Source of the DNA: Tubulanus polymorphus
Taxonomy: Eukaryota > Nemertea > Palaeonemertea > Tubulaniformes > Tubulanidae
DNA: 64,000 bases
Assembly (NCBI RefSeq): GCF_964204645.1
Contig: NC_134026.1
Coordinates: 29,220,650-29,284,649 of the forward strand
Direction of reading: 5' to 3'
Below the pieces are notes generated by a model. That model was not told the DNA's origin and did no database searches. It worked only from the letters and a program-made list of their open reading frames with translations. This document shows positions 1 to 64,000 of the stretch, piece by piece; position 1 is the stretch's first letter; the number at the start of each line of letters is the position of its first letter. A program made the position numbers and the translations under genes.

Positions 1-2458
1 AATTTCGACGGTATTTTCGCTGATTTGGTCCTGTGAACTGGTTAGTAGTTTTTCTAATAATAGATCGATGTTTTCTCTATTCTCGGTATCAGTCTCTTGG
101 TACTGAATGTTGGTTATCACGCGATTTGTTAAATCTCTATTCAGGTATGCGTTACTGTATGGAACGACAACTTGTAAATGTATTTCTTGCCTGAAATATT
201 TCGATAAATATTTTCATACTATACGAACAACAGATATATCTATATTTGATTGGAGGAAATGAGAACGGTAATACCGAGTTTGAATGTTGATACCAGCGAC
301 TCCTGAATTTAGACTACTTCCAGATACGATACTGTTACAGATTACAGACTTCAACTTTTGATCTTCGGTATTAAACGTGTATTGGCAACTATTGTTACTG
401 TGTTCATTTTTAATCTAAAAAATAGAGATCGCAATTACGTTGATATTCATAGTTGTTGATTGATTGTCGGTACATCATTTAATGATATGAACTACCTGTA
501 TTTCACTGTCATAGTTACATGACGTTAGGGCTGTAATTGTAGTGATAATCGTTGCATCATCTCGTAGTTCCCGACGTGATTTTATCTCACATACTCCGTA
601 TACTGTACTCTGAAAATAATGTCATCTTGTTTCGATTGGAGTTATGAGCGAATCGGAATGTAAGAACACACGCAATATAAGTACGATTGTTTGTATTCTA
701 CCTGTTTAAAGGCAGCAGGGTCAGGTTTACTGATGATATCTTGGGGTAGTTGTAACGTTGATAATATCCCACGTTTTATATTGAGGATATGAGATAACTC
801 GCCCTCGTGTGCGACTATTGTGGTTATCATTCCTTCTTGCTGTTGGAAATGTAAATCGTATCTGAAATTTCACGGAATTCAATCGCAAATTAAAAAAAAG
901 ATATTTGAGCATTGTATGTGTGTAATGATGAAAAAAGTTTTGATATATTTTTCTTGTACCTTGTTTTGCCTCGATTGTAAACATAAATTAACAATTAGTA
1001 CAAAAATGACTATTTTTGATAAATCATCAATTAATCGTTTGTCTTAGTTTATTTTTTCTCTGACACTAATCTAACCTAGAATATTACCACAGAAAACACA
1101 GTATTAATTTTTATTTCGTTTCAAACTCTGGCCCGTCGACCACTGACTGATCAGTCGCACAGGGAATGATCTCCATTCTAGTAAATAAGTAAAAAAAATA
1201 AACTACAGCCTAACGAATCACCGCGTGAAGATTTGATCGTTTGGACTTTGATATGCCAATCATAACACTCAGAACTTAATCTTTGAACGATTCTTCAAAT
1301 TGTGTTTTAATTCCAGTAAAAAGTAGTTGTTTTTTTAGAATTTGTTGATCACCGGCTACTACGCTGGTTTTTTGAGGATTTTCATATACCAACCGTTGCA
1401 TAAGAGAGTCAAATGTATCTGATTTTTCTGTTGGTTGATAATGCAACCCTCGTTTTTCTAGTAATTGACATTCTGAAGTCTGAAATACAATTAAATTACC
1501 TAAAAATGTATACGATTAATGAAACTAGAATGAAATAAAAAGATTCCCTTCCTTTAAACACATGGTAAGTTGTGTATTGAAAGTTCACTGTCATTCTGTC
1601 GCTTCACGAACAACAGCTATTAGGCTAAACAAAAATGATACCTTGTTTCTCCGCAGCGGCCGGGTCATTTTTGTAAAATATGATAAAATTTATAAACAGT
1701 TCATTTCTATAGCGGCCGGGTCTGTTATGGTGAAATTGATCACGATTTAAAAAAAGTAATGTATAGGGTAGATAGGCGGCCGGCCGGGTCAACATTTAAG
1801 CTCAGCAGAGCGGAGAAACAAGGTATCAATTTTTTTTAGCCTTATTATGGACATTTAAGCATTTACCCTTTTGAAGATGGATGGATCATTTTGATACATA
1901 CCACTAGTTTCATTTCACATGGTTGGATCGCTATCACTTGGATACTCGCACAGTGAACACGTAATGAAGATGTGTTTGCATTTTGCGAATCATGCCACGA
2001 ATTGATATCACCAGTATATTTATAATGGTAATGTTTTCCAGATTTATGAATATTTCCTAAAAACATTAATAAATCGTTTAGTATTGTTTGTTGCGTGAGT
2101 GTGAGTGTAAGATTTATCAGGACCAACGTAGTAAATTTCGATTATGTAATTCAGATAAATACTAACTGATATCATTGCATTGAGCTGGTCTTGTTAATTG
2201 CCTTCCAGTTCGCACAAACCATTCTATAAAGAGTTGTGATCAATTTAATTCGAAGGAAAAACGTTAAAACGCAATGAATATGAGTCAAATTTGAACTTCA
2301 GAAAGATTTTAATGAAAATATTATTTTCTTTAAAACAAAAATTCGCGTTGCTCCAGATAGATGACTTCACGGAAAATTGTTTAATCTCTATTCTTACCTG
2401 CGTGAATCGATGATAATAATACACATAAAATTGCGAAATTATAAACAATATAAGCCAT
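1..2458 (-). CDS. Large lipid transfer protein (apolipophorin/vitellogenin-like), N-terminal part, runs off left edge
   Basis: Seven exons read on the minus strand, in transcript order: 2398-2458, 1902-2056, 1363-1479, 702-839, 496-609, 275-414 and 1-190 (open at the edge). All phases join. Exon 1 encodes a signal peptide (MAYIVYNFAILCVLLSSIHA), so the protein is secreted. The next exons match the start of the vitellogenin N-terminal lipid-binding domain: a Tyr-rich strand (HYHYKYTGD), a Cys-containing segment (IQPCEMKLV), the hallmark NIKRGILSTLQ helix start, then YGVCEI and LTSC with the paired cysteines of this domain. Members of the family (apolipophorin, apoB, vitellogenin, MTP) carry lipid in blood or yolk. 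The NIKRGILS form is closer to apolipophorin/apoB and vitellogenin than to MTP, but only about 300 residues are visible, so the subtype is not decided. The donor of the third exon (position 1363) is the least certain junction. Confidence 0.82.
1621..1845. mobile_element. Candidate MITE with about 34-bp terminal inverted repeats
   Basis: The left end (1621-1654) and right end (about 1810-1844) are inverted copies sharing the core GATACCTTGTTTCTCCGC and its complement, with matching outer ends (TAGGCTAA and TTAGCC). The roughly 225-bp element lies in an intron of the lipid transfer protein gene and has no coding capacity. It carries three copies of GCGGCCGGGTC. The flanks suggest a TA target-site duplication, as in Tc1/mariner-derived elements, but this is not certain. 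Confidence 0.6.
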
Positions 2459-3173
2459 TGCTCATTATGTGAGTGTATCCGCGAAGATATTGAAACATAT
2501 TAACCTCAGAACAAAAGTAAATATGATTATCAACACCTGCCAAAGTAAGATCTGATAAAATGACCGAAGACAAGAAAATAATCGCTCATTAGGTCAACAA
2601 AGCTCTTTCAAATGATAACCTTTTACAGTATGAGGGTTTCGAGACAAAAGTTTAGATTTTGGAAAGAAATTGGGAACGTACCTTAAAAACTCAATTTCCT
2701 TACAATACCGTACCGAGCTCTGTGGAAACATGAATTTATGACGCTCTATCGATTATCGATGGATTGGAATAGAGAAAGAATAGAGGGCAATGAGTAGAAT
2801 CAAAGAGTGAAGGCCTCACTCACGGATAATAAACATAAATTGGCTAACACCACGCTTGATTGCCGTCCCATCCACCCTGCCGGCCGACAGCCACGCGCGG
2901 CCCACGGCCTGCTTAGTTACGATTCACTGATTCTCTAGCACGGTATCATAGCGCAGCTCAACACGGGAGCATAGCGCAACTAGGTCAACGCCCAGACGCA
3001 CGTTAAGTTCGAGTCCCTGTTTATCATACAAATGTTATGTTTTACAACGAATCTTTTTTTATGAATCGTTTATTGCTACTGAAAGTTCTTTGAAGAATTT
3101 GAATGAACCGCCTTTGAAACATTGAAAGCAATAGTGCTGCCATCTATCGTGCACCGCAGATCCACGGCTCAAG
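2459..3173. promoter_or_regulatory. Divergent intergenic region between the lipid transfer protein gene and eIF3e
   Basis: These 715 bp separate two head-to-head start codons and must hold both promoters or 5' UTRs. No clear TATA box was recognised. At 2972-3017 there is a sequence like a pol III internal promoter: a box A-like TAGCGCAACTAGG followed by a box B-like GTTCGAGTCCC. The spacing is short for a tRNA and no cloverleaf could be drawn, so it may be a tRNA-derived SINE remnant. The last bases before eIF3e give a good Kozak context (AAGATGG). Confidence 0.45.
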
Positions 3174-6084
3174 ATGGCGGAGTTCGACCTCACCACGAAG
3201 ATTGCACAGTATTTAGATCGACATTTAGTCTTTCCTTTATTGGAATTTCTGTCTGTAAAAGAGGTAAATAGAAGGATTTCATCGATAAGATCATATATAT
3301 GTAAAGTTATGTGATATTTTAATTCCCCTATTAAGGGTTATTAGTGATAATATGTGCGCGTTCATCCACCGGCTCCACACCGTGACTCCCGGATAGTCTG
3401 AGTTTAATTCGTTAAGCTCTTAGGACCTAACCATCTAACGTTGCGGCCTAGAATTTTAGATACGAGGATGGTGTCATTTAAGTATAAATGGACTATTTAT
3501 AACTGGGATATTAATCTCGATTAATGTTCTTAGAACTTAGTGAAGGATGAATTTGGAAGATTTTGGATTGGCGGGCAAATCCATATGCCTCGATTTTTAT
3601 CAATGTATCTTGTAATTTCCAGCTATACAATGAAGATGAAATGCTTAAAGGAAAACTGGAGCTTCTTAGCAACACAAACATGGTTGATTTTGCCATGGAC
3701 GTGCATAAGAGTTTATACCCTGATCAAGAAGTCCCTAAAGGTAGAATACATGACAAACCTCTAATCATCTCATCTGTATACAGCGATAATTTAATGGTTG
3801 TTTGTTTTGTTTTATAAACAGGATTGAGAGATAAACGTGTAGATGTTGTGGAGGAATTAAAACAATTACAAGCTGCAGTTGATCCTATTACGAAAATATT
3901 TGAAGATCAAGAAGTCCTGCGACAAATTCAACAATCTAGGTAACTATTTCACTATCGAGCTAGTGCTAAGCTTTTTTACCCCCTATATTGAGCCTCAGGT
4001 GAAGCCTTCATCGGTATTATTTATTCTGAAATTTATTTCTGTTTTGTTGTTCGACAGGGATGGACGACAGCTATTCGAGTTTTTGGCCAAGAATCATGAT
4101 GTAAGTTTACTAACCGCGAGTGAAACACTGATTCATTAAGTCTTTTGAGTTGAAATCTTTGGTTTTGAGATGTTTCTTGTTTTCTATAGTTTCAGCATGA
4201 TATGTTAACAACTTTGTATAAATTTGCCAAGTTTCAATATGAATGCGGTAATTATTCTGGTGCTGCTGAATATCTCTACTTTGTTCGAGTTTTGGTAAGT
4301 TTTCCCTTGACCTATTGACAGTAATATCATAATTGATTGGACACTTGCAAAAACTATCATAAATTTGCCATCTCTCTATTTTCAGATCCCCAGCCACGAC
4401 AAAAATTTCCTGAATGTTCTATGGGGTAAATTGGCGTCGGAGATTTTGATGCAGAACTGGGATGCAGCTTTAGAGGATTTAAACAGATTGAAAGATATCA
4501 TCGAGGCTAATGTAATAATTATTGAATGAAGCTCATAAGTCTTCACACTACGTTATTAAGAACATTCTAAATTTAGTCCGTTTTGATTTATTTAATAAAT
4601 CAAAATCTGTTAGTAATAATTACTAACAGCTGATTTAAAAATGTGTAAATGGCTAGTAAGAATGGACTAACTAGCGATAGTGTGAATGTGTCTAAAGTAT
4701 TAGAGAATTAAACTGATTTTCATGTTGTTGTTTTTGTTTTAGACGTTTGGTTCATCGCTACAGTTATTGCAGCAGAGAACTTGGTTTATTCACTGGAGTT
4801 TATTCGTATTTTTCAATCATCCTCGTGGACGTGATCTTATCATTGATCTGTTTCTCTATCAGCCGCAGTAAGTAACTGAAGTTCCTATTTCTATTTTCTC
4901 GTAAATGTTTCGAGATCGGCTTTCCAATCAACCCTGGAATTTTGTTTTTCAGATATTTGAACGCTATCCAGACTTTATGTCCCCATATTCTGCGTTATCT
5001 GACCACAGCCGTTATCACTAACAAGAGACGAAGAACTGTTCTAAAAGATTTAGTCAAAGTTATTCAACAGGTAAATACAGGACCATTGAAAAAATTGCCC
5101 ACTACTCCCTGTGTAAATTATGCTTAAACTACTGCATTATACACAAGTCAATAGCATATAACAAACTGATGTCACACGCGCAAGACCTCTTTATATCAAT
5201 GTTATATTTCAGGAATCATACACGTATCGCGACCCTATTACTGAATTCTTGGAATGTTTATACGTTAACTTTGATTTTGACGGAGCTCAACAGAAATTGA
5301 GAGAATGTGAAACGGTATGAATTTTACTGAGCCGTGGAAATTTTAATCCTATTTCTTACTTTAGTCATCATTACCGAGTATTTTGATGTATATTTTTCAG
5401 GTTTTGACCAATGATTTTTTCCTGGTAGCCTGTTTAGATGATTTCATCGAAAATGCTCGCTTGTTTATATTTGAGACATTCTGTAGAATTCATAATTGTA
5501 TCAGTATCAGGTAATTCTCATTCCGTATTCGATCATCGATTCTCAGAATTTCGAGCTATTACTAAGAATAGCGTTTTATTTATATTTATTAGTATGTTAG
5601 CGGAAAAACTGAATATGACCCCGGAAGATGCAGAACGATGGATCGTAAATCTGATACGTAATGCAAGATTAGACGCTAAAATCGATTCTAAACTAGTAAG
5701 TAATATAGAAGACTCCGTACAAGTAAACTGCTTTATTCATTGAATTTTTCTCTGCTTCTCAACTCTGGTCTTTGGTACATCAATTATATACTGAGTTTCG
5801 AATCGTATTTGTATTAAACCGCGTGATTGCCTTTCAGGGTCATGTTGTAATGGGAACTCAAGCAGTGTCGCCGTACCAGCAGGTCATCGAGAAAACGAAA
5901 GGTTTATCGTTTCGTTCGCAAATGTTGTGTATGAACATTGAAAAACGTCTAGGAGTAAAAAGTCAAGAAAATGTAAGTATGCAGATCATGCCTTATTTTG
6001 CAAAATTCCATTTACCTAAGATATTGGTAGTTGAGCATTATCATTTAATTCCAGTTGAACCAGTGGGGAGGACCAGAGTTCTAA
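3174..6084 (+). CDS. EIF3E: Eukaryotic translation initiation factor 3 subunit E (eIF3e/INT6)
   Basis: Complete gene of 13 exons: 3174-3263, 3623-3740, 3822-3939, 4058-4100, 4190-4294, 4386-4511, 4743-4867, 4953-5070, 5213-5314, 5401-5510, 5593-5695, 5838-5972 and 6055-6084. The phases join to give 440 residues, close to the roughly 445 of the human protein. It begins [18 protein letters not shown], as eIF3e proteins do. It continues through the conserved [15 protein letters not shown] and [15 protein letters not shown] into the PCI domain ([20 protein letters not shown], with [13 protein letters not shown] just after). It is a structural subunit of the eIF3 complex in the cytosol, which recruits the 43S complex to mRNA. 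The usual human C-terminal tail is replaced by a short LNQWGGPEF end. Intron 6 carries a palindromic MITE-like insert. Confidence 0.97.
4565..4676. repeat. Palindromic MITE-like insert in eIF3e intron 6
   Basis: The insert holds two consecutive near-perfect palindromes, about 25 bp at 4581-4605 and 23 bp at 4607-4629. It is bounded by TTCTAAATTTAGTCCG on the left and an inverted relative, AATGGACTAACTAGC, on the right. Related TTAGTCCG/CGGACTAA ends recur in the CPEB locus. This suggests a non-autonomous DNA transposon family, but no target duplication was confirmed. Confidence 0.5.
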
Positions 6085-6196
6085 CATTCGCCGCTGATTT
6101 ATCGTCGTTTATCAAACTTCAGTGACAGTCAACAACCGTCGAAGCCGTGGTCAAATATTACTCTATAATCACTGAGACTCAAATACATGTGATGAA

Positions 6197-6213
6197 AATA
6201 AATATTAGAATAA
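6197..6213 (+). terminator. eIF3e polyadenylation signal
   Basis: AATAAA lies at 6197-6202, about 113 bp after the stop codon, with a second AATAAA at 6208-6213. This is the expected position for the end of a short 3' UTR. Confidence 0.7.
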
Positions 6214-8032
6214 AATTCATAAAATTCTATCGATGGAAATCAATCTTGTGCATCGTTTGTAGAAAGGCTTGAGCAATTTTCAGCACGGTGTTGGAGCAGT
6301 AGCAGTTTTTGCCTCGGATCTCACAGGACCAAATATTTCAAATGCTAGGACAAAGATTTTTCAGATACTTGGAAGTCAAAAAGTAGCACATTTAACACTT
6401 GACATTTTAGTGAAAAGAAAACACAAATCGGGGCCTTAACGGTTTTTCCAAAAAGTAGCACTTTGTAGACTTGCTGCAACAAACCGTGTTGTAATTTTGT
6501 TTTCTTTGTCTATTGTGCCTCATCAATCTATCTATTGGTTAGTTCTAAGGACGATGACTATCGTACCTGCAAATACCATTCAAAATATACGAACAAAAAT
6601 CTGATTGAATTTGTTTTATTTCTTAACCACACATTGACAGACGTACAACTACTATTTCGGCTATATTGAGTAATTATTCCCAATGGAAAGTACATGAACT
6701 CCCTGGAGTATTATTCAGTGTTTAATGCTCTACATTATATTGAAATTGGATTATAAAGAAAGCCAGCTAAAAAAATAATCCATTACAGAGACTGTACTAC
6801 AGGCAAGGCTACTAAATGGACATGCAATCCATATATGCCGATGTACACGTGTATTAGCACAATTAATGAAAAAAATAAAGCACCTCATTTTAGAACCTAA
6901 TTTCAAGAAAAACATTGTAAAATGCGTTTCATACGGATAAAATACTTCAGTATCATTTCAAAGGAATGTAAAATTGGAACAACCATGAGATTACTCGCTA
7001 ATACAAACAGTTCTATTCAAATGGGTACTAAACGTAATCTTTTGATCTACACCACAGTATATCAAATATCCAAATTGTTCTTTGGCATAAATCATTCAAT
7101 CCCCAGAATTTAATGTAGTTATTTACCACAATAATCTAACTGAACCGTAACCAGTTCCAGTAATACTTACATGTATTGTACATCTATTACTGGTAGTACA
7201 CATTTTGTACTGACTAGATACTACACGTATCGGACAACAGCAAATACCTAAAATATTGTGCTTTTTTAGCAAGTACCTAATAAGCTTACCCTACATATAA
7301 ACCAAGCATACACCCACATACACCATTCAATGTGGAGTTAGTTTAACCTGTTATCAAAACAGTTCTTTCGTATTCCCGTATCAATAAAACTATTCTTAAA
7401 TTAAAAAATTAGCCTAGTAAAAACAGTTCAGTATGAACTGATCCTTGTTTAAATATGCTTGTATTGATGAGAATCGAAATATTTCAGGGCAGTAGCTACG
7501 GTAGTTAAGTCAGCAGCGTTGAGATATAAGAAAGGCTTGTTGCATCATTCATATTATAACACTTAATCAACAACATTAATTTAACTTAAAACAAGTGACT
7601 TGAACGAATGAAAGAATTTCATGTTACAGTTAAAAACAATTGATATGTAACAAAGAGAAATGAGGAAATTTCGAAAATATAATTGAAAATGAGTAATAGA
7701 TTTCATCAATTAACTCGTTACTAAATTATTGGTTTCTTAATGCGCAGTATTGCTTACAATCATAATACCATGGGCTCAAAAATGCAAAATGGTCTTCATG
7801 ATTATTTTCATTACCCGTGAAATGCTATAATGGGTAACGGGAATTGCTATAATGACATTCAGTTACTGTATTTTACATGGATCTTAAAAGTGAAGCACCA
7901 GTTTGAGAAAAAGTTCTTTTGATTTACTGCATGCAATGCCCAACAACAGATAACAAAGGAAAAATCACCGTATTAAGAGTTTAGAATAAGAAGATCAATG
8001 ATAATAGTGTATCAGTGTATCTAGATACAGTT
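6214..8032. other. Convergent 3' region of eIF3e and the AGPAT5-like gene
   Basis: AT-rich non-coding DNA between two stop codons. Most is probably the 3' UTR of the minus-strand acyltransferase gene: a minus-strand AATAAA is present as TTTATT at 6615-6620, which would give a UTR of about 1.4 kb. No convincing gene is seen here. Confidence 0.5.
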
Positions 8033-10555
8033 TTACCAACGTACTAACATCCAAACAATTCCAGTAATTGTACCGACGACAGTATATTTCAGATACAACG
8101 AACGTCCGATACTGGTCAACATCATCGGAATAAATATGGCCGCAAATCCTAAAGCCACGGGTAAAGTACGCCATCTAGAGAGTGGAGAATGTTCTCCATC
8201 TTTCCCTAAATCAGCGTCCCCGGTGAGTTTGATGTCACGGTAATACTGATCCATCATTCTGTCGAATAGAAAATTACCATAAAAGACTCTTTTTATTTTT
8301 CAAGAAATCGAGTAGAAACTCTTAGTAAATACATACTTATTCTTGATAGAAAACCGTTGATGTAACCATTGTTGAAGGGCTTTTTCCTCAGTTGGTACTT
8401 CATTGATATCAATACGTTTTACATGGACATGAATTTTACTCACACTTCCACCAACTATGGCTGAATTTCAAAAATAAATCGAAATCAGTCGAGACATCCT
8501 TAATTGAATGAATAATCGACATAACTGTAATACTGACCAGCCATACTGGGAGCAGTTATTCTCTTTCCAGTAGAATCTGTTGAATCGGAGTATGCTATGG
8601 TTAGATCGTAAAGTGCATCTATATGTCCCTTCAACATGTTAACTCCCATATGAGTAGCTTTAACGCGAGGGGTTAATACATGTTCAAATACTTCTAAACC
8701 TAAAGAATACAAAAATAGAAAATCAAACAACAGTAAATTACTTTGCATATAAAAACAACTTGTTCACTCACACCTTCACTTTCTGCATATTTTTGACTTT
8801 TTTCTATCACTTGTTTTTTCGTTGGATTGAAGCGTGTTCCTTCTGGGAATATCACTAGCCAGAACTAGAATAAAACAAAGCACTTTATAAAGTAAGTGAT
8901 GATTGTAGATAACGTAGATGAATAAGATCATTCAGCGAAGCACTCACTGGTAGACCTCGTAATTGTTCGACTTGCTCAGCTGTTTTCTTTGGTACAAATT
9001 TTCTTGCACGTTTTACGTAGACACAACCATGCTAGAAGAAAATTAACAAGAAACTTATTTTTATGTGACGGATTTAAGATTTATATCATTGGATTGTAGT
9101 TGTCAATTGTATGTTCCTGGTGAGAGAACATGTAAGTGATTGTCACCATGTTCAATTGAGCAAGTGCAGAAACTGTAATTATTTCTAAGCATCAGTACCC
9201 GCACGTGTTAAACTGGGATGTGTATGATAGTGTAAGGGTGTGTCCCTTTAACAATTAGAAATGGGTTGTGAACAAACAAGTGTATAAACAGAATAAGCTG
9301 TTGCATTTCTTCCAGTCTCGATTGGAATTTAAATCTGATGCTTCGACACTCTATCATCACATAGACATGTACATTTATTATTTACTATATTAAATTTTTT
9401 GTTGAAAATCGATGACTCTGCCCGTAAATATAATGTATATGTATTATAGCGATGATTATGAGTAAAATAAAATCTAATCTACTAACCATTAATTACAATA
9501 TGAGCCCTACCTGTCTGAAGTAATATCCGTACAATGGAAGATATTTCAATTCATCTTTTAATACATATCTCAGTTGACCTAGACTGTTACATCTCAGTGC
9601 AAGCATGTTTGCAACTGCCCAATCAACTACAGATAACAATAATTAACTTCAGTATGATTGATTCCAGTAACAGGAATTTCAAAAGTGATTTGTGATTAAC
9701 TTACTGGTACATTGATGATTGCATATATATAGTACATTCTCTTTTTTCCCTTTAATTTCCTCATAATCTCCGTAAAACACAACCTTAGAAACAGTGATAA
9801 CATATCTTAAAAATTTTCAGGGTAGAAATTTATGACTATACGAATAACCCTAGGAGAACCTATAAAATCATTAGGCATTCAGACTTATATCAATTAACCC
9901 TTTCAGTGCGTCTACACCGCAGTGCGGTGTATAAATCAGTGATGGATTTTGCTAGTACACCGCACTGCCGTGTATTGATGTAATTCGTAATTTGTAATTA
10001 TCTCTATTGAAAAATGGCAGCAAGTGTCAAACATAGTGAAATAATAGTAACTAACGATACACCGCACTGCGGTGTAGACGCACTATAGTGGTTTTCCCAT
10101 TGTTCAACACACTAGGGTGGAATTTTTTAGAATTTTCAAATTTTCTCTAGCGTTATAGGGTATTAATTAGTCAGCACTGAAAGGGTTAAACATCAAATAA
10201 GTCTGGCAGTGGTTAACACACACAATACTCTGGGATTACTTATAATGCAAGTCTGGAGTTCCCAGAGCTAGAACCTAACCAGCGGTGCAATCACACCAAA
10301 AAGGAGTTAGTCCTACAACTTAAGTCTTTTTCTTACCTCAACACCAGGATAATGCTCAAAGAAGAACAGAATTAATCGTTGATACATCGAGTAGAAAATA
10401 TCATCAGCAAAATGGAAAACTTTCTTTGGTAAGAACAACGTAACGACTCTCATCGGAAGCCATAAACCGTAATAAACAGGTGCAGTACCAGCCATAAACG
10501 TTGCAGGTACGATCCATTTCAATTCCCGGATACAATTCATTATAGCAAGCATCAT
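8033..10555 (-). CDS. AGPAT5: 1-acylglycerol-3-phosphate acyltransferase, AGPAT5 (epsilon)-like
   Basis: Complete gene of eight exons in transcript order: 10337-10555, 9705-9783, 9511-9626, 8948-9031, 8774-8864, 8538-8699, 8337-8460 and 8033-8258. The phases join to give 366 residues (human AGPAT5 is about 364). The enzyme family acylates lysophosphatidic acid to phosphatidic acid in ER or mitochondrial membranes. The N-terminus has a hydrophobic segment (LKWIVPATFMAGTAPVYYG). Acyltransferase motif I is NHQCTID, fitting the catalytic NHx4D rule, and motif III is FPEGTR. The HVLTPR and DALYDLTI segments match the family. The C-terminus ends in membrane segments (VALGFAAIFIPMML and YTVVGTITGIVWMLVRW) as in AGPAT5. 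The start is the first Met of a Met-Met pair at 10555; an in-frame Met at 10573 is possible, but a splice acceptor-like TTTTAG lies between the two. Confidence 0.94.
9894..10189. mobile_element. piggyBac-like MITE with TTAA target duplications, in an AGPAT5 intron
   Basis: The element is 9898-10185 (288 bp). It starts CCCTTTCAGTGC and ends with the complement GCACTGAAAGGG. It is flanked on both sides by TTAA (9894-9897 and 10186-10189), the target site typical of piggyBac transposons. No transposase is encoded. The interior has three copies of a palindromic motif close to ACACCGCAGTGCGGTGT. Confidence 0.85.
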
Positions 10556-11631
10556 TCTAAAATCTGTATTCAACGCAATATGACGTTTAATTTGCTCAGT
10601 TTTAGCTGTAAAACAAAATCAAAGCACTGTGATAATTGAAAGGGCTACACTGCAGCGCTTAAGCCACGACAGGGGCTTGTCAAGTCACGACACAGATTGG
10701 GGTCCCCCACAGGGGCTTGTCACGATAGCTGGGGGTCTAAAAACAAATATTCGACCCATGTTGGACCCCCAACTATCTTGACAAGCTTCTGTAGGTCCAC
10801 CTGCATTCTCACACCTGAAGAGGCTACCAAGCGATTTAGGCCCAGACTACTACTCTACTGTCTAATTGACAATGTTCATCTCTACCTTGATTAAAGCCTT
10901 AAATTAATATTGTGAAGTCAGTGTTTCAGTACCTGGAACCACTTTGGCGGTTCACGTTTCTAATCATGCAGTTTATGAACTGTTATAAGCTTTCTGTGCC
11001 CGCCTCTTCCCGCACATATGTGTTTATTAATACTGAAAATTTTTTACACACCAGCCTCTTTATCAATAGTAGCGCCATCTATCGATTAGAAAGCGACACA
11101 GCTTTCCGGTTTATGGTGATGTCCCATAAATCACATGCGGCGCGGCGGGTAGCGTCTCTCAACCATAACCACTTGACACGTCGCGTTGAACGGGTCTATT
11201 CGCTGTATCATGGTGAAGAGAATGTGGAATACACCGTCATGTGTTATAGGGGTAACCCTATTGATCATGTCATTACTGTCAAACGTTGAGAATAAGATAG
11301 TTAAACGTAAGCACAATACTCACTGACGTACCGCAGTAGTTAGTTACCTAATCGTTTGTGGTAAGCTTTTCATAATCGGATGGGCTTATACTATACCATA
11401 CCGCAACGTGGTTTGTGAAAATATCCGATCGTGAAACTAAACCACAGACAGGTTACTGACTATGACGTACCGCTGCAATGTTTTTGTTTTGTTTTTGATT
11501 TTAATTTGTTCTAATTAGTTTTTGTTTTAGATTAAGTGGAAAATGGGCAGATTGTTGGATGCATTGATTTGAGTTCAATGTGAATATAATTTACTTCCCT
11601 AGTTTGATTTTTAATTTTTAAATCATTCCAG
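10556..11631. other. Region between the AGPAT5-like gene and the first recognised exon of the SOD repeat gene
   Basis: This must hold the acyltransferase promoter and probably the missing signal-peptide exon and promoter of the SOD repeat gene; neither could be fixed by eye. At 10699-10798 there is an imperfect inverted repeat with 35-39-bp arms (around CTTGTCACGATAGCTGGGGG). Part of the left arm is repeated directly at about 10668. At 11320-11478 there is a weaker inverted structure with two GACGTACCGC copies. A plus-strand open frame at 10912-11289 shows no recognisable protein. Confidence 0.4.
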
Positions 11632-14600
11632 GTCAAACTCTACAATTAAAAGCTGATGTTCAGATGAATGGCGTCACTGGTTCTGTAGTTTTTGACTCAT
11701 CATCTATAAAATTATCGCTATCTGGCACTCCCTCCAGTGTGCAATATCAGTTTGAAGTAAGAGAATTTCCTGTAGATTATCAAAAGCCGAAGCCATGTTC
11801 TACAATTGGCAAAATGTAAGTGTTCATGATTATAGTGCGGAAGGGGGGGGGTCATTCAGAACAACACTAAATGGCATTCCAACTGAGTAAATAGTCAGCC
11901 AATTCTAAGAAAAATAATTATCACCTTTCAATTTAATAGGATATTATTCTTCTTACTGTATAATTACGATCTCTTTTCACAAAGAAACAAAACCATTATT
12001 ATAATCATTAGTTTGGCAGAATGTCAATTATTTTAAATGGAAACCACATTTTTGAATTCTAAATTGAGGTATAATTTTTTATCGTTACCAGTATACTAGC
12101 TGTTTTTGTTGCCTATGAAAACCTGAACGCTGATAATGTCATAGGCCTAGTCAATAGAGCTACAACATTTGTTTTGTATTGTATGTAACTCATTATTTTT
12201 ATCATTTTGCTGTTCCGGTACCGGATATATATATATTTATATATCTACAGTGTCTTAGACTGGCCTTGTTTAGCTATTATTATATAGGCCTACATGTTGT
12301 TATGTCAATATATGATAAAAAATGGATCTTTGCCAATTTTATCAGTTCTATTTCTAAAATTCATTTGATAAAATCATAGAGCGCATGACATTTCACTCAG
12401 TTGATTATAATCATATGTAGATCAAAACAGAGAACACTCATGTAGGTTTTAGTAATTCAATCTTGTAGGTTTAGACAATTTTGTCCCAATTTCATGAATC
12501 TTGACATGATTTTCTGTTGAAATTGAAACCCGTGCTCTCCAGTGACATTTGTTTTCGATCTTTGAACTAGTTTCAGAAATTTTACGGCAACCACTTCGAA
12601 CTTGCAAAACCCAATAACAAAAAAGTTAGCGTTGAGCGGTTCAAACAGTATAGCAGGTAATGAATATTTTCTTGTAAGATTAAAATGTATAAGAAATATA
12701 TTGTTTTCAGTGGGAATGTTTTTGAAAGGTGTTGAATTTTTTGATAGGTCGTTCAATCCGTTTGAGTGCTGCTTCATGGGAGATTTGTGCTACTGTTGAC
12801 AGTTATACAAAAACAGCTCATGCCAGATTTACTACTGTTATCGGTGGAGATGTATTCTTTAGAGGTTCCTCAAACTCGAAAGACGTGTCCATTTTATCGG
12901 AGCTTTACGTCGTTGATGCGACGAATGTCGCGAGTAAACGAAAATTTAAAATTTACGACGGTTCCGTAGATGAAGCTCTACCAATTGTGGATCGATGTAA
13001 AAATATTGGCAAAGTTTGGAATCCAAACGGTATTACTCCGAGTGGATGCTCACAAGTGAACCCAACTGGATGCCTGGTTGGAGATCTGTCTGGAAAATAC
13101 GGTGATGTACAAGTCGGTGTCGGGGAAGGCATCAAAAGTATGTTTACTGACTCATCATTCGGTCTCGGCGATGGACGAGTCATTGGAAAGGCGTTGGTTT
13201 TATTGGACAGTAATGATCAAGTGTTAACTTGTGCCGCGATCCGTGATTTAAAACCTAAAGAAGCGTCATTCTCTGTGAACCGAGACGGAATTCGAATCGG
13301 TATGATGTTCAAACAGACGTACCCGTTATCACCGACAGCAATATCTATCTCATATACTTCGGGCGGTGCGCTTACTCAGTTCCAGATTTGTGAATTTCCA
13401 GTTTTTCCTCGTCTTACTAAATCTGAGGATGTATGCAGCAATGATACTCTGGGGCCTGTGTTCGATCCACTAGCATCAGCCGGAGGAGCCGTAGACTCCA
13501 CTCCCGATATAAATCCAGTCGGTGATCTTTCAAAAACCTATTTTTCTCGAATTTCTGCATTGATGAAATCAACCAACTTCACGGTGAACAATCACTATTT
13601 ACAATTATTTGGTCACAATAGCGTGATTGGACGGTCGATTAGAATTCAGGCGTCCAATGGGGCTGTTGGTTGTTGTCATATAAGATTACGAGGAAATGTA
13701 CGAACAGCTATTGGTTCATTTAAATACCCAGTTTTTGGCCATGCAATATTCCAACAAGATGCGACGGATCCGTGGACTGAAACGACAGTTTATATTTCTC
13801 TGGATCGATTGGATGGTACAGTTACGAAGAATCACATGTGGCACATTCATAAGTATCCGATTTCGGCTGATTTTACGGCACCAGGAAAAGCTCGCTGTGC
13901 ATCAGAGGGGGGCCGTTTCAACCCGTATAATGTGTATATGGGTAGGAATTACAGTGCTGCGTGTAATAAAGATAGTGAATTACGATGTCAACTCGGAAAT
14001 CTTGCTGGAAAACACCGCAATATCGATATAGGAGGAGGGAATAGGTATTTCTTCACCGATGTATTGATGCCTTTATCAGGACCTATGAGTATAATCGGTA
14101 GAACAGTTGATGTACATAATCCGGATGGAAGTAGATTGTCATGTGCAGACGTCATCCTTCAAAATCAGCCATCCGTTCTTGCTGATTTTTCGGATGGCAG
14201 TGGACCAACCGGAACAATCAGTCTGAAGCAGAAGTCGTTATACCACGCCACTTCAATAGATGTGAAGTTGTATAATCTAGCGGCGAATGCTGGAGGATAC
14301 CATGTTCATCTTTACCCTGTTCCTTACAATCAACCCTTGCCTTGTTCACCTGCCAATGTTGCTGGGCATTTTGATCCATTTGGACCCACAAAAGCGCCGG
14401 TTAATGGTACCGGTAGTCCAAATCAGTATGAAGTTGGCGATCTTAGTGGAAAATTTGGTTTGTTAACTGGTAAGTTCACCTGATTTTTTCACTACTTATA
14501 TTTGTCAAAGTGAATTGTTACCATTTAGGTCAGACAATAAGACAATAAGTAGATTTAATCATTTGAAGAGTTATCTTCACTTATGATAGATTATTTGATA

Positions 14601-16253
14601 TCTAGATGAAGAATATTATAAAATGACGTGAATATATTTTAGATCTGAACAAAATTGAGAGGACATTCAACGACCCATCATTATCATTGACCTCGGCACA
14701 GTCCGTGATTGGTCGTTCTCTTGTCATTCATAAAAAAGATGGCAGTCGTTGGAAATGTGCTAATGTAACACATGACACTAAAGGAATTAAAAAAACTACC
14801 GCTACAGTTATTGAAGCGACTGCTAGTTTTGATGGTGATATTGAAGGATACATCAGTTTGGTAAGAATTATAATATTCTACCGCTTTTATACTTTTAATC
14901 ATTAAAAAATGACTTCATATGACTACTTTATCTTTTTAGAGTCAGTTCGTGAATTTCGATACTGGATATTTTTCCAACACAGCTATAGAAATAGATTTGA
15001 AGTATTCCTATGATGTCAAGAAAATAGTAAGTGGAAAGGTCTTGCTGCATAAACTTTGATTTAATGGAAATGTTTTAAGATATACCAGTGAACAATTTCA
15101 GACTCGTAACCACAATTGGCATGTACATACATCACCAACTGGGTTTGGAATGACAGTTGCTGAAAAATGTGTCAGTCCACATTACAATCCATTCCTCGCA
15201 AACGTATCATCAGTAAGTTCTCTGTTGTTTAGTTGATAAACAAAACTAGGAAGTTATCTTGTTACAAAGTAAAAATTGTATCCTGTTTGATAACATTTTG
15301 TCAGTTATATCGAAGAATTGATTTATTTCTATGGGACATAATTAACGGATATATTTTGGTCGTGTTTCAGAAAAGTTATGCCACTTCTTGTAAATTCGCA
15401 AACCCATTAGCCTGCGAACTTGGTGACCAGTCACGCAAACTAGGACAGTATGACATCGGTGGTGGAAAGGCTTTCTTTACTGATGTTGATTTACCACTTG
15501 CTGGCAACTTCTCTGGTTCGTACACCAACTCCTATATTCATGTAGTATTCACAGTGTAGGCTTACTCGTCACTATGTGTATTATTTCTATCCAGTTATTG
15601 GTCGCTCTTTCGTCGTTCATGCCGAAAATTCTGGAGGCCCAAGAATTGCTTGCGCTGATATCGTACCCGAGTCAACTCCGCAAAGGGATATGAATTTCCC
15701 TTCGACATCCTTCACAAAGTGAGAGAATTTTTCGACGAAAAAATTTTTCGCAAATTTTTTTCCTAAAAAATCGTTGCTGTTGTTTACATAACGATATAAT
15801 GATTTACAGGACTGAGTTACGGGATATGGTGGTGAAGATATTGGATATTGAGACATGGCAAGTGACTGTTTCATCTGAAAATTATGGAAAGATTTCTTCC
15901 CAGTGTATGAAAGCAGTTATATATTTCCCTGGTATGCATGATGCATGTTTGTATTTTGTTACACATTATATTTGATCCGTTCATGTCATGTCTCTTTTCT
16001 TTCCTCATTCTAGGAGCGCAAGGTGAAATGCTGTTGAGAAAATTTGATGAGACACCTGCCGAAAAGTTTGGCAAATTTCAACCCACAGCCATTTGCATAG
16101 GTAATTTAAAATTCAATGATAAATAGCCTTTCCTGTGAAAAAGTCAATCAATGCTCACGTTAGCTCTATTGCTTTTTTCTAGGGATGAAATTCGATGCAT
16201 CACTTGTGTTGTTGCTATTGGGAATCATAATTTCAAGAACATCTATCATGTGA
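11632..16253 (+). CDS. Secreted, probably GPI-anchored Cu-only superoxide dismutase repeat protein (5' end missing)
   Basis: Eleven exons with joining phases: 11632-11815, 12577-12656, 12748-14469, 14643-14860, 14940-15026, 15102-15212, 15371-15515, 15595-15718, 15810-15931, 16014-16100 and 16183-16253. They encode about 983 residues; the first exon, which should carry a signal peptide, was not found. About seven SOD-like units are visible, marked by repeated SVIGRS, GDLSGK and FTD motifs. Units 5 and 6 keep a full copper set: HVH (YHVHLYP, WHVHTSP), a third His (GHFDP, PHYNP), a fourth His (VIGRSLVIH, VIGRSFVVH) and the Arg near the last Cys. Unit 4 keeps HIH and the last His but has Arg for the third (GGRFNP). 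Units 1-3 and 7 lack most ligands. The His that completes the zinc site in ordinary Cu/Zn SOD is absent before GDLSGK, as in Cu-only SODs. The protein ends in a hydrophobic tail (ASLVLLLLGIIISRTSIM), suggesting GPI anchoring. Its expected role is extracellular superoxide removal or copper binding. Confidence 0.88.
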
Positions 16254-18571
16254 ATCATGGATTCAGGACTTGAATGAATATCTATTTAATCCATATCAAA
16301 TATCATTTGCAAGATATTATTTTTTACTGAAGGTGGATTGAACTGTGCTGAAGATTTGTCTAGAAATTTACAAATACATGACTTGAATAGGCATGATTTT
16401 GTGATGTATATGATGCTCATAATAGTGTAGTGATGATTTACAGGTTTCCCTTGCTTGATTCGGGAACAATGGCTTTATACTAGGCCATGTATGTAATGTA
16501 TTTCATGGATTTATACGCTCATGATTAAGTTTGAGGCTGTAATTATTATGGCTTAAGAAAGAGTTGCTTTTGTATAGCTTTAAAAGATTATATTTTGTAT
16601 AATTCATATAATGCCAATATAGATTTATTAAGAGTGAAACATGTAATTGTAATTTGTCGTTTTTTCCCAATCATGTATGAAATTAATGTAGTTGTATGCT
16701 GTACTAGAACAATCTTAATAACACTCATTGAGAAATGTGAATCATTCCTTCAAAATATATTGTTATTAGTTGGGGGTTCTCTCCAACTTGGGTAAAAGCA
16801 CAGCTGAGATTTTGTTAATAATTAGCCATCTGTGATCTAATTTTTTACATGTGACTTGAAGGTTATAAAATGCTCAATTTTCGTAAAATGTTGGAACTAA
16901 ACAAATGCATATTTATATATGATTAATTCATATGCAATTTTAGATACTTAACTATTGTTTAGTGTAAGACCGCTGCAGCTACCATATATATCAATTCACA
17001 ATAAACTATATTTATACAGAATCATTGGTATTTTTTTTTACATTTGAAGGAGGAATATTATTAGAATTGAGAAACAAAAGAATGCAGGAGGAGGCCGAGA
17101 TAACATACTGTATGTGCCGACAGGAAGTCCCAGGATAGGTTCAAACCCTGTTTTAATAGCGTCACAACTATTTATTTTGAGTTGTATGTACAGCGAACTT
17201 GAACCTAGTCTGGTATACCCTGTTCCAGGTTTTACCCGATCTTAGTTCAGGCAGTGCATGAATTTGGTTGTAGCTAGTAGGGTCTCTGGTGGAATCTCTG
17301 TGAAACTGGCCGACCACCCTAAACGCACACCTCGTTTTGACGATGAAATACAGTCAATTCCATTTTAATAAAATATTATTAATGAGGACAGGGCAAGGCA
17401 CTGTTTGATAGTTATTATCTAAACTAATTGGCTTGCGACATTACATTAGTTCATAGAAATGTCAGAGGACCTTACAGTGCTGCTACCAAGCTCTAAATTC
17501 GGTAAAACTGTAAATGCTGAATCTTTAGGAAACAGACACGTCCTTATTCGAGCCTCAATAACATCAATGAAATAACTAAGTCAAATATTAAAGACGCAAA
17601 AGAAAACAGTTTATTATAACTATACAATATATAAGTTGCTAATAAAATCAGTTTATTTTATTACATTGCATTTTAGAAATTATACTAAAATAACTACAGT
17701 GTATCAATACTTTTCATTGGTTTGCTAGTTGTCCACAGGTTATCAATAAATATTCAACAGAACTAGAAAAATACACAGTCAACTCTGGAACCTGGATAAT
17801 CGAGGGTAGTGATAATTGAACATCATTTCAATTGACAACGATTTAAATCTTTGTAATCAGGGATTAAAGAGATGGAAAACAGATGGTTAACTGTATTTAG
17901 TTCATTCCTTATCACAACTACAGTACAAATGTGCCACCACAAATAAAAAAATTGACTTCTGAATTATGTTTCAGTTTAAAGCTCTCCATTACTCTGTGTA
18001 TGATTATCTTATACTTCGCTTTACAAACTGTCTCGATCACAATAAGTAGATAAAATATACCACATTTACTCTATAGAAACAGAATATGCGATTCATCTAA
18101 TACATGAATATGTATTACAGTAAAAATTCATGATATTTATGTATATAAAAGTATCACAGTTTGTATGTATTCACTTGACTTCGTTCTTGTACTCAAATGA
18201 ACAATGACTTTTATAATAGGTTAAAATGCTGAACTTAAAAACACGTGACATCGAAAATCTGATCTTCCATTACACATTTGAAATACTCGTTTAATTGGAT
18301 GTTTTACAAATATATAATTGATCTATCGTCAAAGAAAACAGGTTCTACCATACATTTTAAATTAAATGCCTCGCTAACATTGCAGCTGGAATTCTAATAC
18401 ATGTAAACCTCTGTTGCAATTGGCAACATAAAATGCAATAGAAATGACAGAACAAGCATTGAATATAAATCTAAATAAATAAATGAATACTTCCGGAACT
18501 GGATAGAAAATGCACCGGAAGAAAATGATTTCAATAGATGGGAGATCATTCGATAGTTTTGAGCCGAACAT
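16254..18571. other. Convergent 3' region of the SOD repeat gene and TMEM128
   Basis: AT-rich non-coding DNA. A plus-strand AATAAA at 17000-17005 could end the SOD repeat mRNA. Minus-strand AATAAA signals, seen as TTTATT at 17610-17615 and 17652-17657, could end TMEM128. A roughly 250-bp stretch at about 17080-17340 of different base composition looks like an old repeat but was not identified. Confidence 0.4.
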
Positions 18572-20178
18572 TCAGAGATCTTTATCGATTTTTGTGACGA
18601 CAGGTTTTTCTTTTCGCGTGGCGTAAGGTGGAATCAACATCACTATGACGATAAAGCCCATGAACAGTGTAGCCATTATAAACGGGGTCAGAAATCCCCA
18701 CAAGGGCCACAATCCTAGTATCAGACTGAAAAGTGTAAATGATATATCAATTTTACAAAGTCAGTGATTGACTAAAAATCCTCAAAAGAAGGTTTATGTT
18801 TTATGCTTAATTTTTCAATGGTAATTGATGAAACACCTGTAAATGTTGCCAGGATAATACAAATCCCACAACATGAGTGAAAAATGAGTCTGAAAATATT
18901 ATTGTAATCACTTCCTAGTTTGCTCTGCATTTTGTATACAAATGTTTTACCCACAGAATGTATCACAATTTTTGTGTTCTATCTCATAATTTTGTTGTAA
19001 CTTATGGAGGTATTCTTGAAGTTGACTGTTTGGATGTAGTTAAAATCTTAACTTCAAGCTCAATGACACTTTTTAGACTCAATTTTCATTATTATTAGCA
19101 TCTTATATTTACCCCAGTAATCAGTAATTAAATGGTATTCTTTTTACTGGCAGGATAAATAAAAGTACTTTAAGCAAAACACGAAATACAGCAACTAATA
19201 CTTACAAAACTGATCCGAAACAAAAAGAAGCTGAAGCTATAGGGATAGCCATAGGGTGAAGTTGCTCCCAGTCATCGGTGCTGACTTTCTTTATAAATGT
19301 CAACCAGCCAATTAAAAATGTCGCGATACAAACATTTACAGCGATAAAAAATACTCCAACATTAAACCAGAATCTGAAATTGATTAAAAAAATCATCATA
19401 GGTGTCATTAAAACCTCCCGGTAAGATCCAATTACCCTGTCAAGACCACCTAAACCTAAGACCTCCTAAAATTAAGACCTACAACTCGATACAGTAAAAC
19501 CTGTGCAAGTTAGGTCGGTCTTAATGCGCAAAGTCTGCCAAATGATGAATTCTCGAATTTATCCATTCACCTGATTGATTTTGTCCCTAAACCAGATTTT
19601 GCAAGTCGGAAACCTATTTATGGGACAAATATTTCATCCCAAAAAGTCTGAGGTTTAAGGGGTCTTACCCGGTAGGTTAAATGAAAGCCAAATAATTTTT
19701 ATATGAAGATATGAAGTTTAGTGTTGATATTTAGTGATGATAACTTACCTATCAACACGCTCATCATACATAATTGCAGCATAGAAATCAGTCAAATAGA
19801 ATACAACAGCAGCTGAGACAAACCAACACATATTGGCAAATGAATAGGGCTTTTCTATTTGTTTTTCCGATTCCACAATATTTGCATCACCTCTGAATTT
19901 ATAAACTAGAAAATAAAAGGTTGAAAAAGTATTTCAATGAATAGATCGTTTTCGTTCGATAATTAGTACGAGCGAACCCGGAAATAACAAGTTTATCGCA
20001 GTTTATTTTGATGAATAAGTCATCGAAAAGACCGAATTTAAAACTAAAAGTGATTACCATTCTGATTGAATTGATCTAGCACATCTTCAGATCCGATTTG
20101 ATTGTTAGATTCTTTCGTCCTTTGACGCAGGTTGTCAGTTTTATTTGCGAAGTCGTTTTCATTCCGGACGGCAGCCAT
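18572..20178 (-). CDS. TMEM128: Transmembrane protein 128 (TMEM128)
   Basis: Complete gene of four exons in transcript order: 20058-20178, 19749-19905, 19206-19373 and 18572-18725. The phases join to give 199 residues. A polar N-terminus (MAAVRNENDF) is followed by four hydrophobic segments: a Trp-containing first helix (FANMCWFVSAAVVFYLTDF), a second (RFWFNVGVFFIAVNVCIATF), a third (HPMAIPIASASFCFGSVF) and a fourth (LWPLWGFLTPFIMATLFMGF). The segments FLIGW, DWEQLHP and LWPLWGFLTP match TMEM128, a four-pass membrane protein usually placed in the ER, of unknown function. The short basic tail contains RKEK. It is somewhat longer than the human protein because of its N-terminus. Confidence 0.88.
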
Positions 20179-20680
20179 CGTAACGTCCTTGACCTTACTG
20201 TTGTGAACTATTTCCGGTCAATTGTCTCTGACAATTTTGTTAAGACAGAGGGGTCAGTTGTCTTAACACCTACAGGTCACCCGACGACAGATTCAGGAAT
20301 TTGTAAGTTTTAGATCAATACATTTTATCAACTGATCAACCTCACTGAATATGTCTTCGATTAAAAAGTAGAACCGCCTCAAATTTCAAAAAACGTCAGC
20401 CTCTTTTTTACACTTTCTTATAAGCGGCTGCTTGCCCTGCTGTATATATAGACTGTACTGTGGTGTATCTGTATTTGTAAGAGTTTATTCCATTCATTGA
20501 TGTTACCACTTCTGGCATAACTGTCAACGGTGGAGAGAGGGCGAAAAGTGAAAAACAATTAGCCCTACACAGACACGTCAGTCAGACATGACAGATCCCG
20601 ACAGACAATAAAACTTACTAAATAAGATATAATCTTAAAGCTCCTTATAATATATTAGCGTTTATTCTATTAAAGGCATA
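20179..20680. promoter_or_regulatory. Putative bidirectional promoter between TMEM128 and sideroflexin
   Basis: 502 bp separate the two divergent start codons. The short distance suggests shared or overlapping promoters and 5' UTRs. No core promoter motif was recognised with confidence. Confidence 0.45.
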
Positions 20681-22881
20681 ATGGAATTACCGGACGCAGA
20701 CAGCTCACAGCAAAGAATTAACCTCGATGAACCGAGATACGATCAGGGAACGTTTACCGGACGCGCTAAACATTTCCTAATTACGACGAATCCGTTAAAT
20801 TTGTTCGCCAGTTCTCAGCAGTTAGACGAGGCTAAACAACTCGTGCACGCCTACAGAAAGGGACAGGAACCGCCGGACGTAACTGACGATGAAATCTGGA
20901 GAGCGAAACATTTATACGACTCGGCATTTCACCCGGACACTGGTGAAAAAATGATGCTCATCGGAAGAATGTCGGCTCAAGTGCCGATGAATATGTCAAT
21001 TACTGGTTGTATGTTAACATTCTACAAGTAAGAGTTTAATCAATCAAATATTGTAGCTGACGGTCCAGTTTCACGAGTGAGTTAAACTCTTAAATCGATT
21101 TAGGAGTTTTTGTGAAACTGGACTCGGGATAAAGAATGCACAAATAAACATATGTTTACATATATACTTCAGAACTTCAGGTCAAACGATATTCTGGCAG
21201 TGGATTAATCAAACGTTCAATGCAGTGGTTAATTACACAAACAGAAGTGGAGATCACCCGATTCCTGTCAGGTAAATCATGATTAGTCTAAATTGAGCAT
21301 TCTTTCAACAACTCCGCAAAAATGAATTGAATTTGATGAAGCAATTAATCAAATTTCACAACATTCTCCATCCTCTATTTTGTTTCAGTCAGCTTGGTTT
21401 ATCATATGTACTTGCTACTGGTGGTGCGGTTGGAACTGCTTTAGGTATTAATAAATTAGTACATGTAAGTTTTCAATTTCTGCCGATGACAGCATTTCTT
21501 ACCTATCCGATGATATCATATTTTCAATGATTTTCTATTTATATATCATTTATAGCGATTTCCACCAATCGTTGCACGGTTCGTTCCATTCGTAGCAGTA
21601 GCTGCTGCTAATTGTATCAATATACCCTGTATGAGAAGTCGGTAAGTGTCAAACTAAATCTTTCAATCTAACACAGGGGCGGATCGTGGAAAATTGGATG
21701 GCGGGGTCCAGAATAAAAGGTATTTCTCTGATAAAGCAGCAATGTCAAAGGCCACTTGCAGGGTCCCACCCTCAGTATTAAGATGGTTCTTAAGGAATAG
21801 TTCCTCGGCTGGGGGAGGGGGGAATTTGCAAATTCCCCCCTCCCCCAGTCGAGACCACCCTCTAAATCCACCTCTGCTAATAGTCTTCGATCTTAAGTGT
21901 GGTCCACATAATCTTGTGATTATGTGAATTTTAAGTAAACATGAAGACTTAAGTTTTATTAGAAATACAAGCTTTACTAGTTGCTCTCATGCTAGTTAAC
22001 TATCATGCACTAAAAAGCTCTTATTTCTAATAAGATCAAGTTAGCCTACTACCAGGTTTTCATGTTTACTGATTTGACACCTGGTGACACGGTTCCTCTA
22101 GAACTCCTCTCATTTATTACTTTTAGGGAATTGTCAGTAGGAATTCCGGTATTTGATGAATATGGAAAGAGAATTGGAGAATCTGTAACCGCTGCACGTA
22201 AAGCTATATCACAAGTAGTAGTATCACGGGTTTCAATGGCAGCACCTGGCATGTGTGAGTATCTGATTTGCAGAATAGATAAATTTGTATCGCGTTCAGC
22301 AGGGAATAATTGTTTTTAATCAATTTCTGTTCTAGTACTTACCGCTGTTATAATGGATAGATTGGAAAAAAGAAGTTTCATTAGGGTAAAGTCTAGTCTC
22401 AATTATATTAACACCTAGTATATTTCATCATTTCCGTGGTTCGTCACACACACTACGGATCTCCAGTTATATTTACAAACACTTATTTTCATGGATTTAT
22501 GTATATAAAATTTTCTATTTTCAGAAATATCCTATTATGAATCCTATATGTCAAGTTGGTTTAGTTGGAATTTTGTAAGTTTCTTTGAAATCTGCTGTTT
22601 TTTAGTGACAGAGAATAGTTGGTATAACGATATTGAATATTGTATTTTGCAGCCTGGTATTTGCGACACCTCTCTGCTGTGCTTTGTTTCCACAGAAAAG
22701 GTTTGTAATATTCAGGATTTAAAGAATTTAATTCAAAATTACATGCGATTCATTAATACATTTGTTTTTTTTTTGCTATTTCAGTTCAATATCTGTGCCT
22801 AAACTGGAACCAGAATTACAAGAAATAGCTCAAAAATTTCGCCATCCTCCAACTACTGTGTACTTCAACAAAGGACTTTAA
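20681..22881 (+). CDS. Sideroflexin (SFXN1/3-like mitochondrial serine transporter)
   Basis: Complete gene of nine exons: 20681-21027, 21173-21271, 21389-21464, 21556-21641, 22127-22254, 22336-22385, 22525-22574, 22653-22700 and 22785-22881. The phases join to give 326 residues (human SFXN1 is 322). It shows the family signatures: TTNPLNLF near residue 33, the conserved [48 protein letters not shown] and the C-terminal [15 protein letters not shown]. It ends VYFNKGL, as SFXN1 and SFXN3 do. Sideroflexins are multi-pass inner mitochondrial membrane proteins; SFXN1 and SFXN3 carry serine for one-carbon metabolism. The start Met at 20681 fits the usual N-terminal length. Intron 4 (21642-22126) carries a hAT-like MITE and a separate inverted repeat. 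Confidence 0.96.
21673..21882. mobile_element. Candidate hAT-like MITE containing a perfect 40-bp palindrome
   Basis: The left end reads CAGGGGCGGATC, a start seen in many non-autonomous hAT elements. The right end (CCACCTCTG, near 21870) is an imperfect complement. Inside, 21809-21848 is a perfect palindrome with 20-bp arms, starting CTGGGGGAGGGGGGAATTTG. With one mismatch the arms extend to about 25 bp (21804-21853). No coding sequence is present and no clean 8-bp target duplication was found. Confidence 0.5.
21933..22072. repeat. Inverted repeat in sideroflexin intron 4
   Basis: The arm 21933-21980 (AGTAAACATGAAGACTTAAG...) pairs with 22017-22072. Shared blocks are AGTAAACATGAA and TTATTAGAAAT and their complements, with small gaps. 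It could be a MITE remnant or an RNA hairpin in the pre-mRNA. A small perfect hairpin (CACATAATC/GATTATGTG) lies just before it at about 21905-21926. Confidence 0.5.
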
Positions 22882-24513
22882 CATAGGCAACATCTGTTTA
22901 ATTATGCACTAGGCTCTTACAAAGGTTTTAACTCGAGTTGCTGAACTAAGAAAATGTTAATAAAAGTAATAGGTGCACTAAGAATAATCAGTATTATATG
23001 TATGACCATAATGCACTTTATCTGCGAGTTAATTGTGTGTTCTTAGAAAATGATTAATATTTTGTAAATCAAGTGTCCTTGAGCATAAAGAAAATCATGT
23101 TCTACTGACCATTCGCATGAAGTGCTTCTCATGTTTGCAAATTATTAATTACTTTCTGAAATTTTTCCCTGTTTGATTTTAAGTGTAGGTTACTGATATA
23201 CTTTTGTGCAATTAGTAAAGATTATTGATATTTTTGGGACTAGAGTAAATCATGTTCGAAATGAAAGTGCATCCTATATACAAAATTTCATCTTAGTAAA
23301 GAGAATACGGTTTCTGGTGAGATCTCCATTTTCTTCCTCAGTTTTATGAGATTTATCCGTGAAAACTTATGCATATGTTTTATGGTGTTTTAATAGCTTT
23401 AACAATTATATTACGTATGTTAATGGTGTGAATAAATAAATGAATTGAATATTACATTTCATCTCTTTCGTTCTTATGCTTTAACAGTTATCTCAGAATA
23501 TGGAAATAGCTTCATATCATCGGGCAGTAAATTCTGATAAAGGAGTTCTAGGGCCAGACATCACGGACCTGTTTCATAGACATAGACTAATTCGGTGCTT
23601 GCAATGAGGGTTATTCAGGGTATCAAAAATGTTCCCAGGAATAAGTGATTTGACGCTAGGAACATCGTCTTTCTTTGTCTATGGCCTCCCATGTCGATCA
23701 TCCCCTCCGGTGTAGCGATACCATCAGGTTCGAATCCCAGCCGAGGGGATGCATGTGGATCAATCGAAAATCTGAGAATGATTAGATTTGTGGATAGTAC
23801 AGTAGACTCTGCTCCGATATTTTTGGACAGTGGATAATAGTAGGATTTTCTACCTTATAATAGGGATTGATCCTGTTATTCATTTAATTGGTATAGATTT
23901 AGTGTGATTTATACTTTGATTTTGTGTCTCTTACAAACCCACCACACACCTGCCGGGAGCGAAACAGGGGTTAGTGTCACAACATCTAATGGTTATCCGA
24001 GTTGATCGCATCCGTTTTGAACGGAGTTTAGAGTGCTTTCTCACAATATCATGTTTGACTAAAGGAAATCTTTGATGAACATATTTATTACAGAATATCT
24101 ATAGCAAAGCAATTTTTCACATCAAATTGCAACTGCACGAATTTCAATTGGCATTCGTTCAATATTTACCTGTCAATTCAAGGGGTTACATCTGGTAGAA
24201 TCGTGACAGTTAACAAATCGATTTTTCATCAGTATGTTTTAAGTGTTGTGAAAATATTACTGACAGTGCCAATCTATTGTATTTACGAATATAATTACCA
24301 CCAAACGAATATGTATTGGTTGCTTATTTTACCGCCCATTCAATAGCAGAATTTAATTTGATTTTTATTCGCGGAAAAATCAGCGAATCAAAGTGGTCCA
24401 ATTAGGATTTGAGGCTACTTTGATTCCATGTCGAAATAAGTTCATTCCTGTTGCGGCGTTCTCGTCATACGGAATTCATCCAAGTCTTTGTCGAGCTGAA
24501 GAATTAACTCATC
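22882..24513. other. Sideroflexin 3' UTR and intergenic region
   Basis: AATAAA at 23432-23437 is the likely polyadenylation signal of sideroflexin, giving a 3' UTR of about 550 bp. At about 23698-23747 a tRNA-like tail (a TCCCCTC/GAGGGGA pair enclosing GGTTCGAATCCC) suggests a SINE remnant. From about 24000 the sequence is homologous to about 27830 onward: this is the upstream part of the duplicated unit. Confidence 0.4.
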
Positions 24514-26460
24514 ATGAACATCAGTGGAGTGATTTACATTTTCGGTACGTACTAGTTGTTTGAAAATACGATGTTAAAATCCGTTGAAATAAACCCGAGA
24601 AACAAGAAACTGAGAAAAATCCCCCGGACATACAATTGCTATGCTTTCAAAGCTAAAATTTGAAAAATTCGAACCTACATATACACGCATGGGTAATTCA
24701 TAAAACCTGAAATGATTTCTAAAGTTTCAAATAAAACCTCTGTTGACTAACATCCATCGGGTAATAAATTGATGCATTAATACATTAAGGTGTTGATTAT
24801 TATTATTGTTATTATCAAATCATTAGCTGTCTTGTACTTGATTGTTGATTGTACTCATTTGCCTTTATAAAGCCGACTTAAAGTTTGAACTCTGAAATTG
24901 TTCCACTGTATCCGTGGACTAACATCAATTTTTTTTTATCACAATAGTGTCAAGTTCTCCGCAAATCTGCTTTGCTGGCCCGTACTTGAAGAGATATCAA
25001 ACAAGTTTAAGATCTCTGATTGAAACGGCAATATATAAAAATGCGTACTGGGGTTTAGAAAACTTACGATGCCATTCCTAGCGTTTTCTTTTAGAATCCA
25101 ATTTCGAATCATTCCCTCCATCTGCAGAAGGTTGTTATTCCGCATTTTTATAACACATCCAGGGGAATCTTTCAAAATTTTGAGTGCTCTTAAATTGGGG
25201 CATTTTCACTGCGGAAAAGTCCCTAATATAGGCGCCTTTTTGGACATCAATGTGCCAGTTTTGGATGGGACAAGTTAAAAATTGGCCCCCTGGAACTATA
25301 TACGCCCTGGCAACTTGGTTACATATGATTAAACTATGCATTTCATCATGATGAGAAATACCGATCGTTCACTCAGAAATCAGTTGATAGTTTCAGTCAT
25401 ATCAAAGTTGGGGTTATTCTATTTTAAAGGTATACTATCCTGCGCGGTCTTGCAGATTTACGGTTCCGATATCAAGGCCGAAATCTGCGCTATGTTCGCG
25501 AACGAACGACCGGCTTGTCAAGAGTATGCCCAAAAAGGGATAGATTACTTCAGCGCTGATGATGGCCCATGTGCAAACTTGAATGGAGAAGGTAGAGGCA
25601 GTTGTATATATGGAGTGCAGTCTCTCTATTTTCCATGCACAATTTTTCGAATTGAACCATTTACCGGAGAACCACTTCGTAAATGTATCGATGTCATTAA
25701 TAAAGTCGATGACCAGTGCCGCTGGGATAGCTGCTTCTCGTGCAGTATTTTCGTGAATTATATGAATGAGGAAAAGGGTGGCATCTTGGATAATGGAATT
25801 CACGTCCACTCGTGCGAATGTTTCAGAGAATTGCCGTGTATATTCGAGTGTTTTGGGGATGATTTGAAAGATTTTGCAGGTAAGATATGAAAACACTTGA
25901 TAGAATAATTGACTATGTAAGATCTTTCGACGAATATGTAAACAAATGTTCTATACCTCTGTATAAGGCATTGGATTTGGAGCAGATGAAAAATTCAACG
26001 AAAAATTTACGAAGGTGAAAGGTGTCATGCAGAATGGTAACTACGTACTTGATAACGAACCGGTAACATGCGCTGATCAATACGCGGAAGGTTATGATAA
26101 AACTGACCAGGAAACGAAGCTAGATTCATTTATGGACGGCTTCAAAGAATGGCTCGAAGCAAAAAAATAGATTATTCAATAATTTATTATGTAGACGATA
26201 CATTTAAAAATTGCATTCCTGAATTAAAACAACAACAACATATTCATTTATTGGAGCTAGAATATAATTAAAGTATCGTCACTACCTGAAGTCATTCATC
26301 GTTTGTCTAATGCGTCGTTTAATCCCCAATTCATTGATGCGGATTAGTGGATTTTCATGGTTAAGGTAAGCTGAGGTCCTGATTATCCATAGCTCGGTCA
26401 AGATATTCGACAATACGACCTTATCCTACTTTGGAGAGTTGTTTTTTTTACAGTTTATTT
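24000..26460. repeat. Segmental duplication, copy 1
   Basis: The region is similar to about 27830-29640 along its length, in introns and flanks as well as exons. Shared flank markers include TGAACGGAGT and AGGAAATCTT upstream, and CATAGCTCGGTCAAGATATT downstream (near 26385 and 29585). Copy 1 intron 1 is 885 bp against 321 bp in copy 2, partly because of about 230 bp unique to copy 1 near 25140-25390. Confidence 0.75.
24514..26170 (+). CDS. Unrecognised secreted Cys-rich protein, copy 1 (intact)
   Basis: Three exons with joining phases: 24514-24544, 25430-25879 and 25968-26170, giving 227 residues. The first exon and the start of the second make a signal peptide (MNISGVIYIFGILSCAVLQI). The mature protein is Cys-rich, with clusters such as CRWDSCFSC and CECFRELPCIFEC, then an acidic, Cys-poor C-terminal third containing VTCADQYAEGYDK. 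There is no transmembrane segment after the signal. The even Cys spacing suggests a disulfide-bonded extracellular protein. No family was recognised, so no function is given. A second copy lies 3.8 kb downstream in the same orientation. The short first exon is supported by the same structure and splice sites in copy 2. Confidence 0.75.
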
Positions 26461-26869
26461 CTACTTAGAAAAACCCTTATTTTCATATACAAAATAATAC
26501 CAGTATAGGATTTGACAGACCAATGAAGACGGGCAACTTGCAAAGCAATGTGCGATGTTGCGACCGTGGCAAAGAGGTCGGTCTGAGTCTATTAGCAGCG
26601 CCTATGTTCTTGGGAGAGGGAGAGACGTTCGCGCCACTGAACATTGTGGCACGCACAATTAGAAAATTACTGGTTTTCTAGAAAATATTCAAGTTATTTC
26701 GGGAAATAAGCTCCGTTTTTCATTTTTAATCAGTTGCCTTCACTAAACCAAGGGGCTGCGCCATACTCGTTGTTAGCGGATTATTCATGCACTATTGAAC
26801 CGACTCGGGGAACACGTGCTGCCTCAAAAAGTGCTGCCCGTTGATTGCCATTCGGTTCTTCGATATTAC
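26171..26869. other. 3' flank of copy 1 and spacer
   Basis: The first 300 bp belong to the duplicated unit. The rest is unrecognised non-coding DNA leading into the LINE fragment. Confidence 0.35.
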
Positions 26870-27720
26870 GTAATGTATGACAGGTTGAAAACCTCAGTCC
26901 TTACCACGCTTACTTTAAAGCTACGAAACATGGACCGCGTACCGAAGGCACGAGCGGCAGAGCAACCACTTCCAAATGGCTCCGAGACCTCCTTCACATT
27001 CGCTGGCAGGACAAAGTCCGCAATGTTGAGGTTCTTAAGCAGGCTGGTACCCCAGCGCAATCACACTCATGCGCAAGGCTCCTAGATGAGATGGTCAGGC
27101 CCCCGGCGCATGTTAGACGATCGCATACCGAAATAGCTGGGGAGGGGGGGGGTCAGAGGCGGAACTATTATGCCATACTTTGCACCGTATCCGCCCAGCG
27201 CAGAAGGCAACCCATTTCGGAATCCAATTATCATTCCTTGAATGTTCTTGATATAGTCTTAATTTTTGAATTTCGAAGCTTGAGAGTCCGGGCGTTTTCT
27301 GAACTTTTTAAGGCAAAATATTGATGAAATTTCTGGATGTGAAAAAAAAACAAAATTTGGAATGAAAAAATCCAGAACTTGGATTTTGAAATGGGGGTCG
27401 TCTGCACCCTTTCCCCCTAGTGGCACCTATGCTTTACAAGGAAATCTCAAGGTAAGCGTAAAGCTATAGGAGAAAAGAAGCGCCTCAAGGACAGCCTGAA
27501 GGTCTCATTTAAAGCCTTTACTATTGATACAGGGTAATAGTATTGAGAAACTCGCCGCCGACCGCCCCTCCTGGCGCAGTGCCGTCACCAAAGAAACCCG
27601 AAGAGCAGAGGAGCGCCGGTCCCAACATGCTGAGCTCGAAATGGCCATAATCTGCCGTACCTGTGGAAGAGGCTTTCTTGCCGGCGGATTGGTATCGTGG
27701 CCAGTCACCTCCGGACTCAC
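26870..27720 (+). mobile_element. 3' fragment of a non-LTR retrotransposon (LINE), degenerate
   Basis: The translated pieces look like the C-terminal part of a LINE reverse transcriptase ORF. One frame near 26960-27080 reads WLRDLLHIRWQDKVRNVEVL, a segment commonly found after the RT domain. Another at 27541-27640 reads EKLAADRPSWRSAVT, then RAEERRSQHAELEMAI, followed by a CRTCGRGF half zinc finger. The pieces lie in different frames with stops between them, so it is dead. It is also more GC-rich than its neighbours. It sits between the two copies of the secreted Cys-rich gene. Confidence 0.7.
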
Positions 27721-27829
27721 CGTAGCAGTACACAGTCCGATCAGGGAAGTGATCCGAGTTCCCTGGTCCGATCGATGCCATGGTCATCTTCGCCACCGAA
27801 GGACGACACTTATCACAAAATATTTTATC

Positions 27830-29640
27830 GGATCCGACTTGAACGGAGTCTACTGTAGCATTTTCCCCAGGAGTTTGACTATAGGAAATCTTCGATATAA
27901 GCAGATTCACTCCAAAATAACCGTAGCAACTGTGTATCATTCTTTATTGACGTTTTCGTGCTAATAGAAATTGACAATTCAGTGGTACATCTGGAAGAAT
28001 GGTGGCAGAAAACGAATCGATTTTTCATCAGTATTTTTTGAGTTTTGTAAAAATATTACTGACATCAATCTATTGTACGTATCTGCATATATCATCAAAC
28101 GAATATATACTTATTGGTTGCTCATTTTATCGCCCATTAAAAAGAATGAACTTAATTCGATTCTCATTCGCGTTCAAATTCAGCGAATCAAAGTGGTCCA
28201 TTTTCGACTTTTTTCAAAATAACTTCATTCCCCTGAATCGTGGCGTTCGCATCGGACGGAATTCATTTTCAAATCTTTGTCCAGCAGAAGAATTACGTAG
28301 CTCATCATGAATATCAGTGGAGTGATTTATGTTTTCGGTACGTATCTAATTGTTAAGTAAAACGATGTTAAAATCCTCTCTATCATAAAATATCCAGAAA
28401 ATGCGTGCATTATTGTTCCACATTTAAATTGAGTCGAATTATTTAATATACTTTGTCGGCCTTGCGGTGACGAGGTATTATTGATATCTCCGATTGATCC
28501 GTCAATATTGGTAGTGCATAGTGGGTTTTAGAAAGAAACGTACAATGATCCGATTCTTAGCGTTCTTTTTAGAATCATTCCCTCCATCTGTAGAAGCTGC
28601 TGCTTTTGGACATTGATGATTTCAGTAACATCAAATTCGGGATTATTCTATTTTAAAGGTATACTATCCTGCACGGTCTTGCGGGTTTACGGTACCAATA
28701 TCAAGGCTGAAATCTGCGCTAGGTACGTGAACTACGACCAACAGGTTTGTCAAGAGTATGCCCAAGAAGGGATTAATTATCTAAGCGGTGATGATGGCCC
28801 ATGTTTAAACTTGGATAAATATAGATTGGTTTGCATATATAATGTGCAGACTTACTATTTTCCATGCACAATTCTTCGAATTGAACCACTTACCGGAGAA
28901 CTCCTTCGTAAATGTATCGATGCTATTGAAAAAGCCGATTCTCAGTGCCGCTGGGATACATGCTTATTGTGCAGTAGAAATTTCGTGACTTATATGAATG
29001 AGGAAAAGGGTGGCATCGAGGCTAATGCGAATGTTTCAGAGAATTGCCGTGTCTATTCGAGTGTTTTGGGGATGATTTGAAAGATTTTGCAGGTAAGATA
29101 TGAAAACACTTGATAGAATAATTGACTATATGTAAGATCTTTCGACGAATATGTAAACGAATGTTCTATACCTCTGTATAAGGCATTGGATTTGGAGCAG
29201 ATGAAAAATTCATCGAAAAATTTACGAAGGTGAAAGGTGTCACGCAGAATGGTAGCTACGTTCTTGATAACGAACCGGTAACATGCGCTGATCAATACGC
29301 GGAAGGTTATGATAAAGCTGACCAGGAAACAAAGCTAGATTCATTTATGGACGGCTTCAACGAATGGAACAAGTGGGATTAAATTGCCGATCAATTTTCA
29401 AAATGCACTCCTGGATAAAAACAACTATATACATATTCATTTATTGGAACCAAAATTTTACATTAGAGAATCATTTACCGTATATCTAGCGTCGTTTTAT
29501 AACCTCAATCATCACATATTGATACCTTTTTGACGCGGTTGAGAGGATTGGAATGGTTAAAATAAACCAAGGTCCTGATTTTCCATAGCTCGGTCAAGAT
29601 ATTCGACGATACGACCATCTTACATTGGAGAGTTTCTTTT
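27830..29640. repeat. Segmental duplication, copy 2
   Basis: The partner of about 24000-26460, in direct orientation. Exon 3 and the 3' flank are the most similar parts. The unit begins just after the LINE fragment, so the LINE may mark or have influenced the breakpoint. Confidence 0.75.
28307..29382 (+). pseudogene. Secreted Cys-rich protein, copy 2, frameshifted (pseudogene or truncated product)
   Basis: The exons match copy 1: 28307-28337, 28659-29092 and 29183-29382. The signal peptide and splice sites are kept, and most of exon 2 is open. Near 29020-29030, exon 2 has lost a net 19 bases relative to copy 1. This shifts the frame, gives a new C-terminus and stops at 29078-29080, for a product of about 150 residues. 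The downstream exon 3 remains open in its original frame and is still similar to copy 1 (66 codons, ending NEWNKWD). It may therefore be a recent pseudogene, a shorter secreted protein, or a gene whose splicing avoids the shifted part. Other exon 2 indels between the copies are multiples of three, suggesting coding constraint before the break. Confidence 0.7.
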
Positions 29641-32600
29641 TTTTGTAACAGCTTATTTTCTATTGTGAAAAATCCATATGCAAAATTAAAGTCCAACAAT
29701 CGTCAATGTATGCCAGTTAGGATTCGACAGTGCTCGACAATATCGTTGATCCACCGCCAGTTGGAAGCTCGTATCCATCCGCTAACGATGAGCATAGCGC
29801 GTAGCACGTTTAATGTCCGCCTTTAATTAGACATTCTACAGAACTGACAACCCTTACCCATACTGAAAGATCTGTAAGACACGAATCGTTTATCCGAATT
29901 AGAGGGATCTGAGATGATAAAACGTGGTTAGAAAACGTCCTTTAGAACACGAAACAAACAATCAAGACACAGTTAAAATGCAAATCCACCATAAAAGAAT
30001 TTATTATCTGAGTGAGCCTATTGGTAATACAAGACTTGCATGGTACTCTAAAAAATACAAAAATGTGCATGTAAACTGCAAATTTAAATTCATCAGAGAC
30101 TTGTTTTACAACCAACCTGAAATTATTTTACACCAGTGACGTTAATTAAAAATTTATTTACTTCAATTTTCTACACTTATCATTTAAACGAGTACAATTC
30201 TTTAATTAGATCAACATCACTAAACTGTTGGATTCGAAATCAACCCGCGCAGAATCAGACTTCAAAACAAAATATCAGCCCTAAACTTGGGAAGTACACA
30301 AATAGAAGAGAGCCGTGTGAGATCAGGCGTTTTGTCTCCTTCAATGGTTTTAATACATCAATTTGCCACTCTCAGTTTACTATGAAAATTTATGAATCCA
30401 GTTATTTCAATGGCGATGAAAATACAGCATCAATAGGTAGAATACATGTCGCATTTTAGTAGAATAGGGCTGATATTCACGCATGATGATGAAGCAGCAT
30501 TGTGATATGAAGCACACAGCTTTCAAACGCTAGCATCAACCTCGTCTGATCTTCCGTAAACAAGTCTCTGATCAGTTTGATGACAAGTTTTAGGAGATTT
30601 TTTCTATTAAATGTTAGTATTTTCAGTTAATTAGTATTAAAAATAAACATTCAAGATGGCAAACATCTATCTGCATGCAAAAATGTTTTCAGTTTTCATC
30701 AATTATACAAAACCAGTCCTCACAATTGTATTTAGAAAAGATTTGAGTGATAAAATGAAGGCGAAACACACGTAGCCATTTCATGCAATGTTGAATCCTT
30801 CGTATGCGAAGGTTTAGGCATGTCAGGCTGTTGTTGGTGCCATCTTGAATATATCGATGCAAACTAGAAGCACTCAAGGGAGGCACAATAATGATGACAT
30901 CATCCAAACACCGATTTTATTATTAGTCTTTATGGCAGGCCACTTAACATCAAGATTATGATAAAACGGGATTTTTCATTTGAAGCGATGGCAGCCAGGT
31001 TTTTTTTATTTCATCAGGGTGTTGTTAGAAACCCAGCTGCAAACATCGCTGAGTGATATAGCCCAGTACACACCACTACATCGGACATTAAAGTGTATAG
31101 ATAAACTGGATAAAATATCTAGCCACACTGGTACAATTATTAATATTGATAGTATAGAATTTAAACAGATTTTTGGGACAATATAGTAATGCCCGTTTTG
31201 CCTAGTACTATACACAAGTAATGAGAAACATTAAGTGACCTTTACAGATTCGCGGCATTATTAAGGTACATGGTGCTGCACCTTAGCGCCTCTTCCATTT
31301 GGACATGGCCTCCATCGATTTATATCCTCATTTATCATAAAGTATCAAAATATCATTCTTCAGACAAGCATCAGTATCCGATCAACTGAATTTCTGTTCT
31401 AACCATTTTAATTCTTCATTCAACCACGGATATTCTTCCAAAATAACGACCTATCCACAACTGCTCAAGCAGGCAGTGAATACATAGGTACATTAAGTTG
31501 CTAGTATCCGTTTCTTACTGTGTACAAGAATTCAAAGAAAGATTTCATTCAGTAATGTCCAAATCACTTTCACAATATAAAAATCATTTTGTACAAATCA
31601 ACCTACATGGAATGCAAAAAGGGCAATTTTTGGAATGATTAGTTGTTTTTTTCTTTCTAAACAAAACAACGTAACCTGTTGAAAAAATATTCGCTTAATT
31701 GTGTAATGTACGTATAAAAATAGATAAAAAAGATCGATACTGATGCTGTCTAAAATTTGTCCTCTCGGCATTCAAGTTCAAAATGATCACAGACATTGTT
31801 AAGATCCCCTGAGTGACTTGCTTTGAACGCCCAGGACAAAGAACATGAGGCCACTTTCATCGACATTTAAAAACCTGCTCATCAATACACAATCAGGATA
31901 ACACAGAAGTAGTTGGATTCAAACTGTGGCAGGTAAAGTTTTATTCATGTATGAAAGTGACTTCATTATTAAAGCTCTCTCTTAAATACATGCGCTTTCA
32001 CAATTATCGTGACAGACTCCCGAACAGAGAGTGATCACTAACACGAGACCATCGCCCTAAATCTTTACCTAACTGCACCTATCTGTCAAACTAAACCTGG
32101 ACCCGTATGATAAGGATGGCTGAGAATCACATGTAAAGGCAGAAAATCGTTCAATCCTTTCATCAATTTTTTGTTTCATACGAGAAAATACCTGAAATTT
32201 GGATGCTGATTTTCAGCTCAACTACAAAAAAATACATTTCTGCCGTTTACAGTGGTTTGTTTGATTTAGAAAAACTAGCAGATTTTTTAAAATTTACCTA
32301 TGAAAACTTGTGTCAAGCGCACAGTATTATTATATTATACTTATTAACAATTATTCTATGTCAGTGCTGCTTGAAAACAGGACAACACCAATAGTGAATT
32401 GCTGATAATTCAATGACTATGAAAGCATTTCATATATACAGGCGCAAAAAACTAGAAATAAAATATAGAAAATCGAAAAAATACTGATATATTCCAAAAA
32501 TCCAAAAAATTATTGTACACGTACAATACAAAAAGCCTCGATGCACAAAAACCAAATTCAGATTTTCACACCATTTAACATGTATTACAACTAACTTACA

Positions 32601-32984
32601 TAGTCCATAGAATATCTGCCATTTAGGTTTATCAGATACTTCGAGAAAAACTTTCTAAGTGAAACATTGACAGCCAAAAAATCTAATATTCAACGATACA
32701 AATAATTTGAAAGAAGTTTTTAAAATCAACGTTATGAAGATATCTGCTCAGCCATCCTAGTAAAACACTTCAATATTCCGTACAGATATCGATTGCTCGC
32801 TAAAAAGCATTTGCGTTCATGGTTAGTGAAATACTTCAAAGGTGAATTATGACAATTTTCTGCAGTCGACTGATTTTAACAAGCACACTATTATTATTCA
32901 AATCCACCATCGATGGATGAGCATATATTATTTAAGCTGATGATGTTACAATGGTTAGTAGTAGTAGTAATAGTTGTAGTAGTT

Positions 32985-33025
<41 letters not shown>

Positions 33026-33198
33026 TGAAGTAGTAGTAAGGTAATGATCATAAAAAACTTTTTTCAATTTTTGACACAAATCAGTGAGACGATTCTTATT
33101 CGTAGTAAAAATTATGAAAACGACTCTCATAAATGATAGAAAATAAAGGCCACCACAGACCATTGGAATTTATATACTAAAAAAGGAAATCATTTTAC
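29383..33198. other. Gene-poor AT-rich region
   Basis: The first 250 bp are the 3' flank of duplication copy 2. No gene was recognised in the rest. Small open frames at 29924-30139 and 30136-30459 have no recognisable features. A trinucleotide repeat lies at about 32955-33035. Confidence 0.4.
32955..33035. repeat. (TAG)n trinucleotide microsatellite
   Basis: Interrupted AGT/TAG repeats on the plus strand, with a few TTG interruptions. The polythreonine reading on the minus strand is an artefact of this repeat. Confidence 0.9.
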
Positions 33199-33213
33199 TT
33201 TATTGATAAAAAA
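33199..33213 (-). terminator. Possible CPEB polyadenylation signal with adjacent CPE
   Basis: Read on the minus strand: TTTTTTAT, then two to three bases, then AATAAA. On the plus strand this is TTTATT at 33199-33204 followed by ATAAAAAA at 33206-33213. A cytoplasmic polyadenylation element (UUUUAU) this close to AAUAAA is the arrangement CPEB proteins act on. If used, the CPEB 3' UTR would be about 5.7 kb. The site is inferred from motif and position only. Confidence 0.4.
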
Positions 33214-36200
33214 CATATATAGAATCTGGATCCATTAATTTAAGTGTCCAACAAAAATAACTAAGAAAACTCCCCATATACAAAACACAAAAATCGGTAT
33301 GAAAAATCCTTGGCCTTAACCGGATGCCGCATGCATATAACACAAGGTTAAGAACCATCATAAGAGAATACAAGAACCAGGATAACATTTTAACAGCAAA
33401 TCTAGGTCTATAAAAGCATAAAAATGGACTTTTCTTAATTTAAAAATAATCATAAACAGAGAGAATCATCAACGTTATTTATCAAATACATATATACATA
33501 CAAACGCGCATGCCGATAGTACATATACACGGTACATGAGTGAATGACATGTACAACATGGATCATCAGAGTTATATATGCAATACCTAAACATGTGTCA
33601 GTAATACACAATAATATCTTCTAAATAGTGAATATAAACTAAAAAAACACCAGTGTAATACTGTTACATAGCGTAAGTGGGGAAATTCGATCGAGCACAA
33701 AATTCTGACTTGTTCCGTCCGATGAACTGGGAAAAAATCGGATGAATACGAAATCTCTTCACTACTAAATCATTAGTAGAATAGCATGTCATGAAATAGG
33801 GAACTAAATCGATAAATTCACAGCCAAATTTCTTGTTGTTTTTAGTTAAATGATCTTAAATTATTGCTTATGCAACATGTCGGTGTATTTAATGAGTAAC
33901 ATAGAGGCACTGACAGCAGATATCTCCTCATTACTGTAGCTTATCATCAGTTTCTGTAGATAGATTTTTGTAATTCTACAAAAAAATTTACTTTAAAAAA
34001 AGTGAAACAACAAATTTACAGGTTAAGTATAAATTACGTACATAGAAAAAGAATCAATTCGCCAGCAAATAAAAACAAGGTTGAATTCAGACACGAGTCA
34101 ATCATTAAATAAACTAACTAATAAAATGATTTTAATTTTCCCCTCCCTGACCTTCAATTGCACCGGTACAAAACACACGCTAAGCAATATCATAACTGGT
34201 GCAAAAATGGACTTTTTAAACTGGCAGCTGCAGTTTTGATGATGGTGTTGAGGTAGCAAAGCAGCAATCAGCAGAACCAACAACCAAACGGACTAAATCT
34301 CCCCGAGCGCCGCCGTCAGAAATGTGCCGTCAGAATTTCGTGCTCGATATTTTATACTAGTAAAAAACACAACACAAAACGATGAAATATGAACTATTCA
34401 AGCTTGATTCACACCCAATGAAAACCTGGCCACACCTTGGAAACAGACAAAAAATATCTTGTACACACTCATAATTCTTTTTTTTTCTGAAAATTCATAG
34501 CAAAACTCCTTTAAATAGTAAAATAACTACAATTTCTCATTAAAATACAAACAGTGAATTTTCATGTATCATATTTATACCCATAAATGTTGAAAAGGGG
34601 TTTATAGGGGCACAATAATAGAAAACATACACAAAATCACATTAAAGACGGTCTAAACCGGCTGGCTATGATATATTATTATTGCACGAGTTTTTAGGTA
34701 CTCATTGTGTGTTTAAATACATCCGAGGGATGCCACCTACCAGTTATTACATTAATGAAAGTATATTTCAAAAACCAAAACACCGACTGATATCGCATCA
34801 TAACTATACAAAAATTTGGGACAATTAATGCCCACTGTTGAAGGATTTGTTGAACTAATTTCAATAATCTATTGTTCTTCAATCAGTAAGTTTACAAATA
34901 CCACGGTTAATGGTACAACTTTCTCCCGTAATGTTACCATGTACTAGTACATGCCAGTGAAGAGGTTATATGATACAATTAACACCATTCATTCGTTTGT
35001 TAAGATGATCTTAAGACTAGAAATTTTTTTTCATAACCCCAAAGTTCACGTCACTTCAATTCGGAGCATCTCGAGTGACGGTAGTTTCAGGCCTGGTGCA
35101 TCGTGATGCACAAAACTCGAATCGATAATAATTTACAATAAAAAAAAAAATAAATACAAGAGCGTTTTGTTTTGTGTACATGTGCAGCGACTGCACTTAA
35201 CAATTTATATGCATGAATCTATCATATTCAAGCAGAATAGAGAAATAATTTAATCAATAAATAATTTAATAGGAATCAAAGCACAATATATTAATTATCA
35301 TTACTATTACTATTATTATCATATTATATTAACATCTGAAGAAACTGAATATAAAATATTTCCTTAGCTGAGGCTTAATTACCATTAAGCCAAGTCTAAA
35401 TGTACGAAAATGTGGCGATGTCTATTTGCACTTGAATTAAAGCAGTCAGTTAGAAATAATTTAATGGATTATTAGTACACACAAACTGATAATTAGAAAC
35501 AAAAATCAATGTAGCACCACAAAGTAAAAACCGACAGTAGTTGAAGAGGTCACTGATGCCCCACGTGTAAACCTCAAGAACTGCTTCTTTATTCAAGAAA
35601 TACTAAATGCGGCGGCAATTATAAAATCTTTGGAATTCAAGACGATTAATCTATAATCATGTAGTAATAATATATCAATTAATTAATATAAATGTTTATG
35701 AAACCCACACAATATCGTACGTTTAACAATGCGAAGTGCTCCTTCCAAGAACAGTCGCCATCTAGTATATATATACATATATATATATATAGTATATATA
35801 TCAACCATACTATTTATATTATTCAGATATATATTCATATGCAAAAAAGCGAAATTCATGAAAATAAAAAAATTACCCATAAGTCTCGTCATATTAAAAC
35901 TATTTCTTTTTTTCGTATTTTTTTTTTATACATTTTTAAAACTTTTTGAGTACTAAATTGAAAAATAGTTGAAACCTCTCTAGTAAACACATACAGATTC
36001 AATAAGAAATTGTATTTCGTATTTGATTATTCACACATGCAGCTAGGAATATATAACGCGAATTGTTGTCTCTACTGAACACAACACCAAACACATCGTG
36101 ACGTCGCTCGAATAGTAGGTAATAGCATTATTCAATCATTAGTAAAACATTCCTAAATCTATAGCAGAAATAACCTGTAAAACCTAATATAGGAATATCC

Positions 36201-38927
36201 AGTAAACACCATAGTCACTATCTGATTTACCTTCTTATCATAGGATAATCATCAATTATAGTAATTATTATTATTATTATTAAAATATTTTGCACAATGC
36301 GTAAATATACACCAAATCACATTTAGGTAATAAGTTTATATCAGATATGTAGCATTTTTTTGCTCTGACCATATATTATTATATATAATAGAATTATGTA
36401 TTTAATAATATCATTACTATCGTTGAGAAGTTTTTTGTGTTTTTATGAAAGTTTAATCGTACGGAAAAATTAAATCTATATGACTTTACTGTGGTAGTGT
36501 GTGTATAATAACGCAGGTGTGAGAAGTAGTACATGTACTATAATATCTAATTATGCAACAATTATCCAAGGGGGTTTTACTAATCAATATCTAATGCTAT
36601 GGAATAATAACAACAAGACCAAAATAATAAGATAAAAAATATAGTTGTTATAAAATGAATTCCAAACACCCACGTAGATAGGCCTATGAAATGAGTTATA
36701 AACAAATTGCACACGTCATTCTGCACAAGAAAAACAAAGCTAAAAAATAAACCTCTGAAGTTACAAACATTTTGTGCCGACAACTATAATACACTTGCCA
36801 GGGCAGTACTATCGAGTCAACTGATTCGGACTGCAGGGCTGCAGGGCTGCAGGCATAGCAAACTTCTGTTGGCTGAGAAAATTTAGTTGGAAAGGTTGGC
36901 CTTTTTCAATGTACAAATCAAATTTCAAAATCGTTATGCAGCAACGAATAACTGACTGTGTATGTGAGTGTGTGTGTGTGTGTGTGATCACGAGAATAGA
37001 AAGCTCTATTTTGAACGATACACCAAAGATATTTCGAAGGGAACCAAAAACAAATAACAAGAACTGATAGCTATGCATAACATAAAATGCACACTAACAT
37101 CTAGCTTACCACGTAACAGGCAATCACACTGTGATAAACCAAGGTGATAAGCATCTCTGAAGTCTGACTAGATAATATTTCTTGTTTATTGTCTGTGTAT
37201 TATTTTATACAAAAAGCCTATTCGTATTTATTTATTCAGCCCTTGTCAGATAGTAGGTACAAAAATGATTGTCTAAGGTTGCTATAAAAAGGAGTAGAAA
37301 CGACCAAAAATTGTACAGAAACTATCAAAAAGATACAAAATATGTGCAAACATGTACAGCCTCATCTTCCTGTTAATGTTTATATGTTGTTGTTTTTGCC
37401 ATGACTACCAATAAGGGGGGGATATGTGTTATCACATAAAGCTATCTCTAAAAATTATCAAAAAAGCAAAAGACAGACACACAGTGTTTTCATACAAATG
37501 ATTAACGACCAACCATATTTTTTTCCGCTAGGTACATAACATAGATATGCTAGTCTCTACTACCATTGAATAAAATGTAATTGTAAAAATATACTAGAGA
37601 CGCATTTCAAAGGATCACAGACATTGACTACGATAGGGAAACTTTGACACATAAATAGTTTGCATTGAAAACGTGGCGCAAACAATTGGTTGGAGTTATC
37701 GTACAAATCACTGGCTGTGGCAAGTGAGGAATGAGATCACCATATTTGTATTTTTTTTAATGATTATTAAAGTTATTAAAAAGACAAAATTCTTTAAACC
37801 GATTGGTCGAATTATAGCGATCGAAAAAGGGTGAATAGTAGATGAACAGGTCCTGCGAATTATATCTGTCAGTTAGAACTCATAAATATTGATGAATTTC
37901 AAAAACACCAATTGGGTTACACTAGTGCCTTACACCGCCGTCTTAGTTTTACTGGCCAAATCCCATGAGTGTTAGTTAGCACATTAGCTGCATTTTATGC
38001 ACTTTAGTAAAACAATATAGTAGACAAGATAACTACCACTAGTGATAGTGTAAAATGTATATGACATTGCTCGGTAATAGATAAATGTTAAGATATAATA
38101 TTAATATGGTAACTTTATACAAATATATACACATGCTAAGAATAAACCTGTAACCCAGAAAGTAAAAACCTATCGTACAAATGATTTTATTGCCGTAATC
38201 CCGGAGTAATAAAGGAAGGATTTGGTGTCGATTCGAGCCCCGATGAGATGAAACTGACAGAATAACCTCAGGACCACAACTACATATAGAATATCATATA
38301 CATGGACAATTACATTCATATAACACATTGCCTTTGCTCACAACGAATGAGAGAGAGAGAGATAGAGAGAGATGATTTAAACTGACATTAACGATAATTT
38401 GCCAGAAGAAAGTTTTCTTATCATCGAAAGCCGATACTACAACAACAGTTAATGACGATATTATAACCACCAAACTCTAGTACATGTCTGCCACCTATCA
38501 GGCCTTATCTGAACTACTCTTACCTAACGGCTGTATATGCGCCTATTTTGTATCTGTTAACATTTTTCAGTGATTTCAGCAGAAACCATATTTTCATAAA
38601 TTAATCGTAAAAAACATTAGTTTTGCATTGAACTGCGGATGCTGAATTATCATTATTATTATTATTATTTAGCTGAGTATACGCACACTCAGTGTATTAT
38701 AGTTAATCGCTACCCCCTTCCGGCCAGTAATATCTAGCATGTATCAATTCTATATGCTTATTATTACAGGCACAATTTATTATTGATCACAAATGCAGGA
38801 CAATCACATATTATACTAAGAAAACTATAAATGTGCTGAAAGACAGATATTTTACGAAAACTTTCCTCCAGCAAAAGACCTGCAATTCGGCACAGCCGTT
38901 ATCTCACACATCTTGTGCCGTCGTCAC
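33214..38927 (-). other. Probable long 3' UTR of the CPEB gene
   Basis: Very AT-rich, without recognised exons on either strand, directly downstream of the CPEB stop codon. It contains (GT)n at 36957-36986, short TA runs at about 35767-35800, GA repeats at 38348-38372 and many ATAAAA (minus TTTTAT) motifs. Long 3' UTRs are typical of CPEB2-4 genes, but the true end is not proven here. Confidence 0.45.
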
Positions 38928-41900
38928 CTAGCACCAACGAAATGGTACCGCTCTCGGCCGATCAGCGCCCTCTTTAACGAGTGGTTTGTGATATTCGCGT
39001 CCTGGTCGGGAATGAATCTGAGCCCAACAGTGCTCGCAGTAGTACTGCAGACAGGTGACGTTCGCGCAGAAGAACGGAGCAAACTTTCCTCCGCATCTCG
39101 CACCCTGACATTCATCACACATCTGATCATCTAATACATATGGTTTCACTTCAACCTGTAATGAAATAAATCATTCTGTATACTGGTGTTTTGTGGAGCA
39201 CCCGGGCCAACTTAGTAGCGATCAGAAATGTGATTGAGAAGTTGTCATACCTAACATGACTCAATCTTTGAGATAATTCGGATTTTAGAGTGGAATGGGC
39301 AAAGGACTCAAATCTCGAGATGTTAGGACATGGGTTACATCATGCAATGTCCCTGTCACTCAAAGCGGGGTAAAAATACCAATGCATGATTGTAACTGAT
39401 CATATTTTGTGGTGGAATCTTGAACACTTAAAAAAGTCTAGTAATTATCATTGTAATGAAATCGTATGTATGCTAGGATCCCATGTAGAACTAATGACTG
39501 CTCTGAGCCAGTATCAACATACCCGTTTATCAATATCACCATGTTGTAGTTGCACAAATCTAGCGCTAATTGCTGCTATATAGCTCTGCTGGTTAGAAAA
39601 TGCCACGCGTCCGGCACCTTTCGGGTATTTCAGTTCAGGATCGGTATCAATGCCAGCATAGCATACACCACCGTACAGTCTGTCCATTATCATCGCTAAT
39701 TCAACTGTAATCATACAATAAAATACACATCATTACTAATACACAGATACAGAATGATTATTCGATATTAGTTATAACAGGCATCGGGAGGCATCGGAGG
39801 TAACCTGACACGGGGTCAACCAGTTGAGTCTCAATCCAAACCACGTTCGACAAACCACCTTCCACAATGAGAAGATGCAGGATTTCTTTACCAACAGAGG
39901 GACAAGACAAAATGTCCGCCCAATATTGAACACTTCTGATAACTATGTTATAGAAGTATCATTGAAAATAGTACCGAGGTAGATAGAATAAGACATCAGC
40001 TTTACGCTGAAGTGTGAAATGTATTTTATCCGTGGTCAACTAATAGCCCACAAATTCCACAGAAACCATAATAGCGAAATGACAGATAAAATGGCCACTA
40101 GCGTTGTGAGGGTAATAGCAGAGAAAATGACGAGTAGACAGTGAGAGGAAGCTCGACGTCGATCCAGACTACTCACGCTATTTACGACAATCCCTAGATT
40201 CGCACAAATCTATTTAGCGAAGTGTTACAGTAATTACGAAGATCTCAATTTTACGACGAATCTCTCTCGCATGTTGCTTCACCTCGATAAAAATCTTATG
40301 CAAATAAGACCGGAATAGATTAGAGGAGTTTGTGATTCATCGGTTTGATGTGACAGTACGCGCCGTGCACTCTGTTGCTCCGCGGATAAATTTGACGAGA
40401 TATTGTTGTCGTTCAGATTATTACGACGATTTCTCGGTACGAATATGCTAATAACATCTCAAACATCGTTCGATCGCTGGCTGCGAGTCTTATAACGAAT
40501 TTATTGTGGTATTTATCGCTGTACTAAGTATACTAGACAATATAGCCTGGTCAAGTGAGTTAATGTTCTGTCAGAATAGATTCCTGTTTGTGCGTTAAGG
40601 AGGGTCGCCATTAGAGAACATAATCATGTTTGACCCCTATTCATACGGAGTACAAGACAAGACAATCTGCAGAAAGTTTCAGTGACAATCAAGTCTCTAG
40701 TCTCTAACTAGTCTCTGGTCCCTAGTTTCTAGTCTCTAGTTTTTATTCGAAATGATTTTCTTATTGATTTGATTGAGCTGCGGTTTTAGACTGTGATTCA
40801 TTCTTAATCCGTGATTTGCGTGCCGCGCGTGATTAAAAATAACTGGATTAATCACATAAAACGAACTGCAATTTCTTCCCGTTCATTTCTTCGATCAGCG
40901 CTACTCCAGTTAAAACGTCTAGCTCCCTTGTTTTATATCAAAATGTCATGCAACTGATTCAATCGTTAGTCGTTAATTACCTCATTAACGGTTATGTTTT
41001 CGAGTTAGTAGATTGCGTGGTTCGACGGAATGCTGTAAGGAAGGTGCAGCTAGCTAACCGATCGTTATTATATTCAATGTCTTTACTTCTTTAGATGATC
41101 ATAACAGTCACGATCGGATCTACTTTTTTTACGGATGCAGCCTCTTGCATAATTCATCATCAAATTACTGGTGAATCGTCGGAACAGTTCAGAAAATACC
41201 GCTGAGCCCTTGACAGATATCTGACCATTGGTTGCAGAGACACCTCTTTGGGGTAACAGGTATAAATTGTATTTGCCGAGTCAAACTACAGCTAATGAGC
41301 TACCAGAAATGCTTCTGCAGCAAGGGAAATTTCACCAGAATCCGCCAGGTGTCGCTAGCGTACAGCTCGATTTCTTCTTATACTCAAATTAAAATCTAAC
41401 AGTAATTTCTTACTTCGGATTTGGAGAACAAATTTTGAGATCAAACCATCTGATACATTAGCGTCGCCATCTGGTGAACTAGCTAGTGTGCCAGTACCCC
41501 ATTAGATAGAAGAGGAGTTGCTTCTCAGGAAAATAAGCGAGACTTCGGGTCTCGCGACTCGTAAAGATCATGGACATGCAAAAACACGATCATCTCCTAC
41601 ACTGACTTGTACTAAGGAGATCATATTCTTTCCAGAAGAAATACAGCTCCTCAGCTGAAAGCCATGCAATATCGCATGGTACCAGTAGGAGGATTGACCA
41701 AGACTTGTTGTCACCATGTCTAGACAAGATATTGACATTTAAGAGTCGCTGCTCAGTTATAACGGCGCGCACCAGTCAAGTCAGTTTTCTCTGAAAGACA
41801 CATATATCACCACCCACTATCGCTGCCGCAAAAAGATTACCATCGTTATCAATAATGTATGAAATTTGCCAAAAAGTACGACAATATTTCAGACTTAACT

Positions 41901-44900
41901 GCAGGCATCCGTTAACCTTTAACGACATAGCAATAATACCGGATGACCGTCGCTCGCAGCGACTGAACTGAATAGCGCCGAAATCATTTTTAGAATACAA
42001 TGTCTCGAGGGAAACCTATAAAAACCTCCTACCGAGCTACTTCACTGTAAATTCGAAGGCAGATTTCGAAGACCGACTACTGTAACTCATCTACTCAGTT
42101 ACTCGGTTTCGACGGAACGAACTAATCATGATATGAATCTCAAACACTAATGTGACATTTCTGGTGTATGCAAGGCGCATTTCGCGATGAATCTAAATGT
42201 GTTTCGAAGCACAGTAAACAAATTCAATCAGATGAACGGAAATGAAATGAAACTCGCAGGCGCTATAGAAAACACTTCCATCACGAATCTAATGACAACA
42301 TTCCCACCAGAATCCATTTTAATTAGATATAAATAGAAAAAAGGCGAAATTTTCAATCTAGCAGATGAGTCGCAAAGTAGCGATGATCTATAGAACTAAG
42401 AGAGAAGCTAGACACGCACTCAACCAAATGGGAAACATTAAAATCCATATTCAAAGATGTCTTTTTTGCTTCTATGCAGCGCAGCGAAAAGTGAACTTTA
42501 TTTGATCCTGATAGCGACAAAACGCGCTACACCTCACTGAGATTATCATTCATTCATTCATTCAAGGTCTCAGTACAATCCCTGCGACACTCCTTACGAG
42601 TTCGGCTTATAGGTCTGAATGGATACGTTCTGTCTGGTGATTTATTGAAATAAATGACTGACAAATGAAAAACACCTTAAACATCATAGAGAAATGGTAG
42701 TTTTGACGTAGCTCTATCTCGATGAACCGGTGTCTAACGGTGATCGGTAATTACACTGTCCTCAAAGACGATCAGTTGATCAAGCGTGAAACTAAGTTTG
42801 AGCATCAATCACCGAAACCTGTAAATTACGAACTGACGAACTGTGGTAATACGCTGTGATTAACCGATTGATTTATTGCTTTTCGAGCTGAATTTTTAAT
42901 TCAGGAGACTCTCCTAGCTCTCCTCGTTTCGGATCTATTTCTGGACATAATGAACCATAAATGAGACTAGACTAGATGAGCAGTACATGCAGTGACAACG
43001 CTCATATCAATTAGTCTACATAACATCAATTCAAATCAATTAATTCTACTATGATTGATCACGATCCGTACGATCCATTTCAATCCCTGTGACTGCCCAG
43101 TGATCATCGCACCACAGACTCCCTACGACTGCCCAGTGATCATCGCACCACAGACTCCCTACGACTGCCCAGTGATCATCGCACCACAGACTCCCTGAGA
43201 CTGCCCAGTGATCATCGCACCACAGACTCCCTGAGACTGCCCAGTGATCATCGCACCATAGACTCCCTGTGACTGCCCAGTGATCATCGCACCAAAGACT
43301 CCCCGTGACTGCCCAGTGATCATCGCACCACAGACTCCCTGTGACTGCCCAGTGATCATCGCACCACAGACTCCCCGTGACTGCCAGTGATCATCGCACC
43401 ACAGACTCCCCGAGACTGCCCAGTGATCATCGCACCACAGACTCCCTGTGACTGCCCAGTGATCATCGCACCACAGACTCCCTGTGACTGCCAGTGATCA
43501 TCGCACCACAGACTCCCTGAGACTGCCCAGTGATCATCGCACCACAGACTCCCTGTGACTGCCCAGTGATCATCACACCACAGACTCCCTGAGACTGCCC
43601 AGTGATCATCGCACCACAGACTCCCTGTGACTGCCCAGTGATCATCGCACCACAGACTCCCTGAGACACAATGCCAGTAGCAATGAGTCGCAGTCTCCCA
43701 GTCTCTCAGTCCCAACTGACTGAGACTAGTCATTCACTGTCGCCGACAATTGTGGTAAGTTGCGACCAATTCCTACTGATCACATGGCATCGCATGTTGA
43801 CCTATGCCTGCCTCGAGGCCAACCCGGGAGAACATTTTACCTGGGTAAAAAATTCATAAAAAACAAAATTAGTCTACGTTGATCGAGCGACTGAGGCCCT
43901 TGGCTAACTAGCAAATTATAGGTCGAATTTGTTACATCACGGTTTCTGAGAAAGATAAAGCCGAGGCTTACAGCGAAGCAGCTTCACCGATATTTAACAG
44001 ACGATGTTTAGGGAATAAAACAAGGGAAACTGAGAGAGTGAGAAACATGTCACAAACAGAGACAGAATAAATTTCTCGCATCAGACAATCAACAATACAT
44101 TTAATACAGAGAGAGCGAGAGAGGGGGAGAGGGGAGAGGGAGAGAGGGGGAGAGGGGGAGAGGCAGAGCTGCTGTATTCCTCTAAACCTTCAACTCTTAA
44201 ATATACGACATTTCAGCTTGGTTCACCATTTGAATACAGCAGTAGCTCCTCAAATTTGGGAGTAGGGGCGAACAATTATCAGCAGGGGGAGCATCAGCTG
44301 GTCCTGGTCCTCCCACAGATAATATTTATAACTAAATTCATTCCGAGCGCGATCGCAGTAATTTCAACTCACAAATCGAATAGTAACTTCACAACTTACA
44401 CTTAAGCGAACTCAATCACATAGTTCGAAGGAATTTAGAGGATTCACGAGCTCCCCCAGTGCGACCCCCCCCCCCCCGGATTCCCGCTCGAAGAATACTG
44501 TCACCCAAAAATCATAATAGCTGTGATTCACTTCTAAGAATTTTTATCAACGAACATCAGAAAAGTAATTTGTGGCAGGTCTTCTAAATCTGTTCGTGTC
44601 GGAATGTGATAAATTAGGGATTTTTCTCTTTTTAACGCGATCCTATTTCGATCCTATTTCGAACTGCCGCGGTTGAAAACGAGATCGCTGTATTATAAAT
44701 TGATGATGTAACGTTTATCCACGAGGTTTAACACCGAGATTAACAACAATTCCTCATTCTGCCGAGCTGCCAAATATTCCCCCATTCCAACAATAAATCA
44801 TATTTGAAGATGAGCTTTGTGAGTAATACAAGACGTTACGTAAGTTATGGCTTAGTTAACTGATATTCTATTGAGTTTTAGACGTAACAGAATTCAATAC

Positions 44901-47900
44901 GATGATAAGACGATATTGTAGGAATGAGTGATGACGTGAAATACTGTCATATTGAGAAATGGTTTAATGATAAGTTGTTGCGAATGTACTGAAGGGATAT
45001 CTATCGATCGATGCGATCTCATTAGTATATTGAACTGTACACATCAGTTATAATGATGGATGATATAACCGACAAACTGTGTCATATATCAGGGTGGCCA
45101 CTTAACGAATTCCCTCAGATTTCCCTGATTTTTCCATGTTATAACAGAAAATTCCCCGAATAAAGCGCGGTCAATAAAATATCAAAATTCCCTGTGTTTT
45201 ACAGGTTTTTTTTTGCAAAATCTGTCAAAATTTTCCCTGAATTTGTTCTCGGTTTTTCTGATTCCCTGATATCAGCCTGACAACATATAGGCCTAACCCG
45301 TCCCAGACGCAAACCTAAATAATGAAGCATAAAATCCAACTAAAACTAGCTTTTGGCTACGGCACCGTAAAAAATGAAAAACCATTAGAAGCTGCGGAGT
45401 TGTCTGAGCTTCATTAATTGAATTTTGTCCAGGATGCTAATCACAACTAAAGGATTTCGAATGTAAATGCCGCCCCGAGGAGATGAATTTCTCAAATTTT
45501 AATGGTATGTCGTTTCATCGAGAGAATTAATTGAATTCAGGCGCGCGATGTTTTTGATGTTATGACGTTATCAGACTGTGAAATATTACCGATAAACGAC
45601 GTCGAAAGAAACGTTAGCGGAAAAAATTGCCTTCGAAAAACAGCTCAGAAATTCACAGGAGAACGCCGCGCTTGTTGCACTTGACCTAAACATACCTCCA
45701 TATTTAGAGGTATATGACAAACGAGTGTATTAAGCCGTATATATAGACCGAGTAATGGAATATATTTCACATTAGAATGATTATTAGTATTCGTGAATCG
45801 TTCCGATAATGTACATTCGCGCCATAGTCGATGTATTGTAAGAACTGTAATTTGTACGGACTCGCGCAGTGATATGCATGCTTATCACAATCGAATCGGT
45901 CTGTCCGCATTACAGCTCCCAACAAGCGCGAAGATAATGACGATTTAGCCGGGCCCGCGATGCTCTTAAAAACTTGTGGCAAAGAATGTTAACCGAGTCA
46001 GGAGACAACAACCGGTGCAAATCTGGTCAAACCTGATAATCGGTCGGCTGTATGGGAAGACTAGAATTCAAAACATCATCAGCGTCGTTAAACGATAATA
46101 TATAAATCCCACACTACGAATGAAAATTAAGTCTGAAATGTTTTCCTCGAGGAAGCAGTTTGTTCAAAGTCTCTCCTATATCTTACAGTTATCTTCAGGA
46201 ATACTAATGTTAGCCAACTACATTAGTATTCCTGAAAATAACTTCTGGGATATAAGTCGAAACGTCGAAAATAAACTACAAGCTCGAGGAAACTTCTCAG
46301 ACGTTTTTTATCCCGCGATTTTTAAATTCTCATACAGAACTGAAGAATAGAATGTCTGAGAACCTCTAGACAGCGGATGCGTTTTCTTAATAGCTTTCGA
46401 AAAAGAATTGCTTTCAATTTCGAATCCGATTTCTACGCGCTGTCAACTCGGAAGAGCATATGAAATAAGGGGGTATTAAATACACATTAAACTCAACGTT
46501 TATCGGTGAATATCGATCTAAACGTCATCATTCATCAAATTCAACTTTACCATCATCATTCACGACGAGAAAATAGGTGCAAAATTCAAACGCGTAGAAC
46601 AGCTATGCAGCTGTGCGAGTCGTAATCATCGAAAATACTTTCCATTTCAATCACGGGTTTAGCCCATATCTTTTCTGTCACTTTCACGACAGATAGCTAC
46701 ATTTCATCGCCGGATTGAAGCCTCGTTGAAGATACGAAAATGGGTAATTGAGAAATAGTGATTAGATTACATTATCAGTCGACTACGGGACACCAATCTG
46801 TTCATATATATAAATGTACAATACTTCAATCTACTAGAGATGTGTCTTCTTTCTATATTTTAAAGCGCGGATGAAACGGAAAGTGATCTTGATAAACGCA
46901 GTCGAATCCTCGTAACAAACCTCGTCGCGCTCAATTTCTTCCTGTGTTGAAGAAAGTTAAGATTTGATTGAGGAGGTTGCGAGGACGAACCGTTTCTAAT
47001 TAACGAGCTCATCACCTCGGTCGCCATTTTAACTGCTTCTACTTCACGAAAACATAACATTAATTCATCTCTTAGAATAACCTCGAGACCGGCGTAGTTC
47101 GTCACCGCGCTCGGCTGAACTTGAGGAATGGGAAAAATCATTTATAAACAAGTCGACACTTTCGCTAGTGTGAGTCTGTTCTAATTTTGCTCATAACTTG
47201 AACGGACCAATTCAGAATGGACCAAATAACTGGATAGGCATTTTTGGTCGGTATCAGTCGGTTCGAATGTTCTGAATAACATACTGCGAACGCGTCTATT
47301 CGTACGTATTGATTTTAGATCAGTTTCAATCAAACACAAATCACTATTTTATCTATTTCAATGAAATCTTTGACGTGAAACTCTCATTAAACGATTATTT
47401 ATGTTTTTTTTTGAAGACGGCCCGATCAGCAATTAAACGAGTCCCATATTTCACTATCGAAATAATTAAGCACGTCAAAACGCGAGCGCGATAGAGAAAT
47501 GGCTTCGCTGAAGTGTCGTGATTGAAGCGGCTTTAGATGGCCATACGTCATCCCGCTAGAGATTTACAAATTACAAAATCTTGCAACAGGAAATATCACG
47601 GACTACTTGAAAGAAACTAGTAGTTGATGAATTATGGCGATAATACGCCAATTTCATATCATCGACTCATGAGGCTTTCCACATTCTCGTTACTACTACT
47701 ACGAAACAACTCATAAATTGTAGATTTACGATCTTTCGTTATAGAATTAAACCGGCATATACAATATCGTACAGGGTGCGATTATTCATACATGGCCCAG
47801 TGATCAAAGCAACCATCAAAATTGTGTTCATAATGATGCAGTATTCGAGTAACTCGTATAAATGCGCCGTATTTTATTCATAAGAAGCTGCCGTTCTAAC

Positions 47901-50128
47901 TTAACGTCACTCGAGTTGTCAGAATTTGCGACAGTAGCCTAAACACTAGTTAAATATTGACTGAAATAATTCAATTGGGAAAAACGTTATACCTGCTCTC
48001 AGAGGTCTCGGTACTCCACCAACAAATATAGTTTTCCTAGGGTCTAATGGCTGCGAGCCATCCATCACAAAATCTGAATCACTAAGGTTCCACGGTCGTA
48101 TTTGAACCTATAAAGAGAGAGAGAGAGGAATAGATTCCATCTATTAGTAATACAAATTCTTGATGATATTTTGGTATAGGCGCCAGTTTTTATATGTTGC
48201 CAGGATTTTTAAAACTTAATACAACATTTATCAACAGCTAATCCCAATAATCTCACATGATACATAAACATATGGAGACTTTAAAAGACCACATGAATGT
48301 TTATAGTCGTTATTCATTAACCGATTGATTATAGAAACATGATAGCAATTTATATTCTCTTTTCATTAATTCATCTCAAAAACAAAAGCATCAAAGAATT
48401 ATTCACAGACTACATGAATCGAAAACAGTGATAGACTGTGTCTCAGTACAGATGTATATGATGACTGATATGATACAAGCTGCTACTAATCGTTTCTATT
48501 ATATTATACTCGGAAATTTTATGAATACACAATTCTGTTACAATTTCACTCTTCTGGTATACGTTTCTTGTAACCATGTGAAGACTTCTTATGCACATAA
48601 AACAACTAGAGATTTTACCAGGTTGAATGTGAAGTCAGCACAGGTATATATTGTATAGTGAATATTTGAGGGATATCACTATTTTAGTTAGTTCATTCTG
48701 GAATGGACCAAACCAATGCTGTGTGTTCTCACACATTTTCATTTCAGCAGTTATCATTGGCCCAGCTGATGCAACATTGTGTTACATTCACACATATATA
48801 TACAGAAATGGTCCATCCAAAAATTCAGACCGAACCAATAGAATGACTTTGTTGCAGTACAAACCCTTGGTCAGTTCTAAGTTGGACGGGACTAAATTCA
48901 GAACGTTTTATAGATAATAGAGTGGGGACGTGGTTTATGATTTCAGCTCTATTTTCTACAGTTTAATAAAAGCCGACAACAATCTTAATAATTCAACTAT
49001 CAAATACCAGAAATAAACAATAAGAGAATATGAAATGAACAGTGTTCTATAGAGCGCAGTGCGTGGGGGGGGGGGAGGAGGTCGTATTATGTTCTAGATC
49101 GATTGATCAATTATTGACTAGGTTTATTACCAGATGGCTCTCATTCAGTCGCTATACGTTCAATACGTTTTATGTACAGTCACTTCATCCATAATTCAAT
49201 CGAGTATATTTCATTCTCTCCAAGGCGAAATTCAATTCGTTTTTTGAACCAATCCCATCGAATATATTTAGAACGTTTACCACGTAATGAACATCGGGGG
49301 GGGCACTATTTACGGATTGATAATAAACCTTGGACGTGGGAGGGCACCGAGTTTTGACATTTCATCGGAAGTATTTTCATACAGATCTCAACGACAACAA
49401 CATCAACGACTTCATGACTTACCGGTTTATCTTTCATAGTAGGACTAGATACACACCAATATAATTTCTCGTCATCAACTATACACGCTTCTATTAAAGC
49501 TTGTACTGACATCTCATCTTGGAACAACAAAAAGCAATACCCTAAAAACAAATAATAGTCATATTTCATACATATAGAAGATCTTTCTTCAACCAGCTGT
49601 GCTGCACTCAGGGCATTGGTGGAGGTTTCTTCTCCCCGATTAAATGGAGAGGGTTGGGAGAACTTTCGACCGAGACAATCTGCTGCCAGCGGGATTCGAA
49701 CCCATAAGGTATCGATAAGGTATCAATAAGGTATCATACGTGTGAGTGAGAATGGTCGATCGTGTTCAGAAAAATAAATGGTCAGCAATATAAAATGTCT
49801 GATCAGTTACAACTAGATTCACCTACAACACGACACAAATTACGACCGAACCCAACAAAATTTTTACGACGTGCATCTTTATTGCATCTTCCTTCCTCGT
49901 CGATGAGGACTGCAATAAATTTCTGATGTCGTCTCTCACTCGCGAGGAGGCGAGGAGAGGAGTACTCGCCTATCTGACATTCAATATACAATAACCAAAC
50001 TGAAGAGGTGTAGCAATATCAATTTGGTGAACAACGCATCTCTTCAGAAGCTGAAAAAATCATTTTCCCGGGAGGAAGAAAGGCTAATCAATAGAATAAA
50101 AATGGCACACACAGTCGCAGCGGACTGG

Positions 50129-50164
<36 letters not shown>

Positions 50165-53100
50165 GAGAAATAATCAGTCATCCTCTCACGCTGCTTCAAA
50201 CTATATCAATATTCAACTCTGTGAATATATAGCCTTTTAATTAATAGAGAATTTGAATAATGACGTGCTGTGAATGTTTGACTTATTGCTTTATTCTATG
50301 CGCGTAAACAATACTTTTTAAGCATATATTCAATAGTTTGATTTCATACAGCCTTTTATTAATAACTGCATCAATTCTATTTTGTTTGGAACTATGACTT
50401 CCTTCCTGCCTCTGCTGTATTTAGTAATGACAGGTATTCTCTGATGATTGTTTAGCTGAAAGGGGTTTGATGGGGTTTGATGAATCCTCCGTTGACTAAT
50501 GATCAATGCCTAGCTTAGATTCTCTAAGGAATATACCATAGACGTAAAGGGGGAAGAACTGGTATTAAAATCCGGTTCATCGGCAAATCGGATCAATTCA
50601 AGGTCGAAGAGTGAATTAATCCTTATTGAAATTTGACCCCGTCGTTAGGAATGAGTTGTGGACACTGTAAGGTATTTAACTGCGAGTTCTATTCAGCTTC
50701 GAGCTGTGAGAACTGAACCGAATGGCAACAGATGCTACGAACATTAAGACGTTCCGATGATCGGAACAACCGTATTGGTTACGTCTTCAACAGTTACTGT
50801 CTTTATAAGCGGCTTAACCTTAACCTCCCACCTAAAATCAATGTCGATATAAAAACAAGACGAGGAAGGTGAAACCAAGGATCCCTAGCAACAGCGATGA
50901 TTGGTTACGCCTACTTCATGAATGAACGCCGCAGTAGTGAACGCCGTTAAAACTGTTACTAAAGAAACAGGAGTGCCAGTACTAACTACGCGGCTGCACA
51001 GCAATTTATACGTCTATTGCGTAGGTAATTTCAAGAATTAATACCTAAATGCAATACACTTAGAGCGATGATACAAGCATTAGTTGTGAAAACTAGTGTT
51101 ATATATCTACTGTCAAAGCTTTTTCATCAGTACACGTTTCATGCTATAAAACGTAAACCTTCTTTCAGTCAAATATAGCTCAACATAAATTATCTTTTCT
51201 TATCTCATACTGTTATCTTTTTTGATATATTTTTTTTCCACAATTTATACGTCATCCAATTATGTTTGCATTCGTATATTTTTTAACTCGACATAAAACG
51301 GCTGTGAATATAATACGCATGTTTCATAAAGATGCAACAAATTGTGGCGAAGTTGGTCATAAAATTGGTAAAATTGCAAAGATATCTCAATAAATAATAA
51401 ACAGTTCATTGATTCATCTATCCATGATCTGTTACGGTATACGTACCTTTCGGGGGAAAGTAAGATTTACTTTCAGCTTTATGCGGCCAATCAACAACAA
51501 GAGGACCGAATCGCCTAAATGCAGCCGTTATCTCTTCTGCAAAATATCGAATAAATAATGCCCGGTTAGAAAGATTCAACGATAAATCGTCAACTCGCGT
51601 GGAAACTTTTACAACTTAAAAAACTGATGAGACGAAGAAAATGTATTCATGAGGGGAACATTAAAATTTCGCGAATAAAATCTACATATATTTCTATTTT
51701 GTTGATCATTCATCGATGAAATACTGCTGCGTAGAAGATTCATCGCGCTCCTACACAACTAGGAAGGTAACATCGTTTATATTACGGCATACCGCCTTAA
51801 CGGAAACGCATCAATACGCAAAACTACAGAAAGTGATTGCCTCGTATAAAATAATCCTCCAGACGAGCCTTCAATTATTAAAGCCTCTTGGTATGCAATA
51901 AATGTCAACATCGCTGAATCCCAATTACAATCGATCAAAACCGGCACAAAAGTTAAAAAATACGTCATCGTCGTCTGCACGTTTAGCAATACGTGACCCG
52001 ACAGGTTTACACTAATTACATCATCGTCAAATATTCTATTACATGTATTCCCTTCTTTAATTCTTTATTGGAAGAGGCAACGCGAGGTAATACCTCACCG
52101 ACGTAATACCTCATGGCCTCCGCTATCTTGAGGGTATTAGATCTTTGGTCAGGATACTTAAAATGGAAACGAACTATCCAGGCAGGATACAAGACATTTC
52201 TGTTACAAGATTGTGAATTTAATCAACCGCGTTTTCTTGATTAGAAACTAAAAAATCGAAGGCAAACTGGGATACAATTGACACAGTTGAGGATACTAAC
52301 AATGTAGTCAATATTCACAGAAATTTGTATATATTGCTTATATTTGATACAGTGAAAAATAAATTCATTCATTCAATGTAAGATCTCACATAGCGAAAAA
52401 TATTTTCAAAAATTGTCAATAAATCGAGCCTTGATTTCACGGGAAACGCGTTTGTATTATATTCTCAATGGAGAGAAGTCTAAACTGTGTAAACAAGACT
52501 TTAATCAGAAAAAGCTAAGAGTATTTTCCACATCTCAATCGACGATCGAAAAAACAACTGAACATCTATGAATAATTATTCGACGGTGATCAATAAGTTT
52601 GCGTTGCTAGAGAAATAATGAGAAATAGTGAGAAATAGTTGAAGTAGTGGGTGGCAGTGAGGGTAATCGAATCTAGCTGTACTCATCTGGAGAACCCGCC
52701 ATCACCACGGAGAACCCGCAATCATGGAGAACCCGCCATCACGGAGAACCCGCCATCATGGAGAACCTGCCATCACAGAACCCACCATCACCACGGAGAA
52801 CGCGCCATCACGGAGAACCCACCATCACCACGGAGAACCCGCAATCATGGAGAACCCGCCATCACAGAACCCACCATCACCACGGAGAACCCGCCATCAC
52901 GGAGAACCCGCCATCACAGAGAACCCACCATCACCACGGAGAACCCACCATCACCACGGGGAACCCACCACCACAGAGAACCCGGTGAATTGCTGGAATA
53001 ATTAGTCACTAAAATAAAGACCTGTCACATTTGCAAATAGGGTTTATTTAAGTGGATAATAGGATGATGATAAAAGGTTTTTATTGGCTGAAACTAGCGA

Positions 53101-56100
53101 TTTATTCATCCTAGTTAAGCCTACTGCGTTAAGGAAGGTTGTGACCTCTAAACGCGAATCACGTAATGAAGTCATTGAACGACACGTGACATTTTAGACA
53201 CGTCATTCTAGGTGAGAAATGACCACCTCAGCACCGACTACTGCCCCCGACTCATTCTTACTCCGATGACGACGACAAAAAGGTACGTTAAGCGTGTTCA
53301 CCGCGCTGTTACAAATAAGCAGCGATTTATGAAGAGTAGTTTGTCATGTTCGCGGTGAAGTCATCTAGCGGTCAAATAAACGTCGTCATCGGCATCGCGC
53401 ATCTTACCGTTCTACCACTATTCTATCAGTCCTAGTTATCAATCGTTCAGTACATATGTGACTAGCGTACCGATTATTACCGGTTCAAAGCGACGCACAC
53501 ACTCGAAAGACCGGCGAGTAACAGTTTTAAAACCGGCTATACCCGTGTATACCACGCGCGGAAATTGGTCGAAACAGCTATGTACATAAGAGATCAATAC
53601 AGCTCTATTAAAGCGCTTTTCACTAGTTAACGCTGAACAGGAAATTAATTGGCCAACAAACGATAATAGCTTAGCTGAAATGCGGTGCTTAAGTCGGGAT
53701 ATTCGATATTTGTTGACAGAATTTATCGAAACAAGGTCTTTGAGTACGTTTTATCGGTTGAAATTTCAATTCGTGTGACCTAAAAAATTTTCCAAAATAT
53801 GAAATGAATTCATACTCGAATGACCGAACATAATGTTAAATGAGTATTCAGGCTCGTTAATATCGTCGTCAGGGTTATATGCACCGGTGTGCATTAATGT
53901 ATTATTGCATTAAATAATGCCGGGACCCAATCACACAGCTGCGTTCTATTCTCATGTTCGATATCACAGCTGAAACAAATATTGCCAAACTACAAAATTA
54001 TCAAAACTGACTTTGATCGATAGTCACGTTCACACTTCTACGTCTAGAACGGTCTTAATTTAGTCAGTTCTAATTTAGAAGAAGCGTTCACGCTAGTGAG
54101 AAGTTCGTTACGAATGGGTATGTTCCATTTTAGAACGGACAGATTTAGTCCGACCAAAAACACTGATCCAGGTCTGTTTAGAATAGACCGCTCTCCGGGC
54201 GAATAGAAACTTTGCTTCATTTGTCTGTCGATCGCAGCGATGCATCGTAATCGGTCCGTTCCAGGTACAGGGCCGCGTTAGAACGGACTAACTAGTGATT
54301 GAACATGGCTAATGCATTCAGTGTATCGTCGCTAACAGAACCACTGAATCGTATATAGGTCTCCCCTCTAAATGTCACACGTCGAGAGAGACAGTCGTGG
54401 ATTCAAGAAATTTAAAAATCAGTATAATAAATGCCGCCGATATTGCGCTGCGCGACACATGTTGCGCTCGCTCCTCGGCAAAACCAAGAATTTCATTAAC
54501 ACGCTGTATTCAGTTTCCATGGTAACCGTGTAATACCGTACTATTCCACACGTGGCTACTATATTTTACCATGTCCTCCGTGTTCGCATTATCTACAGCA
54601 TTTACCCATTAAATCTCTTCTGGTTTTTTTCTAAGTTTATCGAATCGTAAGGCATAATCGGTAAAATATGGACTTCAAGTTCCACTAGGTGAAGATTTAA
54701 TTCTCGAGTTATATTTCTCTAAATGATTCTGGAATTCTCTGCTGGAGCCTTCATTTCAACTGAATACACTCTACGTATTCGGAAACAGCGTAGAGGCGAA
54801 CAGTTTATAATCCGGAATCGCTATTCCTAAACCGGAATACTAACAATCGAATCCAGCCTAACATATTTTATCTAAAGAATCAAATTCAACTCAAATCTAT
54901 GGTTCTGCGTCCTGATAATATAAACGAATGAAGATCATAATCATTAATACACCACGCTTTTAAATGTAGAATTCATCAATTGTTGATTCAAAGTTGATTC
55001 TAAAATATAGAGTTGGGGCAGGGGCAGTTAGTAGTCTAAACAGCGCTTGAATTATATAGCCATTCAGACGAGAAGATTTTATGAATGAATGCAGCATAAA
55101 TTATCATACGACTATCAGCGTAGAAATTTCACCTCAATATCGATTTATTTTTGTTGCATGCATAATCAGTTCAACAGCCGCATTCTATTTACACAGTAGC
55201 ACATGATTTCAAACCCATTTTTAAATAAACATATTTTTCATTCGTTCTTCGATTAAAAACTAGAAAACGTGCCGCGAATAAAAACCAGATACTGATTACT
55301 TTAACAGCAATTTGATGAGATCTCCACGAGTTGATTTAGAGCAGAACATGCCCCTTTCACTTTTACATCCAACCCTCTGAAAACCAGTCCCTCTTTTTAA
55401 ATATCTGATGCCCATATCATATCAATTCTCTCAATGTTTATAATGATGAAAAATAGCAGATTGCACCAAAAAACAAAGCATTACGATTTTCTACATTTTT
55501 GTGGAGTCTCACAATTATACATGCAAAACAATCAATCTACATTGAGATAATCAATGCAGACCTTCTAAACCCCTGAGAATAACCTCGAGAATAACGACAG
55601 GTCTCTGAAATTCTCTAAAACTATCACCCGAGTTCGATAAAGAAAGGAGAAAGTGGTAGGATAGTTCATGACAAGTGTTTGCAGATTGATCGCACATTTT
55701 CAGCCATATGATTATTGTCTAAAACTACCGTATATATCTATATCAATCATACATTTTATTGTTACGCGAAGCGAAATCGGATTCAGTTTTTCATCTCTGA
55801 TCTCTGATGCATTTATCATAACGTTGTCAGCGTATGTTATTATATTTCTCACAGGTAACTGCTGTAACCATGACTTCACTCCTTCTCTGCGAGCTGTGTG
55901 AACTTTTTCTCACCTTTTTCTAACGAGCCTACACGACAACCCACCCTTCATCTGTCAGAAGAAACTAATCATTACGATGCCGCTGCTTACGACAAAGATT
56001 TCTGTGTCAACGTTTGTCAAATCAACTCATCAATTCTATAATCACTACAACAGAAACTACTTCCATTTCTTCGAATGGCTGTCTTCAATATTCGATGTTT

Positions 56101-59100
56101 TTTTCGATCACTTTTTTTTGTAATCAATCATTTTACGACAGGACTGAAGACTCCATCACGGGAACGCGTGTTTTAAGTCATTGACAGGTGTTTGAATTTT
56201 ATATCGGCATATTTCAGTGCCCACACGCACTGCAGCTTATCAAAGAGGGAGAGAGGAGAGAGGGAACGATCTTTATCTTGCCTTTGAAGAAGCTCTTTTA
56301 AAGTCTCAAAGATGAAATTGTATTTCGTTATTTCATCTTTTGAAATCGATACTTCACATCAGTCGTTTATCGAATAGGAAATCTATAAAATACTCCGGCT
56401 TTCATCAAAAAGCTAGCGCGACACTTCAAACATATCCCTTCTCATTAGTTTCCATTTGAAGAGCGAATTGAAAGACAAACCGAAATGCAGCTAAAACAAT
56501 GATTGAAATGTATATATATATATGTATAAACAGGTGAAGCTCGTTGAATACTAATTGGTAATGAACGCGTTTTAATTGATCAATTTACGTATTTTGCTGA
56601 TGAAATTGAAATGTTAGTCGATGCAGTGGATGTAACATCGATCAAACTGAACAGTGAATTCACGATATAACCTGTCATACTCAGTCACTATTCCTTCAAA
56701 TATCGAACATAGTCGAAGAGAGCGAAAATATGAAGTTAAGATGACAATTTTGACAGTAACTAATGCAATATTGTTAGACATTGTAATAACGTCAATAGGA
56801 GCAGAATCTGTTCAAATCTCCGGAGACTATTTTATACATGAATAAATCAATTCTGATTAGAAAACATTTTGGCCGTGATCGCGCAAGCTTTTGAACCCGG
56901 CTAAGTTCGTCTCGTGCGACACTAACCGTTTCACACCGGTACCAAACTGGTCAGTGCCTGTTTGACACAGCCCACATTACGTCCACGCGCTCTCTAATTA
57001 GGCACCGGCCAAATTTCACTCGGTCTGGTCCGACCAGTCGACCAAATCATGTGATTGCGGCTTAATGTCTGCATTGACATTTCTATATCAACGGAATAAA
57101 AACTTTATATTCGTACATAGAATATTGTCATGAGAACCCGGTATAAACTTTCATCGTTTTGATGACATCGAGTAATAGTTTGATGCTTCTTCATCGCGAA
57201 TGACGTCTTGTTTCCGTAAAATAACGGTAATAGCCCAATCAGACAGAGAATATAATAACATGGTGACAACGCAGGCGAAAACGAAATTATTTTGGCTTTA
57301 GTTACCGCGAGGTAACAACAAGCTACGTATATATAAATCGTTTTTAGCTTAAGTATCAAAGCAGAAATAAAAGAATAAAAATTATAAATTTTCGGTTTTG
57401 AAGTGAAAACCATCAATGAATGGCGTTGTTATTACCAGCGAACTTTAATCAATTTTTTTCAATCATTTGGTTTTTTCATTTCGTGTTTGATAGCATTCCT
57501 GTCATTAATCGTGAAACATTGCCTATTTCTGCCTCTGCAAGCCATCTTTGTTTTTGTTGAAATGATATTTGAAATAAGCGTTCAGATGTTGCTCCAGTTT
57601 TGTAGAGTCACCTTGACTTTCGATGCGGTCATTTTTCATTATAAGCTAGTAAGCTATGAATATGATTAATAGTCGGCGTTCGTGTATTTTTTGCATATGA
57701 CGATATATTCCCGGCAGGGTTTACAGATATATATATATATATACACAAATCTGCCGCTAACGAAATCATATCACATACTGCAACATCAAAATCAAAGGAC
57801 GATCGCGATGAAAACCAGGAAGAGATTCGGATTGTCGTCTCGCCGCCCGTGAACTGGTGTCTACTGAAATACCTCGTTAAAGTGAGTCATATATCTAGAA
57901 AGCAATTCCATTATACATTACACATCTACGGGCAACCTTCGAATTATCTTCAACTATCAAATCACGCCCTAAAGCCTTCACTTCTAATGCTACTGATCAG
58001 CGCGCTTTATATGAAGCATTTTTGAACTAATAAATAGTAATGGTATGATTGTATGAAGTCGATGGCTGTTCTAGTGGAGGTTCTTCACAAAACACGCTCG
58101 TTAATTTCGTATATGACTAATGCAATCAGTCGATGTAACATATGCTTTTGTTGCTCGGTTGCGGATTATAGCGAAAAAATTTTCCAAACATTAATCTTTA
58201 TTACTAGTGCCAGAAAAACGGGTGACATTTCGGAAAGAAATTAAGCTTTCGAAGATAGATATAGGTGTTAGGGGAAGGAAGGAAATTGCATACGTCATAT
58301 TTCACATTTGTATAATGATAAATCGCGGGTAACGAACGTAATCTTTTCTTCAAAGAGAAAAAAACATCAAAGCGGCTAAAAGATCATTTTCATTTCAGAA
58401 CTCGTTTTAAAAGTTAAATATTTGCCGCGAGACGAACAGAGTTAAGATAAATGCAGCGCTTATCGAAGTAGCTAACGAGGTATATGATGATGAAGCGAAC
58501 CCAAGGTTTGCACCATTCAGCCTAGAATTCTATTTATCATGTCTTCTCTAGGGCCAAATAGCCATCCTCTGAATGAGGTACAAGATCATTACACGCGAAG
58601 GTGAAAGTTTATAAAAACAAATATTAAGGTCTAAAGCACTAAAACTACAAGGAAAAATATTTTCTAAATCGTTTTCTAAAATTCCATAGCTTTTTCATAG
58701 CTTCAGACTTTTCCGAGTCTTGAAAAAATGATTTCGTTAACTTTTCCATGATTTTCAGGATTCGTACGACCCCCGTGAACCACATAAATCATATCGTTTC
58801 ACGTAAGTACTATAGCAGACGCAATCTGTATATGTGATAAGGGTAAGTGCTTTAGGTAATACTGAGAAAATTGACCCGATAACTGGTTTGTTATATATTA
58901 CTGCTTCAGTGGTTGTCACATAATTAATGTACCTGAGGTATTTAATTGCAGAAAGCGTAATACGCGACCTCTTTACCGGTGTATTAATGGGTTACTGGTC
59001 CCGGGGTTTCAAGTGCTCTCCTGACGATTCAATGAATTCAATTGCCTTCGCAAACAATATAGTAATACACGGTACAATAAAAGCGATTTATGTATCGGAT

Positions 59101-59830
59101 GAAATGATAAAACATTAGTCATATTACTATTAAATGTCGTCCGGCTACATCGAGGTAATCGCGAGGTAATCGTTCAATTATTCAATAAAACAAACCGCGA
59201 GTTTACAAAACTCTGTCATATGCGGTAAAATATAACGTTCATAAAGCATTAAGCAGAGACCAAACGGATCGGTTATTCCTGGATGTAAGGACTTTTCACG
59301 GAGTTTTAAAGGGGAACATTTCATATTTCGAGGAAGCGTCTGCATCACTTTCATATACCAATTACTGTAGACTCGCCCTAAATCGGTACCGTTAACCGTT
59401 TCGTGGTAAACCAATATTTTGGTGGTTTTGTCAACAAATTCTTATTCTTTACTCTAGTGCCCAACTAGTGCCTAGTTTACTATACAACTACAAACATTTC
59501 CAATTGCTTATTTCTCAAAATTGAAGGAGTTTTAAAGAAGGTTATAACATTTTGTTCAAATATAGCTCCTTTAAACGCATTTTCCGTTTTGAAGCTTTTT
59601 AAGGAATCGAAGAGTCGTAGGAACCCATGGAAGAAAAAATAATTTACCTTCGTCGATATCGGGCGGCAGTCCACCGACAAACACTTTACGCGAATAACGT
59701 TCGATACGTTCGATTCCCTGCGAATTCGGCGAGTTTCTGGAAGGTGAATTCATATTTGGCACGGTCTGATCCAACGAACCATCGTCGTTTAGAAGGTGGT
59801 TATCATCGCCGAATCCAAACGGAGATTTTC
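38928..59830 (-). CDS. Cytoplasmic polyadenylation element-binding protein, CPEB2/3/4 type, C-terminal half
   Basis: Six exons in transcript order: 59648-59830, 51447-51536, 47993-48107 preceded by 49423-49541, 39523-39704 and 38928-39155. The phases join; the 5' part lies beyond the window. In protein order: FGFGDDNHLL and SPSRNSPNS, the linker typical of CPEB2-4. Then RRM1 with RNP2 VFVGGL and RNP1 GYCFLLF, including LVVDWPHKAESKSYFPPKG. Then RRM2 with IFVGGV and GAGRVAF, and VELAMIMDRLYGGVCYAG. Last the ZZ zinc-binding domain (CDEC, CGGKFAPFFC, CLQYYCEHCW, final His). The protein ends VPFRWC. CPEBs bind U-rich CPEs in 3' UTRs and control poly(A) tail length and translation in germ cells, embryos and neurons. 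Identity to vertebrate CPEB2-4 is very high in the RRMs. The N-terminal low-complexity region is not in the window. Confidence 0.95.
43085..43667. repeat. 36-bp minisatellite, about 16 copies
   Basis: Direct tandem repeats of a 36-bp unit containing CCCAGTGATCATCGCACCAC and AGACTCCCTGTGACTG. Units differ at a few positions (TGTGACT, TGAGACT or TACGACT), and two have lost one C (35 bp). It lies inside a CPEB intron. The translated repeats in several frames are artefacts. Confidence 0.97.
44101..44165. repeat. GA/GGGGA-rich simple repeat
   Basis: A purine run of GAGAG and GGGGAGAG units in a CPEB intron. Confidence 0.9.
45090..45290. mobile_element. Truncated hAT-like non-autonomous element
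   Basis: It begins CAGGGTGGCCAC, a terminus common in hAT-derived elements, and contains repeated ATTCCCTGA motifs typical of that kind of MITE. The complementary right terminus was not found, so the element is partial or diverged. Confidence 0.4.
46178..46254. ncRNA. Candidate miRNA-like hairpin
   Basis: Arms of about 33 nt with an 11-nt loop (TTAGCCAACTA). The inner 16 bp (TTCAGGAATACTAATG and its complement) are perfect. The pairing then continues with one mismatch through GTTAT, and TATATC matches again at the base. The size and shape fit a microRNA precursor, or the remains of a short MITE. It lies in a CPEB intron; the orientation of any transcript is unknown. Confidence 0.35.
48108..49422. 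other. CPEB intron
   Basis: 1.3 kb of non-coding DNA. A GA run lies right beside the acceptor at 48111-48129. At about 48690-48910 there are GGACCAAAC/GGTCCATCC and TTGGACGGGACTAAATT segments, related to the dispersed TTAGTCCG repeat family. Confidence 0.4.
49542..51446. other. CPEB intron with (CTG)11
   Basis: 1.9 kb of non-coding DNA. It contains an uninterrupted (CTG)11 repeat at 50131-50163. On the gene's strand this is (CAG)11 directly after TTTCTCACAG, so it resembles a splice acceptor followed by a polyglutamine exon; its position inside the RRM1 coding sequence makes this unlikely. Confidence 0.5.
52690..52984. repeat. Minisatellite of GAGAACCCGCCATCAC-type units
   Basis: Short units of about 16-21 bp built from GAGAACCC, GCCATCAC or ACCATCACCACG, repeated with higher-order alternation. 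His/Pro/Glu-rich open frames in all forward frames are artefacts of the repeat. Confidence 0.93.
54020..54300. repeat. MITE-like repeat with AGAACGGAC motifs
   Basis: Several direct and inverted copies of TAGAACGG/CCGTTCTA-type motifs within 280 bp, ending GAACGGACTAACTAGTG. This end resembles one end of the insert in eIF3e intron 6 (GACTAACTAGCG). Confidence 0.45.

Positions 59831-64000
<4,170 letters not shown>

Follow-up and report, generated by a model that had tools for sequence, protein, structure and literature searches.

The gene at 11210-16253 on the forward strand of the 64,000-nt stretch of DNA analysed here (the window) encodes several superoxide dismutase (SOD)-like units in one chain, and the question that it raises is what kind of protein this is and which of its units may still work with copper. 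The reading that we favour, to which we give a probability of about 0.8, is that of an animal Cu-only SOD repeat protein (CSRP). Six Cu-only-SOD-like units and a short C-terminal region would make up a secreted chain, probably with a GPI anchor, in which units 5 and 6 would be active, unit 4 weak or dead, and units 1-3 structural.

The 14 modelled exons (Table 1) gave a single open frame of 1057 aa (114.7 kDa including signal and tail), and the phases were compatible at all 13 junctions. Introns started with gta or gtg in 12 of the 13 cases and with gttcgt, a weak donor located at 15516, in the other one. The exons were picked by eye to stay open and to follow the SOD pattern and, as a consequence, the open frame is no independent test of the weak exons. 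Exons 3, 4 and 5 were not listed by an HMM of units 2-6, which was made without unit 1. The original prediction had started the stretch at 11632, a position that the model places at the beginning of exon 2; the gene probably starts upstream, at exon 1, whose product has a hydropathy of 2.7 at residues 11-23, the signal-like call having been made by hydropathy alone. A first exon at 11462 was also considered and was dropped for the present exon 1, which has a canonical donor. The exon-intron structure of the model is uneven, since units 2-4 and most of unit 5 lie on one 1.7-kb exon and several introns interrupt units 1 and 6. Besides containing introns, the gene has eukaryotic-type genes as neighbours, and scans with exact peptides, a method limited to close relatives, confirmed no relative in prokaryote genome contigs or viral contigs.

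Table 1. Modelled exons, units and copper sites of the SOD-repeat gene (positions within the window).
Feature	Positions	Strand	Basis
Exon 1: ATG and likely signal-peptide-like stretch	11210-11306	+	gtaagc as donor; in phase with the acceptor at 11632
Exon 2: unit 1, first half	11632-11815	+	frame stays open between a cag acceptor and a gtaagt donor; E 0.8 with the HMM of units 2-6
Exon 3 (tentative, 27 nt): unit 1	11860-11886	+	phase-compatible; likeness to unit 2 by eye alone
Exon 4 (tentative): unit 1	12092-12184	+	phase-compatible; alternative donor at 12175 equally open
Exon 5: unit 1, late part	12571-12656	+	splice sites and phase; alternative acceptor for 12577 equally open
Exon 6: unit 1 end, units 2-4, unit 5 first part	12748-14469	+	1.7-kb open frame; Pfam Sod_Cu 1.2e-22
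Unit 2	12798-13250	+	within exon 6
Unit 3	13251-13694	+	within exon 6
Unit 4	13695-14162	+	within exon 6
Unit 4, partial site: His 13842, 13848, 14115; Arg 14133	13842-14135	+	SOD5 alignment and unit inventory
Unit 4, substitutions: Arg 13914 at the bridging-His position; Gln 13989 at the E110 position; Asn 13998 at the D113 position		+	SOD5 alignment and unit inventory
Unit 5, first part	14163-14468	+	within exon 6
Unit 5, complete site: His 14301, 14307, 14367, 14729; Glu 14430, Asp 14439; Arg 14747	14301-14749	+	spans one intron
Exon 7: unit 5 end, unit 6 start (from 14768)	14643-14860	+	model
Exon 8: unit 6	14940-15026	+	HMM of units 2-6 (unit 6 included) gives E 0.0012
Exon 9: unit 6, His 15120, 15126, 15180	15102-15212	+	model
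Exon 10: unit 6, Glu 15416, Asp 15425, CX7C	15371-15515	+	donor gttcgt weak
Exon 11: unit 6 end (His 15618, Arg 15642), C-terminal region start (15666)	15595-15718	+	model
Exon 12: C-terminal region, without SOD likeness in sequence	15810-15931	+	model
Exon 13: C-terminal region	16014-16100	+	model
Exon 14: stop codon and hydrophobic tail resembling a GPI signal	16183-16253	+	hydropathy

The SOD similarity of the chain was evident in exon 6, the main exon, which matched Pfam Sod_Cu in four stretches. Its search against the PDB gave eight sequences at E up to 0.01, the best four being the Cu-only SOD5 of Candida albicans and the other four Cu/Zn SODs. Taken singly, unit 5 (4.6e-13), unit 4 (1.3e-07), unit 3 (0.0044) and unit 2 (0.0091) matched Sod_Cu, and unit 6 reached 2.1e-06 with 28.6 bits, just below the cut-off of 28.9. 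When each unit was scored with an HMM that left it out, units 1 to 6 obtained 14.1, 28.1, 39.8, 63.9, 59.0 and 62.0 bits, respectively. The nearest PDB relative differed from one unit to another. Four SOD5 chains came first for unit 5 (3.3e-12 to 2.4e-11, the best Cu/Zn SOD being at 1.4e-08) and were the only matches of unit 2 at E up to 10 (best 0.0083). For unit 6, Cu/Zn SODs were weakly ahead (0.0092) and SOD5 followed (0.061); the SOD matches of unit 3 were all Cu/Zn and weak (best 0.0026), with no SOD5 chain among its 13 matches. No SOD in the PDB was matched by unit 1, which is weakly supported as a SOD-like unit by the 14.1 bits of its spliced product and the E value of its first exon. 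The only structure model obtained, that of unit 4 from a shallow alignment of four rows, had a poor pLDDT of 43.6 and did not confirm the fold, so that the beta-barrel expected of each CSRP repeat is supported here by the sequence similarity of units 2-6.

These data point to six SOD-like units in tandem; the last two look copper-competent by their ligands (see below). The tandem arrangement in one chain had been anticipated by the original prediction, which counted about seven units; the count had to be lowered to six, as its unit 7 showed no SOD similarity. A seventh SOD unit was rejected because the 88-aa C-terminal region scored -1.3 bits against the six-unit HMM, below 94 of 200 of its own shuffles. 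In addition, the VIGRS and GDLSGK motifs are absent from this region, searches of Pfam and NCBIfam at E up to 1 found nothing in it, and its only PDB matches were two LptE chains at E 1.5. The C-terminal region (15666-16184, forward strand), having no clear relative in Pfam, NCBIfam and PDB, is worth comparing among CSRPs.

Residues 1040-1052, in the tail, have a hydropathy of 2.8, the highest 13-residue value of the protein, as expected from the GPI-like tail that had been noticed beforehand. The protein is probably secreted and GPI-anchored at the cell surface, judging from the hydropathy of both ends and from its kinship with CSRPs. The tail ends in SRTSIM, so that another type of anchor is possible.

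The copper sites were then read unit by unit. Units 5 and 6 have all four copper histidines, the active-site Arg and the Glu/Asp pair (E110/D113) of Cu-only SODs, the ligands having been assigned by SOD5 alignment in unit 5 and by motif in unit 6. Three of the four copper histidines and the active-site Arg are kept in unit 4, which has Arg at the bridging His and GNL at the GDL motif. None of the four copper histidines is present in any of units 1-3, the bridging position of unit 1 lying on a weak exon. This inventory agrees with the original prediction: four histidines and Arg in units 5 and 6 only, Arg for one His and Asn in GDL in unit 4, and nearly all ligands lost in units 1-3. At the second-shell positions of unit 4, Gln and Asn are found together. 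In the alignments, the D113/E110 positions are occupied by N and Q in the SOD5 entries 5kbm and 5kbl and by D and E in 4n3t; the former two are presumably engineered SOD5 mutants. Each of the two residues occurs singly in the solved entries, and their joint presence makes unit 4 a candidate example from nature of the loss of a Cu-only site. The names E110 and D113 and the role of these residues are taken from section 6 of a CSRP review (PMC13017621).

Traits of Cu/Zn SODs, namely the zinc ligands (read in units 4-6) and a long loop VII, are absent. Direct reading of units 4-6 found no His from the position of the bridging His to the (E/Q)xG(D/N) motif, which bears out the earlier claim that the zinc-site histidines are missing as in Cu-only SODs. 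In the alignment with human SOD1 the columns of the zinc loop and of the first Cys were shifted and therefore were not used, motif spacing and the SOD5 alignments being employed instead. From the position of the fourth His to the last Cys there are 6-10 residues in the six units versus 25 in human SOD1. A Cys pair, one before the bridging-site motif and the other near the end of the unit, fits by position in all six units and is predicted to form a disulfide. The fold motifs had been said to persist in the degenerate units, and this was true only in part: GDLSGK is intact in unit 2, but it is GDLSKT in unit 3 and absent in the model of unit 1, and VIGRS is kept unevenly, with VIGKA in unit 2 and SIAGRS in unit 1.

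By these sequence features (Sod_Cu and SOD5 matches, copper ligands and missing zinc histidines) the protein is most probably an animal CSRP, the family to which it had been assigned from the start. CSRPs were described in 2018 and reviewed in 2026 by the same authors (PMC13017621), and members are also named CUSR in fish and SOD4 in amphibians. According to the text of that review, they are extracellular, carry GPI anchors, have mostly six repeats in animals and metal-less N-terminal repeats, and contain from 0 to 9 intact copper sites, intact and lost sites being mixed in several of them. Since six repeats and a mixture of sites have already been described, this gene would be another CSRP, with a mix of a known kind. 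Its six tandem units with short linkers are in the CSRP range of 4-12 repeats. One or two dead N-terminal repeats are the rule in the review text, which also describes members devoid of copper sites; the pattern found here is therefore within the known range. The exact pattern (units 1-3 lost, 4 damaged, 5-6 intact) does not appear in that text; the review gives the patterns of individual species in its Fig. 2B and Table S1. What the gene would represent is a CSRP in intermediate copper-site loss, with three dead units, one damaged and two intact.

Like the CSRP of Crassostrea gigas, the present protein has six repeats, of which the N-terminal ones are dead, and it also has a short last loop and lacks a zinc site; its signal-like and GPI-like ends and its mass above 100 kDa likewise agree with CSRPs (compared by description). 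However, the oyster protein has intact sites in repeats 3-6, whereas here only those of units 5 and 6 are complete, the site of unit 4 being damaged and that of unit 3 lost. C. albicans SOD5 shares the copper histidines, Arg and Glu/Asp pair with units 5 and 6, as well as the missing zinc histidines and the short last loop, but it is a single unit instead of six in tandem. Finally, pernin and other bivalve multi-domain SODs have several SOD domains per chain, although pernin, compared by description only, has three (as described in PMC9118643).

Regarding function, the oyster CSRP is reported in the review text to dismutate superoxide (PMC13017621) and a frog CSRP is reported as needed in tail regeneration (PMC10416458). 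By analogy, units 5 and 6 would most likely be loaded with copper outside the cell and, at the cell surface, dismutate extracellular superoxide to hydrogen peroxide and oxygen. The three-His site of unit 4 is probably weak or dead. Units 1-3 are most likely metal-free and would contribute to the folding, packing or spacing of the chain; a chaperone-like role of dead repeats has already been proposed in the literature. Four of the six units are without a full copper site, and this would also fit a protein that has lost its enzymatic role and whose folded units serve recognition or binding, as suggested for oyster dominin or for those CSRPs of moths and tardigrades that lack copper. Copper-less CSRPs are indeed expressed and may act otherwise, according to the review text (PMC13017621). 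We find this unlikely for the present protein, in which units 5 and 6 retain every ligand, the Arg and the second-shell pair.

The dead units could instead deliver copper, either within the chain to the live ones or to different proteins, as had been suggested originally. The sole support for this is the three-His remnant of unit 4, and against it stand the absence of His from the four ligand positions in units 1-3 and the fungal Cu-only SODs, which load copper from an extracellular pool with no known chaperone (PMC13017621, section 6); we regard it as very improbable. Somewhat less improbable, yet still a distant prospect, is that the locus is a pseudogene or a chimera of two adjoining genes. 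The 27-nt exon and the further exons without independent support that unit 1 needs, as well as the weak donor at 15516, would be in keeping with it. On the other side, units 2-6 are contiguous with the ligands intact in the last two, and the 14 exons make one open frame with matching phases, which is weaker evidence given that the exons were chosen for openness. A CSRP transcribed as modelled, with two working units, remains the reading that we prefer. What the sequence itself shows is that the modelled frame is open when spliced, that units 2-6 resemble SODs and which ligands each unit has or lacks; transcription according to the model, binding of copper, activity, anchoring and the part played by the dead units are inferred from this.

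The order of the units within this CSRP showed a further regularity. Three CX7C pairs exist in the whole protein, one in each even unit (2, 4 and 6) just before the GD/GN motif, and none in the odd units. Units 2, 4 and 6 were on one side in five of six trees built with varied alignment and model, unit 2 being outside in the sixth, and the split between 2, 4, 6 and 1, 3, 5 had a support of 99/99 in the main tree. Once the cysteines of CX7C had been masked, units 2, 4 and 6 still grouped in all three six-unit trees, one of them with a support of only 64/58, and in all three trees without unit 1. Furthermore, units 4 and 6 were together in six of six trees from which unit 2, alone or along with unit 1, had been left out (support 51/22 in one). 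In pairwise BLAST, units 4 and 6 were the closest pair (40.5% over 116 aa, 4e-24), and the best partners were 6 and 4 for unit 2, 5 for unit 3, and 3 and 5 for unit 1. Against the alternation, unit 5 had unit 4 as its best BLAST partner (1.2e-11), followed by human SOD1 and unit 6, and not unit 3; also, human SOD1 joined the even group when added to the tree, the support of this group being then 73/81. Both the very long branches and the fact that the pattern was noticed ahead of testing have to be considered in judging these trees. Trees constrained to keep 5 and 6 together or 4, 5 and 6 together gave p values of 0.032 and 0.033, respectively, for groups that were not all named beforehand, and on this basis the live units 5 and 6 are probably no recent pair.

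We tentatively propose, as a possibility that we hold with less than even confidence, that the array is a module of one odd and one even unit present in three copies, that the CX7C disulfide of the even units may staple the zinc loop in the stead of zinc, and that the copper sites may have decayed from the N-terminal end. If this were true in general, the building block of the animal six-repeat CSRPs would be a two-domain unit, and the odd/even pattern, if shared by other species, would indicate how the repeat array was built. A literature search on a second disulfide found no paper. The review text mentions one conserved disulfide in CSRPs, with an alternative location in frog domain 6, and a word search of its running text found neither duplicated pairs nor a C-terminal domain (PMC13017621).

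Other features were identified in the window. Rfam gave no match at gathering thresholds within the 64,000 nt. At 5438-6122 (forward strand), matches to the PCI domain and EIF3E_C were found, probably the end of an eIF3 subunit E gene, and exons of a sideroflexin are located at 20651-22316 on the same strand (Pfam SFXNs, 1.4e-47 and 5e-13). Exon-like frames on the reverse strand at about 8000-10620 resemble by eye a lysophospholipid acyltransferase, no such Pfam match being obtained in the two pieces tested. Two Cys-rich frames on the forward strand, at 25333-25887 and 28532-29077, are 61% identical over 152 aa, gave nothing in Pfam at E up to 1 and represent a duplicated unknown protein. Two minisatellites were also present. 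That at 43084-43667 has a 36-bp unit in 16.3 copies with 95% matches, its reverse strand being open as a 12-aa repeat, and that at 52689-52984 has a 17-bp unit in 16.6 copies, although it can equally be read with overlapping periods of 37, 89 and 106 bp. Finally, a match to RRM_7 below the cut-off (3.2e-4, 21 bits versus 27) was located at 59574-59933 on the reverse strand, where by eye the product resembles an RNA-binding protein of the CPEB type.
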